A DNA stretch of 64,000 nt from Dysidea avara. Lineage: Eukaryota; Porifera; Demospongiae; Dictyoceratida; Dysideidae. The stretch's first letter is position 1; each line of letters opens with the position of its first letter. The notes under the pieces were generated by a model. The model saw nothing but the letters and a program-made list of their open reading frames with translations, was not told the DNA's origin and ran no database searches. The stretch lies in NCBI RefSeq assembly GCF_963678975.1, contig NC_089279.1, forward strand, positions 32,514,660-32,578,659, in the 5' to 3' direction. Below, piece after piece: positions 1 through 64,000 of this stretch. The position numbers were made by a program, and so were the translations under genes.

Positions 1-167
1 CATATCCTGTTCGTTTGTAAAAACAAGGTCCAACAAACTCAGAGTTTCCTCTTCTCTGTATCTCGTGGGTTCATTAATATGCTGAAATAAAAATAAGTCA
101 TCAATCGTATCTAATAATGGTTCAAAGTGACAATTATTCCCAGTGCCAGAGAAGTTTGACCAAGATA

Positions 168-620
168 TTACCCTGTAATAAAGTCACCGCATATTAACAA
201 GTGTGTATAATTATGAAGACTGGTAAGTAAATCACAAAGGGATGCTGTGCTGGTGTCAATATTGCCTGAGGGACTGTGATAAATGCACCCGACTAATAAT
301 GAGTCAGATCCTTGCAGCTTGACACTAGCCCAAACATGATCCTTGAAATGAGGTGAATTGAAAAATACTTGTGAAGCTTGTAGTTTGTGATGAACATATA
401 TACCTACTCCTCGTATATCAGATGAGATGGGGTCATAGTTATTGGGATCAAGATTTAAATAACAATGATAACCAGGGAGGGTAATTAATGAAAGAGCAAC
501 AACTGCATTAGGTGCTTTAGGTAGTATTTCACTAATGACAATAATATCCAAAGGGGTGCTGCCTGCAATTTGCATTAGAAGATCTCTTTTATTCAAAAAT
601 TGGTTTGCGCTGGTGTACAA
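168..620 (-). pseudogene. LINE ORF2 endonuclease domain fragment
   Basis: The 150-residue frame reads as the N-terminal part of an exonuclease-endonuclease-phosphatase domain. It shows a DIIVISE block near residue 25, GVGIYVH near residue 71, CIYHSPSG near residue 112 and ICGDF near the end, in the order found in CR1/Jockey/L2 endonucleases. The domain nicks target DNA to prime reverse transcription. Just after the GDF motif the frame stops, but homology resumes in another frame below 175 (LLDLVFTNEQDM near position 10), so there is a frameshift. Expected GDFN reads GDFI, another sign of decay. Start codon uncertain; 5' sequence is disturbed by the nearby MITE. Confidence 0.8.
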
Positions 621-695
621 AACTCTCGTCCTATTTTTAACTATACTGCTGTCAACAGTTTCTGTAGTGTATGTAAAGCTTTCATCAGGAAGACT

Positions 696-1187
696 CAGTG
701 GCAGATCTAGAGGGGTTTCTGGGGTTTCGACAGAAACCCCCTTTTAAATCTAGCTCAGTGGCACATAAACATTGTTGCACTGACAATTTGTCATAGCAAA
801 CAACTATATACCACTGTATTTCAGTAGTATGCATGCAGTTACACTTAACTGACACCATTTATAGGTATTAAACCCTCAGCAACACTTCACTTTTCATCTC
901 TCACTGTATTAAAAACGATCGAGATACTCTAATAAAGTAGTCATGTAACTACTCTAATTGAGCAATCAAAGCTACAGATTGCAGTCACCATCTTTGACCT
1001 ATATAGTTAGCAATATAGTGTTTGTTTAAAGCATTGGAATTATTGCAATTTGTAACTAAAAATAGCCTAATATCCGATCTCAGAACTTCTAAAGTCTCAA
1101 ATTTTCCCAGATAAATGTCATCAGATGCCTTATTCAGCTATACCAACTTTCAGAAACCCCCTTTTAAAATTCCTAGATCTGCCACTG
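696..1187. mobile_element. MITE, CAGTGGCAGATCTAG termini
   Basis: The ends are inverted repeats beginning CAGTGGCAGATCTAG and ending CTAGATCTGCCACTG, flanked on both sides by AGACT (691-695 and 1188-1192). It is 492 bp with no transposase and sits inside the LINE. The termini resemble hAT ends, but the direct repeat is 5 bp rather than the usual 8. The inside carries a 28-bp dispersed motif at about 918-945 and two copies of a CAGAAACCCCCTTTTAAA block near the ends. Confidence 0.85.
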
Positions 1188-1561
1188 AGACTGAGTAGTA
1201 TTCTGAACAACAGAGCCTTGTTTAAGGTTGTTACGGTTTGTTAATATCCCATTCCGTATAATTAAACCGGATTCTCCTTTTGCTCGTCTTTGTTTCAGTT
1301 CATCTACTGCTTTCTTGTGTTTAACTCGTTCTAGTTTATTTCTGTCTGGAGCAATGTAAATTTTATTGTACTGTTCATTTTTCCTCAGAAATGTGAATGG
1401 GCAAGTAAATAAATTTTATCATCAATGTCTTCAAGTGTTAAAAGTAGTGGCCTCTGTTTGTTAGAGATCTTTGGAACAACCTAACAACTTTAAGTATACT
1501 AATGTCCAACTTGAAAACACTGTTACTCAAGGTTTTGAATGATTCAATGTCAGCCTTTCAG

Positions 1562-1777
1562 TCATTTCTCTCTGTAACAAAAATTGTAGACAACTATATT
1601 ATACTTTCTGTGGTCTCTATCTGCCATTTCGACTACAATGTCCAAAGCACTCCCTGGTGAGGTGGATGCTAAATCTGAATCAGTTTCCATCTGATTGATG
1701 GCATCAGTAGTAGAGGATATATTCTGAATACGTTGATGTAGAGTTTGTTGTTTTGCAGATAAATCTGCAATTTTCAA
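1562..1777 (-). pseudogene. LINE ORF1 coiled-coil/C-terminal fragment
   Basis: This 71-residue frame has a heptad-like stretch (LSAKQQTLHQRI) and then VVEMADRDHRKYNIVVYNF. That matches the conserved ELADRERRKxNIVVYN-type block of CR1/L2-like ORF1 proteins, which chaperone the element's RNA. It follows the PHD-finger frame in the correct order but is separated from it by a stop at about 1835, so ORF1 is broken. Function is inferred from family resemblance only. Confidence 0.65.
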
Positions 1778-1834
1778 TAAGAGGTCATCCAGATATTTGG
1801 ATAAGTCAACAAGGTGGGAATTATCAGGCTTATC

Positions 1835-2191
1835 TTAGTCAAGGAAAGTAAACAACAGCTGTTTTATACGACTAATACAATTATTAGTATCACAGTAATA
1901 CACGACATTGCTTAACCCTCCAAGCACCATAATATTATCATACACCTCATCTGATAAACCCTCACATTTGGTGTGAATCCATGCAGCACACAGATCACAT
2001 TGTACAGCCTTACTATCTGATCCTAACTCTTCTTTACACTTTAGACAACACCCTCCTGGGAGACAGTATAAGTTCTCATTTCGTTTGGTCGGTGAGACAC
2101 TAAGTGGTCTCTTCTTTCTTGCTTTCTTATCAGGGGGTGCTAAAGTACCACTGACATTGGCTGAAGCGGTATCGTCATCAACATCAGACAT
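1835..2191 (-). CDS. LINE ORF1 N-terminal PHD-type zinc finger
   Basis: The 118-residue frame has a basic N-terminus (DKKARKKRPLS) and then a C4HC3-like finger: CLKC at about 50-53, CDLC at 67-70, WIHTKC at 73-78 and CDTNNC near 99-104. This spacing is that of a PHD finger. Known CR1/L2-like ORF1 proteins start this way. It lies about 400 bp upstream (minus sense) of the ADRDHRK block of the same ORF1. The natural start is the ATG at 2191, after about 80 bp of leader. It stops early compared with intact ORF1 proteins. Confidence 0.75.
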   Translation of the reverse strand: MSDVDDDTASANVSGTLAPPDKKARKKRPLSVSPTKRNENLYCLPGGCCLKCKEELGSDSKAVQCDLCAAWIHTKCEGLSDEVYDNIMVLGGLSNVVYYCDTNNCISRIKQLLFTFLD

Positions 2192-2597
2192 TCTCAGTCA
2201 AGATCTTCAAATGAAGAGCACAAAATTACCAGTCACAAAACTTATCCTTGCCGTTTAGAGTACCGTTAGTATATGTTTAGTGCCACGGTACCACAGCATT
2301 AGAAATTAGGCGGTCGCCAAAGCGGTTCCAAGGATGTTCCGTGTTGTTCGAGAATGTAGCAAAATCGTCCACTCTATCTTAAACTTCACTCTATTATAAA
2401 ACAACCACGAAAACGACCCAAAAAGCCTGATTTTAATGTAAAAGTTGATGTTAGAAAGTAGAGAGCCAAAGCACACAACATAAATTAACGTGCATACGTT
2501 ATATCCAGTAATGCTATGTAACAAGCTGGTTTGAGCACCACCAGAAAACACAAGTTATTTTAATACACCATATGTGGTGTGGCAACAAGAATTATTC

Positions 2598-2783
2598 TTG
2601 GAACACCTTCTCTAGTGACGCTACGTTCTTAACGCTTTCATACTTGTTTATAAGACATCTGCCAATTATCAACGCACGCATGAGGCGTGGCACTAAATGG
2701 AGTTTAACAGATTTCTGCTTAAAACACCTTCCCTAGGAAACTTACGGTTCTACACGCTTTTAAAACTTGTTTATCAGACATTA
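2598..2783. repeat. Diverged direct repeat pair
   Basis: Positions 2598-2655 and 2725-2783 align (AACACCTTC-CTAG, then ACTTGTTTAT-AGACAT), about 127 bp apart. This is a diverged tandem duplication in otherwise unassigned sequence. The minus-strand frames across it (2306-2551, 2719-2946) match nothing I recognise. Confidence 0.5.
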
Positions 2784-2994
2784 GGGCTTGTGTCCACATC
2801 GTGTCTTTAAAAGTTATTGTAGGGATTAGAGGTTTAATCGAAGAAAATACGCGTATGAACAAACCAGGATTAGATAATTTCAGTGCTAGATGGACCGTAC
2901 AAACATGGGTAAGTTGACTGGTATAAGGTGACGCTAGGTGTAACACAAGGTTGAGAAATAAAGCGAAATATGTCTAAATACACATTTTAATACA

Positions 2995-3300
2995 GTCCGC
3001 ACCGGGCAAAAATTTTTTTTGGATGCACGTCTGACTTAGAAACTTTTTCATGTTTTGTGAACTTACCGTTTTTCTTTGTTTTACGGAAAGCAACATTGTT
3101 TGCGGAGAAGGAAAAGGTCACACTGAAACTATTAGCCCCTCTGTATTAAGTGTGTTGGTCGTCTTCAAAGATGTTGTGAACAACGGATGAGACCTACCTG
3201 GATGGACATATCTTCTCTGCCACCCGCCTGTTATCTCACAATACTGGCGTGACTCATCGCTGAAAACTTCAATCGAGTGAAGGCCAAGGTGAAGGCGTGA
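2995..3300 (-). repeat. Inverted copy of 7855-8078 plus 10040-10085, without the hAT insertion
   Basis: The reverse complement of this stretch matches 7855-8085, including GTTCACAACATCTTTGAAGA and AACAATGTTGCTTTCCGTAA. It continues across the hAT insertion site to GCCCGGTGCG at 10074. It therefore holds the empty target site of the element at 8079-10039. A minus-strand frame crosses it (3363-3118), but no domain is recognisable. Confidence 0.8.
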
Positions 3301-3312
3301 AAGGGTAACACT

Positions 3313-3641
3313 GTGAAAAAGGTGGGATGTAAGATGGTATTTGCAGTGGCTTATTGAATACAAATAAGCATTAATATAAACCCTGTATTATACTCATGTT
3401 ATACTTTAGTATAATGCATACTATACTATTACATATATGGTTTCAGTTTATTTACCACATTACCTGAAATAGCTTATATCAAATATAATGCCCACACTAT
3501 ACCATCACATATATGGTTTCAGTATGTTTAACACCTAACTAGAGCTTTACATGAGATTGTTAGTATAATACAGGTTATATCAAGCTTTTTGTATTCAATA
3601 AGCCACTGGAAATACCATCTTATATCCCTCTTTTTTCACAG
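3313..3641. repeat. Foldback element, about 50-bp arms
   Basis: The left arm (3313-3364, with GTAAGATGGTATTTGCAGTG) is the inverse of the right arm (3588-3641, with CACTGGAAATACCATCTTAT). The loop of about 220 bp contains two tandem copies of ACATATATGGTTTCAGT (near 3432 and 3508). Confidence 0.75.
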
Positions 3642-3929
3642 TGTAGAAGGACACTTGTAAGAAGTTGTCACAAGTTGGGAACTGAATGTGTAGTATGTGA
3701 CTGTAATATCCTTGTTTGCTGTATACACTCTGAGAGTGAAACTATACCTATAGCTATCTTGTATATATTTGAATTAAATGTCATTATGTATGTATCCAGG
3801 TTGTGACCATAGTAGCTTGTTTGTTCTGTGTAAAGTTAACATCATTTTCATTACGGTATGTACCATAGTATTATGCAACTAAAAAAGTTTGCAACTACCG
3901 GGGTATGAAAAGGCTAGCAGTTGTTTTAA

Positions 3930-4265
3930 GACACTCCAAATAAATTCTGTTTCCCATCCACCACCCGCATCTCTTTATTTAAGATGTTCCATTATTCCGT
4001 ATTCTTCCATTATTTTCTGCATACTGTACAGGCTTAATAAAATTGGTTTTGCAAGGTTCGCCAGCTCACATGTCAGAATGTTATCACTGTTCATGTTTGT
4101 GTTATTCTTGCAATATAAATGATGAAGGTACAAGCTGAAAATGCTATTACATTGTTTGCTATGGCTGTATGTATAGGAAAATAATAACTTGAAAAGCTGC
4201 CAATTTCATAATAGAAATATATGGACCGCCTGTTAAGAGAAACAGAGAATTTATTTGGAGAGGCC
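3930..4265. mobile_element. PIF/Harbinger-like MITE, diverged copy
   Basis: The ends CACTCCAAATAAATTC and TTTATTTGGAG mirror each other and match the ends of the better copy at 32788-33615. TAA precedes the left end; TTA follows the right. The body shares CCATTATTCCGTATTCTTCC and the GCTGCCAATTTCATAAT block with that copy. No coding potential. Confidence 0.75.
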
Positions 4266-4274
4266 TTACTAGCT

Positions 4275-4580
4275 TCATTCAACGTCTGCAAAATACAAAT
4301 AGGATCCACTCTGTAAGAGTTTTAAATATTGTATTGTGCCACATCTTTGACTCTCAGAAGAATTTTGTTTTTGTTCTATAATTGCACTGCACCCTTGAAT
4401 ACTGCTTTGTGAATTCATGTTACTGATGCTGTCATTCTTACCAACATTGTAAGTGCTTTCATCATTTGGGTTACATTTTGGTCTCATCCACTTTTGAATA
4501 ATTATTGGAATGACCAAATTAGCTAGTAATAATAGGAATGACCTGGAATAAATCCCAGACCAGGTAGTGACTTGATCCAC
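4275..4580 (-). CDS. Unrecognised frame with one hydrophobic segment
   Basis: A 101-residue frame starting at a minus-strand ATG (4580). It has one hydrophobic run (SFLLLLANLVIPIIIQKW, about residues 14-31), a basic edge, then a polar Ser/Asn/Gln-rich tail. That would suit the membrane anchor and cytosolic tail of a surface protein, perhaps as an exon. I do not recognise a family, and there is no partner exon I can join with confidence. It could be chance. Confidence 0.2.
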   Translation of the reverse strand: MDQVTTWSGIYSRSFLLLLANLVIPIIIQKWMRPKCNPNDESTYNVGKNDSISNMNSQSSIQGCSAIIEQKQNSSESQRCGTIQYLKLLQSGSYLYFADVE

Positions 4581-4891
4581 AGATTTATTGCAGTATCCAT
4601 GATCAATGTTAATACTAACCTGTGACCAGACATCATGCCAATAGCTATCTATAGCTATCCAGACTGCAGTTATGATCGAATCATCAAATTTGGAAGACCT
4701 ATTTCAAAATGTGGTCACATAATGGGCATTCAAAGGTAGCATATTGCCTCGGAATGTAATTTGCTTAGGCTGACCATGGTCATGAAATTATGACTGTTTT
4801 GGCTTTCTACCCAAAACAAGTCAGCCATCGACCAGACCATGGAACAAGATTGTTATTTTACGTTGAAGAAAAGTAACATTTAGTCCTAACT

Positions 4892-5254
4892 TAGAGCTAG
4901 GCGATATACCGGTACGTATCGTAGGAGAATGTATTTTAATGTTACCATACCGGATGAATTTAGAAAATACTGCCATACCATCTAGAGTTAGATGACAACT
5001 GATTCATAGCATTATCCTGCTATTTCTTGCCATTACCAATGTGAAGATACTTTGCCAATGTAAAAGATTACCTTCTAGTTGCATTAAATTTATTTTAGCA
5101 TGTTTCACCAACCTTCTATCACCCTTTCCAAAAGAAAATTTACTTTATTCATTAAACTTTTAAAAATACAGTCCATACCGTGGTATGTATTTGTACCGTG
5201 ATATTTTCTATAATACCGTACCGACTTTGATAAATCTCATACTGCCCAGCTCTA
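4892..5254. mobile_element. hAT-like MITE with 8-bp TSD
   Basis: Starts TAGAGCTAGGCGATATACCG and ends with the inverse ATACTGCCCAGCTCTA. Both sides carry TCCTAACT (4884-4891 and 5255-5262), an exact 8-bp duplication as hAT transposases make. It is 363 bp. ACCGTGGTATG and GGTATGGTA-type repeats make up the subterminal parts. No transposase. Confidence 0.9.
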
Positions 5255-5262
5255 TCCTAACT

Positions 5263-5670
5263 AATTAACTTTGCTACTCAAAATTTAGATTTAAATCACA
5301 CAGTTATATTTTAGACCACGTGTAATTATTGTTGAAGGCCTTGGTTTGATAATTTATATCAATATAATTGGCAAGAATAAGTCAAATCATTGTACTGGCT
5401 ATTTCACCAACAAAGGAAGAACCACCATGTCCATCTCTTTTCCACCCAATAATCAAACATATGAGGATAACAATGAGACCACAAAATGTAATCAACTGTC
5501 AGCCAGCCATTGGAGATGTGTGCATACACATTGAGTTCAGCTACACATTTAAAGATAAGATGAACATCATTGTAACGACCATTAACGATTGGCTGGACAT
5601 TGAGGTCATGCTGCACATCTACCAATTAGTTGATACTTACTTGAGGTCTTACTGACCCACACTACTTTTA
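5263..5670. other. Unassigned stretch with overlapping frames on both strands
   Basis: Frames of 62-95 residues overlap on both strands between 5346 and 5655. On the minus strand one phase contains a very hydrophobic run (LITFCGLIVILICLIIGWKR) interrupted upstream by a stop, which could be a membrane-anchor exon. I cannot choose between strands and name no gene. Confidence 0.2.
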
Positions 5671-5701
5671 TAGAATTTAAAAAAAAAAATTCTTGCCCAT
5701 A

Positions 5702-5938
5702 TGTGACAAGATTTGAAAAGGGGTCTTCCGCACACATCCGATTCTCTAAACTTGGGAGATCATAACTTAGTGTTCAGTTAACGTATAAACCTGACATTTT
5801 CTCCATCCATTAAGCTATGTCAGTACTCATTACTGACCAAATTTCAAGTCAATATCGTTTTACAATCTTAAGTTATTAATTGTCAAATTTGGTAAATTGG
5901 ATGTGTGTGGAAGACCCCTTTTCACAAATCTGGTCACA
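5702..5938. mobile_element. Tc1/mariner-like MITE (TGTGAC ends, TA flanks)
   Basis: TA, then TGTGACAAGATTTGAAAAGG at the left; the inverse CTTTTCACAAATCTGGTCACA, then TA, at the right. It also shares GGGGTCTTCC/GGAAGACCCC. It is 237 bp and non-coding. TA duplication and TGTGACC-like ends recur at 31389, 37741 and 56325 with different interiors. Confidence 0.8.
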
Positions 5939-6486
5939 TATATTGATTTGCAATATCTGATTGGATCTACCAAATCTGACCAGTTGGCACAACCTGCAAT
6001 TCTCGTATACTACCCTGCAACTTGACTGCTACATCCATACATAATTCCCCTTGCTCCACTTGAGCAATACATTCAGCTGCCTTTGTACAAGGCTGTCAAA
6101 CGTAAGATGCCTTCAAGCAGCCTGATTGATTTGAAGGTATAGATGGACACAGCTTTGTCATTTTTGAACACTTAAATGTGATAACTGAGAATTTCACAAG
6201 CATGTACGTACGTACGTGAGCTAACATATCTAGTCACATATATTAATTACTACATCGCCGTTACGAATATTCTACAAGTCAGTGATTATTATGTACAACA
6301 TTATATAATGTAGTATACTCTTTAGCAGCTTTTTAAAATATGTGATAGCATTTACTTTTCCTAGTACACTATTTTGCAGACTTCATACACACACTCCAAG
6401 TTATCTCATGTATGCATCTACAGTAATGCGTTAAATATTGTACTGGCTTCTTGTGTATATGCGACTGGCCCTTCATGGTTTTCCAG

Positions 6487-6647
6487 CTCACTAAACATCA
6501 TTTCCAACACAGCCATGGTTATAGAAGTGCCAAAACTGTAGAAATCAGACTCTCTAGTTCCAATGTGGTGGTCTATTTAGCCAGCGATTCAAAAGATGAG
6601 TTTAATTTTGTGTCCGTGAAAGCCAAATTAGTATGTGAACATGACAA
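6487..6647 (+). CDS. Candidate internal exon, unknown product
   Basis: An open frame runs to a perfect donor (ACAA|GTAAGT at 6648) after a possible acceptor TTTTCCAG ending at 6486. It encodes about 53 residues, including KTVEIRLSSSNVVVYLASDS, with a beta-strand-like pattern. No family recognised and no joining exon identified nearby. The start could instead be at the AG at about 6539. Confidence 0.25.
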
Positions 6648-6689
6648 GTAAGTACATACATACACAGTGATACCTTATAATGCTTAACA

Positions 6690-6990
6690 TAGTAATACTC
6701 ACGTTGAGTAACAAACATAGTTAAGGTGTACTTGACAACCTCATTGAGACCACCTCATTATATTGACGATGTCAAGTATGTCCCTACAATAAGACTACCT
6801 CATTACAGTGACCACATTGAGTAGCTAGGTCCCAAACATAGCTAAGGTATACTTGACAAACTCATTAATAAGATTATCTCATTTAAAGTGACCAACTCAA
6901 GTAGGTCCCAAACATAGCTCATGTGTATTTTAAGACCTTGTTGAAAGATCACCCCATGATATAATATCCATGTTAATTAGGTCCCAAGCC
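6690..6990. repeat. Degenerate tandem repeat, CCCAAACATAGCTAAGGT units
   Basis: Three imperfect units each contain AAACATAG(C/T)TAAGGTGTAC-like sequence followed by TTGACAAxCTCATT (starting near 6712, 6834, 6908), so spacing is irregular. A related single stretch in inverse orientation lies near 32110-32240. No coding signal. Confidence 0.55.
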
Positions 6991-7429
6991 TTAAGTATAA
7001 TTATATACTTCACGAATAATACAAGTACCATTTTTGTGTAGCTAAACACCACCACACCTTTAACAATGGCTGAATTTGAGCAGTGTCATAATATTTAAAA
7101 AAACATTGTTTTATAATGAGTAGTGGTCAAGTTTGAATAGCTGTTGCATCAATTTTGTGAACAAGTGTAATAAACGCCAACACAAGTACAGTGAAACCTC
7201 TACAACCTGATGCTCAAAAGATTGTATATTTTATTAAAGCTAAATCTGAACTAAAATTATAATCAAGGTTGCTTGACTATCAAGGTATAGTGTTAAATGA
7301 TTCGGGGATGTTCCCACAGTGGTCAGGACCACCTGCCACTGAATTACCACAATATTGCCACCACTACTCACCATAATAATATACCAACTGCTACATATTC
7401 ACCACTAACTTATGCAAGTATATAGCTAA

Positions 7430-7775
7430 GGCCACTCTAAATAAATTGTCCGTTTCCCATCCTGGACTCAAGCATATTTACATGTGGGCGATTGGCAGCT
7501 TTTCAAGCCATTGTTTGCCTAGTACAACCATAAAAGCATGCATAAGCTTGTTTCTTCCTTTTTAAGTTGCAAAAATAGCACAAACGTGAAATTTGTGCTG
7601 ACTTGATAGCACTGCTGACATTGTTTCAAAATGGCTTTTACTGTGTCCGTCAGTATGCAAGAATAACGTGAAAATAATGGAAGAATATGGAACTAATCAT
7701 AAATATCACACTAGATCTTCTCAGAAATTTATTCAGCCAGCATTTTGTAGACTATCCTCTACTAAGAAACTGTTT
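7430..7775. mobile_element. PIF/Harbinger-like MITE fragment (third copy)
   Basis: TAA then GGCCACTCTAAATAAATTG matches the ends of 32788-33615. The body, read in inverse orientation, matches that element through to the CATACTGACGGACACAGTAA region. It lacks the internal element found at 32918-33362, so it shows that element's empty site. The right end is lost against the repeat at 7789. Confidence 0.75.
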
Positions 7776-7788
7776 AGACATCAATCAG

Positions 7789-7850
7789 TTAGGCACTGGA
7801 GGGTGTACACAGAAGGCAGAGCCTGTTCGAGGTGTTTACCCGCCATAACC
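7789..7850 (-). repeat. Retroposon fragment shared with 59857-59915
   Basis: GTTAGGCACTGGAGGG followed by GTACACAGAAGGCAGAGCCT also occurs inside the SF3B3 pseudogene insertion at 59857-59915. Two sites sharing one end but different flanks indicate a dispersed retroposon. The minus orientation follows from the 3' tail seen in the second copy. Confidence 0.6.
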
Positions 7851-8833
7851 TAGAAGTTTTCAGCGAGTCACGAGATGACAGGCGGGCGGCAGGGAAGAAA
7901 TGTCCATCTCGTCCGTTGTTCACAACATCTTTGAAGACGACCAACACACTTAATACAGAGGGGCGAATAGTTTCAGTGTGACCTTTTCCTTCTCCGCAAA
8001 CAATGTTGCTTTCCGTAAAACAAAGAAAAACGGTAAGTTCACAAAACTTACGGCATGAAAACTTTTCTAAGTCAGAAGCAGTGGCGTATCTACACCCGGG
8101 CCTGTACCCTAGTTAATTTGACTTGTGCCCTGGTAAATGCTTTTTTCCATCAGTGTTGAATAACCACAAATCGTTAATGATCGTAAAGAATACTTACGCA
8201 ACGCTGATTCACGTCAAATCAAGCTTTTCTTTCCAGAGGACTGAGAGGAGAAACGGCGATATTGCATTAGTTTCGATTGTGGTATTGCCAAAGGTAAGGC
8301 ACTTTATGGAAAGAAGATCACGTGACTACCAACTGCAGCATCGTGACAAGGACTGAATGAATGTGTCCGTGTGGGGAATAGCGCCCATTCAAGATTAAGT
8401 CAATTGCAAAATCCAGACGCGAGCAACTTTTGAGACATGTACCCCGTATGGCTGTGTGGTGCCTTGTTAGATGATAGCTAGCTACTGACAAGTCCGAAGG
8501 TATGGAGTACTTGTTTAGTCAATGTATTCATTTATTCTATTTTTAGATTGACAGTCCACACTTGTCACGTTATCGTATAAGCTCCTAGTGCTTTAAATCC
8601 AAGCTAGAAGAAGACGATAGTAGTCAACGTTTGTGTCTAGTGATATTAGCTATTTTTCATGCAGTTAGTGTAGGTATAGCACATAGATAGTGATGCACAA
8701 CACATTTTAGATGTTATATTGATCTCCATAATATGAAGATGGGCATGACTGATGTGTATGTGGCTGAGTGGCTTGCCCACCCAGTGCCCAGATAAGTAAG
8801 AAGTCTAGTTCTCGCGTGGCCAGACCGCTTAAA

Positions 8834-9170
8834 TAAGAAAGACAGATATGCTAGTGTGACTAAAATGATGGAATCTTTGGGATGGCCTAGTTTGCAAAGC
8901 AGAAGAACAAATGCAAAACTGATAATGTTTTACAAAATAATTAACGATATTGTTGATGTTGATATTGATGACAATATACTAGTACCAGTAACATGTCACT
9001 ATACACGTGGTCACCTCATGCAGCCGTACACAAGAGTGGACACATACAAATATTCATATATGCCATCATCAATTAAACTTTGGAATACTTTGCCAGGAGA
9101 TGTTATCAATCAAAACTCAGTGGAAAATTTTCAAGCCAACTTGCACACACACACATGCACACACTTGTAA
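8834..9170 (+). pseudogene. LINE ORF2 C-terminal fragment
   Basis: The open frame up to TAA at 9168-9170 has the layout of the far C-terminus of CR1/Jockey-type ORF2: LGWPSLQSRR, then MFYKIIND, then SSIKLWNTLPGDVI, then ENFQANL. This region follows the reverse transcriptase and contains no catalytic site. Only the last ~110 residues are present, as is usual for 5'-truncated LINE copies. It lies inside the inverted-repeat element at 8805-10023, so it was captured or inserted there. Confidence 0.75.
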
Positions 9171-9452
9171 TTAACTGACAACAAATAATGTTAATATACA
9201 TTCACACACAATCATATAATTGTAATTCAGATATGTACGATTATACTCCACTTATGGAGGTATGTACATTAAATCTATATTATATTATTATTATTTTTCT
9301 CGGCACGGCGCTTATCGATTGCATTATAAGCGCCTGCTCGATAAAGGGTCTGGTGACAACCGAATTGACAACTCGTTCTGGCCTAATTTGTCAGCGCCAC
9401 CTGCACTTACGTAGCTAAATCGGCATCAACGCTACCCATAAACGGCGGAAAG

Positions 9453-9518
9453 GGGGGGGGGGGCTAGGGGGCTAAAGCCCCCCTCGGTCTGCTGAGGGGG
9501 GCTTAGCCCCCCCCTCAG
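9453..9518. repeat. GC-rich hairpin
   Basis: GGGGGCTAAAGCCCCCCTC pairs with GAGGGGGGCTTAGCCCCC around an 8-nt loop. It stands out strongly in an AT-rich window and is preceded by a G homopolymer. It may be the remains of a small transposon. Confidence 0.7.
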
Positions 9519-10293
9519 AATGATATCACACCGAAATTATCTTTCTTGGAATGAAAACCGTGATAAAGATCGAGATACTCTAATAGAGCAGTCACTCTAA
9601 TAAAGTAGTCAGTGTGTAGCGAGCTATGTAAGGATTTTTATGTAGTTTATCAGCTAGAAATGGTAGCTGGTGAGGTGGAAAGCTCTTGTCAGTCGGTTGT
9701 GACCTTTTTTTTTTTTTTTGGTCTCACCTTACCAAACTATAGAAATAAGTCTGGGTCAGCTCAGCGGAGCCCCCCCCCCCCCCCCCCCTCATGTCAACTA
9801 CTTCCTCCGCCGCTGACGCTACCTGTCAGCCGCACAGGAGTTACAACTTTTGGAGCGGGCGCACCATACAGCTGCTATTCACAAATCGTTATCTACAAAA
9901 ACATGTAGGTAACAAGAACGAGTTGTCAATTCGGTTGTCACCAGACCCTTTTTCGAGCAGGTGCTTATAATGCAATCGATAAGCTCCGTGCCAAGAAAAA
10001 GCGGTCTGGCCACGCGAGACTAGTCTAGATACGCCACTGGTCAGAAGTGCGTACAAAAAATATATATTCGCCCGGTGCGTAAAATACTATTATTATAGAC
10101 ACCCCAGGCGTACCCCATGTGATAGGGTCAGTTTTGTAGTATGTCGACCAAACATCGGTAGCTACTTGTAGTAAACCTGGCAGTGCAGATTTTGTGGATT
10201 TTCTGGTTTGCAGCGATAGATTTACCTTAGTTACCAATTCAAGGTACTGATATAATATTATCTATGATATACCTAACACATGCAGTTTTTCTC

Positions 10294-12800
10294 GGTGGGG
10301 ACTATTCTACGGAACGGAACGGAACGGAACGGAACGGAATGATGGACTAAACCACGGAACGGAACGCTTTCTCAAATTGAAGCTTGCAACTTACCGTTGC
10401 TGAAACTTCCCTTATAAGTTAGCAGTGGCATCTCCAGTGGGTGATTAAACATAAGATAAAAAGAATTAACGGATCGATTGTGGGTTTTTGTTGGTTGTCA
10501 TTAGTAACGAAGTATTATTGTGGGATGAGCTGTATCAGTGATGTTCATCCATACGGAAGGGAACTTTATATGAGCTGTTTTTCTTATTTATACTTTAGAA
10601 AACAGTCTGGGCCGGTCTTTCAAGTCATAAGTCAGTGTATAAATAAAGCAAGCAGGAAGATACTGGTAACAGGAAAGAGCCAGCTGAATTAAAACTTGAA
10701 GAATTTTGTGCAGTGTGTGAGGAGCAAATATTTTGGCAGACCGCAAGGAGGATATATTCTGCAAACATCACTGAAGTGTATGCATGGAGTTATTTATATA
10801 TTAACAACTGGTGCAGTGGACTAATGCCGTATTCAATGGTGAGCTGATTTTATCTGTTGCACAATTCAAGGATGTGTCTACTGCTAGCCTTGAATCAGGC
10901 TAAATGCCAAAACTCCAAGATCAGCCAAATCTCAATTATAAGCCGCATGTGAAACCATGCCCGTAGCCACCAGGCAAACGTGATTTGGACCAAGATGTGT
11001 GTGTAATTTCAATGTATCTAGTCAGACCTGAAATGGAACACACATTAATTACATACCACCTAAGAATCCTAGGATTTCTTAAGTGTAACATTTCACATGC
11101 TTCACTTCAAACAAAACAGGTTAAATTTGTTCGTCTATTTTCAAGTGATTCCCAGTCCAGCTGGTCCATGAAATTACAATGGGATCTCATGCATTTGTTA
11201 CAGTGCGGGCTGTCTTGTGTTGGATCTACTCTAGAGTTGAAATTTCAAGGTAGACTCACTGCCAATGTACTGACACTAGTACTGTTGTAGCATGTTTAAG
11301 TGGAGGACAAATGAAATAGTAATGCTAGATTATTTATGTATACAAATTTTTCATAATGAAATTGATATCCCATTTTGATTTGTACTTCCACTTTGCAACA
11401 TATTCAAGAACAAGAAGCTACCACACTTATCTCCAACCACTGTCATTAATTAACCAAGATCTCACTAGTCTGTAATTCACCTTACTGTAGTGATTTTATT
11501 GATTCATCTGTATGTTTTCTTCATTTTCCTTTGAAGTTGTACCAAGAGTTCATAATAAGGTGGAGAGTGTCTAACTTGAATGCATTCACCAAACACCCTG
11601 CTTAAAGTAACACCTCGGCCTTATTTCAGAACAAAGGCTTTACCTTCTTCAGCAACACTAATCAACAGTTTTCTATCCCCCAGTAAAGGTGTTGATTTGA
11701 TGAAAGGTGAACTTTATGCAGGGTGTTTGTACAGGCCATACTGAGAGTTAGACACTCTCCCCCATACAAATCAGTATTACGAACTCTTGGTTGTACAGTA
11801 TAGGTAAACAAAGATAAGTTTCTCTCCCATCTTATTCTAGGATTTCTATTGACAAGGAAAATTCAATTATTTGTATACAGGCTCAAAATTGAGAAAATAT
11901 AAAGAAAGTGAATTAATATTATACAGTCAGTTTGCTTTTGGATATTTAATGCCTCCAACCACAACAAAAATTCGATGAATTCATGCATCTCATCACTGGT
12001 CGTCTGAACATTCTGAAAGTGATGCCTCACTCAATCAACCATATATTCTGTTTATTAGACTGAATAAAGTCATGATTACCTAAACAATCAATTAATGTTT
12101 TATAATTATCCTATTCCATTTTCCTGGAGGTTCCACTGATAAAATGCAATTTCAGCAATGATAGCAGCTAGCCAAGTTGCAAGTTGATGCAGAAAGCATT
12201 CCATTCTGTAAAATAGACCCCATCCAGAATTCAACTCAGTACTCAGGCTGAGATATCTGACAATAGTCCACTACTCTGTTAATGAATCATTGATGTTCAC
12301 ACAATATAGCCTCCTTGAGGTATCTGAATGTTTGCTCCTCACACACTGCACAAAATTCCTTTAGATTCTGCTTAGACTGAGTTGATCAGCTTGTCACCAT
12401 ACTTGTTTCCTTTGTAGTGTAGCTATACACATACTGATTTATGCCGATTAGAAAGGCTGGGCCTCAGACTGTACATTCTAAAGTCAAGTCTCACATACTA
12501 GTAAAAACAAGTCATGCATTAAGTTCCCTACTTGATATATCCGAAGATGAACACACTGAGTCAGCTATTCCCACAATTAGTACTTCGTTACTGATGACAA
12601 CCAACAAGAACCCACAATCGATCCTTAAATTCGTTTTATCTTTCTTGGGGTACGTTTGATTACCTGCTGGAAGTGCCACTGATAACTTGTACAGCAATGG
12701 TAAGCTGCAAGCTTCAATCTGAGAAAGCATTCCGTTCCGCAGTTTAGTCCATCATTCCGTTCCGTTCCGTTCCGTTCCGTTCCGTAGAATAGTCCCCACC
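10294..12800. mobile_element. Mutator-like foldback element with 9-bp TSD
   Basis: Ends GGTGGGGACTATTCTACGG and its inverse, each followed by tandem CGGAA/TTCCG pentamers (5 or more copies). Exact GTTTTTCTC lies on both sides (10285-10293, 12801-12809). Arms of at least 400 bp pair (for example CGATTGTGGGTTTTTGTTGG at 10475 with its inverse near 12603). A 9-bp TSD with long arms is typical of Mutator-like elements. No MULE transposase is seen; frames at 10441-10692 and 10985-11290 match nothing I know. Confidence 0.85.
11543..11789. mobile_element. Nested MITE with CAAGAGTTCATAATA ends and 7-bp TSD
   Basis: CAAGAGTTCATAATAAGG at the left is mirrored by ATTACGAACTCTTG at the right. GTTGTAC flanks both ends (11536-11542, 11790-11796). 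Arms also share GAGAGTGTCTAAC and ACACCCTGC. It lies in the middle of the Mutator-like foldback. The same ends appear in the 40-bp element at 16257-16296. Confidence 0.8.
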
Positions 12801-12809
12801 GTTTTTCTC

Positions 12810-13291
12810 CGACAGATAACTATCAAGATCAAGACACTTTCGTTCTAGTAGCTAGCTATTTATCAGTTTGCCGCAGATGATTCACGACACAGAGTAAAGG
12901 GAACCATGTAATGTGTTAACACTAGCGCCAGTAAGTGAGTAGCTAGATGTAACCATGTGTAAAAAATTAGTCACGCGTAGCCATGACCCCAAATTTTCTT
13001 GTTTTGCCATTAATTTAAGTCCTCCGCGGCAGAAGAAGAAAAGTGGTCCGCACCGACTGCAGCGGCGTGCTGAGGAATACGGCCTCCACTACGCATGCAA
13101 GACAAACCATGGGTACCAAAAACATCAACTTACTGCCACAAACACACGTATGTTCATCAACGATGGGAACTGACTGAGACGTAGCAATCCTCAAAGACCC
13201 ATTATCCAGCTTAGTGTCCAAGGTACAGGGAGAGCACCAAGCCACATACCAGACTCTGAGGAGGAAACTGACATTAGGAGAGCCTTTGTTT
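12810..13291. other. Unassigned stretch
   Basis: Between the foldback and the LINE fragments I see overlapping frames on both strands (12955-13173 +, 13015-13245 -) without a recognisable domain. The plus frame is basic (RQKKKSGPHRLQRRAEEYG) and could be a LINE ORF1 remnant, but nothing in it decides this. Confidence 0.3.
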
Positions 13292-13620
13292 TACCACTGA
13301 GGCAGAGTCTCCAAAAGAGATGAAAAATGGTGTTCGTAAATTAAAGCAGTTCATACCAACCATGTTGAAGATATCTGCAGTCCTCAGGGGGCATAGGATA
13401 CTTAGCAGACCATTGGTCAAGAGCCTCGTTGAGGAGAGAAGATTCAACATTTAGCTAAGCCTGAAGGAGACAAGATAGAAGAAACTAGTTCAGAGGTACT
13501 ATGAAGAGAAAAAAATAACTGGGCAGACTTAAAATCGATAGCGCTATGAATTCCCAGACCTCCTAGCAGCAGGAAGAATAGACTGAGCCCATGCAGAAGA
13601 ACTGATGGAGGGTTTCCTGG
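13292..13620 (-). pseudogene. LINE reverse transcriptase fragment, inverted copy
   Basis: This stretch is the reverse complement of 13800-14130 with scattered differences (for example GAACTGCTTTACGAACACC and CTGCCCAGTTA in inverse). It is the same retrotransposon segment in opposite orientation, so the two form a head-to-head pair about 180 bp apart. Confidence 0.7.
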
Positions 13621-13658
13621 AGGGTTTCTGGACTTTTAGAGAAGTTTGATAAGTTGAT

Positions 13659-14240
13659 TTGCACTTCCCTCCAGACTGTTACATGATTTCTTCTGCATGG
13701 GTTCAGTCTATATTCTTTATGGGCTCAGTTTCTCCATCCTGGAGGGTTTCTGGGCTTTTAGAGAAGTATGATGAGTTGATTAACATTTCCCTCCAGACTG
13801 TTACTAACATTAACACCAGTTCTTCTGCATCGGCTCAGTCTATTCTTCCTGCTGCTAAAGGAGGTTTGGGAATTCGTAGTGCTATCAATTTAAGTCTGCC
13901 CAGTTATCTTTCTTCCCTTCATAGTACCTCCAAACTAGTTTCTTCTATCTTGTCCGGCTCCTTTGGGCTTAACTGTTGAATCTTCTCTCCTCCATGAGGC
14001 TCTTGACCAATGGTCTGCTGAGTATTCTATGCCCCATGAGGACCGCAGACATCTTCAACATGGTTGGGATGAACTGCTTTACGAACACCATTAAGTTTTT
14101 TCATCTCTTGTGGACTCTGCCTCTGATGCTAAAACAAAGGCTCTCCTATTGTTCCTTGGTCACGGGGCTTACCCTTGCTCTGAGACTTTACCTGTTCAGA
14201 CACCCTAGCCCCATCCAATTTGTCTACTTCCACAAGTAGT
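13659..14240 (+). pseudogene. LINE-type reverse transcriptase C-terminal fragment
   Basis: The frame from 13659 carries ILPAAKGGLGIRSAINLSLP followed by an SSLHSTS stretch. GGLGIRSA followed by an (S/A)xL(P/S)-rich helix is a recurrent motif in the region after the polymerase domain of some metazoan LINE-like elements. The frame stops at 13979; a second frame (LLHEALDQWSAEYSMP) continues directly, so it is frameshifted. A stretch upstream (13630-13760) repeats GGAGGGTTTCTGGACTTTTAGAG. Family assignment below LINE level is not possible. Confidence 0.6.
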
Positions 14241-14589
14241 GCAAGCTGGCTAGCAAACTCTGCAGAGTAAACTAAGATCAGGAAGTATTCTTCTCTGACT
14301 CCATCTTTTTACTTCTTCCCGCTATGTGTTGAGACATTGGGTGCTTGGGGATCATGTGCATGCGCGTTCATTAGTGAGGTGGATAGGTTCCCCGGTAATG
14401 GAGCAGTCTGGTGATAATAGGGCCACCCAATTTTTGATTCAGAAGAATGCTATTGATGTTCAACATGGCAATGCTACATCTGTAATGGCAACGATTCCAT
14501 CAACACAGGATTGGGAAGAGTTCATCTCTCTCTGCCCACAATTTGAATGTGAAGACTTTTATTTATTGAAATGCTGTATTGTAAACTTG

Positions 14590-14616
14590 TTCTCGTGTGT
14601 GTGTGTGTGTGTGTAC
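14590..14616. repeat. TG microsatellite
   Basis: About nine GT dinucleotides in a row at 14596-14614. The preceding frame (14326-14640) is not recognised. Confidence 0.8.
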
Positions 14617-14984
14617 GTACTGCATAGTTCTATGAGTTAGTCTACTGTAACCTGTTTTGAGATAATTATTTAAAGGGAGTGGTTACTGAACTGAAAAAAA
14701 GAGGTAGTCTGGCTATGCGAAAATTACTTTTGTCCCTACTGCATGAAATACCCATTAACTTGAAGCTGGAACTTAGCATGCGAGCTTAGCTTTGCTGTCG
14801 GCAAAATATAGACGTATAGCTACAGGAGTTTCAGCATGCACTTCTTGCAATTTTGTATGAAATAGTAGTGTGAATGTTGTAACGCGTGTGTGTTTTTATA
14901 AGTAATTTAGCTATCTGACTACAAAGGTGGTGGTTGCCCATATCGTGCCTCAGACTACTGTACAAACGCGACAAATAATTCTTC

Positions 14985-15085
14985 ACAGCTGATTGCATGA
15001 ATCTTTTAAAATTGCAGTGTGACGAATGCATTTATGTGTACACAAGATTCACACATTTTTTTAAAATTCATGCAATCAGCAGTTA
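14985..15085. repeat. Short inverted repeat
   Basis: GCTGATTGCATGAATCTTTTAAAA near 14988 pairs with TTTTTAAAATTCATGCAATCAGC near 15057. Probably a small foldback transposon; no TSD is evident. Confidence 0.6.
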
Positions 15086-15214
15086 AAGGGATGGTAGCAA
15101 CCATAGCATAGGTTGGTTAGTTTACTTTAAGAATAGCCAAATATAGCACGCACAACCACACAATGCATTTTGCATGAAATTGCAAGCGCTGAAATCCCTG
15201 TAGCCAGGTCAAGC

Positions 15215-15775
15215 TGGAGGTGGATAGTCTGGCGGTGCCCATCCCTTTGCACAGAGTAAGGGTCTGCATGGTATGATTACAGTTGAGTTGTACCAGATTA
15301 CCAAAAACTGGTGCAACCAATCAGAATGCTCCACATTTAATCAGCGCATTTTTATGTTACGTCTAAAGAATAAATCAAATGCCCTAACAGTACTGAAAGA
15401 AACAAATGGAGTTAGCCAATAAAGAACAAAGAGAAGAAAGTGTTATTTTGGCAAAGGTTTTTCACCTTGTTTGATATGCAAAAAACCCGGGTTACACTCT
15501 GATTTCCTACATAGGGAAACATGTGTATTCTATAAAAGTAGAGCAATACACTTTCACCTGTGTAAAGGTGAAGAAAATTTAATATTTCTGCCACAGTTTT
15601 GGGTGAGGCAATTCTGTCAAGAGTTCATAATTATGGATTATGAACTCTCACTTCCGTTAAGGCCATCTTTCGTTATGTCATTACATTCAAATTAAATTTC
15701 TCCAGAACAACTCAGTAATACTAAGCGTATCAGACCCTTACTCTACGTGAAGGGGCAGGTGCCACCAGACTGAGT
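15215..15775. repeat. Inverted repeat with GAGTAAGGGTCTG arms
   Basis: AGTCTGGCGGTGCCCATCCC then GAGTAAGGGTCTG (15218-15263) pairs imperfectly with CAGACCCTTACTC then GGTGCCACCAGACT (15729-15772). The interior holds no recognisable gene; frames on both strands overlap. Confidence 0.6.
15618..15650. repeat. Short hairpin, CAAGAGTTCATAAT family
   Basis: CAAGAGTTCATAAT and ATTATGAACTCT form a near-perfect stem around TATGG. The arms match the ends of the elements at 11543-11789 and 16257-16296. No direct repeat is visible here. Confidence 0.6.
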
Positions 15776-16256
15776 GCGTGCACCAGCTTGGGATTTGCTC
15801 AGAGTCATAATTGTGTTTTAAATAGATTAGGCAACATAATTAAACTCATCCCTGACCACATTCCCATTTTTCGTACCACATCAAGGATTTGAGTGTAGCC
15901 ATCCAGCACAGTTAATAAAATTGCTAGAACAGTCAAAGAAAATTGCATTCTAAGTCAACTAATTCAGCTATCTAGTTACTACAAAAAGTAAAACAAAAAT
16001 CTGCCCATCCGCACTGCTATTTTGAGTTTTGGAGGATGAGAAACCAATAATTAAGTATAATTGGCCTTATTGGAAAAGTATAGATGATGCTGTGTTGGTC
16101 ACTATATTTTACTATGATGGGAAGATCACGGGTTTGAGGGGGCACCATGACTATATAGGGTAGTATAAAGCAAGGGTTTTGGGGGGTTGCACCCCCCAGA
16201 AGCTATAGATACGTATTTTTACATGCTTGAAGGCTGAACTTTTTAGTTAATCATAG

Positions 16257-16296
16257 CAAAAGTTCATAATATATAAAAAAGTATTATGAACTCTTG
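16257..16296. mobile_element. 40-bp hairpin MITE with 7-bp TSD
   Basis: CAAAAGTTCATAATA and TATTATGAACTCTTG flank a tiny loop, and ATCATAG is duplicated at both ends (16250-16256, 16297-16303). Same terminal motif and same 7-bp TSD length as 11543-11789. Confidence 0.75.
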
Positions 16297-16705
16297 ATCA
16301 TAGTAATGTATCATACTTTCTAAGTATAGTCTACATTGATCAAGAGCTGCATGTAGGGATCGGTGATAGTCATGAGTTTAGCTATAAGCCTATAGTAAAT
16401 TGTCATATAAGAATATGACCTATACAAATGACTAAGTGAATTTAATTTGAAAAAATTCCTAGCAGGCTACATAAGTGTGTCCAAGGGTTGGTGCTGCAGA
16501 TGCAAGTTTTCACACTCAGAGGCCATGAAGGATTCTTAATGGTGTCACATGTACTATTAGCTAGAGAGTATTTGAATGACTGGTATCTCAATCTTGTGTA
16601 TAGATTTTTTTGGGGGAGGAGGGGGGCACATGCCCCTGTGCCTCCTTTGTATCCACCACAGACTATACTAAATAGGGATCATTGAAAACCCACATAATAA
16701 GAAGG

Positions 16706-16865
16706 GATTGCTGGTGTAATCAACAAGGTTTGTGGCTACATCAAGTAAATCCACAAATCCCTATTCAACTGCATGCTTACTTTGTCAAAATAAAGAACTG
16801 TGGGTAAGCCATTTTTAACAATGTATTCAATGTAACCATGAACCTTGTTGATTATACCAGCAATC
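16706..16865. repeat. Inverted repeat, GATTGCTGGTGTAATCAACA arms
   Basis: GATTGCTGGTGTAATCAACAAGGTT (read from 16706) pairs with AACCTTGTTGATTATACCAGCAATC at 16841-16865. The loop is about 110 bp. Likely a MITE; no TSD resolved. Confidence 0.65.
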
Positions 16866-17131
16866 TCTACTTGTTTCATGGGCTTCCCTGTTTCTTATTT
16901 AATTTTTAATATGTGTAGTTTATGTCCTTCTTTAATTTTATGTATTAACTAGTTAGACACCAGTATATAGCTATAATATAGACTTTAATACTAATGGCTT
17001 GAAGCACACACAAGATACTGTATTATTATAGACACTGATACAAGACGTGTTGTTCCTGATCAGCATATGCAGTGATTATGGTAGGATCTACCAGTACCAT
17101 AGATTAACCATATGCATTCATTACCACACTA

Positions 17132-17371
17132 CGGTGGAACCAGTTATCCAAACCCCTTGGGACCAGGGCTCGTCCATAAGTCTGAAAATTCTGTATCTCT
17201 GAAACTGTGTGTAAATAACCATAAAATGGCATGAAAAAATAAATTTTTAAATAAATAACATCATTTTTAACTACCCTACTAGAACAGTTACTACTCTAAT
17301 AGAGCAGTCATTTCCATAGTTCAGTTAACCGAGAATCCGGATAAGTGGGGTCCAGATAACTGAGGTTCCAA
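17132..17371. mobile_element. Tigger/pogo-like MITE
   Basis: Ends CGGTGGAACCAGTTATCC and GGATAACTGAGGTTCCA-like inverse, with TA at the left junction. This is the GGAACC-GTTATCC pattern familiar from Tigger/pogo elements. It is 240 bp, without transposase. One copy of the 28-bp dispersed motif lies inside (about 17293-17313). Confidence 0.65.
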
Positions 17372-17481
17372 AGTACACACTATATGCAAAGGATGCAGTT
17401 CTGCCACAGTTGAGGACAAGACCACAGGTACTGGTATTTGAAGCAGCATAATTCACAGCATGCTAATGGTTATGATATATA

Positions 17482-17811
17482 CTATCTTAACCAAAACAGC
17501 CAAGCTGTAAAAAAAGAGTGCGGCCCCCAAAAAGGCCAGGATGAAAAAAGATGTGAAATCCAAGGTGACGCCAAGTAATGGCTGTGATGGTAGATTAATG
17601 GTTAATTACGACAATTCATTTGAATTTGCATTGCCTCCTCCACTAGGATTCGGCATCAGATTCACCTGAATTGTCGTAATTAAAATTTTTGCCATTAATC
17701 TACCATCACAGCCATTTCTTGGCTGCCACCTTGGATTTCACATCTTTTTTCATCCTGGCCTTTTTGAGGGCTGCACTCTTTTTTACAGCTTGGCTGTTTT
17801 GGTTTAGATAT
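17482..17811. repeat. Long palindrome (foldback)
   Basis: Arms of about 130-160 bp pair around a 40-bp centre: CCAAAACAGCCAAGCTGTAA with TTACAGCTTGGCTGTTTTGG, and GGCTGTGATGGTAGATTAAT with ATTAATCTACCATCACAGCC. Such a cruciform-prone foldback matches non-autonomous transposons. The frame 17689-17874 is only its right arm read through. Confidence 0.8.
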
Positions 17812-17989
17812 CACTTCTTTTTGTATTGCAAGCCACAAAGCCAGCCATTAACTGGCTTTGGTGCTTACTTTTAATTTTTTTCTTTTCTGCAGGGATTGTG
17901 GAACAAAGGAAGAAATATTGTGTACAGTTTTTTGTCTGATTAAAAATATTTGTATATTTAACAATGAATGATAATCATATACTGTAGGT

Positions 17990-20900
17990 CATAAGGTGAC
18001 TTCTTATACATAACTGAATTGTAGCTGAAACCCTCGTTGTTTGTAGCTGAACTCTTTTCAGAGTGACTCATTTCTAGCTGAACTCACTACATGATGATTT
18101 GTTTCCAACACACATTTCTACAGGGTGATTTGTTTGTAGCTGATCCCTATAGAGTAACTTGTATTTAGCTGATATCTCTACAGGGTGACTTCTTCTACCT
18201 GATCTCTCTACAGGGTGGTCTGTTCATAGCTGAACTCTCTACAGGGTGGTCTGTTCATAGCTGAACTCTCTACAGGGTGAATTGTTTGCAGCTAAACTCT
18301 CTACATGATTGTTTCTTCGTAGCTGAACTCTCTACAAGATAACTTCTTCTAGCTGATCTCTCTACAGGGTGACTTGTTTGTAGCTGAACTATTTGCAGGG
18401 TGGTTTTTAGTAGCTGAACTCTCTACATACAAAGGGACTTCTTCTAGCTGGTCTCTCTACAGGATGACTTGTTTCTAGCTGATCTCTCTGCAGGGTAATT
18501 GTTTGTAGCTGAACTTTCTACAGGGTGATTTTTTACAGCTGAACTCTCTACATGATAGTTTCTTTGTAGCTGAATTCTCTACAAGGTAACCTCTTCTAGC
18601 TGATCTCTCTATAGGGCAATTTGTTTTCAGCTGAACTCTCTACAGGATGGTTTCTTTGTAGCTGATCTCTCTACAAGGTGACTTCTTCTAGCTGATCTCT
18701 CTACAGGGTGATTTGTTTGTAGTTGAATTCTGTACAGGTGATTTGTTTACAGCTGAACTCTCTACATGATAGTTTCTTTGTAGCTGAATTCTCTACAAGG
18801 TAACTTCTTCTAGCTGATCTCTCTATAGGGCAATTTGTTTTCAGCTGAACTCTCTACAGGATGGTTTCTTTGTAGCTGATCTCTCTACAAGGTGACTTCT
18901 TCTAGCTAATCTCTCTACTGAGTGAATTGTTTGTAGCTGAACTTTCTACAGGGTGATCTGTTTGTAGCTGATCTCTCTACAGGATGACTTGTTTCTAGTT
19001 GAACTCTCTACAGGATGATCTGTTCATAGCTGAATTCTCTACATGGTGGTTTCTTTGTAGCTGAACTCTTTACAAGGTGACTTCTTCTAGCTGATCTCTC
19101 TACAATGTGAGTTGTTTCTAGCTGAACTCTCTACAGGATGATCTGTTCATAGCTGAATTCTCTACATGGTAGTTTCTTTGTAACTGAACTCTTTACAAGG
19201 TGACTTCGTCTAGCTGATCTCTCTACAGGGTGATTTGTTTGTAGCTGAATTCTCTACAGAGTGACTTGTTGTAGCTGAACTCTCTACAAGGTGTTATAGT
19301 TGAATTCTCTTCAGTGTGACTTATAATGTTATGAATTTCTACAGCAACATATTTGTAGCTGATCTCTCTACAGGATGACTTGTTTCTAGCTGAACTTTCT
19401 ACAGGATGATCTGTTCATAGCTGAATTCTCTACATGGTGGTTTCTTTGTAGCTGAATTCTCTACAAGGTAACTTCTTCTAGCTGATCTCTCTATAGGGCA
19501 ATTTGTTTTCAGCTGAACTTCTCTACAGGATGGTTTCTTTGTAGCTGATCTCTCTACAAGGTGACTTCTTCTTGCTAATCTCTCTACAGAGTGAATTGTT
19601 TGTAGCTGAAATTTCTACAGGGTGATCTGTTTGTAGCTGATCTCTCTACAGGGTGAGTTGTTTGTAGCCGAACTATCTGCAGGGTGATTTGTTTGCAGCT
19701 GAACTCTCTACAAGGTGATCCTTCTAGCTGATCTCACTACAGGGTGATCTGTTCATAGCTGAACTTTCTACAGGGTGATTTGTTTGCAACTGAACTCTCT
19801 ACCTGATGGTTTCTTTGTAGCTGAACTCTCTACAAGGTAACTTCTTCTAACTGATCTCTCTACAGGGTGAATTGTTTCTAGCTGAACTCTCCATAGGGTT
19901 ATATGTTTGTAATTGAACTCTCTACAGGATGGTTTCTTTGTAGCTAATCTCTCTACAAGGTGATTTGTTTCTATCTGATCTCTACAGGGTGACCTGTTTC
20001 TGGCCGAACTCTCTACAAGTGATTTGTTTGCAGCTGAACTCTCTACACGGTAGTTTCTTTGTAGCTGAACTCTCTACAAGGTGACTTTTTCTAGCTGACC
20101 TCTCTACAGGGTGATTTTTTGTAGCTGAACTTTCTACATACAAAGTGACTTGTTCTAGCTGGTCTCTCTACAGCATAACTTCTTTCTAGCTGATCTCTCT
20201 GCAGGGTGACTTGTTTCTAGCTGAACTCTACCGGGTGATCTGTTCATAGCTGAACTCTCTACAGGATGATTTGTTTACAGCTGAACTATCTACATGGTGG
20301 TTTCTTTGCAGCTGAATTCTCTACAAGGTGACTTCTTCTAGCTGAACTCTCTATAGGGCGATCTTTTCGTAGCTGAACTCTCTGCAGGGTGATTCGTTTG
20401 CAGCTGAACTTTCTACATGATGGTTTGTTTGTAGCTGAACACTCTACAAGGTAACTTCTTCTAGCTGATCTCTCTACAGGATAATTTGTTTATAGCTGAA
20501 CTCTCTACAGGGTGATTTGTTTGTAGCTAAACTCTCTACGATTCGATTTGTTTGCTGAACTCTCTACATGGTAGTTTCTTTGTAGCTGAACTCTCTACAA
20601 GGTATAGCTTCTTCTAGCTGATCTCTCTATACAGGGTGACTTGTTTCTAGCTGAACTCTCTACAGGGTGATCCTTTCGTAGCTGAACTTACTACAGGGTA
20701 ATTTGTTTGTAGCTGAACTCTCTACAAGGTAACTTCTTCTAGTTAATTTCTCTACAGGGTGACTTGTTTCTAGCTGATCTCTCTACAGGGTGATTTGTTT
20801 GTAGCTGAACTCTGTACAGTTTGATTTGTTTGCAGCTGAACTCTCTACATGATGGTTTCTTTGTAGCTGAACTCTCTACGAGGTAACTTCTTCTAGTTGA

Positions 20901-21345
20901 TCTCTCTACAGGATGACTTGTTTCTAGCTGAACTCTCTACAGGATGATCTGTTCATAGCTGAATTCTCTACATGGTGGTTTCTTTGTAGCTGAACTCTTT
21001 ACAAGGTGACTTCTTCTAGCTGACTACAGGATGATCTGTTCATAGCTGAATTCTCTACATGGTGGTTTCTTTGTAACTGAACTCTTTACAAGGTGACTTC
21101 TTCTAGCTGATCTCTCTACAGGGTAATTTGTTTGTAGCTGAATTCTCTACAGAGTGACTTGTTGTAGCTGAACTCTCTACAAGGTGACTTGTTTATAGTT
21201 GAATTCTCTTCAGTCTGACTTATAATGTTCTGAATCTCTACAGCAACATATTTGTAGCTGAACTCTGTACAGAGTGACTTGCTTGTAGATGAATTGTTTA
21301 TAAGATTAACTGTTTGTAGCTGAACTCCCTACAGAATTACTTACA
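17990..21345. repeat. 3.3-kb minisatellite, about 30-bp units
   Basis: About one hundred imperfect units of roughly 30 bp, close to GTAGCTGAACTCTCTACAGGG followed by TGATTTGTTT. Two alternating forms recur: one with TGAACTCTCTACA, one with CTTCTTCTAGCTGATCTC. Blocks of several units repeat as larger units (for example about 18545-18690, 18760-18905 and 19430-19575). TAG and TGA occur in nearly every unit, so it is not coding. Edges are diverged units. Confidence 0.95.
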
Positions 21346-21439
21346 ATGTCATATAATTCTATAATGGAGTAAGTTATAAACGTTGCTGAATGCTTTATTA
21401 GGGTGACTGTTCTATTAGAGTATCTCGATCTCGCATATG

Positions 21440-22205
21440 CTACACGTAGTTGGTTTTGGAATCATAACTCAGTGGTTTGTAATCCGATTCTTCTGTACTA
21501 CTGCAAGGACTTTTTATGATAATTATTCCAGCTACACACCGATTTTCAGCTCACTGCTCTAAGCAGTTTGGCTGGTAGGCGTAAAAACTAATAGTTTTTT
21601 ATTCATAAAAATCGATCGCGTAATTGTGACATAGGTTGGGTTTTGTGTCATATCTCGATGGCCTTTACCTGGATTCCTTTCAAACCACAAAAAGGCACTC
21701 CTACGATAGTTACTCCATCTACATAGCAATTTTCAGCTCATTCCTTCAAGCGGTTTACCCTGTGGGAGTGACAGACCTTCGACCTTATTTTACGCAAATA
21801 ATCGGTCATAACTCCGTGACTGTTCATCGGATTCCTACCAAACTTGGCTGAGATTCGTCTTAATGAGCCCTTTAAGTGTGCCAAATTTCAGCCCGATTGG
21901 AGCACGCATTCGTGTTTTATGGCGGATTTTGCAAAGTGTGCGAAAAGAAGAAAAAAACGATGAAAAAAAACCCAAACTTTGGCCGCTCGTATCTCGGAAA
22001 TGGCTGGAGCGATTTTCTTCAAATTTGGAATGTGGACTTCCCTACCTAGCCGACACTGCTGTAGCAATTTTAGTTTCAATCGGATAAGGAATCACGGAGC
22101 TACAAAGGTGTGAAAATCGCGTTTACTTTCTTCCTGTAAATATACTCATGGTGTGGCGCGCCGGCTTCTTGGGCCGCACGACACACTACCGTGTGTCTTT
22201 ATTAC
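21440..22205. repeat. Repeat module downstream of the minisatellite
   Basis: About 770 bp with an internal periodicity. The pattern TAACTC/TATCTC-G then a helper block recurs near 21472, 21650, 21808 and 21989, each followed by GGATTC/CGATTxx and a TTTCAGC(T/C)C block. It ends with ATACTCATGGTGTGGCGCGCC, GGCTTCTTGGGCCGCACGAC and a CACACTACCGTGTG hairpin. A diverged relative lies at 38440-38900. Frames at 21636-21851 and 21863-22087 are on top of it and probably not genes. Confidence 0.6.
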
Positions 22206-23699
22206 CGTGTGTCTTGATCAAGCTCTGATTGGGTGTTAATGCTTAACAGACTCATCTGCCTGAATTTACAGTATTGCAAGAGGAGAATAAGCTATATGGT
22301 TTTACATGCAAGCACAGAGTGCTGTATTCGCATCCTTATTCTGGAACTAGTATATAGTACAGTTGCTAATCTTGCTGCACAAATCATTCACAATAATTCA
22401 TTCACAATAACTCATAAATCATTCAAATCATTCATCACGTCAGATAACTGCCAATTACATAGAAGAGGCAGCACATAGAATTAACCATGGTTTATCAACA
22501 AAGCCTGGTCAGCATGATACCATATAATGTGGTTGGACAATATGGCACAAATAGAATTGTAATCCACACTAGGTTTTATCTGAAAAGGAATAAATGCAGT
22601 GGTTTATAGAATTATCTGGCATCCATGCTATCATTCATTTTAACTCTATGAAAACGCATTGTACCTATGGCCTCTCATAGCAAATTGCAATTGTATGCTT
22701 ATAGGAAGAAGGACTCTCCATGCAGAGATACTCTATGTGATTTTCTAAGGGTAAGGAGTGTTGCTTCAATAGTCACTATCGCTACAAAGGAGCTCACACA
22801 ATGAAATCCTGTAATATTAGTGTTATATACGTAGCTTCTTTTGTGTACGGAACTTGTAATGTACCCTCTTAGTACAAATAGCTTGGCTTCACTTAACATG
22901 TGATAATAACTCTTAATATTAACACTAAAAGTTCAATATAACTGATATATAACCAGGAGCCCATAAGCACCTGCACAAGGCACAAAGGAGCATTTATCTA
23001 GTAAAACACACCTTTGGTGAATTTTTGTAACTATATAGCATGGTGATTTTTGTAACCAGCATTACCTTATTCAGCAAACCAATAATTGAATCTAATTTGT
23101 ATTGCATTATATTGGCTACAATTACCAAGGTATGTTATGGCTTCTTAATAAAATTGTGAGCCAATATTCACAATTGAGTATGATTTGGGCAAAACAAATC
23201 CACCAGTAGTAATGGGAAGGATACAGTGATGAAGAATGCTGCATCTTGAAGTGCTCTGAAGTCACAATGGAGTTGCACTTGCAGATGATACAAAGACACC
23301 AGCTAATTATAATCAATGAAACCATGCTAATACATTTATGCAATTTACAACCATCCTTATAATGTACTGTGCATTAAGCTGGTAACAGTATAAGTTCACC
23401 AACAGTGTGCAGAGACTCTTAACAGATGTTAAATGCTCCTTGCGGCATTTATGGGCTCCTGATATAACACAACCATAATATGAGAACTAACTAAAATAGT
23501 CCAACAGACACTATTTTACAAGTGGTAGCCATTAATGATGTCATTCATAATAACCTAATAATTACAACATGATTAAGTAATAAAAATCTGAGTTCATTAC
23601 CTCCTATTAAGCTTTAACAAAGCTCAATATAACAGTCTGTCAACAGTCAAAATCCAGACAACAGAATCACATGACCGGTAGTAATTTAGTTAGACAAAA
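22206..23699. other. No gene recognised
   Basis: AT-rich sequence with only short unconnected frames. I see no domain, splice-consistent exon pair or transposon end that I can support. Confidence 0.5.
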
Positions 23700-23951
23700 A
23701 TGGCAGATCGAAGAAAACCTATGAACCACACTTCTAGTGGTGATACCAGTCATAGTAAAACTGTTAAACATCAAATTGGTTCCAGATATGGCAAGTGCAG
23801 TATAGTACTGAGCAACAAGACACTCACTTGGTTACATTGTGACATGGAAACAGGTAACGCATCTGTGGTATCGCTGTTGTGGTGTGAAAAGTTTGTCGAA
23901 GCTACAAGAGAAAATTTGCAGCTAAAAGAATTTTTCAAAAGTGTTGTATGA
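23700..23951 (+). pseudogene. Possible N-terminal part of hAT-like transposase
   Basis: The frame starts MADRRKPMNHTSS and runs 83 residues, with FVEATRENLQLKEF near the end. Just downstream in another frame are QHKAAME and SLETVAPIVGSLMKL, which belong to the first transposase copy. This frame probably is that gene's N-terminus, separated by a frameshift or stop near 23950. It carries no clear BED/TTF zinc finger (C and H residues are too scattered). Confidence 0.35.
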
Positions 23952-23999
23952 TGAATCTGTAAACCACAGAACTAGTAATGATATCGATCACTCCACCAG

Positions 24000-24960
24000 A
24001 TCCCAGCACAAAGCAGCCATGGAAGTCTGAAGTTTGATCAAGCTAAGAAAAGCCAGAAATCCTTGGAAACTGTAGCTCCCATAGTCGGCAGTTTGATGAA
24101 GTTGGATAATCTCGTGCGTGAAGTATTATGCTGAAAGTTTGATATCAGTTTCCTTATGGCCAAGGAAGGGATTCCATTTACAAAGTATACACCACTTTAT
24201 GAATTAAAAGCTCAACACAAGATATACTTTGGCATATCTAACAATGTGTCTATGAAATTCTTCACACATTACATTGTGGAGAGTCAATGGAAAGCACACA
24301 AGAAATTTGTTGAAGAAAGTGTTTCATTTTTAAGTTTCTTAATGGATGGTACCACAGATGTGAATGAGATGGAAGACCAAGTTGTACTGATGTTGTACTG
24401 CAAGAAAGACGATTTTGTGAAGGAAATAAAATCATGTATGAGATACCTGTCAGTTGCTAACCCCAACAGAACTAACACTAATGGCCTATTACAGTGTCTT
24501 GGAAATGTGGTGAAGCAGACAATGGGTATACAAGATATTTGTGAGCCCTCCGGTATTTTGAAAATCAAGCCTGTATTAGTTGGAGGTGGCAGTGATGGTG
24601 CGTCTGTGTGTGAATATTTCACATCTCACAGCACAGTAGTCTCAGAGCAATATTACTAGAGAGTGTACCGTGGATCTTTTGGAGTTGGTGCTGCACTCAC
24701 CACTTAGAGCTTTCTTCCAAAGATGGCTTAAAGAGTTAATTGTTCAAGAATATTGATGAGATGCTGTTATGACAGTATATATTACTTTAATGAAAAATTT
24801 TCTAAAAAGGTGCGAGAACTGAAGAAAATTGTCGAAGATCTTAAAGAAGTGTACAATTTTAACGAGGGCATGGATGTATTCCTGTTTGGTCACATGGTTC
24901 ACAGAATGCACAAGCGTGCTATGTAGTACAAAAAACAACATCCCACAAATGTCAGTGAGT
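24000..24960 (+). pseudogene. hAT transposase-like (ZNF862-like group), copy 1, decayed
   Basis: The best frame (24156-24659) has FTKYTPLYELKAQH, then VSFLSFLMDGTTDVNEMEDQ, then VGGGSDGASV. FxxDGTTD with the later G(x)DGAS block is the RNase-H-fold pattern of hAT-like proteins related to ZNF862/KIAA-type host genes. The frame stops at 24660, but HRLEL-like (DLLELVLHSPL) and KKVRELKKIVEDLKEV pieces follow in other frames. At least three frame disruptions by 24960. Copy 2 follows directly. Confidence 0.75.
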
Positions 24961-24989
24961 ATGCGCCCATAGCAAAAGCTATTCTGCAG

Positions 24990-26528
24990 CCATTGATGGA
25001 AGAAGCAACTAGGCAGAGATTGAAGCGTAAGTTCAAGATTGCTTTCTTGGTGGTGAAGGAAAACCTCGCTCTTAAGAAAATGAAGCCTTTGTGTGACCTT
25101 GAAGAACTCCACAGAGTGGAGATTGTGACAAGCTATCGCAATGATCATGGCTGTGCTTCATTCATAGACTCTACTGCTACAGATTTCAAAAGAAAATCTG
25201 AAACATAACATGGCCAAGGCAAAGTAATTCTTTAAGATGGGCAATCCCTACTCTGTTTTAGAAGATGGCATGATGTACGTGTGGGATAACTTCTTCGCAG
25301 TTCGTCATCTGTCACTTGAAACTGGGGAAGGCCTCTATATTTTTGTCAAGAAAGCTCTTGCCTACATGGGCATAACACCATTAAAATGGCATTGTAAGAT
25401 GATTGGGCTGGGATGTGATGGGACTAACGCCAATATAGGAAGTGGGAGTGGTCTGAAGAGCTATCTCACAGCAGATATCCCATGTTTCATGGTGTCTTGC
25501 TCACAGGCTGGAGCTCTCTGTAAAAGATTCCCTAAAAGATACATTCTTTAAGGATATTGTTAAATTGCTAATACAGGTATATTATGTGTACGAAAAATCA
25601 CCCAAAGAGTGTCATGAGTTGAAGGATATTGTAGATAGTCTCAAGCAGTGTCTAACAGACACTGAAATGCCAATAAAAGGAGGTACCCAACCACTTCGGG
25701 CAAGTAGTACAAGCACATTATCAAAACAAAAAACAAATTGAGGAGCTAAAAGCAAAGAATTTTGAGGACATTCCTACTGCTAAAAGTTTTGACACGGATT
25801 GAGCAAAATGAATAATCACTCACATGGGTACTAAAGCAGTCTACTGTTATCAAGGTGCTGATTTACATTTCATTCTGAAGCTCTGTCTACTTTAGGAAAA
25901 AAATTACAAGGTTTGGCTTGGTGCTATTGATGAATGTCTTGTGCATTGACTGAAATTACAAGTGGTACTTTTTACACATGCTGTGACACTCCTTGCTACT
26001 CACGGTTGGGAGCGTACTGTTACTCCTATTTTTGGGCATGCTGCATTATAAGAAATCATACAATGGTTTGCCACACCTTTAGAGGAAGCTGGTATAGATG
26101 TCTCTTCTGTACAGGAAGAGTGGGATGATATGGTGGAGTACAGCAAACACTATCTGAATCTGGTGCAAAATTTTCAAATATCGTCCCCATTATGCTAGCA
26201 TTATGCTTGATGCTTTTGGTCACCTATTATGCTTTAAATTAAGCCGGCATAGTTGGTCAGTGACCATGCACGATTACAAGAATATTTGGTGGAGATTGTT
26301 CAATTGTATTGAGTCTAAGCATTGGTCTAATGTATTAGGGCTAATAGAGCTTCTGTTTTGTCTTTTACTCTCTAACAGCCATCTGGAAAGAATCTTTTCT
26401 CAGCTGAAACTGATTAAGACACCAACTTGTCTGAGAACAGGCTTGACCAACTGGTGAGGATTAATGTTGAAGGTCCACCATCGGAGAAGTGGGATGCCTC
26501 TAGTGCTATAGAAATATGGTACAGGTAA
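24990..26528 (+). pseudogene. hAT transposase-like (ZNF862-like group), copy 2, decayed
   Basis: Pieces in order: RLKRKFKIAFLVVKEN then LKKMKPLCDLEELH (25020-25110), CKMIGLGCDGTNANI (25396-25440), HRLELSVKDSLKDTFF (about 25505, after a frameshift), KECHELKDIVDSLKQ (25610), and the C-terminal dimerisation block LLFCLLLSNSHLERIFSQLK (about 26349-26410). After another frameshift NRLDQLVRINVEGPPSEKWD ends at TAA 26526. All main parts of such a transposase are present but frames break repeatedly. Confidence 0.8.
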
Positions 26529-26592
26529 AAATCTAGATGATTGACTGCTAGTAATAGTACCAGAACTACAGGTCATATACGTAGATCAAAGG

Positions 26593-26850
26593 ATGATCCC
26601 ATTCAGTCAAAAAAAGGATGACAATGACAACCAATGTTTTTCCTTGGATGAATGGAAGGGATGGGTACAAGTTGGCATTGGTGTAGAGTCTAACAATGAT
26701 GATGATGTCCCTAGTGTTGGTGATGAGCCTTGTGATGGTGATGAACCTCATGGTGATAATAACAATGAATCTGGCGATGATATCTGCGTGATTTATAGTA
26801 TGAGTGTGATGCATATAAGATACAGTGCCTACATTATTACCTTATGTTAA
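26593..26850 (+). pseudogene. Acidic tail frame after the hAT copies
   Basis: An 85-residue frame, KKDDNDNQCFSLDEWKGW, followed by an Asp/Asn/Gly-rich stretch (DDDVPSVGDEPCDGDEP). It directly follows a CAG|GTAAAA donor-like site after the transposase C-terminus. It may be a low-complexity tail or 3' part of copy 2. The GATGGTGATGAxCCT triplet repeats explain the open frame equally well. Confidence 0.3.
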
Positions 26851-27179
26851 CTATTTATATGATTTGTAAAAGGGCTACTGTACATACTGGACATGGTTAA
26901 CTTACTGTTGTGCCCTTTGTAGTTGTGTCACTGTAGTCGCGTGTGTGTGTGATTTCAAAATCAAGTGGCTAGTACCTACTTTGTAACTTATATTATAGCT
27001 GCAATTCATACTTATTGTTATTAACATACGTATACTTTGTTGTTGTATAAAAAGATTAGATATGTATGATATACAATTATATGTCCGGATATCTTTCGAA
27101 ATGTCCTTCCAATTCTTGTAATGTCCTGACAATAAGTCAGGTGGGGTACAAAAAGTAATTTCGCACACTGCATACACAT

Positions 27180-27612
27180 ACACATAGGCTTGTGCCAATT
27201 ATGCCAGCATAATGTCAAGTATAATAGGCTAGCAAAAGCATCAAGCATTATGCCAGCATAATGGAATGATTTCAAGAATTTTAATTAAAATGTGCAATGC
27301 GCATGCCAAAAATACTGCTCAACATGAACACACTGCACATTATTACAGCATTTCATATCAAAAAACATTGCAGTGTTATTGGTTTTACTATTTCTTGACT
27401 GATTATTCACACTTTATGGTAATAAGATAGAGATATTCTAATAGAGCAGTCACTTACTCTAATACAGCAGTCGGAAATGCTGGTATACTCTAATAAAACA
27501 ATCAGCTTTCGACCTTAATCTTGATTTTGAGAGCATAATTTTGAGCATAATAGGCTGGATTTTGAGCAAGGCATAATAGTCTATTTTCAAAGCATAATTG
27601 GCTCCAAGCCTA
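27180..27612 (-). repeat. CATAATAGGC-family repeat with 28-bp motifs
   Basis: GCCAGCATAATG (27198, 27252), then two or three tandem copies of the TACTCTAATAGAGCAGTCAC-type motif (27428-27505), then GCATAATTTTGAGCATAATA and GGCATAATAG. The order mirrors 32240-32752 in opposite orientation. Non-coding. Confidence 0.6.
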
Positions 27613-27712
27613 CATACACACAGATGCACACACAACACGCAACATGCATGAGAGCATACACACAATAATTTCATGATAATTATTAGTCAACCTTTGTAAT
27701 ATTTATATGTAG

Positions 27713-27778
27713 GTTTTGATACCCTAACATCTGCTGAGTCAGTGCTAGCAAAATATAACATGACCTCAAGAAATAAAT
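27713..27778 (+). CDS. Candidate small 5' exon of the NLR gene
   Basis: A 66-bp interval lies between ATTTATATGTAG and a strong donor GTAAGT. Only phase 1-1 is open (FDTLTSAESVLAKYNMTSRN); the other two phases hit stops at once. This is the same phase class as the Death exons downstream, and joining to the 28237 exon keeps the frame. Small and without a domain, so it stays a candidate. Confidence 0.4.
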
Positions 27779-28236
27779 GTAAGTTACATTCTTTGCATTA
27801 ATAGTACAGCTGATTTTCTCTGTAAGCAAGCTTTTTTTAAGTGATGCAAGCATTTTACATTTAGCAACAGCAAATTGTTCAGTTTACTTCTAATTAAAAT
27901 GTATATATCACACAGTACAGTAGTATTGTGCAGTAGGGATTATGGAGGTTTGGCTAACGTTCAAATGGAGTCCCGAAAACTTCCCTTCCTACACCCTTGG
28001 GTTAGCCATGTGAATAATGTTAGAGGGTGATTTATATATATAGGCTCCACCACTTATGGTGGCATAACCTTAATTTTGAAAATGTAATTTTCAGAATGTT
28101 AGGTTTGATTTTTGAGCATGCAATGCTCAAAAGCATAAAAGTAATTTTTCAAAGCATAGTGCTTAAGCCTACTTGTAAGTGCTGATGTATTGTACCTATA
28201 CAAACATGATTTATGCTATTATTGTATTTTATATAG

Positions 28237-28521
28237 CATCTGAGAGGCCAAGCATCAAAGAGATTATTTTGCAGATATCACCACTGTGCTTTAACAGATG
28301 GTTTGATCTTGGTATCATTCTTGATATCTCAGTTCAAAAGTTGAGAGATATTAGATTATCAGTAAACATCAAGCCAGATGCCTATTGTATAAGAATGTTC
28401 ACAGAATGGTTGGAGGGTGATGTAAATCCTACTTGGAATACTCTGTCAAAGGCTATAAATTCTGTTTTAGCTTACACAACAATACTTGAAGAATTACATA
28501 TAGTGAATTTTTGTGAAAAAG
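28237..28521 (+). CDS. NLR gene, Death-fold exon 1 (type A)
   Basis: A 285-bp exon between TTTTATATAG and AAAAG|GTTAGT, phase 1-1 (95 codons). It encodes a Death-fold: RPSIKEIILQISPL, RWFDLGIILDISVQKLRDI, CIRMFTEWLEGDVNPTWNTL. The LGxxLxI core, C-x3-M/F-xxWL helix and TW-xxL final helix are the marks of Death domains in invertebrate NLRs, which bind adaptors by homotypic contact. It is most like exon 3 (38959-39225). It belongs with the NACHT exon at 42321 by strand, phase and absence of any other gene between. Confidence 0.75.
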
Positions 28522-29848
28522 GTTAGTGCAGTGCTGTGAGATTATTCAACAGATTTTTATGCTGGTCGTTGATTGCAACATTTATCAGTGTCTAAATTTG
28601 CTGAGTCCTTCATATTTTATGGCTACATTTGTATACCCAGTATTAACTTGCTCAAGATGCAGTGACATAAATAATTAAACTCCATCATTCACTGCACTGA
28701 TGAAAAATTAGGACTATAGCTTCCATGTACAAAGTATTGAAATATCATGTAGCTGCAGTGAGACTTTTGAATGCCATTGACCAAGACTATTGAAATTCGG
28801 ATATCTTATACATTTAGATACCACTGTTTCTACCTTTCCCATGCAGGTATATAACTACAGTGTGGTAGTGATTTATAGTGCTAACCTTGAGTTACATATC
28901 CAAAGATATAAGCAGATAACATTTTTAGAACTGGGATTGTAGATATTACCATTGCTCCAGAAGTGGTAATGTGAGTAAACATTACTACATTGATTGCCAG
29001 TAAACAGCTGAACCATAATTGCCATTGTTGAGAATTGACGCTGTCTGCTGCAATAGTAGTAGAGTGGCTATAAGCAAACAATCATTCACTTTTTGATAAA
29101 AGCACCAAACTTGATATAACATTTGCTTAGTTCTTACCATTTCATATCAGATAGGATTCCATTAAATTACCAATCGTATTATGCACAAAGAACCCAATAA
29201 GCAGAGTTTTCTGGTGTAAGAAACCATAGATGTACAACACATTTCTGTAGACTTGTGTCTGTGCTTTTACACTGAAATATTGTATTGTATGGCTTCCAGA
29301 TTACCTACACAAACTACTTCACTTATTAAATTTACAGTGTTGATCTTAGTAATTTAATTTCAGATTCATGAGTTCAACAATAAAAAAATCTTAGCAGTGT
29401 GCAAAAACTCACCATTGCTTAGCTGTCTGAAGGTTCTATTAAAGAACATTATGTCATGTGTGAATTACCATAATTCAATCGCTTTATTTTCTCCCAAAAG
29501 TATTCATGATAATTTTTATGTTAAATATTTTTGTATGATTTACGTAAAGAATAACTGCTCTATTAGAATATTTAGAATTTTTGCACAAATTTTCGTGTGA
29601 GAAATTTTCATACAAATTTTGCATATGAAAATTAGTTTACAATGAAAACAAGTAAAGTACGGTAGTGTTTTATGGTTTTTTAATCAAGAGTTGGTTGATG
29701 GGTTGGATTTACATTCTAGTGAGAGTGCATGCCAAAAATGGATGAAAGCATGAATTTGCATTTAGCTTATTGCCTTAATAGTTAATGCTTAAAGATAAAA
29801 CATGGTAGACATTGAGGAGTTGTGCATACAAATTGTGGCTTCTATTTC
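28522..29848. other. Intron-like stretch, fragment of foldback family
   Basis: No gene seen. A piece near 29085-29125 (ATTCACTTTTTGATAAAAGC, then ACCAAACTTGATATAACAT) matches the arm of the foldback at 53258-54475. The frame 29397-29600 is low-complexity and not supported. Confidence 0.5.
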
Positions 29849-30629
29849 CAGGGGCGTAGGGAGGGGGGTTCCCAGGGGTTCAGGAACCCCCTGTAAAATT
29901 TAGACTTCTGAGTTCACAGCAAGACCCTAATACATCATTTAGTGTGGCAGGACAAAATGAGTGAGTAATAGTTTATGGCACAGCACAACAATTAATAAAG
30001 CTTGCATTCATCTCTCAGGGAAGGATTTACAGACATAACATGAACCCTCTTGAAAACTTGTTAAAAGATCGATATACTCTAATAGAGCAGTCAGGTATAT
30101 AATCTAATAGAGCAGTCACGTATACTCCAATAGAACATGCCTGTAAAATTAATATCCATATGTTAAGGAACTTCATTAGTCAATTTTTCAGACATTCTAA
30201 CATAACAGCAAAACTAAGCATGACCATATACTGCTATAGCTTTGATGTACAATGCATAAAGATACAAAACTCCAGTAATTTATCACTTGGGAATGCAACA
30301 TGCTGTGCATATTTGTAGTTATAATGTGTTGATTGCAAGTAATTCTATTTGTACAAGTATATTCATGGTTCCTATACCAGTGGGATAACTATCACTCACA
30401 GATACCTATAATTATGTATGTGTCTCCATGTGTTATGCTGTCTGTTTCCACCAAGTAGCTTTATCTAGTACTATAGCTTCATCCCATGCATTATGATTAA
30501 TGTATTTTTTGCATAAAAATATATAGCAATTTGTTGAGTTTTGATTCATTGAAATGTTGAAACTCCTGCTTCTGGTAACTCAATACTGATGTTGGAACCC
30601 CTCTTCAAAGAATCCTGGCTACACCCCTG
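29849..30629. mobile_element. CAGGGGCGTAGG-ended element
   Basis: CAGGGGCGTAGGGAGG at the left and CCTGGCTACACCCCTG at the right form weak inverted ends; subterminal GGAACCCCC/GGTTCC blocks also mirror. Three copies of the 28-bp motif lie at 30068-30130. No clear TSD, so boundaries are less certain than in the other elements. Confidence 0.6.
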
Positions 30630-31078
30630 ATTGCAATGCATTAGCGGTAAAACTAAGATAGAAGTGGAATTCTTAATGTTGTTTTAGTGATGTAAAATTT
30701 AAGAACATTTGCATACCTACATAACTTGCATGTCATTAATGGAATAATGGCAAAAGCTTTAACCCTTCTGCAACTTTAAATTGACAAAGAACCAGATCCA
30801 ACAAACCACTTGGAATAGCTCACTGTATTGGGTGTGCCTTTAATTGAAATTATTTTATGAACTTTAAGCATGCTCATTTACACTTACTACGTATATTGAC
30901 AATTCCATACCAGTGTTTCTGCAAGACAACCTGTAAAAAGATGCTAACTTTGCACCTTTGTATTATGTTCTAGTACATACACAAGTGAGTGCTGTAATCA
31001 TACACTAACAAAACAAACATGATGAAATTAAAAGTATAACACCAATAGCTAAAATACTTCGTGTCCATACACTGCAGA

Positions 31079-31133
31079 ACAAATTGTTACAAGTATAAGG
31101 AAAAAAATTCCCTTATACTTGTAACAATTTGTT
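31079..31133. repeat. Perfect 23-bp hairpin
   Basis: AACAAATTGTTACAAGTATA plus AGG pairs perfectly with CCTTATACTTGTAACAATTTGTT around a 9-nt A-rich loop. Adjacent sequence (31140-31195) resembles one half of the foldback at 36425-36660, so it may be a rearranged end of that family. Confidence 0.75.
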
Positions 31134-31219
31134 AATTAAGATTTTAAGTCCAATAAGAGATCACAGAAATAGATGTAGTGAAACAAGGGAGGTCACCTAC
31201 CACTTTGAGAAGTAGAACT

Positions 31220-31700
31220 TCATCAAAGATTTTTAATAATCATCCTGATATAATACTTGTTTCTATGTAAGAAGATCCCTCTTTCTATCTTATTGTTTTT
31301 GTTTGTCACACGCTTTTGTTTCCCCCTTTTCACCTCTCCACCAGAAGAAAATATTCTTTCGACCAGAGCAGTGGTTGCTAAAATAATATGTGACCGGGCC
31401 TGCGAAAACAGGGCATGTGGGCACAAACTACACCCCATCACTCTACAGGTCATATCTCAGTGCTGGAAAAGTATATTTCCATTCTGTAACTTGCATCATG
31501 ATGCTACTTAAATGCTTAAGAAGAACTGAAAATTGCAATGTCATAGTATAATGGTACAAAAAGTTATGGGTGATGAAAGTGTGAAAAGGTAGGCAAAAAT
31601 CAAGTGCCCACATGCCCTATTATCACAGGCCCGGTCACATATTACAAGCTACTCGAGATAGTAATGGAGTATACTAGAAAACACTACTACCACCATTGGG
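31220..31700 (-). pseudogene. hAT transposase C-terminal fragment, interrupted by a MITE
   Basis: Minus-strand translation gives LATTALVERIFSSGGEV, then KRVTNKNNKIERGIFLHRN, the classic end of the hAT dimerisation domain (ATxxxVERxFSxxG, then R-x-N/D-x-N then LxxN). Removing the MITE at 31389-31639 plus one TA joins this in frame to LLSRVACN upstream, as expected for the helix before it. No other part of the gene is nearby. It is unrelated in subgroup to the copies at 24000-26528. Confidence 0.75.
31389..31639. mobile_element. Tc1/mariner-like MITE (TGTGACCGGGCC ends)
   Basis: TA, TGTGACCGGGCCTGCGAAAA at the left; inverse ending GGCCCGGTCACA, TA at the right. It is 251 bp. The insertion site is a TA within a hAT fragment whose reading frame is restored on removal. 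A diverged sibling is at 37741-37981. Confidence 0.85.
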
Positions 31701-32239
31701 AAGCTACAACACTCTTAATACTTAAAACCAGCGTTTCTTGATACTTTTAAATGGGCAATATTACTGGTTTTCCCAGAGATAGTCACAAATAATAATATAT
31801 ACCATGCATAGCATGAAGCAGTGAATATTCTCAATGTTAGTGCAGCCAATGCCTATATACATAGCCCAAACACACCAAAATTATACTTAGTTTATTCACA
31901 GAATTCTTATGTCTTTAGTATAAATATGGGATGGAATTTTAAAAGTTATTATGTAGTGACTATGTTATTGATAAACAAACCAATTGAAATGGTTAGAGTA
32001 GAGCATTGATCAGAAATAAAAGCACACTTGAATAAAGACTTGGTTCAAAATGAAGGGACTTCAACAAATAGGAACAAATACAATCACCCAAGAGGCAAAA
32101 ACTATGGCTTTAATAGTGAGGTTGTCTAGTCAATAAGTTGAAGTACACCTTAGGTATTTTGTGACCTACTTGATTTAGCCACTATAGCAAAGTGATCTTA
32201 TTGATAAGGTCTGATGTACACGACCTCATAATAAGCTAA

Positions 32240-32752
32240 GTAGGGACCAGTCTATTTTGCTTTTTTTTTCACCTATTTTTCTTTCCAGCAATTCTTTCAT
32301 TTTTCACCTATTATGCTCCATATTTTGCTCAAGAATTATAAATTTTGCTCAGCATTTATCTTTACTAATTGAATATTTCCTATTGCAAAGCTACAGTTTT
32401 GCCTTAAAATGACTGTTCTATTAGAGTATCTCGATCAGTAATTACTTCTAACTTGTAAAGCAAGAAGCTAGTTAATATTGCTCAACATGTGTGACTGTTT
32501 TATTAGAGTATCTCGATTGTCACTTGTTGTTCTTGTAACAATTAACTATGCATTGTCGATATTTTAGCGCATCTGACTGTTCTATTAGAGTATCTTGATC
32601 TTTTGTGCAATTTTTATGTCCACTTCACAAAAATTGCACCTATTATGCCAACATTTTGCTCATTGCTTTTACCCACCCATTATGCCAAACATTTTGCCGG
32701 CAAAATTGATGGCTCCCTAAAGCTAAGCATAATTTTGGAGCCACAGCTATGA
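32240..32752 (+). repeat. CCTATTATGC-family repeat with three 28-bp motifs
   Basis: CACCTATTATGCTCC and TTTTGCTCAAGAATTA near the start, three separate GACTGTTCTATTAGAGTATC motifs (32412, 32492, 32573), then CACCTATTATGCC, CCATTATGCCAAACATTTTG and GCCGGCAAAATT at the end. This is the fullest copy of the family in the window. No coding potential. Confidence 0.65.
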
Positions 32753-32787
32753 TTGCTAGGCATGTAATAGAATGCTTGCTATGGTAA

Positions 32788-33615
32788 GGCCACTCCAAAT
32801 AAATTCTCTGTTTCCCGTCCACCGCCCACATCTAGTTGCTGTCAGCTCTAAATATTCCATTATTCCATATTCTTCCATTATTTTCCAGTTATTCTTGCAT
32901 ACTGAGAGGCTCAGTAAGGCCCCTATTCAGTGATTATTAGTTTCTCATCCAGCCTTTCTAATTATTATGATGCGGGCAGGAGGGTATTACCATTATACCA
33001 TTATTTTATAATATTAACACACTGATGTACAGACCTTGTCCAAATTGTCTTTTTTTTCTTACTACAAACATTTCCTTCACTACTTTTCGTGATCGCCAAC
33101 CGTTTTTCGACAGTCAACTGAAAGCCTGCTTTGATGAAGTCGATAGAGCACGATTGCAACTGGCACTGCAGCAATTTGCTAAGGAAAACAACAGTTCTCC
33201 TGGTGATATATAGCGCATTGTAGCGTTCATCAACAAAAATTATAACAGTTTGGTATCACGTGTTCTTCTGAGCATGCGCAGAGTAAATAATGGCTTACCA
33301 TGTGGTAGCTTAAGAAGGATGCGGGCGGTGGATGAGAAACTAATAATCACCAAATAGGGGCCTAAAAGCCATCTTGAAGCAATGTCAGCTCACGTGTCAG
33401 TAGTGCTATCGAGTTGGCACAAACTTTACGTTTGTACTATTTTTGCAACTTGAAAAGGAAGGACAAGCTTAAGCATGCCTTTTATGGTTGCACCAGGCAA
33501 ATAATGGCTTGAAAAGCTGCCAATCTTATAATGAAATAATGGAAATGGACCGTCCGCCCACATGCAAATATACTTTAGTCCAGGACGGGAAACAGAGAAT
33601 TTATTTGGAGTGGCC
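32788..33615. mobile_element. PIF/Harbinger-like MITE with TAA TSD
   Basis: Ends GGCCACTCCAAATAAATTC and inverse, TAA on both sides (32785-32787, 33616-33618). Harbinger-type transposases duplicate TWA. A second element of the same class (32918-33362) is inserted in it. Other copies: 3930-4265 and 7430-7775. Confidence 0.9.
32918..33362. mobile_element. Nested PIF/Harbinger-like MITE with TAA TSD
   Basis: GGCCCCTATTCAGTGATTAT then TAGTTTCTCATCC is mirrored by GGATGAGAAACTA then ATAATCACCAAATAGGGGCC. TAA flanks it (32915-32917, 33363-33365). The related copy near 7640 has the uninterrupted site (CAGTAAAAGCC in inverse). The frame 33025-33213 inside (FFDSQLKACFDEVDRARLQL) matches no family known to me. 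Confidence 0.85.
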
Positions 33616-34001
33616 TAATAGTGCAACCATTTTGAGTAGGAAGGAGTAAAATAGTACAAGACAAAGCCAAACACCATTTCCTTCTGATGTAAGATATGAT
33701 ACTACAGCCAGCCATCAAATTAACCCAACAACCATAATGGCCACTACTTTGCAAAAGGTCAATCACACTTAGTAACTGTTACAAATGTGATATTCAAAAT
33801 TAATGCAAAAAGAGTTTTAGGTATTCACTTCACTATCAGTACTTGATGAAATTACTGTATATGCTTTTCAGTGCTTAGATGAATTCACATGCTAAATAAA
33901 GTAAGGCTGGGTATCTAAATGGATTCTGAATAGTGTGTTAGGTATACAACATTATTAAGAGCAACTTATATAACAACAATATCTGTTTTGTATTTGTGTA
34001 G

Positions 34002-34256
34002 TAAAGAAACAAGATCTCACAGAGTTGATTGATTTTGTTACCACATATTATTCTCCACAATGGAGGAAGATTGGGGTTCTATTACACATCACAGAGAGTA
34101 CACTGGATGCTATACAGCAGGAATACCTAATCAACCCTAATTTGTGTTGTGACAAAATGCTAAAAAGATGGATAGAGACAGATATATCTGCCTCATGGAA
34201 CACACTTGTGACCACTGTCAAATTACTAGAGAAAGCAACAATGCCAGAAATGAAAG
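34002..34256 (+). CDS. NLR gene, Death-fold exon 2 (type B)
   Basis: A 255-bp exon between TTTGTGTAG and GAAAG|GTACTA, phase 1-1 (85 codons). It encodes LTELIDFVTTYYSP, QWRKIGVLLHITESTLDAI, CCDKMLKRWIETDISASWNT. The W-xx-(I/L)G core, C-xxML-xxW helix and SW-xxL helix fit a Death domain. It is closest to exon 4 (41863-42096), which has HWREIGIMLGL, MLVKWL and SASWKNL. The alternative, a lone relic of another NLR gene, is less likely because no NACHT exon lies between here and 42321. Confidence 0.8.
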
Positions 34257-35498
34257 GTACTATGTATAATCATTATGAGGGACAAGGTATTTAGTATCAT
34301 GCATTTTTCCACCAAATCTATAATATGCTGACATAGCAGGTACATATATTTAATCCTAAATGTTGTTTTAAGTGACCTAAAATGCTTTCAATAAGATTTC
34401 ACAAAAATAGAAATTTTGACAATAATAACTGGTTCTTTACTCCAGCTTGACTAATATTCTTATTTTCTGGGCTGGAACTTGTTGGCTAAACACCTTTATT
34501 TATCATGTATTTAAAATTTGTTACAATACAATTACCACCTGGGGGATGAGGACTATAGGACCACAGAATGGTTGCTGTGCTCCTCTTCATAGCATAATGC
34601 CAACAATGGACTGCTTTGAAACTGACTTAAGTATGGTCCCTGTAGTGCATGTCCCATGTAACTGAGCACAATTAATTCTGCTATCGAATATTATTTTTTA
34701 GCAGGTACACCCACATAACTCATACAAAATTTATCCCACCAGACCTGACATTTGTACAGATTCCTGCAAGGTCAACATTTTAAATTTCAAAGTGACAGTT
34801 AATAAAATAACAAAATTCTAACATATCAAGTTTAATTTGACAAAATTTAATAAATGAACTCAACAAATTATCTAGTTCTCTGGTGACATTTTTACACCTC
34901 TATTCATTAGAGGTGAGACAGTTAATCATGAATAATTGAAAGTTTTTACAAAGGGAATAGAAAAACACCTATTATATTGCAATAATTCAGGAATGATATA
35001 TAGTGAACATTTATTCTGGATTATTTGGGTATAACTGGTGTAAAGTACCTATAACTAGTGCAAAGTATGATTTGACTTCTACTAAAAAACTTCAAACCTA
35101 AAAATACCTGAAAATGTAGATACTCTAATAAAGCAGTCACTTATAAGTAATAAACTTTTGAGCCTTTTTTTGCTAATGCGCTTATGTATATGTTTAGCAT
35201 AATTAGCACTAGATGAATTTTGAAACAATTTTCGGCTTAACTGTGGCTGTGTAAGCTTATTACCAGTGTTTCCATAGCAATATGATTGATAGTTGAGACG
35301 CTTTTCATGCTGTCCTTTGTTTGCAATGCTGTGTAATGGAAAAGGCATAGCTGAACATGAAGTGTAATGGTTACCTCCATTTTTGCTTCATAATTGATAG
35401 TTGGGGCATGCGACTGGACATATATTTTGTCAGGTGCCGTTCCTTTTGATGCAGTATACGCGTCGGTTCACCAGTCATAATTATGTTACAAAAACAGT
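34257..35498. other. Intron-like stretch
   Basis: No gene recognised. One reversed 28-bp motif (ATACTCTAATAAAGCAGTCAC, 35119-35139). The minus frame 35082-35348 overlaps it and is not supported. Confidence 0.5.
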
Positions 35499-35632
35499 CC
35501 TACATTTAATCTCTATACTTCAGTCTAATACAGTAGTGAAAAAATAGAGGTTGCATATATGCTGCAGTGGACATTGAATCCCTAATTCAGTCGTGGTTAT
35601 AGACTGAATGAAGTATAGAGATTAAATGTCCA
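35499..35632. repeat. Foldback repeat, ATTTAATCTCTATACTTCA arms
   Basis: CATTTAATCTCTATACTTCAG and CTGAATGAAGTATAGAGATTAAATG mirror each other; the centre contains TGCAGTGGACATTGAATCCC, shared with 36580-36600. It joins the foldback family at 36425, 39962 and 61279. Confidence 0.7.
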
Positions 35633-36174
35633 GTAGTATATTATGCAGATGTATAGGTAACCTCTCTTCTTTCACAACTTCTTTTATTGCAATTCCCTAC
35701 TTTTTGATCCCTAATTCAACTACAAAATTTTCATTTTTTCCTTCTACTTGTATGTCTAAATCTTCATCTGTACCACACAACTATGCAAGGTAAATTTTTG
35801 TAATAGCACTAGCATTTTAGCATGGAGCAGTTACTTGTAAGCCTGTCATTAAAAAGATGTTGGCTAAATAATTTATTATTGTGCCAAATGTCCTTGTTTA
35901 TTTTTGTCATTTTCTGGATAAGAATCACTCCATCGACAATGGCAATATTTGGATTATTTAAAGATGTCTGATATGCAATCACTCTGTCACTGGAAAGCAA
36001 ATTTTCAGTCGATTAACAGTTAGGTAACAGTGGATCCTATAATTTTCAAAGATTGTGTATCAATTTTAACTTGTCGGTACATGTCTATGTGGTGCATAAA
36101 ATTGCTCTTGGTGATCAGAGTAAATTCACTATTGCCAATTGTTTCTGTGAAAAATTTTCCCATCAGCTATGCTC

Positions 36175-36262
36175 TTAATTAGCTATGCTCCATTATGCCA
36201 GCATTATGCTTTATGTTTTTCATCCCCTATTATGCCAAATATTATGCCGGCATAATCGATGC
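36175..36262 (+). repeat. CCTATTATGC-family fragment
   Basis: CCATTATGCCAGCATTATGC, then CCCCTATTATGCCAAATAT, then TATGCCGGCATAAT: the right end of the family described at 32240-32752. Upstream sequence is unrelated. Confidence 0.6.
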
Positions 36263-36424
36263 AAGCCTATAGCTGAAAATAAAGTGTAATGGCCACTTCA
36301 TGTAATTGATACCATAGTTGAGGCACATATTCAAATTACAACATTAATTCTTTTGCCGTTCTTTCATTTGATGCTGTTAGCTAGCAGTCATATATGTAAC
36401 ATAACAGCAAACAAACAAGTACAA

Positions 36425-36660
36425 GAATTTTAAGTATGACTAGGGATCACAGAAATAAAAGGTAATGGATAAATCAGTAATATCGTATATAGATAACAAA
36501 CAAGTACAAGAAATTTTAAGAATCATAGAAACAATGTAGGGAAACAAGGAAGGTTGCCTACACCTGCAGATATGCTAGTGGACACTGAATCCCTACTTCA
36601 GCCATACCTTCCTTGTTTCACTACTTTTATGCCTGTGATCCTTAAAATTCTAATCGGTAC
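36425..36660. repeat. Foldback repeat, ACAAGTAC / GTAGTGAAACAAGG arms
   Basis: ACAAGTACAAGAAATTTTAAG then GGGAAACAAGGAAGGTTG pairs with ACCTTCCTTGTTTCACTAC then CCTTAAAATTCTAATCGG, TACTTGT. The GATCACAG-AAATA arm motif also occurs at 31160, and the ACAAGTAC and GTAGTGAAACA pieces recur at 39962 and 61279. Confidence 0.7.
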
Positions 36661-37312
36661 TTGTCATATTTAAATACCCTGAAGCTAGCCAAGTCCAGAT
36701 TTTGGGCCTGTTTTTACTTGTACCCTTCATTATTTAAAGGCACAACAAATATTATTTTCAGACATATACAGTAATTACTATTGTACTGCATATTTTGTTT
36801 GACTATTTAATTTTGTAAAGCTTCAACAGTTTCTGAACAGGGCTAACATTTTTTAAACTTTATATAACACAGTGTTCTAGAACAATAGAAAATATTTAAT
36901 AATGTATGTTTTGCACTTTCACACAAAAATGTTGATCAGAAACTAATTAGCCTCATAGTTCAATGCCAGAAGACTTCCAATATATTGCTATGAAATTATA
37001 TTCTTTTAATCGACTGACAGGCCTTCAGAGAATCAAAATACCTTAATAGTGACTTAAGCTACAGGAATTTTTTTGTTGTGATATGATACTTGAATCAGCC
37101 TGGCATCATGGATACACATGTAGTACCTTAAACTGAGCAATACAATTGCATAGCTTATTGGCTAGTGTATTAGAAGTGTATGTTTCCTACCAATGTTTCC
37201 ATACACTCCTATATTTATAGCACAGCTCATTTAGAGGTTTACTAAATCACTTAGTCACCTGACATGTTCACTTAGTCACCTACTCATGTATAAATATATA
37301 TATAATTATACA

Positions 37313-37549
37313 CACTGCTTGAAGGTTCTTAGTTTACTAATTTGTTAAGATGCCTTACTGTAGTTATACTGATAGTAAAGTGTCAGTAAACTTAAGTATA
37401 TGGAACATAATTATTTTACTAAGTTTTAAACTCTCAGTAAAACATCAGTGAATGCGGGTTTACTGAAAAACTACTAAAATAACAAACAATTAACTGTTCC
37501 ATATACTGGGGATATACCACCGTAGTAAACTAAGATACTTCAAGCAGTG
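37313..37549. mobile_element. MITE with CACTGCTTGAAG ends
   Basis: CACTGCTTGAAGGTTCTTAG then TTTACTA is mirrored by TAGTAAACTAAGATACTTCAAGCAGTG. The inside is filled with AGTAAA/TTTACT blocks and a pair CATATACTGGGG / AGTATATGGAAC. 237 bp, no clear TSD. Confidence 0.75.
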
Positions 37550-37740
37550 ACATATATTCACCTGTGGGCCATTAAGAAATTTTGTACATGATAAACAATT
37601 GAGTACTTGGTGTCTTTCTATACCAGAATTGTGTGCATCACTAATAATTGTTGAACAACTCAGTCTTTAACTTAATGGAGCCAGGTAACGTTCACCATCA
37701 TGACTCTGAATCGTCGGGTAGCGATTCCTTTTTCTAAAAA

Positions 37741-37981
37741 TGTGACCAGGCCTGAGAAAATAGGGAATGAGGGCATAAACTACGCCCAGTCACACTACAG
37801 GTGATATTGCAGTATTGAAACAGAATATTTTCATTCTGTAACTTGCATCATAAAGCTAAGTAAAGAGCTGAAAATTGCATTGTCATAGCATGGTGGCATA
37901 AAAAGTTATGCATGTTGGAATTTTGCAAACGTAGGCAGAAATCATGTGCCCACATGCCCTGTTTTCGCAGGCTCAGTCACA
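37741..37981. mobile_element. Tc1/mariner-like MITE, sibling of 31389
   Basis: TGTGACCAGGCCTGAGAAAA and the inverse ending GCTCAGTCACA. The body matches 31389-31639 (ATTCTGTAACTTGCATCAT, TGAAAATTGCA, AAAAAGTTATG). Ends are more diverged and the TA flank is lost. Confidence 0.8.
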
Positions 37982-38439
37982 AATATTCTTGGGAGGAGAG
38001 TTTAAAAAATACTTATTGCTTAATGCTAATACTGTAGTATTCTTTGATTCACTGTGTTCTTTGATTCACTGTGTTCTGGACAAAGAGTAGACTAAGTACA
38101 TCTAGGTGTAGCCATTACTCTGGTTACAGGTACTCACCCCTCAAATAATTTTTTGTGGGTATTTCAAGGCAAGCATTCAGTCATTTGTGGTCCTCTTTTA
38201 CCCCATACTTACATTGTCATGGCTATGGAGGTATGTACATAAACCATTGCAATGCTTAGTCTAAACACTGTAACCTAAGGGAAATAAGCAATTTAGTAAC
38301 CCCTCAGGCCCCTAGTAGTCCCCTTGCTGCCCTTGGGATGCTACAGTCTAAGGCCTTTGTGGTTACTAAACTGTTTAGTTCTTTTGGTCTTGGTGTTTAA
38401 CTATTATTTAGAGGAGACAAAGGAATGGCAGCTATATGC

Positions 38440-38900
38440 ATTAGTAGATTGCTTAATAGTTTGAATTTTTACGTGCTATATCTCTTAGGCAGTTGTTCTG
38501 ATTTTTTTCAAGCCACCATAAGAAACGTTTACAATGCCTAATGACTGATTATCATGATAAGTAGTTTACCCTGTAGCTGTGATAGTAAATATACACATCT
38601 ACAATTCTACAAACTTTTACCAAAGTTAGGAAGTGAATCCATTGTGCATCCAGCATTAAAGTGATTTTTGATTGGCAAAAGAAAAAGAAAAACTATGGAA
38701 GAGTGAAACTTTCATGGTATATATCTGAGAAATGGCTAAAGAGATTTACATATAGTGTTTGGTTTTCCATACTTAGTACCACTACAAAATAGTCCTATTT
38801 GGAGGAGAGGTTACAAAGCTAAATAAATAATATACTCACAAGTGTAGCACACCAGTTTTCTTGGACAACACACAAATGTGTGTTTTAATGTTTTATTGTA
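38440..38900. repeat. Old copy of the minisatellite-tail module
   Basis: Aligns with 21930-22205: TATCTGAGAAATGGCTAAAG against TATCTCGGAAATGGCTGGAG, TTTCCATACTTAG against CTTCCCTACCTAG, and ATATACTCACAAGTGTAGC then CACACAAATGTGTG at the end. No minisatellite is attached. It lies immediately before Death exon 3. Confidence 0.65.
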
Positions 38901-38958
38901 TAAGAGAATATTTCTAATAGCTGCATAATACAAACTGTGTTTTATTTACTTGTTTTAG

Positions 38959-39225
38959 AAACTGAGAAGCCATCTACAAAGCAATTTGTATTGTACATCA
39001 AGCCACAATTACAGTGCTTGAATGCATGCATTGATCTTGGGATACTCCTGGATGTACCTGTGCAAAAGATGGAAGATATCAAACTCTCAGAACACAATGA
39101 TCTAGACCTATGTTGCATAAAAATCTTTACAGAATGGTTAGAAAGCAGTAAAGAGACAACATGGCATAGTCTTTTGGGAGCAGTCGATACTCTAAACACC
39201 AGAAACCTTGGTCTAAGCAGCAAAG
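38959..39225 (+). CDS. NLR gene, Death-fold exon 3 (type A)
   Basis: A 267-bp exon between TACTTGTTTTAG and CAAAG|GTACGT, phase 1-1 (89 codons). It encodes KPSTKQFVLYIKPQL, CIDLGILLDVPVQKMEDIKL, CIKIFTEWLESSKETTWHSL. LGI-LLD-VPVQK matches LGI-ILD-ISVQK of exon 1 very closely, and FTEWLE is identical. It is therefore a duplicate of exon 1 rather than of its neighbours exons 2 and 4. Splice sites are strong. Function inferred as for exon 1. Confidence 0.78.
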
Positions 39226-39367
39226 GTACGTATACAGATATTTCTAAAGCTTGTTCTTAGTATTATACTGTATCTTGAAATATATTATTGCTCTATGATG
39301 TTAATTGAATACTTCATTGAGCATAAAAAATATACATACCTATCATCAACTATACAATATTGTTAAG

Positions 39368-39448
39368 GATTCCATGAAACAGAATTAGCAAGCCTGGTTG
39401 AAAAACGAAGGGAAGTCCAACAAATGCACAAGCAACTGTATAGAGCCT
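39368..39448 (+). CDS. Candidate helical linker exon
   Basis: After ATATTGTTAAG an open phase-1 frame reads FHETELASLVEKRREVQQMH, then KQLYRA, a charged, heptad-like helix. A donor GCCT|GTAATC keeps phase 1 (81 bp); a second possible donor lies at CAAAG|GTATAC but would change phase. It follows Death exon 3 by 140 bp. No domain family; could be chance. Confidence 0.3.
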
Positions 39449-39961
39449 GTAATCAAAGGTATACAAAATCTAGCCAACAAGATTAATAATAGACATGTAT
39501 TACTGTGATTTTACTGTTGTAGTAGGTATGCCTTTCATTATCTAAATACGAAATCATACATCCACTTTATAAATAATGGTAGCCAAAATGCATAGTATAC
39601 AAGATGGCTATATGCTCCACAAATACAAACCAAACCTTAGCCATAGGCACCGTCCGTATGGCACCATGAAGTATAACATGCACTAATTACATTTTCAACT
39701 TACTATCAACTCTATGGTGCATTTTATATAGGCCTATAGTGTGCCTATTCTTTACTGGTTGATTTTCACTTCATAAATTTGTGCCTTGTGTGGTTATGTG
39801 TATGCGTGGTTAGTTGCTAAATTGCTTGAAAATGAAGCGCAATGAACACTTCACTTTTCAGACAATAATTGATATAGCTGGGACATGCGGTGCCATTTCA
39901 GATGCGGTGTGCATGGGTCCACCAGTCATAATAATTATTTACAAAAAACAAGTACACAAAA

Positions 39962-40567
39962 AATACAATTTTCAATTAGAGTAGGGACCATAGCACATCA
40001 ATAAAAAGTACTGAAACAAGTTGCAGTAGTCAATGATATTAAATCACAGTAAAGCAATAAGAAGTGTTATATCCCATTATGGTATCTTGAGCACAGTTGG
40101 GATATAACACTTCTTATTGTATTACTGTGATTTAATATCATGGACTACTCCAACTTGTTTTAGTACTTTTTATCGATGTGCTATGGTCCCCAGGGGCGGA
40201 TCCAGAGTTTGGAAAGAGGGGGGGGCACCTTTCTAAAAAACAGTTGAAGACCAAAAAAAACTTACTGAAAACCAGTTGTAGACCAAAAAAAAAAAAAAGG
40301 TCACAACAATAATAGCTAGTTATCCTTACCAACTATATCACATCTGTTATGTAAAATAAAATCCTATTTATAGCTTCATAGGTAAGCTACACTGCCTCAT
40401 GAACATTGTGACTGCTTTATTAGAGTAATTGACTGCTCTATTAGAGTATCTCGATCTTGTATGCAATTTCTTGAAGGGGGGGGGGCATTTGCCCCAAATG
40501 CCCCATCCTGGATCCGCCACTGGTCCCTAGTCTAGATGAAAATTCTAATTTTTTGTGTACTTGTTTT
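39962..40567. mobile_element. Foldback element interrupted by a CAGGGGCGGATCC MITE
   Basis: Arms: CAAGTACACAAAAAATACAA then GGGACCATAGCAC (left), GTGCTATGGTCCC [MITE] TAGATGAAAATTC then GTGTACTTG (right). Inner arms TAATATCAC... are nearly perfect, e.g. GGGATATAACACTTCTTATT against its inverse at 40054. The left arm shows what the right arm looked like before insertion. Confidence 0.8.
40191..40522. mobile_element. CAGGGGCGGATCC MITE, 5-bp direct repeat
   Basis: CAGGGGCGGATCCAG and CTGGATCCGCCACTG ends, GTCCC on both sides (40186-40190, 40523-40527). Inside: GGCATTTGCCCCAAATGCCCC and two 28-bp motifs (40411-40456). Sibling of 48735-49219. hAT-like ends; no transposase. Confidence 0.85.
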
Positions 40568-40582
40568 AGTGCTATAAATACA

Positions 40583-40770
40583 CTGTTTAGGCTTGAGCTA
40601 ATATGCATTGAAAATAGCCTATCATGTCTTTGAGGAAAAATCCAGCCTATTATGCTCAAAATTATGGTTTCAAATTTATTCACTAGAGTTCACTGTTTTA
40701 TTAATTAGAGTATATTATTGTTTCCAGACTGCTGTATTTAGAGTAAGTGAGTGCTCTATTAAAGTATCTC
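40583..40770 (+). repeat. CCTATTATGC-family repeat fragment
   Basis: GCTTGAGCTAATATGC, CAGCCTATTATGCTC then AAAATTATG, followed by three decayed 28-bp motifs (40695-40770, the last TGCTCTATTAAAGTATCTCG). Same order as 32240-32500. Confidence 0.6.
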
Positions 40771-40813
40771 GATTTCATTTCTGCAAAGGTTGAATAATCA
40801 ACCAAGACAAAAT

Positions 40814-40895
40814 AAAACTAGGTTAGGTAATCCTAAGGCTGCAGCACATGTTGTTGTAGACCTTCAGTGCTGGTCACTGTAAAGTGTTAATAATG
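40814..40895 (+). repeat. SINE 3' tail, solitary copy
   Basis: About 80 bp starting AAACTAGGTTAGGTAATCC and ending GTCACTGTAAAGTGTTAATAA. It is nearly identical to 41082-41160, the tail of the complete SINE next door. The pair flanks the SINE head, so it may be a second truncated copy. Confidence 0.75.
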
Positions 40896-40924
40896 AATAC
40901 CTTAGGATTAAGGAAGAAAATCCA

Positions 40925-41178
40925 TCCCTCCTGGAGGAAGACTGAGTGTGGCCCCGACTAGACATTGGGTGACCTGCAGTTCGATTCCTGGGGTTGGAGG
41001 GATTTTTTTCCTTACTTTGGTCCCTTTTCTGTTACACCTTTCCAGCTACTGAATAAGTCATTAAGTCTAAGTCCTTGAAACTAGGTTAGGTAATCCTAAG
41101 GCTGCAGCACATGTTGTTGTAGACCTTCAGTGCTGGTCACTGTAAAGTGTTAATAATAAAAAAAAATAAAAAAATAAT
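40925..41178 (+). mobile_element. tRNA-derived SINE
   Basis: A tRNA-like head contains an A-box-like GACTGAGTGTGG (about 40948) and a perfect B box GTTCGATTC (about 40979), spaced as in RNA polymerase III promoters. A unique body follows, then the tail AAACTAGGTTAGGTAATCC to GTGTTAATAATAAAAAAA. The A-rich end suits LINE-driven retroposition. A short inverted repeat (GATGGATTTT-type, AATCCATCCCTCC / GGAGGGATTTTTTT) surrounds the head. Confidence 0.75.
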
Positions 41179-41862
41179 AGCATTGCACATTTTCTTGATA
41201 TGAAATGCAGTACTAAGGTACCCCTGTATAGTGGGTTAAAATTTTGCTGTATTTTTGGCACATATGTTAAATAAAAATCTTGAAAATCACCCTGTTATGC
41301 TTGGTGCTTTTTCTAGCCTATTATGTAATTATGTTGCCTCTTCATGTTCGTATTGCAAATGGCATGTGTGTTATGTGTGCTTATTTATTATGCATTAGAA
41401 ATAAAGTTTATTGTTACGTTTCCTTGTTGAAATGGCCTAGTTCCTTGTCCACGTGGAAGGGTACAAGGAAACACTATACCTTGATGAGTTTGTCAGTTCA
41501 TGGTGAATAGATTGAGCCAAGTTCAATCTCCATAGCTTGGTTCAGTCATGAGTTATGATCAATTAATTAGGTGCTTGTAATTTATTTTCCTCGTTGTTGT
41601 TGAACAAATCAAACTCAACTGTCTGGCACTATAACTCCAAGACCATTTATCATAAAAAACTTTGGCTGTCCAGGCTCCTTTAGAAAAGAGAAACATACTA
41701 AAACGGAATCCGAGGAATGTGCAAAAATGACTGGTTTTGCTAAGCCGGTCACAGTGATCCTTGCTATTAAGTAATGTTTTATTATATCGATAAATCTCAG
41801 AGTAGGGTTATGTTTAAGTGATTTCTGCACTGTGCAAATAACAATAATGCACTATCTTTTAG

Positions 41863-42096
41863 GAGACAAAAGACCATCACTAAAACAATTATACAAGGAA
41901 GTCATTCCACAGTATGCTGCACACTGGAGGGAAATTGGAATAATGTTGGGGCTGGAGAATGACCTTCTAAACATTATACATGCAGACAACCCACATAGCG
42001 TGGAAAAACGTTGTGGTATAATGTTGGTAAAGTGGCTACAAAGGGAACCTAGTGCTTCTTGGAAAAACCTTTCTGATGCCATTGATGAATTTGAAG
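41863..42096 (+). CDS. NLR gene, Death-fold exon 4 (type B)
   Basis: A 234-bp exon between CTATCTTTTAG and GAAG|GTAATG, phase 1-1 (78 codons). It encodes KRPSLKQLYKEVIPQY, HWREIGIMLGLENDLLNII, CGIMLVKWLQREPSASWKNL. The W-xx-(I/L)G core and the final SW-xxL helix mark a Death-fold. It lies 52 bp before the linker exon and 225 bp before the NACHT exon, so this Death module is the one most certainly joined to NACHT. Paired in type with exon 2. Confidence 0.88.
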
Positions 42097-42147
42097 GTAA
42101 TGAGGTTAATTTATAAAGAACTATAATTTACTTTACAAATTATGTAG

Positions 42148-42204
42148 CAATGCATGTTAACAATCCTCTACCTACAATCACTACTACCACTAGCAGCAAT
42201 GAAG
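42148..42204 (+). CDS. NLR gene, Thr/Ser linker exon
   Basis: A 57-bp interval between AAATTATGTAG and GAAG|GTTTGA, open in phase 1-1. It reads MHVNNPLPTITTTTSSNE. Short low-complexity Thr/Ser linkers between Death and NACHT are plausible as flexible hinges. If skipped, exon 4 still joins the NACHT exon in frame, so it may be optional. Confidence 0.55.
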
Positions 42205-42320
42205 GTTTGAGATATTTGTATACACACTATATTTGTGTCATGTGTCAATGCAATATGAACTTCATATTCAAATTATGGGATTATACTGTGTTTATCATCA
42301 CCCTCTAATGATACCTTTAG

Positions 42321-45300
42321 ATGAAATAACACCAGTGATCAGAAATCTGCAGGCTGAATACAAGGCTACCAGGTATATTAGCCTAGCTGATGAATGGCCT
42401 CCGGACCAGCCCAAACACTTCACGGCAATTGCTCTTATTCATCACCAAGAAAAACCGAGTCAACAAGAAGCCATTGGTGTTGCTAACCTAGTTAAGCAAG
42501 GAATTAGATCATGTTTAAAACTTCCTTCTAATGTCAATAACATTGATACTATGAAGCCTGACAAGATTACTAAGGACATTTCTGAAGTGTTTACACCAAA
42601 AGGTGGGAATGTCACAGAGAGTATCTTGATAGAGGGAGCACCTGGAATAGGGAAAACAGTTTTATGCAAGGAAATAGCATACCAATGGGCTACTAAGCAG
42701 TTTCTACAAGACAAATTGCTATTATTTTTGATTCTCTTACGTGACCCACACGTGCAGGAACTAAAATCGGTTGTTGAATTCGTTAACTACTGTTGTAAAA
42801 ATGAAAGTTTTTCAAAGACGGTAGTTGATCATTTGTATAAAACACAGGGTTATGATCTGGTCATACTCTTTGATGGGTATGATGAAATTGGCGAAAGCAT
42901 CAGACAATGCTCCTTCATAGCAGATATAATCTTTCGCAGAGTACTGTCAGAATGTACTCTTGTCATCACTTCTCGACCTTCAGCAGCATCACAACTCCAT
43001 AGCAACATATCCTGTAGAGTTGAGATTTTGGGCTTCACTAATACTGAACGGCAACAGTTTATTCAGGAGTCGTTGAAAGATTCTCCTGAAAAAGCAGCAA
43101 CATTGCAAAGCTACTTGGATGACAACACAGATATCAACACCCTCTGTTACATTCCCCTGGTAATGACGATATTGCTGTGCTTATTTAAAGCTTCTATTGA
43201 ACTGCCAAAAACTCAAACAGAATTATACCAAAAATTTACTTGTCACACCATAGTTCACTTTCTTACAAAAACAAAAGGTGGTCCCATCAAAGCACTTAGA
43301 TATTTATCAGATTTAGAGCAGCCGTATCTTGGTATCATCACCAAATTAGCAAAGATTTCTTTTAAGTTTTTAGAAAAAGATAAAATTGTATTCAGTGCTA
43401 AAGATGTTGAGGAGATTTGTCCAAAACTAAACATTAAATCTATAAATTGTACACAGCTGGGCTTGCTAAAGGAAACAAAATATATTGATTTAGAGGAGAC
43501 CAATCCAGTATTGTCATACAACTTCCTTCATTTGTCACTGCAAGAATTTCTTGCAGCAAAGTATGTTTCATCACTTTCTTTCTTTCAACAAGTAGATATT
43601 TTACAGAAAACATTTTGGAATGCCAGATATTTTAACATGTGGATCATGTACATGGGCTTAACTGCAGGAAAGAAAAATGCTTTTAAATATTTTTTAAGTA
43701 GCAATTTGACTAGCTTTGTTAAAAATCAATTAAATAAGAGAAATGTTATACCTAAGGATATCTTAACTGATAAAGTGAAAAGCCTTCATCTTTTCCATTG
43801 TTTTCAAGAAGCCAAAGATGATAGCATGTGTGCAACAATTGGAAACTGTTTTGAAGATCGTACTGTTGACCTTAACAACCAGACTTTACTGCCAAAGGAT
43901 GTAAATATACTTTGTTTCTATTTGCTAAGAACAACCAATACTAAGTGGAACATGTTAAATTTGTCAGGATGCAACATAGGTGATATTGGCTGTAATGAAC
44001 TGCATAAATCTTTGATTGTTAGTGACAAAAATGAAATATTCTTTCAACAGTTAGATTTCAGTAACAATCAGTTAACTTCTCAGTCAGTTGCTGTAATAGT
44101 AGATTTGGTGCGAATTTTTGAAGTTGTTGAACTAAATATTTCTAATAATCCTTTACATAATATGCTTCTCGGATTTTTAACTGAGTTCAAATTCTTGAAA
44201 TCATTGGTTACAGGAAGCAGTACTAACTCAGATGACAGAAACATCAGTCAAACAATAAATATTATTCACAAATCATCGCTAGAGTATGTGCACATTAATG
44301 ACAAGCAGAATACCAGCCTGATACTTAAAATCAGTGGGTTTACGAAAATGATTTCTGCATCATATTTGAAAACATATCGAAATTTCATCATGGAAGATTG
44401 TAATGCATCACAAACACTGTTTGAACATTTACTTGACTTTTTAGATGGACAAGAAACTTTAACATACTTCCGTGCATGTAATAATAGATTCAATGTATCA
44501 ATGATTCAATCAGTCTGTACTACTTTGGCAAATATGTCATTTATCCAAGAAATAGTCATTTATGAATTTGATTTGATGGCTTCTGAACTTAATGACATAA
44601 TAAGTCGACTACTGTTCAAAAATTCAAGCTGCAGCATTACCATTTTTTCTAAACTTGAGCTGAAGTGTATTAATGCTTACACAGTGCACATCTTTGATAT
44701 ATTAGCAGAACAACCAGCAATTAATAAACTAGATGTAATCAACTGCAAAACTGAAATTCAAGAATCTTCAAAACAGCAGAACTATATGAATATTGTAGAA
44801 GATCTTAAGTTTTGTTCACATGAAACTAACAGCCTGCTGGCCTTTATCAAAGCATTGAACTTTACAGCAATTAAAGTCCTCCATATAACTGGGGCCAATA
44901 TTGCAGATGAGACTGCAGATAGGTTGTTACCTGTGCTGTCTAGTAACAAATCACTCACTGAGTTTATAATATCTGACAGTGAGATTACTTGTGAATTAGC
45001 AGTTAAATTTATTCAAGCATTAAAACGTATAATGACATTAGAGATTTTTAAAATATCTTGCTTTGGTAATATTAATTTTGCATCAGAGGACATAAAAACT
45101 ATTCTTGTGAACAACTGCACCGTCCTAACTGAAGTTGACATTTCTGACAACAAACTGTGGAATGTTGCACCAATCAAAGCACTCAAAAGTTGTTACAATT
45201 TAAAAAGCTTTAAAATAAGTGGTAACAACTTTACTGATGAAGTGTCACAAGATGTTGTAGACATACTGAAGAATAATTCCTGTTTACTTGAGGTTGATGT

Positions 45301-47464
45301 TACACGTAATAACTTTTCACCAGTTTCTGGACAATCTTTCATCAATGCCTTAAAGGATAAAAAGGTTTTGCAGATTTTTAGAATCGGAAATTGTATCATC
45401 ACAGAAGACAACCTTGCTGATGTTGCATCGATTATTTTTAAAAACCCTGGTTTAACTGAATTAGACTTGTCTGAAAATCACTTGACTGTGAGTGGAGCTT
45501 GTGCTGTTGTTCAAGCACTGGGAAATGCAACCAACGTTAAACTTTTCAAGGCAAGCAAATATATGGTAAACAAGGACACAGTTAATGACATGATAAGTTT
45601 CTTTTCAAATAACTCAAAACTGACAGTAGTGGATATATCAGCAAACCTGTTGACATCTGGAGCCATTAAAGTGATCAGAAGTTTTAAGAATAAATCTCTA
45701 CAGATTCTTAGATTGTGTAACTGCAAGATTACACAATCAGAAGCTGATGAACTAGCAGATGTTATTAAAAATACATCTCTAATTGAACTAGATTTGTCTG
45801 ATAATCAGTTGCTGGCAATTGGTGTGATTATCATTTCACGAGCCCTGAAAGGAGTAGTTTCATTGCGGGTGTTAAACTTAAGAAATTGTGGCATTTGTGA
45901 CAAAGCCGTGGACACATTTACAGGGATGTTGTGCACTCTTGTTAATTTGATGGAGCTGGATATATCCAGTAATGAATTTACAAATAATGTTATTCTCAAA
46001 ATCATTAATTCTTTGAGAATCACTCAAATTAAAGTATTAAAAATGAACTATTGCAAAATAATGCATATGGGTTGGCTTGATATTATGGATGTTTTTCGTG
46101 GAAAGAACTTCCTCTGTCTGGAGTTGTCCAACAGTAGCTTTAAAGTTGTCAATATATTGCAAAATATCAATACTCTTGAAATTCTTAACATTTCTAACTG
46201 CCCTAATGTGAATGATGAAAATTCAGTAGAATTATCAGCTACAATATCTAACAATTTGAAATTGTCATGTCTAGATTTCTCTCATAATAACGTGACAGCT
46301 TATGGGGCTATTCAAATAGCTGGAGCAATAAAATGCATTACAACTTTACAGACTATTAACCTAAATAATTGCAAAATTACAGATGAAGCAACCAATGAGA
46401 TTTCTGCTGCACTGATTTGCAACCCACTTGTGAGAGAGCTAAACATTTCTTGGAATAATTTAACAGGAAGTGGGACTGCTAAGATTTTGCAATCACTAAA
46501 AAAAAGTCACTTTTTACAAATCCTTAATATTGCAAGTTGTGGCATAACTGCAAGTGAAACTGAAGCTATAGCTACTGTTCTGTGCAACAAATATAATCTG
46601 ATACAAATAGATATTTCATCAAATCAACTGAATGCACATGGAGCTATGCATGTATTGAATGCTCTTAGCAACATCACCTCTTTGCAAATATTTAAAGCTG
46701 ATAATTGTGCTATTACTGATGCAGCAACTGATGTGACAGCAACGGCTTTAACTAAGCTGTACACATTAACAGAGCTAACCATTCATGAAAATGATTTCTC
46801 AGCATCCTGTATGAAAACAATAGTAAAAACTTTAAAGGTAATATCAACCCTCAAAGTTATAAAGTTGAACAACTGCTTGTTTGATTACATGTCTGGTGAG
46901 ATTGCAGATGCCATTGGAAGCAACTGTGGATTAAATCATCTCGAAATATACAGTAGTAGTTTTACAACACGTGGAGCTAGTTTGTTCTCTAAATGTTTTA
47001 TAAACATACATATTCTGCAACATTTGAAACTGATAAATTGTGGCATTACTGAGATGGTAGCTGGTGAGATAGCAGCAATACTGGAACATAATAAATTTAT
47101 AGAACATTTGGACTTGTCTCATAATCCTGTAAGAACTGGTGTCACAGAAATACTTGGCGTTTTAAATTATAATCAAGTGCTTAAAGTTTTCAAACTGCAT
47201 TCCTGTGGTATCAAAGATGAATCAGCACATGATCTGGCTATCTTTGCTCAAGTCACATCTTTGATAGAATTTGATATACTGCAGAATCAGTTAACAGCTA
47301 ACGGTGCATTGACCATAGCGCAAGGGTTTACGTATTCATCCACATTAAAACTACTGAAAATTAAAAACTGGGACAGCATATACCGTGTAAGAGAAAATGC
47401 AGATGATGCGAACTATGTACTAAACACTTTAAGATATAAAAATGTTTTATTTGTTTTTGACTAA
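42321..47464 (+). CDS. NLR gene, NACHT plus LRR exon (Death-NACHT-LRR receptor)
   Basis: One 5.1-kb exon of 1714 codons after the acceptor GATACCTTTAG, phase 1, to TAA at 47462-47464. NACHT: Walker A GAPGIGKT (42635), Walker B region LVILFDGYDEI (about 42855), sensor-like TSRPSA (about 42967), then a winged-helix-like region with FLHLSLQEFLAA (43522). From about 43940 to the end there are some 25-30 ribonuclease-inhibitor-type LRRs (LDISxNxLTxxG, LxNCxITDExA). Such proteins sense ligand with LRRs and oligomerise through NACHT in the cytosol. The start codon lies in an upstream exon; the open frame before 42321 is intron. Confidence 0.93.
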
Positions 47465-48300
47465 TGTTTATCTAAGTGGACATATAGGTACATAAAATAA
47501 GTGTACATTTTTAGAGCCTTGTAGACTTTCATGTAATTCCTAATGTACCACAACTAGGTATCACCACTGCATACACTATGTACACTACATTGCATATTAA
47601 TTACATGAATATGTACAACACAAAAACATTTAGCTTTTGTAAAACTTCATACATACGATGCTCCTACTTGTGTTTATTTGGTGATAATTAATACAATGGT
47701 AAGCAGTATCAAACATCTGAGGAACACGTGTTTGTATATACAAAACAGATTCACAGGGTTGCAAACAGAAAACTAAAGATGGTATTGCATAGTATATCCT
47801 GGTATACCACCAGAAAAAGCTGGAGCCATTAGGATGATTTTGAACAATAAATCAGGCTTGCTCTATGGATATATACAATAAATAAATAAAATTAATATGC
47901 TTCATTTGGAGGTCTGGGGGCATATCCTTCTAGTTCTTGAAACTGAATTTCATAGCAACTTCAAAAGAGAATTGTTATGTAAACTTTAAAACTTATACCG
48001 TCTGTTTACTACTGTAATTTAGTTTTTTTTTCATTGTAAAATAAATTTTGTATGTAAAATTTTTACGAAAATTTCTTGCATGAAAATTTTATACAAGATC
48101 GAACTACTCTAATAAAGCAGTCATTTACATAAATCATACAAAAATATTTTTACACGAAAATTTAAAAAAAATTGCACAAAAATAAAGCGAATTACAGTAA
48201 TTCTACTGAAGCTTCAATAAGCATGAAAACTTCAGATTAACCTTTTAACACTCCCTACAGAGCTATTAGTTTATATCATCTCATTTTTATCTTCACTACG
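47465..48300. other. 3' flank of the NLR gene
   Basis: No gene. AATAAATAAATAAAA at about 47876-47890 could serve as a poly(A) signal for the NLR transcript. A 28-bp motif (ACTACTCTAATAAAGCAGTC) is at 48101-48120, with A/T-rich inverted stretches around it (about 48040-48175). Confidence 0.5.
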
Positions 48301-48306
48301 TGACAG

Positions 48307-50558
48307 CTAGGGTAAAACTGAGATATGTCTCAAGATGGATGAGGCATGTGACTGAAGGAACACCATCACTATGGAAGGAGTTTGTGTGGCCTTATTATGA
48401 CAATCGTGAAGAATGTAGTGTGAAGGAGGTGTTGAAGGTGTGTGGACAACATGTCAAAGTATTATCCTTTCCTTACTGTAGAGTACCATCAACACTGGTA
48501 GAGATGCTACAGTATTGTAGTAATGTACAACATTTTAGTCTACCATCAACCAAGTTAGATCCTGAACAACTAAGAAAGCCAATACATCATATGGGATGTC
48601 TGCAAACACTAGAACTAAAGGTGGACAATGATTATAGTGACATTAAACAATTACTTCTTAGCACTGGTCAGTTGAGAGAACTTGCAATAATTTCTTGTGG
48701 TTGTTATCATGGGTCCTATTATCATCTAGACCTACAGGGGCGGATCCAGGACCTGGCAAGGGGAGGGGCACAAACAGGCCGAGTTGTAGGTGGTTGGGGA
48801 GACCCAGATTCTCTTGTTAGTTGTGCATTTTTGAAGCAGCAAATAATACACCTCTTAGTAGTATCTCACCGTTGATTTTTGCTATTTTGGCCTTTGCAGA
48901 TGGTTGTGAAGTCTTAAAAGCTGTTTCAAGGCTCTGAATGTCTTAAACAACAGCAACACGATAATTATTTTTAGAGGCGCTTAGTACGCACAAATGTGCT
49001 GGGTGTCATTTTCATAATTACTTAGGCTTTGATTCGCTTTGGTTTCAGGTGAATTTGTAATAAATGCTAGTAAAATGTGCATATTTTCGTGAATTTATAA
49101 GCTGATCTTGGTCTGACATAAAGTTTAGTATTTTAATCAGAAATATGGTTCCTCAACTCGGGTGAGGAGGAGGGGGGGGGGGCATTTGCCCCAAATGCCC
49201 CATCCTGGATCCGCCATTGGACCTATTCATGCTTTGGAAGGAATTAGAATTTAGGCCATCGAGTTTGAAAATTTATGTTCCAGCAATGCACCATTTTTGT
49301 ATTAGCAGTTTGGTGGACTATGCTACTCAACTTACTGATATTCCTACTGGTACTACTGCTAACTTCATAATTTATGACAGATACAGCAAAGTACCCTTAA
49401 TCTTTTCACCTTTAATTTATTTCCATATTTTCAACTCCAGGTTGAAGGATCTGGTCAAGTGACCACTCCATGTGTGAAACTCAGTGACTTTGGTATATTG
49501 GGATTGGAAAATGATTTAGCAATGATGACTGATTGTCAGTATGGTGGGTGTCGTCTTGTTTTAAGAAACTTCATGAGCTCTATGAACTCTATGCACATTG
49601 TCAAACTGCATGACCTTGTTTGTGCTACTGATGTTGATCTTTCCAACTGCACACTGCATTCTGGTCACTTGGAACAACTAGCTATTGCTTGTCCTAATCT
49701 GCAGAGGCTCAATTTGAACAATTCCTCTTTTTTTTTGGAAAGCCTACAAGGTCTGCAAGCTATTGCTAGTCATTGTCACCACCTACAAGGCCTAGACATA
49801 GGTAATATACACCTTTCATATGACCTTTCAAAACTGGAGAATCACATCTTATTGTAGGAAATGTTGAGTGGTATGAAGTTGACCCACTTAACAGTGAATG
49901 TTTGTATTTTGAGATCAAAAGTTGCAACAGAGAAAGCTTTGATTTGTTTGTATCAGAAGTGTAGGACTATCAGAGGAATACAATGTGAGTATTGTAGTTG
50001 TACCAAACTGTCCAATAAAGGTCCAGTAATCTTATCCTATTTTCCATCACTAAACTATTGCTATTGTACTTTATATCACAAAAGGCCAGCTATGGTACAG
50101 AATGTGATTAATAACTGTAAGGAACTCAAATGTTTTTTATCTCATCTGAGCTTTATCAGCTATCACTGAGTGTAGCTCATAACCACAATCTACAACAGTT
50201 ATACATTGAAGCATCACGTACTGTTGTTCCTGGTAAATTTATGACCTCAGTTTCAGCACATGGTGGACTGGTACATGTAGTTATGAATACACGATCTTTG
50301 ACAGCTGAAGGTATAACATCTCTTGTTAGGAACTCTCCTAAACTGATAACATTATATCTGTGTGCTCAAACTATACATCATGTGGATGTAGAAGAAAATT
50401 TTAATGCCACTTTGAAGAAATTGTTTTGCAACCGAAGATTGTTTACAGCTGGTCACTACATTTTATGTGTACAGCAGCAGAAAAAGTTTAACATTGAATT
50501 GTTGGAACAAGGCACAGATCTCTTAACAATGTCACGCGAACCTTACAACATGTATTAG
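48307..50558 (+). pseudogene. F-box/LRR-like protein gene, disrupted
   Basis: Begins after an acceptor-like ACGTGACAG with an F-box-like stretch (RYVSRWMRHVTEGTPSLWKE) and continues as irregular cysteine-containing LRRs, e.g. LEQLAIACPNLQRLNLNNSS (49668) and NHNLQQLYIEASR (50182). Such proteins act as SCF substrate receptors. Damage: a MITE at 48735-49219 (removal restores HLDLFMLWKELEF), a frameshift about 49395-49440, a TAG at 49856, and a frameshift at the T-run near 50133. Ends at TAG 50556. The start lies upstream or is lost. It could be a polymorphic or recently killed paralogue. Confidence 0.7.
48735..49219. mobile_element. CAGGGGCGGATCC MITE, 6-bp direct repeat
   Basis: CAGGGGCGGATCCAGGACC and the inverse ending GGATCCGCCATTG. 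GACCTA lies on both sides (48729-48734, 49220-49225). It is 485 bp and sits in a coding stretch whose frame is exactly restored by its removal. Right end shares GGCATTTGCCCCAAATGCCCC with 40191-40522. Confidence 0.9.
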
Positions 50559-51954
50559 GTACAGTGTATGAGACAATTATCAACTGCTAATGGTGTTGAA
50601 GCATCTATACAAATCTAAACAAAATGGTACACGATAACAATGGCTGTTGCACATTTTAATATAAAATTTCATATGATTTTCAAGCGTTCCTAACTAACTA
50701 CAAAAACTGGAAAAAATGGATATATCAGAGGATTTATTGCAGATTCAGTAAATAACTCATGGAGCCATGATGCTGTTTAAACACAAACGTATTGCCCTAT
50801 GTATGCGTACATAGCTATTCAAAATTCTAAAATTTTAGGCACTATTTCAAAAGTGTTTGTAAGATGTTTGTTTACCTGCATGTAGTAACTGAAACGCTTA
50901 ATTCCTTGGCTGCGAGAGATTTTCACTCAGAGCACAAGGGTCACAGGCCTAAGGGTGTGTGTGCATATAGATAATACATACCATACCCAGGATTGGAAAC
51001 CAAGGCAAATGAAATTCCATTTTTGGAAACCGCATTTACCATGAAGTCCCAGTGTGTGGAAAACAGCTGTCAATGCCTTCAGCACTTGTGCTGTAAAGTC
51101 TAATTATACAACCAAGTACTAGCTGAAGATAATAAGAAATGTGATTACAATTAAATAGAATTAATAATGTTTACAGAAGTTAAGCTCTGTGTGATCAGTT
51201 TGCATACTTGCACATTGATACACTGTAATAGATCGGTCACTTGCCTTAATATAGCAGTCAGTTTCATACTATAGGTATTGTTATGTGTGTTTTATTCTCT
51301 TGAACAGTATGATAGCTACACACTGTATTATATGCCTTGCCCTGGTGTTAGGTTGTCACAATGGCACATGTACTTGGTTGCATGTGACGCAGTTCTAGAT
51401 AAAACATAGATTGTGTTTCTGTGCATGCAGTATGAAATGCATACTTCACGAACCTGTCAAGCTTTAGGTACCTAGCCATTCTGCATACTTTTTACACTGA
51501 CTTAGCACTACAAAGACAGGTTTTTACATGGGCATGGTGACATGCACATCTACATGATTGCATGAATATATACATCAAAATTGAGTATGCGCAACTGATA
51601 TTTATCCCCCAGGAAATTTTATACTCGTTTTGTGTCCTCAGAATAGTAGCAAAATGGGCATATATAACATCACCTATGTACACCACCACAAGTACATACA
51701 ATAACATCAATTTTATTGTACTTTGTGTGGGAGGATCAAAGTGCCACCGTGTGCTGTATTTTCCATATTGTGCATAGCTAACTGTACTGTACAAGTCATA
51801 CAATAGTTATGCTGCTGATTGGGCAAATACTGTACACTTGGGCAAGTTATGCAGTGCAATTATGTAAGGGAATGTTACAAAAACAACCCCACTTAGACAG
51901 CATGATAATCATTAAAACTAACCAGACTAAAAATGGTACAGAGTGTGTAACATT
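50559..51954. other. No gene recognised
   Basis: Only overlapping short frames on both strands (51492-51803, 51562-51777, 51847-52050). One weak 28-bp-motif relic at 51230-51260. I see no transposon ends. Confidence 0.5.
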
Positions 51955-52480
51955 GTTGAGAAAAACAATTGGATGATCAACAATTGATGAAATAAGTACT
52001 ATGCTTGTGGAAGTTGAAGCTACTCTCAATAACAGACCTCTCATGTACATGTATGATGATTTAGAAGGAGTCTCCTAAGCTTTAACTCTAGCACACCTCA
52101 CATATGGTCATATATTGGTGACAAGATCAAGTGATCAACAGTTTGAGCTAGCTAGATGTGGCTAACACTGCTAAAAGCCTAAGCAGAAGTGCAAAACACC
52201 AATTCCAAGTATTGGGCAATTTTCTGAGACAGTAGCAGCGTGAATATTTAATGAGTATATATGAAAGATATTTTAAATCAGATGGAGAAGGAATTAAAGG
52301 ATAGAATCAAGGCTGGAGATGTAGTACTTTTGAGAGATGGTCACAGTCCATGCCCTCTGGAAACTGGCTAAAGTAGTGGAGCCCATGTAGGGAAGAGATG
52401 GTTATGTACGATCTCCTAAGCAAAGAGAAGGTCGCCAAACTGTGTAGACCTATTCAACATTTAATCCTAGCTACTTGAAG
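51955..52480 (+). pseudogene. BEL/Pao retrotransposon pol, C-terminal fragment
   Basis: The plus-strand translation gives LVEVEATLNNRPLMYMYDD, then ALTLAHLTYGH, then after frame changes FQVLGNFLRQ, REYLMSIYERY, AGDVV and LCRPIQHLI. The series VExxLNxRPL...LTxxHLxxG...REYLxSLRE...GDVV...RPIQxLxPLE is the end of BEL/Pao integrase and the domain after it. Stops and at least three frameshifts show a dead copy. No LTR was found within the window. Confidence 0.75.
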
Positions 52481-52799
52481 TGAACTAACCTACTTGAAGT
52501 GAACTAACTATATATCTGTCATGTAGTATGTATCATAGTTGTCATTGTGCATGCGCATGGTGTTAATTAATTAGAACTACTGAATATGGTGGATGAATCA
52601 TACCATTGTGACAATGCCACCTCACTAAAGTGCTTTTGTTTAGTTGGCTTGATCCACTACTGAATGATTTGGGTACAATTTGAGCTCATTTTCAGATACT
52701 TTCATACTGATATAATTAATCAGCACTGTTCATTTTAAGGTGATTATAAAACTTCAAAAGTAGGAAAATCTCAGTGCAGATTGCACAATATTATTCCGT

Positions 52800-53235
52800 T
52801 TCAAAAATCGAGATACTCTAATAGAGCAGTCACTGAATATTATTCTAATAAAGCAGTCACATTGAAATGAACTCTAATACAGCAACCAGCTAAAGAATTC
52901 AAGACTTTTGAGTCTTAAAGGGTCAATGCGCTGTTTAACATTTGAATATTTTGGGGCCCAATAAAATCATGTGATGCTTATACTTTACCACCTGCAACAT
53001 GAACTTGACAAGATACACAATGCAACCAGCTGGTCTTGGACAAGTGTTGAGTGGCTTCCAACATAATACAGCATGTAAACAGCACTGCACAATGCCCCTT
53101 TAAACATCAATGAAAATGGTCTGATACAGCAATAAATTACACTGGCCAATTATGGTGACATAATTTTGGGAATAACGGGCAATTTTGAGCACTGCTCAAT
53201 TTTTGGAGCATAATAGCCTCATGCCTACCTGCAAT
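52800..53235 (-). repeat. CATAATAGGC-family repeat with three 28-bp motifs
   Basis: ATCGAGATACTCTAATAGAG then CAGTCAC at 52807, then two decayed copies (52840-52862, 52870-52886), then further on GCAATTTTGAGC and GGAGCATAATAGCC (53180-53215). Same composition as 27180-27612. Non-coding. Confidence 0.6.
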
Positions 53236-53257
53236 ACTCCATGTTTGAGAGGCTGGT

Positions 53258-54475
53258 AGACCCCCCTAGTCCAGCGCCTAAGCCAGAAAACCATTCACTT
53301 TTTTATAAAAGCACCAAATTTCTTATGGAGTTTGTAGCACATGTACTAAGTGATTTTAGAAGGGTAGGCATGTAAAAAGTCCTTTGGAACCCTACTTTTT
53401 GGGCCTCGACAACAAAACTATTTGTTTACATGGAAAACAATCAAGTTTAAAGGCTGGATCTAGTATTATCCCAGTACAAAGGCTGCAGCTGCGGCATGAT
53501 AGCCCATTAAAATGCCACATGAAACAAATGGATTTCTCACCTTGGCAGTAAACAAAATGCTATTTTCAAGGGGTATTATTAAAGTTTTGTATTTCCAATA
53601 CACATAAAATTATTGAAATCCCTCCATGTATGCATAAATCAGGTAATTATCTCTGCAATGATGATCAGATCTAAGTAGTATCAGGGGCAGATCCAGGAGC
53701 TGGTAAGGGAAGGGGCACAAACAGGCTAAGTTGTAGGTGTAGTTACTGTACTTTTCAAGCAGCAGTGATCACTCCTTAGTAGGTTGATATTTGTCATTAT
53801 GTCCTTTGCAGATGGTTGTGAAGTCTTAAGGCTATGTAAGTCTTGAACACTAGCCACACAATAATTATTTTAGAGGCGCTTAGTACAACAAAGGTGCTGG
53901 TTGACTTTTTGTGGACAGCTGTTTTCCAGGTGACTTTGCAATAAATGCTGATAATATGCAGTTTTATATAAATTGATTTTGGTCTGACAACTGACAAGGT
54001 GTACAGTGTTTCTATAAAAAGAAGCATGGCTCTTTCATGTCCACCTGTAACCAACTACAACTTATACACTTTACAAAGAAACAATACACATCAGGATGAC
54101 ATACTACAGTACTCTGTGCATTGGAAATGCAAAACTTTAATAAAACCCATTGAAAATAGCATTATTCAGTCTTTTTTTTTTACTGCCAGGCTGAGAAAAC
54201 AATTTGTTTCATGTAGCATTTTAATGGGCTATCATGTCACAGCTGCAGGCTTTGTACTGGTCTATAATACTAGATCCAGCCTGTAAACTTACTTGTTTTC
54301 CATGTAAACAAATAGGTTTGTTGTGAAGGTAAAAAAAAGGTTTCAAAGGACCTTTTACATGCCTAAAATCACTTAGTACACGCTACAAACCCCATAAGAA
54401 ATAATTATGGTACTTTTATCAAAAAGTGAACGATTATCTCAATTAGAGGGTCTTAGGTGCTGCACTATCCCCCCC
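53258..54475. mobile_element. Large foldback element with nested MITE fragment
   Basis: Arms of about 290 bp pair: GTTTACATGGAAAACAATCA (53434) with TTGTTTTCCATGTAAAC-type sequence (54290), and GATAGCCCATTAAAATGCCA (53500) with the inverse near 54220. Outer ends AGTCCAGCGCCTAAG and CTTAGGTGCTGCACTAT are mirrored. Between the arms is a truncated CAGGGGCAGATCCAGG element. A piece of one arm recurs at 29085. Confidence 0.75.
53682..54000 (+). mobile_element. CAGGGGCAGATCC MITE, right end missing
   Basis: CAGGGGCAGATCCAGGAGCT then AAGGGGCACAAACAGGC matches the left end of 48735-49219, and the body (AGAGGCGCTTAGTAC, ATAAATGCT, TTTGGTCTGAC) follows the same order. It stops before the GGCATTTGCC region. 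Confidence 0.75.
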
Positions 54476-55094
54476 GGCCAGAACTGGCCTTGTAGCTATA
54501 TCAATTTCTCCAATTTATAAAAAATAAGCTGCTAACTTATTCAAGAGTCCTATATTATCCATTCAAAAATTGTATTGTTATGAACGTTCCATTAGAAGTG
54601 TATCAGAATACAATCTTTGTAACGTTGACATCCCTTGGCTTAGTTCTCCCACTTTTGAGGAGCTTCCTATTACAATGCATGTGGCTATACTAGCCTGCCA
54701 TGTTTCCCTTTTATTCTGTATGTTTGTGGTGCCATGGTTTGGTGCTTCAGAGGGGGTTTCTGGAGCCCCCCAAAATTGCTTGCATGCTCTATTAAGATAC
54801 CCCACACCTTTACACTACTTTGATGGGATATCATCAACATGATGTTCTCTCCAAACATAACAGCAATGAATACACCAGGAGATATTACTTGAACTTGGTA
54901 CATGGATCACCAATAAGAATTTCTATTGGAAAACAGGACATTAAATAGTTAAGTGTAAATTACTTTATTAAAGTTTCTGTTCAACACTTCAATCAGCACA
55001 TTGGGCTACAGGAGTGTCTCAATTTACATTTTGAACAGAAATTGGTTAATAACTTGTTAATAAGATACAATACACGTCTATGTGTGTATATAGT
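54476..55094. other. No gene recognised
   Basis: Frames 54570-54842 (+) and 54578-54903 (-) overlap and show no domain. A GGGGGTTTCTGGAGCCCCCC hairpin-like block is at about 54753-54772. Confidence 0.45.
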
Positions 55095-56324
55095 AAGTTG
55101 AATCATTCCAAAAGGTACATCCAGTCCTTAAATCTTATAGTTTCTTTGCAACCTACAAAACAAAGTTATTTAACAAGTAAAAAAAAAGGTTTGATGACAA
55201 AATTATGATACACTGACTAGTACAGTTGTACCGGGTGTCCTGTCTAACTCCTCAGCAATACTTCTCCTTTTGGCTGGCTTCAGTGAATTGTATTACTCAC
55301 ACAAGTCTCCATCTCACATTCTATAAACCACAATCACTATAGTAACCTTAGCCAATCAATAACAGTCTGCAGTTTTCTATTCAAATCCCTGCTACAAACA
55401 ACCAATATTTGTTATGGTTGACAGTTACTGCCTAGCATGTGAAATAATAACTTGACAGTGTACAAGCGTCATAAAAGTGTCAAGCAGACATTAAAGGTAT
55501 TTTGCTGAAATCATTCTCAGATTCAATTCCAGAGGGTCTAATTTATGGTGGCCCACCCCTAGTTTGGCATCTACACGCACTGGCGTATGCCATCTTGACT
55601 ACATCCCTTGATACACACAGCTGAAAATGTAGCACTGCAGATCACTGGTCAGCAACTGCAGGGCATATTTTGTTTTGGTCTGCAGTCACTGCAGTGCATA
55701 ACTTCTTCGTTATTTTGAGCATTGGCCAATATACTGGTAAAGTGGAGTTCTCAAGCAGAACATATATAGTCTCAAATATACCTTTACATCAAGGCTAGGA
55801 TGGTAAATCTGACTGTTCTATTACAGTATTTGCACTTCATTGCTCTATTAGTGTACTACTACACTACCTTAATAGGATAGCAAAATGATTGATATGCTAG
55901 GTGATCTCTGCGACACAAGGCTGGTAGCTTTGCCCTCATGTACATCTGAAGGTGTTGTAAAAAGTCAATATCCTGCAGCAGAAAACAAGTGGGGTGACTA
56001 ATAATCATGTGATAAAAATCACACACCTCACAAGATGAGAAAGGCACTAACATTCCACCAGTTCCTGATAATGTGGTGTAGCCAATAGCTTCTGAACCCC
56101 TTAGGGTAGCTTTCTCCAGTGAGTTCCCTATCTCTCCAACATGTATTGTAGCTATACAATCAGCCTGTGTGAACAATACTATCATAAACAATTGACATGA
56201 TGTGGTTTATAGGTTAAAGTATGGAATATTGTTAATGCTATTTCAGTGAACAAGTTCTTTAGCTAATAAGCTATTGCTTGAAACACTAACATAAGCTTTA
56301 GGTTCACTATCTATGGTTAAAATA

Positions 56325-56973
56325 TGTGACCGTCTCAGCAAAAACCCGACTTGTTCGCACAAGCATGCGTATTGAGAAAAACAAAATTTAAAAATAATTC
56401 GTAAAATTACGCATGCCATAAAGAAAAATATGCAAATTTTTATCGGGCCAGTATTCGAAGAAGGAAGACTCAAATCGATTAAAACTATGTACCATCTTAT
56501 TCGCCTGCTCATGGAGAGTTCGAAAATCTTTATTTTGTTTCTGTAGCTTCAACGGTATGCGTGTCACGTACATTTGTTTACAATGCGGTAAATGTAAACA
56601 AGATCATCATCGTTTCTTCTACAAACCGTTTTCATATCCATATGCGCAAGTGTCTACAGGACTAACATTATACCTTGGCTGATGTGCTGCTCCATAGTGA
56701 ACATTTTAAGCCAAATTGCAACGTTGCAGACTAATCCAAATGGACGTTATGACTGCGAATGTAAGTGCCTGTAGTTTATTTTCAGTATAGTCACTGTACA
56801 AATCGATTATCTTACTCTTCCTACTGTCTAGTGCTATAATTTCAAAACTACACACCACAGAAGGCTGAAACTTTGGTGATCTATTCCTTGGACACTGCTA
56901 ATAATGCTGCGTAAATAAATTTAAAAAAAATTTAATTGTGCGAACAAGTCGGGTTTTTGCTGAGACGGTCACA
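56325..56973. mobile_element. Tc1/mariner-like element (TGTGACCGTCTC ends)
   Basis: TA, TGTGACCGTCTCAGCAAAAA then CCCGACTTGTTCGCAC at the left; an almost perfect inverse (GTGCGAACAAGTCGGG...GACGGTCACA) at the right. It is 649 bp. An old relative without clear ends lies at 58430-59010. Located in an SF3B3 pseudogene intron; frames within are not gene-like. Confidence 0.85.
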
Positions 56974-57004
56974 CATAGCAAGTATTGTAGTTTGATCTTC
57001 AGAG

Positions 57005-57495
57005 TAGTGATGCACTGATACCACTTTTTCATTTTCACTACTGATCCGATACCGATACATTTGAGGCCGGAAATGGTCGATACCGATCCGATACCAATAT
57101 TTTGCCCCACAGGCATTTCTCACAAGAACCAGCTAGTGATTTAGCTTACTAAACTCATTTGCTAATGTCATCAACTGCAGTTGGCTGGTTTTGTGGCTAT
57201 CAATTATGCAAAGATAATAGTTTATGGCTTCAATGAATCTTATTTCGTGGCTTACTTCAGTTTCCACTGTACAAATAATGCCAGTGGCTGGCTTCTTTTA
57301 AGGAATTCATGGCTTATATCAGCTTTTGTTCAACTCCGTTCGATGCGCTATGTATGCCGCCATCTTGATAAGTAATTAAATGATGTCATTTAAAGTATCG
57401 GTTGGTATCGGGCATTTATAGCTTTACCGATACAAGTCTGATACTGCCAAAATAGGGCCGATACTGATACTAGTATCGGTATCGGTGCATCACTA
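57005..57495. mobile_element. hAT-like MITE with CTTCAGAG TSD
   Basis: TAGTGATGCACTGATACC and GGTATCGGTGCATCACTA ends, flanked by CTTCAGAG (56997-57004, 57496-57503). Subterminal ATCGGTATCGG repeats. The empty site is in the neighbouring intron repeat at about 58250 (GATCTTCAGATCTTGG). Its right 360 bp are duplicated at 63337-63717. Confidence 0.9.
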
Positions 57496-58244
57496 CTTCA
57501 GAGATCTTAGGGGATAATTGTCATCACTTAACAATAAAGTGATCAAGACTAGCAAATATCAACATCATTAGATCACTACTATGATGTTCCTTTAATACAC
57601 ACCCTATACACACCTTCTACGCTGCTCCACTCAACCAGCCACGACCTCATATTGTTCTGGTTCCAGTTGGGTCTTCATCTGATGTGCCTTGTGGTAACCG
57701 GATCTGTAGGGGTGTGAACAAACATAGCACCACACCCACTTTAAGTAGTGAAGAGGTGTGGCTTACCACTAAAACATTTCCAAACTTGTCAGCTGTTGCT
57801 ACCGTATTGAAGTCTAGTATTGTACTTGCTGTCATCCATCTAGAATACACTATTATATAGAAGCATAAAAGGCCTTTACAATTTCTACAAGTAGCTATAG
57901 AGGGATTGCACACAAGATTAATGGTAAACTGTTGTATATCCATTGCTTGTTGGACATTCTTAAGCTCTGAAGACAAAAGTTACAGCCATTAGTGTCCATC
58001 CTATTTTGTATCATTAAAAAATATACCACACAAATTTTAGACAAGCAACGGTTGCTAAGTGATTTTGTAACGCACACCACAATATTTGCTTGTATACAAA
58101 CCCTCTATTAAGTAATGTACTTACAAAGGCTCTCCCTACTATAAGTACTATAAAGACTTTCACCACCGAACTTTTTGACAGATGTACAGCACATTTTAAA
58201 TCAAGATACATATACAAGCTTTATATTAATGATAAATATTGTAG

Positions 58245-58330
58245 TGTGATCTTCAGATCTTGGTGGATAATTGTCATCACTTAACAGTGAAGTGATCAAG
58301 ACTAGCAAATATCAACATCACTAGATCACA
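58245..58330 (+). repeat. Intron repeat shared with 57496-57580
   Basis: ATAATTGTCATCACTTAACA then GTGATCAAGACTAGCAAATA then TCAACATCA occur here, at 57512-57570 and again at 63735-63792. Duplication within the SF3B3 intron region. Confidence 0.75.
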
Positions 58331-58429
58331 TTAAGCTCCTATTCTTCAAGAAATTGCTATTATCAAAGTTGCACAGGTAGGTAAGTTTAGAAGTGCTATT
58401 GAGCAATTATATTCTTGGTTGGTTACTTT

Positions 58430-59010
58430 GATATTTGTAACCAAATTTTGGAAAACCATCGATATACGCACAATAGTACTTCCGTAATAAAATGCATTTA
58501 AAAACTATGGGTAAAAACACAAGCTCCAGAAAAAAATTATGCAAGTTTTTATTGCCTCACTGGTGGGCGAATTAAGCCTCCAATGGATAAATCCTGGGCA
58601 TCATCGTGTTCGCCTGTTCATAGGGAGTACAAAAATATTTGTTCCATCTCCATATACAAAAGGATTTCAAAGTTACAGACGTTTGTTTACATTGCGGTGA
58701 CGAAAGAATTTACCGATGATCGTTTTTCAGTGAATTTGCCATCCTTCTCGAACACAGAAGCATGCCTGGGGAAACACCTATACCTTGGTGGATGCACAAA
58801 TTCATGGTGAACACAATGAGCCAAGATTCAATTCCATACGTCATTGTATCAGTAAGTTATGATGAGCGCCTGTAGATTCTTTTCTCAATAGCTTCTGTAC
58901 ACATCAATTTATTTGCTCGTCTGGCTGTCTAGTGCTGTATTTCCAACGCTTAGGAAGCTGAAACTTAGCTAGTCCATTCCTCTGTCCCTGTAGAAAACAA
59001 AGAATAAATA
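58430..59010. repeat. Diverged relative of the 56325-56973 element
   Basis: Shared blocks in the same order: TGTTTACATTGCGGTGACG against TGTTTACAATGCGGTAAATG, TATACCTTGGTGGATG against TATACCTTGGCTGATG, CTGTCTAGTGCTGTATTTCC against CTGTCTAGTGCTATAATTTC. Ends are decayed. It lies in the region where SF3B3 exons are missing. Confidence 0.65.
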
Positions 59011-59839
59011 AAATGCATTTTGAAAATTGTGCAGATATCGACGGTTTTATAAAATTAGGTCACGTTTTGTCTTTCATACATGTGTTCGTGCACACAGAGG
59101 AAATCATGGAATATTTCAGAAATACAGCCTGCCTTACCCCTTACCAAAGAAGTTCAAAATGTGACTACCAACCTACCACTCAAAGAATTCGCAAAAACTT
59201 ATCTACGTAGTTATCTTCAAACAAAAGAAAAAAACTTTGCTGTATAGTGTAAGAAACTCACAATGTGGACTTCTGTGGACACAATTGTTCCAGTCACATA
59301 TAAAATGCAAGAAAAATGCTTAGTGTGAGTTCTACAGTGTATAAGGCATGCTGGATATAGCAGTGAACAGGTTAGTGACCCATTAAAAGCAACACATTCA
59401 ATTTCTATATCAAATATATTGCTAAGATTTATTGAGTCTAAAATGAAGTGAAAAGTGTGCACATCCTGTGGCCCTTATATTGCTGAACCAACTGAAGATA
59501 CACTCCTTTCAAAATTTTCAGTGGCTAAAGTCAAAGAGCATACACTAGTGGTGAGGTCATGCTGAGACAATGCAATAGAATAAGTGGGTGGGGCTCACCA
59601 CGTACACTAGCTCAAACATACTACCATCAGGAGCAAGTCGGTAGACAATTAAACAACCACCTGAACAGAAATGCAGATTGAGAATATAGTCTCTTGCAGT
59701 ACCAACAACCACAAACCATCCCATATCACCATGAGTAGCAAACTGGCAAACCGTCAAACTACAAGAAACACTCAATCAGCAACACTACCACAGCTTCAAC
59801 CAAGTATACCTAAATGCTGCTTCATTTTGTTCTAGTTAT

Positions 59840-60034
59840 TCTTATCCTCTTTACCAGTTAGGCACTGGAGGGCGTACACAGAAGGCAGAGCCTGTACGAT
59901 GTGTTTACCCATAGCCAAGGAGAATCTTTGAGCTAAATATCCTAAAGTGAAATGGGACAAATACCTAGAAGGGCTGAAAAAAGCCAACCCCATCATGACC
60001 TGATCCGCGGGCCACCCAGTTCCAACTAACTGTA
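59840..60034 (-). mobile_element. Retroposon inserted in an SF3B3 pseudogene exon
   Basis: About 195 bp split an exon: QLV is encoded before and LEQNEAAF directly after. In minus sense it starts near GGTGGCCCGCGGATCAGG and ends GTGCCTAACTGG then AAAGAGGATAAGAATAA. Its 3' part is shared with 7789-7850. The tail suggests retroposition (SINE or LINE end). Confidence 0.7.
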
Positions 60035-60282
60035 GGATTTTCCCCTCGGTGGGATGCATCAGTCTGACGCAAGATGCCCACATACCAGCTCCTGCTTTGG
60101 GTGCTCCAAACATTGACTCTGGAAGATCTTCTGAGAGGAAATCTTGTGCCATCTGAGCAGCAGCTCCTTGTTCACCTTCTCCAGCACTCTGGATCATCTC
60201 CTAATGATCAGGCATTAGAACATGTCATCTACAATACAGTTACATAGGACAAAACAGCAACCACACATTCGTACCACACACG

Positions 60283-60322
60283 CATGCATGCACGCACGCA
60301 CACACACACACACACACATCCT
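60283..60322 (+). repeat. CA microsatellite
   Basis: GCATGCACGCACGCACACAC then more CA units, about 11 CA pairs, in an SF3B3 pseudogene intron. Confidence 0.85.
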
Positions 60323-61278
60323 CAGATATACAGAGCCATTCCATCAGTTCTATATCAGACTGGGGCGGCGAATATCTCATCATTGGAAACACAAACTGTA
60401 TTTACATCCTTGAGAAATCTCACCTCAACCATTAATCTTTTCCTTGCAATTTGGTGGCCTCAGTGAAAGCATTGTGATCTGTTTCTATGACAACCAGCTT
60501 AGAAGAGGGAGGGTGGATGACAAACTTGCGAGGTGTGTACCATAACAGCGTGGACACCTGGTTGAACACTACTCCTAACTTCTTAAGAGCCAGAATCCTG
60601 TAAATAATGCCAAATAAAAGTAATTCTGTCATAATTCACAGCACAAGAGTCTAGCTTTTTCAGAAGTATTACATCCAAACCAAAGGGTCACACTTGCACT
60701 GGTAAAAACTAGTACATAAACATTCCTTAGTACTGTATGTGGGAACAACTTAGCACCTCAGAGCAATATAGCCAGTCATTCATAATATATTCAGACTGGG
60801 GCGGCATATATCTCATCACCGGTAACTAATACTTACTACACATAACAACCAATAATTAAGACACAGTACACAACATCAGACAATTGTACAGTTAGATCAC
60901 ATTAGGGTGTTAGCTGAGATAGCCACAATGCCCTCAGTGCAATGTTCCGATGAGAAACAACTGGCATATTCTAGTAGATCATAACTGAGAGGTGTTAAAT
61001 GAAAGCGTGACTGGTAGGTGCAACTTAGCCATGACCGACTAGAAATGGCAAGCACCTATAGGGATATGATGACACACACAACACAAAGAATGACACCACG
61101 TGTTCATGCCCTGGAGTAACAACCAGCAGGATGAACTGACTATCATTATATACGTATTTGCCATTTCTGAAGCCAGTGATACCAGCAGTTAAATTAATTA
61201 TGATCCAGATTGGAGCTATTTGTGTGCTTTTAACCCACATTATACACTTGTCACAGCTATATAGCTATATCTATATAT

Positions 61279-61544
61279 ATATTAAAAATTATAAATTTAA
61301 AAATAAAGTAGGAATCCAAGCGATAAAAAGTAGTGAAACATGAGAAGAACGATGGTAGCTATTACAGCATAGCTCGGTGGGAAATCCCTACTTTGGCATG
61401 ATATAGTCATTAGTTTGTGTTCAATGCCAAAGTAGGAATTTCCCACCGAGCTATGCTGTAATAGCTACCATCGATCTTCTCATGTTTCACTACTTTTTAT
61501 CACTTGGATTCCTACTTAATTTTTTAAGTTATAATTTTTAATAT
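61279..61544. repeat. Near-perfect palindrome, about 120-bp arms
   Basis: AAAGTAGGAATCCAAGCGAT then AAAAAGTAGTGAAACATGAG then TAGCTATTACAGCATAGCTC is mirrored almost base for base by 61425-61544 around a 45-bp centre. The arm motif AAAAAGTA-TGAAACA links it to the foldbacks at 36425 and 39962. High arm identity suggests recent origin. Confidence 0.85.
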
Positions 61545-62698
61545 ACTAGTTTGTTTAGTTTTTTTGTTAAGGCATACAGCTAGCTATAAACATGTGACTG
61601 TTCTATTAGGGTGACTGCTGTGTTAGAGTATCTCAAGGCAGCCTGCAAAATGTGCGCTTGCCCAAAAAGGGGTGTGGTTTTGATCGATTATAGAGTATGT
61701 CAAGTCAGCCTTCCAAATTGAAGGTGTGTGGTCACTCAAATACAGCTAGTGCAAAAGGGGTTTGTCATCGTGGTTTCAATCGATAGATCGATAATGCGTA
61801 GAATGAAGAATGGGCGTGATCCTGTGATCTATTGTTAAGCTATCTAGTACCAGTACCTCCGTACAGTACCCTCCATCATAGATTATATCAGTAAGGAATA
61901 TAATCTATTCCTCTGTACAGTAGCGTAGTCTAAGTCTAAGCGCCTTAAATAATCTTGTGGCGCCTATTATGCTGCTTAAAGAAAGTGATGATACGGAAAA
62001 TTAACGCCTCGATATGGTTCGTTGGATGAAGAAGAAGACAAGCAGCCTGATTGAAGATAAAAGAAAAGACCAGGCACAGAGGGCACACACTCGTCGGAAC
62101 CCCAAAAGGCATATCCCACTGGTGAGTTTGTTATTGTTGCATAAAATGGTGGCCGTGCACTGCTTCGTTTGGCCTCTAGGCTTGCGACTGTGGTCAGTCA
62201 GGCAGTCAGTCTAAAATTCAAAGTTTTGGCAATTTTTAAATTCTGTATCTGGCCACCCGTAAACATTTTGTTATATTTAGTGCTGTTTTATGTATTATAT
62301 GGACTAGTACTATTCCATAAAGGTGATTTTTGTCAAGATATCTCTAGGATGATTTTTAAAGGCGGGATTTTGGGCGGCGTGCGAAAATTTCACATGGATT
62401 CCTACTTAAATGGTACCGTACCGTTTGATATATATATATAGTGTACATGTCATGCCTTTCTTTAGTTCATTTTAAAAATCTATAATATCTTATAGCTAAT
62501 TACTAGCTGTATTGTTATATCACAGTGAGTGTAGCTAGCTGTTTATTTAACACAAAACTACCTTTTGTTTAGCGTGTTGCAAAGCATGTGTGACATGCAT
62601 GCATGGCTGTAAGAGCAGATAGCAAAAGTTAATTAGGTGCATGAAGGGCTTAAGTAGCATGGCTGGTTGAGAGTGAGAAGCATTCTTACCATGCAAAG
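61545..62698. other. Mostly unassigned; motif copies and a possible first exon
   Basis: Two 28-bp motif relics in tandem (61596-61633). The stretch 61930-62115 is unusual in having a clean start and donor (see separate entry). GGATTCCTACTTAA at about 62396 repeats a piece of the palindrome end. Otherwise nothing recognised. Confidence 0.45.
62014..62120 (+). CDS. Candidate first exon, unknown basic peptide
   Basis: ATG at 62014 opens a basic frame (MVRWMKKKTSSLIEDKRKDQ, later RRNPKRHIPL) that meets a good donor CACTG|GTGAGT at about 62121. It could be the first exon of a gene running right, or a LINE ORF relic. No partner exon found; family unknown. Confidence 0.25.
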
Positions 62699-63228
62699 CT
62701 AGTCTCGTGCCCAGCCGGGCTCGCGCTAATGTGCAAACACCGTCTGGTGACAATGCTCGAGTTTCTTGGGCCCTGAAGTGCGATCCAGCCAAAATATTGG
62801 CTGGCCAATCAGAATCGAGGAGTTGCATAATCGGTTTAAAACAGTGAAAAACCATTCGAAAATAGCTAGGAATAAAGTAAAACTCAGAATAGGGCGTTTT
62901 TTAGATGCGATCTCTTCATTTATTGTATTACTAGAGGGTAGCGTTTCATTTTTGGTGAAACGTCGAGTCACGATTCATAAAGTGAGATTGGAAAAAACAA
63001 CTTGACAACAAACATTTTGAACAACCTTGGTGAGTAACTTCTGATAAATGGCTTTAAATCATCTCCTTTTTCGTCTACTTCCAATACATTCATGCGATTA
63101 TGCAACTCGTCAATTCTGATTGGCCAGCCAATATTTTGGCTGGATAGCACTTCCGGGCCCAAGAAACTCGAGTATTGTCACCAGACGGTGTTTGCGCATT
63201 AGCGCGAGCCCGGCTGGGCACGAGACTA
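62699..63228. mobile_element. hAT-like MITE with ATGCAAAG TSD
   Basis: CTAGTCTCGTGCCCAGCCGG then GCTCGCGCTAATG and a near-exact inverse at 63183-63228, flanked by ATGCAAAG (62691-62698, 63229-63236). Arms are about 120 bp, including CACCGTCTGGTGACAATGCT and ATTGGCTGGCCAATCAGAAT. Frames on both strands inside are arm read-through. Confidence 0.9.
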
Positions 63229-63336
63229 ATGCAAAGCATGCTCTATCAAGGGAGTCTGGGGGAATACCCCCAACAGGACAGTTGAAGAGTAGTCTTCTGA
63301 AATTGATTTTGGTAACAAAGGTGACTGAATTTTACT

Positions 63337-64000
63337 AGCGATTTAGCTTACTAAACTCATTTGCTAATGTCATCAACTGCAGTTGGCTGGTTTTATGGCT
63401 ATCAATTATGCAAAGATAACAGTTTATGGCTTCAATGAATCTTATTTCATGGCTTACTTCAGTTTCCACTGTACTAATAATGCTAGTGGTTGGCTTCTTT
63501 TAAGGAATTCATGGCTTACATCAGCTTTTGTTCAACTCCTTTCAATGTGCTATGTACGCCGCCATCTTGATAAGTAATTAAATGATGTCAATTAAAGTAT
63601 CGGTTGGTATCGGGCATTTATAGCTTTACCGATACAAGTCCGATACCGCCAAAATAGAGCCGATACCGCCAAAATAGGGCCGATACCGATACTAGTATCG
63701 GTAATGGTGCATCACTACTTCAGAGATCTTAGGGGATAATTGTCATCACTTAACAATAAAGTGATCAAGACTAGCAAATATCAACATCATTAGATCACTA
63801 CTATGATGTTCCTTTAATACACACCCTATACACACCTTCTATGCTGCTCCACTCAACCAGCCACAACCCCATATTGTTCTGGTTCCAGTTGGGTCTTCAT
63901 CTGATGTGCCTTGTGGTAACCGGATCTGTAGGGGTGTGAACAAACATAGCACCACACCCACTTTAAGTAGTGAAGAGGTGTGGCTTACCACTGAAACATT
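63337..64000 (-). repeat. Segmental duplicate of 57137 onward (partial SF3B3 locus)
   Basis: From GATTTAGCTTACTAAACTCA the sequence follows 57137-57800 almost base for base to the window end, including the right part of the hAT MITE and the SF3B3 exons. The left junction cuts the MITE, so this copy derives from a locus that already had the insertion. It includes a second GCCGATACCGCCAAAATAG unit near 63658 not present in the first copy. Confidence 0.9.
63836..63925 (-). pseudogene. SF3B3: SF3B3 exon, second copy
   Basis: Acceptor CCCTACAG, then IRLPQGTSDEDPTGTRTIWG, to donor AAG|GTGTGT; 90 bp, same as 57703-57614. Here the Trp codon TGG is intact (TGA in the first copy), but both copies share a TAG four bases before the donor's AAG (63841-63839), where other SF3B3 proteins have Gln. 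The next exon upstream ends at 63989 (NVSV|GTAAGC) and continues beyond the window. Confidence 0.8.

Follow-up and report, generated by a model that had tools for sequence, protein, structure and literature searches.

Signaling by NLRs is usually described in terms of a single N-terminal module per receptor. Among the systems closest to the gene described here, human NOD2 likewise has multiple Death-superfamily modules ahead of its NACHT-LRR part, in the form of a tandem CARD that the abstract of PMC2931527 calls unique within the NLR family; according to the same abstract, alternative transcripts of NOD2 can give the modules alone, as in the CARD-only isoform NOD2-C2. However, its modules are CARDs rather than Death domains, and number two rather than four. 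No multi-Death NLR is described in the titles or abstract openings of the papers listed from the open-access literature. The sponge NLRDs, such as Dysidea avara P0062, resemble the present gene in having a NACHT-LRR region with Death directly before a similar WPP-containing linker, but a single Death domain was found in P0062, in contrast to four exons here, two of which are of a type invisible to Pfam. The Halichondria panicea protein LOC135335600 (P0132) contains three Death domains, two of them near each other, but Pfam, up to E 0.1, matched neither NACHT nor LRR in it, unlike in the gene under study. Similar architectures were found in the same genome, at C3:37862441 and C8:21461175 (L036 and L037), where an A-like and then a B-like phase-1 exon precede the NACHT frame, giving two Death exons as against four.

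The window, a stretch of 64,000 nucleotides from the Dysidea avara genome, contains the following features, with the two types of Death exon labeled A and B; the gene corresponds to C8:32542372-32562123 of the genome:

27713..27778, + strand: candidate first exon, non-coding in its 5' part, with an ATG at 27760, reading MTSRNK, phase 1 end before GTAAGT, in the spliced frame
28237..28521, + strand: Death-fold exon A1 (exon 1), 285 nt, phase 1-1; relatives P0007, P0008 and P0009; recognized by profile comparison, with some support from a model and fold search; no Pfam hit
28522..34001, + strand: intron A1-B1, 5,480 bases, with stretches that match other parts of the window
34002..34256, + strand: Death exon B1 (exon 2), 255 nt, phase 1-1; Pfam Death E=7.4e-06, above cut-off; relative P0006, and relatives in the genome
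34257..38958, + strand: intron B1-A2, 4,702 bases; best NACHT-LRR match inside E=0.13
38959..39225, + strand: Death-homologous exon A2 (exon 3), 267 nt, phase 1-1; closely paralogous to A1; relative P0005; matched by the B/NLRD profile (E=9.8e-10), with no Pfam Death hit
39226..41862, + strand: intron A2-B2, 2,637 bases, with stretches that match other parts of the window
41863..42096, + strand: Death exon B2 (exon 4), 234 nt, phase 1-1, adjoining the NACHT exon; Pfam Death E=8.1e-06, above cut-off; relative P0004
42097..42320, + strand: intron B2-NACHT, 224 bases
42321..47464, + strand: NACHT-LRR exon, 1,714 aa, with an open frame up to the stop; Pfam matches to NACHT (E=1.1e-20) and to LRR families; falls in a clade of 18 with support 1.0

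The exon coordinates of the first-pass annotation were confirmed, in that the lengths of all four Death exons are divisible by three and each is bounded by an AG acceptor and a GT donor in phase 1-1. Joined in frame to 42321-47464, they give a spliced model of 6,204 nt and 2,067 aa with a terminal stop only. It is also true, as had been claimed, that any subset of these exons splices in frame, which is an automatic consequence of all of them being symmetric phase-1 exons. The first exon proposed at 27713-27778 is plausible but not unique, as 28096-28174 and 28123-28174 likewise begin with an ATG and reach a GTAAGT in phase 1. The long terminal exon has the features of an NLR, with a NACHT domain (PF05729, 74.6 bits against a cut-off of 26.7) followed by C-terminal LRRs, of which LRR_6, LRR_1, LRR_4 and LRR_8 score above their cut-offs. 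B2 and B1 lie N-terminal to the NACHT and in frame with it in the spliced model, a predicted join that places the gene among the NLRDs; a single Death module is usual for NLRDs without being defining, and here there are four Death exons.

Three Death profiles run against the six-frame translation of the window matched A1, B1, A2 and B2 and nothing else, the next best match having E=0.17. While B1 and B2 exceed the Pfam Death gathering score, Pfam Death matched none of 7 A-type sequences. A profile built from A sequences only nevertheless matches B1 at E 1.9e-11 and B2 at 4.8e-11, and the B/NLRD profile matches A1 at 1.3e-12 and A2 at 9.8e-10. Profile comparison with hhalign gave 98.0%, as against at most 6.3% in a control of 100 column shuffles. 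The claim of four modules upstream of one NACHT-LRR exon is thus supported in the sense of homology to Death domains, which all four exons show. On Pfam alone, exons 1 and 3 would not have been counted as Death family members, a view rejected by the profile comparison with controls. Death modules can accordingly be missed when domains are counted by Pfam only. A predicted model of A1, of moderate quality (pLDDT 79.8), has six helices, and in a fold search with it PDB ranks 1–12 of 33 were all Death domains, with a best E of 0.33, none at E<=0.001 and Death rmsd values of 4.1–11.2; four of the five structure models have pLDDT values of 48–58. Net charge did not separate A from B domains.

Each of the four exons has a separate counterpart on contigs of relatives, by exon-by-exon matches, with the A-B-A-B order known from this locus alone; similarity to these counterparts fades at the predicted exon borders or within a few residues of them. 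A search of viral_contigs confirmed no relative. Among the matches listed in the genome there are 306 Death-coding places, of which 296 stand alone, and the present locus is the only group of four with neighbors within 10 kb. For the 105 listed NACHT hits, which do not include the window's own NACHT, one listed Death place was found at most 12 kb upstream in 51, two in 1 and none in 53. Among the listed places, therefore, four Death exons ahead of the sensor part are more than at any other such gene observed in this genome. Judging from their coordinates, all four exons that make up the A-B pairs at the two other NLRs are also in phase 1. Given these two A-then-B-then-NACHT genes in the same genome, the gene looks like an enlarged two-Death NLR. 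Single-Death, two-Death and four-Death NLRs in one genome form a graded natural series on the role of extra Death modules, and the four-Death gene is a natural case for testing why several signaling modules would be needed in one sensor.

On balance we favor, if with some reserve, the reading that this is a Death-NACHT-LRR NLR of Dysidea avara in which the N-terminus has expanded to a tandem of four Death folds, A1-B1-A2-B2, encoded by one symmetric phase-1 exon each. In such a receptor the LRRs would sense and the NACHT would oligomerize, after which each subunit would display several Death folds. B2, adjoining the NACHT, would act as the ordinary signaling module, while A1, B1 and A2 would be added modules that either bring in another class of partner or reinforce assembly. 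Most likely all four Death exons would normally be spliced together; since every exon combination stays in frame, exon skipping could possibly generate smaller isoforms.

It is somewhat unlikely, by comparison, that the Death exons serve as alternative N-termini, with one or a few picked per transcript, so that one sensor would be predicted to recruit different adaptors. Their symmetry, by which any subset stays in frame, would permit this, several ATG/phase-1 starts lie upstream of A1, and A and B appear to belong to separate Death lineages, a single clade of all the window's exons being rejected by AU (p 0.015) though not by SH (p 0.054). However, symmetric phase is expected by descent within an exon family, as illustrated by the phase-1 exons of the A-B pairs, and the presence of a counterpart of every exon in relatives fits constitutive use equally well. 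We also regard as rather improbable a more specific proposal, in which A and B folds alternate in one sensor such that, on oligomerization, the A and B faces of adjacent subunits would form a mixed Death assembly that needs no external adaptor and whose size or partner is tuned by exon skipping, the A type being a Death lineage specialized for this role.

The first-pass annotation had proposed that a two-exon cassette was duplicated, that is, that an ancestral A-B pair beside a NACHT was copied in tandem. This needs a single event for the A-B-A-B order, and A-then-B pairs are indeed present at the two other NLRs. Exons 1 and 3 are alike as had been noticed (45% identity, 74 bits), and are detectable as duplicates even as DNA (70% over 134 columns); A2 is the best other genome match of A1 among those listed, with 66 bits as against 47 for the next. 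The likeness of exons 2 and 4 turned out not to be specific (29%, 43.9 bits), being no greater than that of exons 1 and 2 (28%, 43.5 bits) and close to that of exons 1 and 4 (27%, 40.8 bits), and their W-R-IG/ASW pattern is common among the Death exons examined from this genome. Neither B1 nor B2 appears among the best 150 genome hits of the other, each scoring higher with at least 149 other places; for B2 these include at least 149 further genome places at 35–50% identity. The ML distance between B1 and B2 is 2.64 (1.81 between their relatives P0006 and P0004), as against 1.2 for A1 and A2. A tree of 27 sequences joins B1 to B2 as its sister (support 44), whereas in the larger trees B1 falls with the proximal Death exons of L003 and of the C3 gene, which are two other NLRs. 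The sister relationship is disfavored at AU p 0.113 but was never formally rejected (AU p 0.576, 0.249 and 0.113 in three tests). Furthermore, B1 seems to change faster than the other exons (ML distance to its relative 0.61), which softens the evidence against a B1-B2 duplication. When the DNA was compared for remnants of a copied A-B block, the matches other than that of exons A1 and A2 look like dispersed repeats. Only A1 and A2 thus behave as a duplicate pair by similarity rank; the cassette duplication is weakly supported and we consider it unlikely.

At other NLR genes of the genome, the two nearest relatives of the A type each occupy the distal position in an A-B pair, and the A clade of the larger trees includes these distal exons with support values of 97 and 99. 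A tree uniting every window exon, together with the relatives of each, in one clade was rejected by the AU test (p 0.015) but not by the SH test (p 0.054), making it unlikely that all four arose by in-place duplication of one exon. The likely history is one in which the A-then-B two-Death arrangement came first, the second A was gained by local exon duplication, and B1 was acquired from another Death-exon lineage than B2.

It is quite unlikely that A1, B1 and A2 belong to another gene, are remnants of neighboring NLRs that lost their NACHT exons, or encode short Death-only proteins by reading past their donors. In favor of this, the introns between the four Death exons are long and carry repeats (2.6–5.5 kb, as against 781 bases between the two Death exons at C3:37862441 and 92 at C8:21461175), a stop lies within a few codons past every Death-exon donor, and a search with the spliced N-terminus (residues 8–345; candidates of 0.55–1.75 x 2,067 aa) returned one protein, P0132 of Halichondria panicea, and no annotated joined Dysidea model. 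Against it, all four exons are open, with counterparts of similar borders, no NACHT or LRR match between the exons is better than E=0.13, and the open frames of at least 110 aa between A1 and the NACHT on this strand are solely A1, A2 and B2 themselves, the B1 frame having 106 aa. The database searched includes an annotated D. avara protein, and either the window's own record was left out of it or the exons are not joined in the annotation. The NACHT tree does not make the two A-B genes sisters of the window gene, and so gives no support to its descent as a whole from them.

The four Death-fold exons that the first-pass annotation assigned to one NLR gene were recovered in the places claimed for them, with AG acceptors and GT donors, and their lengths are each divisible by three and their phases 1-1, as had been stated.

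Exons of the window gene upstream of and including the NACHT-LRR exon
28237-28521 (+), exon A1, 285 nt
34002-34256 (+), exon B1, 255 nt
38959-39225 (+), exon A2, 267 nt
41863-42096 (+), exon B2, 234 nt
42321-47464 (+), NACHT-LRR exon, an uninterrupted frame of 1,714 residues

Joining a first exon with its ATG at 27760 to the four exons and to 42321-47464 gave a spliced model of 6,204 nt, encoding 2,067 residues with a terminal stop only. Least secure in this model is the short first exon: the mutually overlapping segments 28096-28174 and 28123-28174 are further candidates, each running from ATG to GTAAGT in phase 1. Profiles for A-type, B/NLRD-type and mixed Death sequences, applied to all six frames of the window, matched A1, B1, A2 and B2 only. 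A tree of 120 sequences, the window's own among them, assigns the NACHT exon to an exclusive 18-member clade (support 1.0), and the similarity of the relatives P0015 and P0016 starts at the predicted splice acceptor or two residues past it. The architecture of this gene is real and unusual.

Using the four exons as queries in a protein search recovered 11 proteins, comprising 4 encoded by the window (P0001-P0003 and the fragment P0011) and 7 from other contigs, which measure at most 1.2-11.3 kb.

Counterparts of the window exons on other contigs
A1: P0007, P0008 and P0009, 63-73% over trimmed columns
A2: P0005, 79% over trimmed columns
B1: P0006, 62% over trimmed columns
B2: P0004, 81% over trimmed columns
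Further A type: P0010, 47% to A1 and 51% to A2

From these sequences we infer that the counterparts are probably orthologs. Similarity drops at or near the predicted exon borders in all six aligned exon-counterpart pairs: on the donor side it ends directly past the exon, and on the acceptor side of the A2 and B2 pairs it runs a few residues into the intron, the acceptor tract itself being similar. P0009 begins within its exon and is therefore informative for the 3' border only.

The Death identity of all four exons was borne out as homology, by Pfam for B1 and B2, which lie above the gathering score, and by profile comparison for A1 and A2. Pfam recognised neither A1 nor A2 as Death, nor any of 7 A-type sequences. 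The A and B profiles detect one another with E-values of about 1e-12 to 1e-9, and an hhalign comparison of 7 A-type with 9 B/NLRD-type sequences, one of the latter with two wrong letters, gave a probability of 98.0 over 79 columns (97.8 in a repeat run), against at most 6.3 in 100 column shuffles and 0.4 for the reversed profile. In sequence searches the B/NLRD profile matched RIPK1 (E=6.9e-05) and the mixed profile of all four exons matched ankyrin-2 (E=0.0013); the A-only profile matched no Death domain. For A1, the best-scoring AlphaFold model shows six helices at a pLDDT of 79.8 and a pTM of 0.67, the remaining four models reaching a pLDDT of 48-58. Death domains fill the top 12 of its 33 PDB matches, at a best E of 0.33 and with none at E<=0.001; these 12, several of them from the same molecules, comprise TNFR1, ankyrins, Fas/FADD and an oligomeric Death Domain complex, with query-normalised TM-scores of 0.47-0.62 and rmsd of 4.1-11.2.

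An A-like exon followed by a B-like exon precedes a NACHT frame at two other loci of the same genome, and the A-then-B order therefore recurs.

Two-Death NLR genes
C3:37862441, A-like exon of 303 nt, B-like exon of 267 nt, NACHT frame
C8:21461175, A-like exon of 276 nt, B-like exon of 267 nt, NACHT frame

Their four Death exons have lengths divisible by three and, judged from frame coordinates, phase-1 starts, and their NACHT frames carry a WPP linker similar to that of the window gene. The distal exons of both pairs sit in the A clade, with support of 97 (53 sequences) and 99 (70 sequences). The window gene thus looks like an enlarged version of this arrangement.

The proposal that a two-exon cassette was duplicated to give the A-B-A-B order needs correction: that A1 and A2 arose by duplication is well supported, whereas similarity, genome ranks and the larger trees disfavour B1 and B2 as a matching pair. 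B1 is as close to A1 (28%, 43.5 bits) as to B2 (29%, 43.9 bits), and at the DNA level B1-B2 scores z 6.6 against 6.1 for A1-B1, with A1-A2 at 19.5. Among the best 150 genome matches of each (of 847-937 candidates), B1 and B2 are reciprocally missing. A first tree of 27 sequences placed them as sisters with a support of 44, alternative placements fitting equally. With exons from the same genome added, B1 joins the proximal Death exons of two other NLRs, L003 and the C3 gene (support 87 and 95 with 53 sequences, 85 and 80 with 70), and constraining B1 and B2 to be sisters costs 13.2 log units (AU p 0.249), or 22.6 (AU p 0.113) in the 70-sequence tree. Given these p-values, the sister relation appears disfavoured rather than excluded; faster change in B1 could mislead its placement. 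A single clade of all window exons is rejected by the AU test (p 0.015) but not by SH (0.054).

The window corresponds to C8:32514660-32578659 of a 550.8-Mb assembly. Among the matches listed for A1, the best other is A2 (66 bits, 47%), followed by one of 47 bits and a long tail; B2 has at least 149 further matches at 35-50% identity and B1 at least 149 at 29-44%. Merging the A1, B2 and B1 searches (best 150 of 688, 937 and 847 candidates) reduced 450 rows to 306 distinct places. Linked at up to 10 kb on one strand, these listed places comprise 296 singles, 3 pairs and a single group of four, the window gene; widening the limit to 16 kb adds another group of four, on contig C1 with steps of 11-16 kb, and brings the pairs to 6 in total. 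Each of two 10-kb stretches examined in the C1 group holds one Death exon. Within 12 kb upstream of 105 listed NACHT matches, one listed Death place was found in 51, two in 1 and none in 53; these counts, like those of clusters, are lower bounds among the matches listed, where the C8:21461175 pair has one member. Examination of 8 NACHT loci found a single Death exon close by in 3 and none in 5. The stretch C8:7062000-7071999 holds 3 Death frames in 10 kb, split 2 + 1 between strands.

A survey of Dysidea avara NLRs counts 126 bona fide members, 25 with a Death domain, and its main text lacks the words tandem, exon and splic- (PMC12909245). A metazoan survey gives sponge NLRD as Death-NACHT or Death-NACHT-LRR (PMC11508797), and the accessible portions of PMC6208332, PMC6321704 and PMC8260672 hold no mention of a multi-Death NLR. 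The tandem CARD of NOD2 is described, in the abstract of PMC2931527, as unique within the NLR family. An annotated Dysidea avara NLR of 2,910 aa, P0062, additionally bears PF00388 and PF00387, either a fusion or an annotation error. We take these two to be phospholipase C X and Y.

In NLRs the LRR senses, the NACHT oligomerises and Death-superfamily domains assemble; because of this established working, the window gene most likely encodes a receptor displaying several Death folds per subunit. B2 would be the ordinary signalling module of this predicted receptor, and A1, B1 and A2, all included or selected by splicing, would contribute extra binding faces. When the spliced N-terminus was searched against proteins, P0132 of Halichondria panicea was the sole match and no annotated Dysidea model came up; the database does contain an annotated Dysidea protein. 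The window's own record may be absent from it, or the annotation may leave the exons unjoined.

Other features of the window
171-743 (-), weak, below-cut-off endonuclease/exonuclease/phosphatase match, presumably like LINE-type elements
1838-2197 (-), frame with a PHD-finger match slightly under cut-off
24135-25741 (+) and 31223-31456 (-), frames that we take to resemble hAT-type transposase pieces; Pfam scan of 24135-24656 and 31223-31453 without match
48270-50555 (+), downstream frames presumably resembling an F-box/LRR protein; Pfam gave a weak LRR_4 match alone in 49378-49854 (+)
57650-60200 (-), frames that we take to resemble splicing factor SF3B3; Pfam matched CPSF_A weakly within 57650-57979 (-), without a match in 59835-60200
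60752-60826 (-), SNORD31 snoRNA match, 43.2 bits against a gathering score of 40
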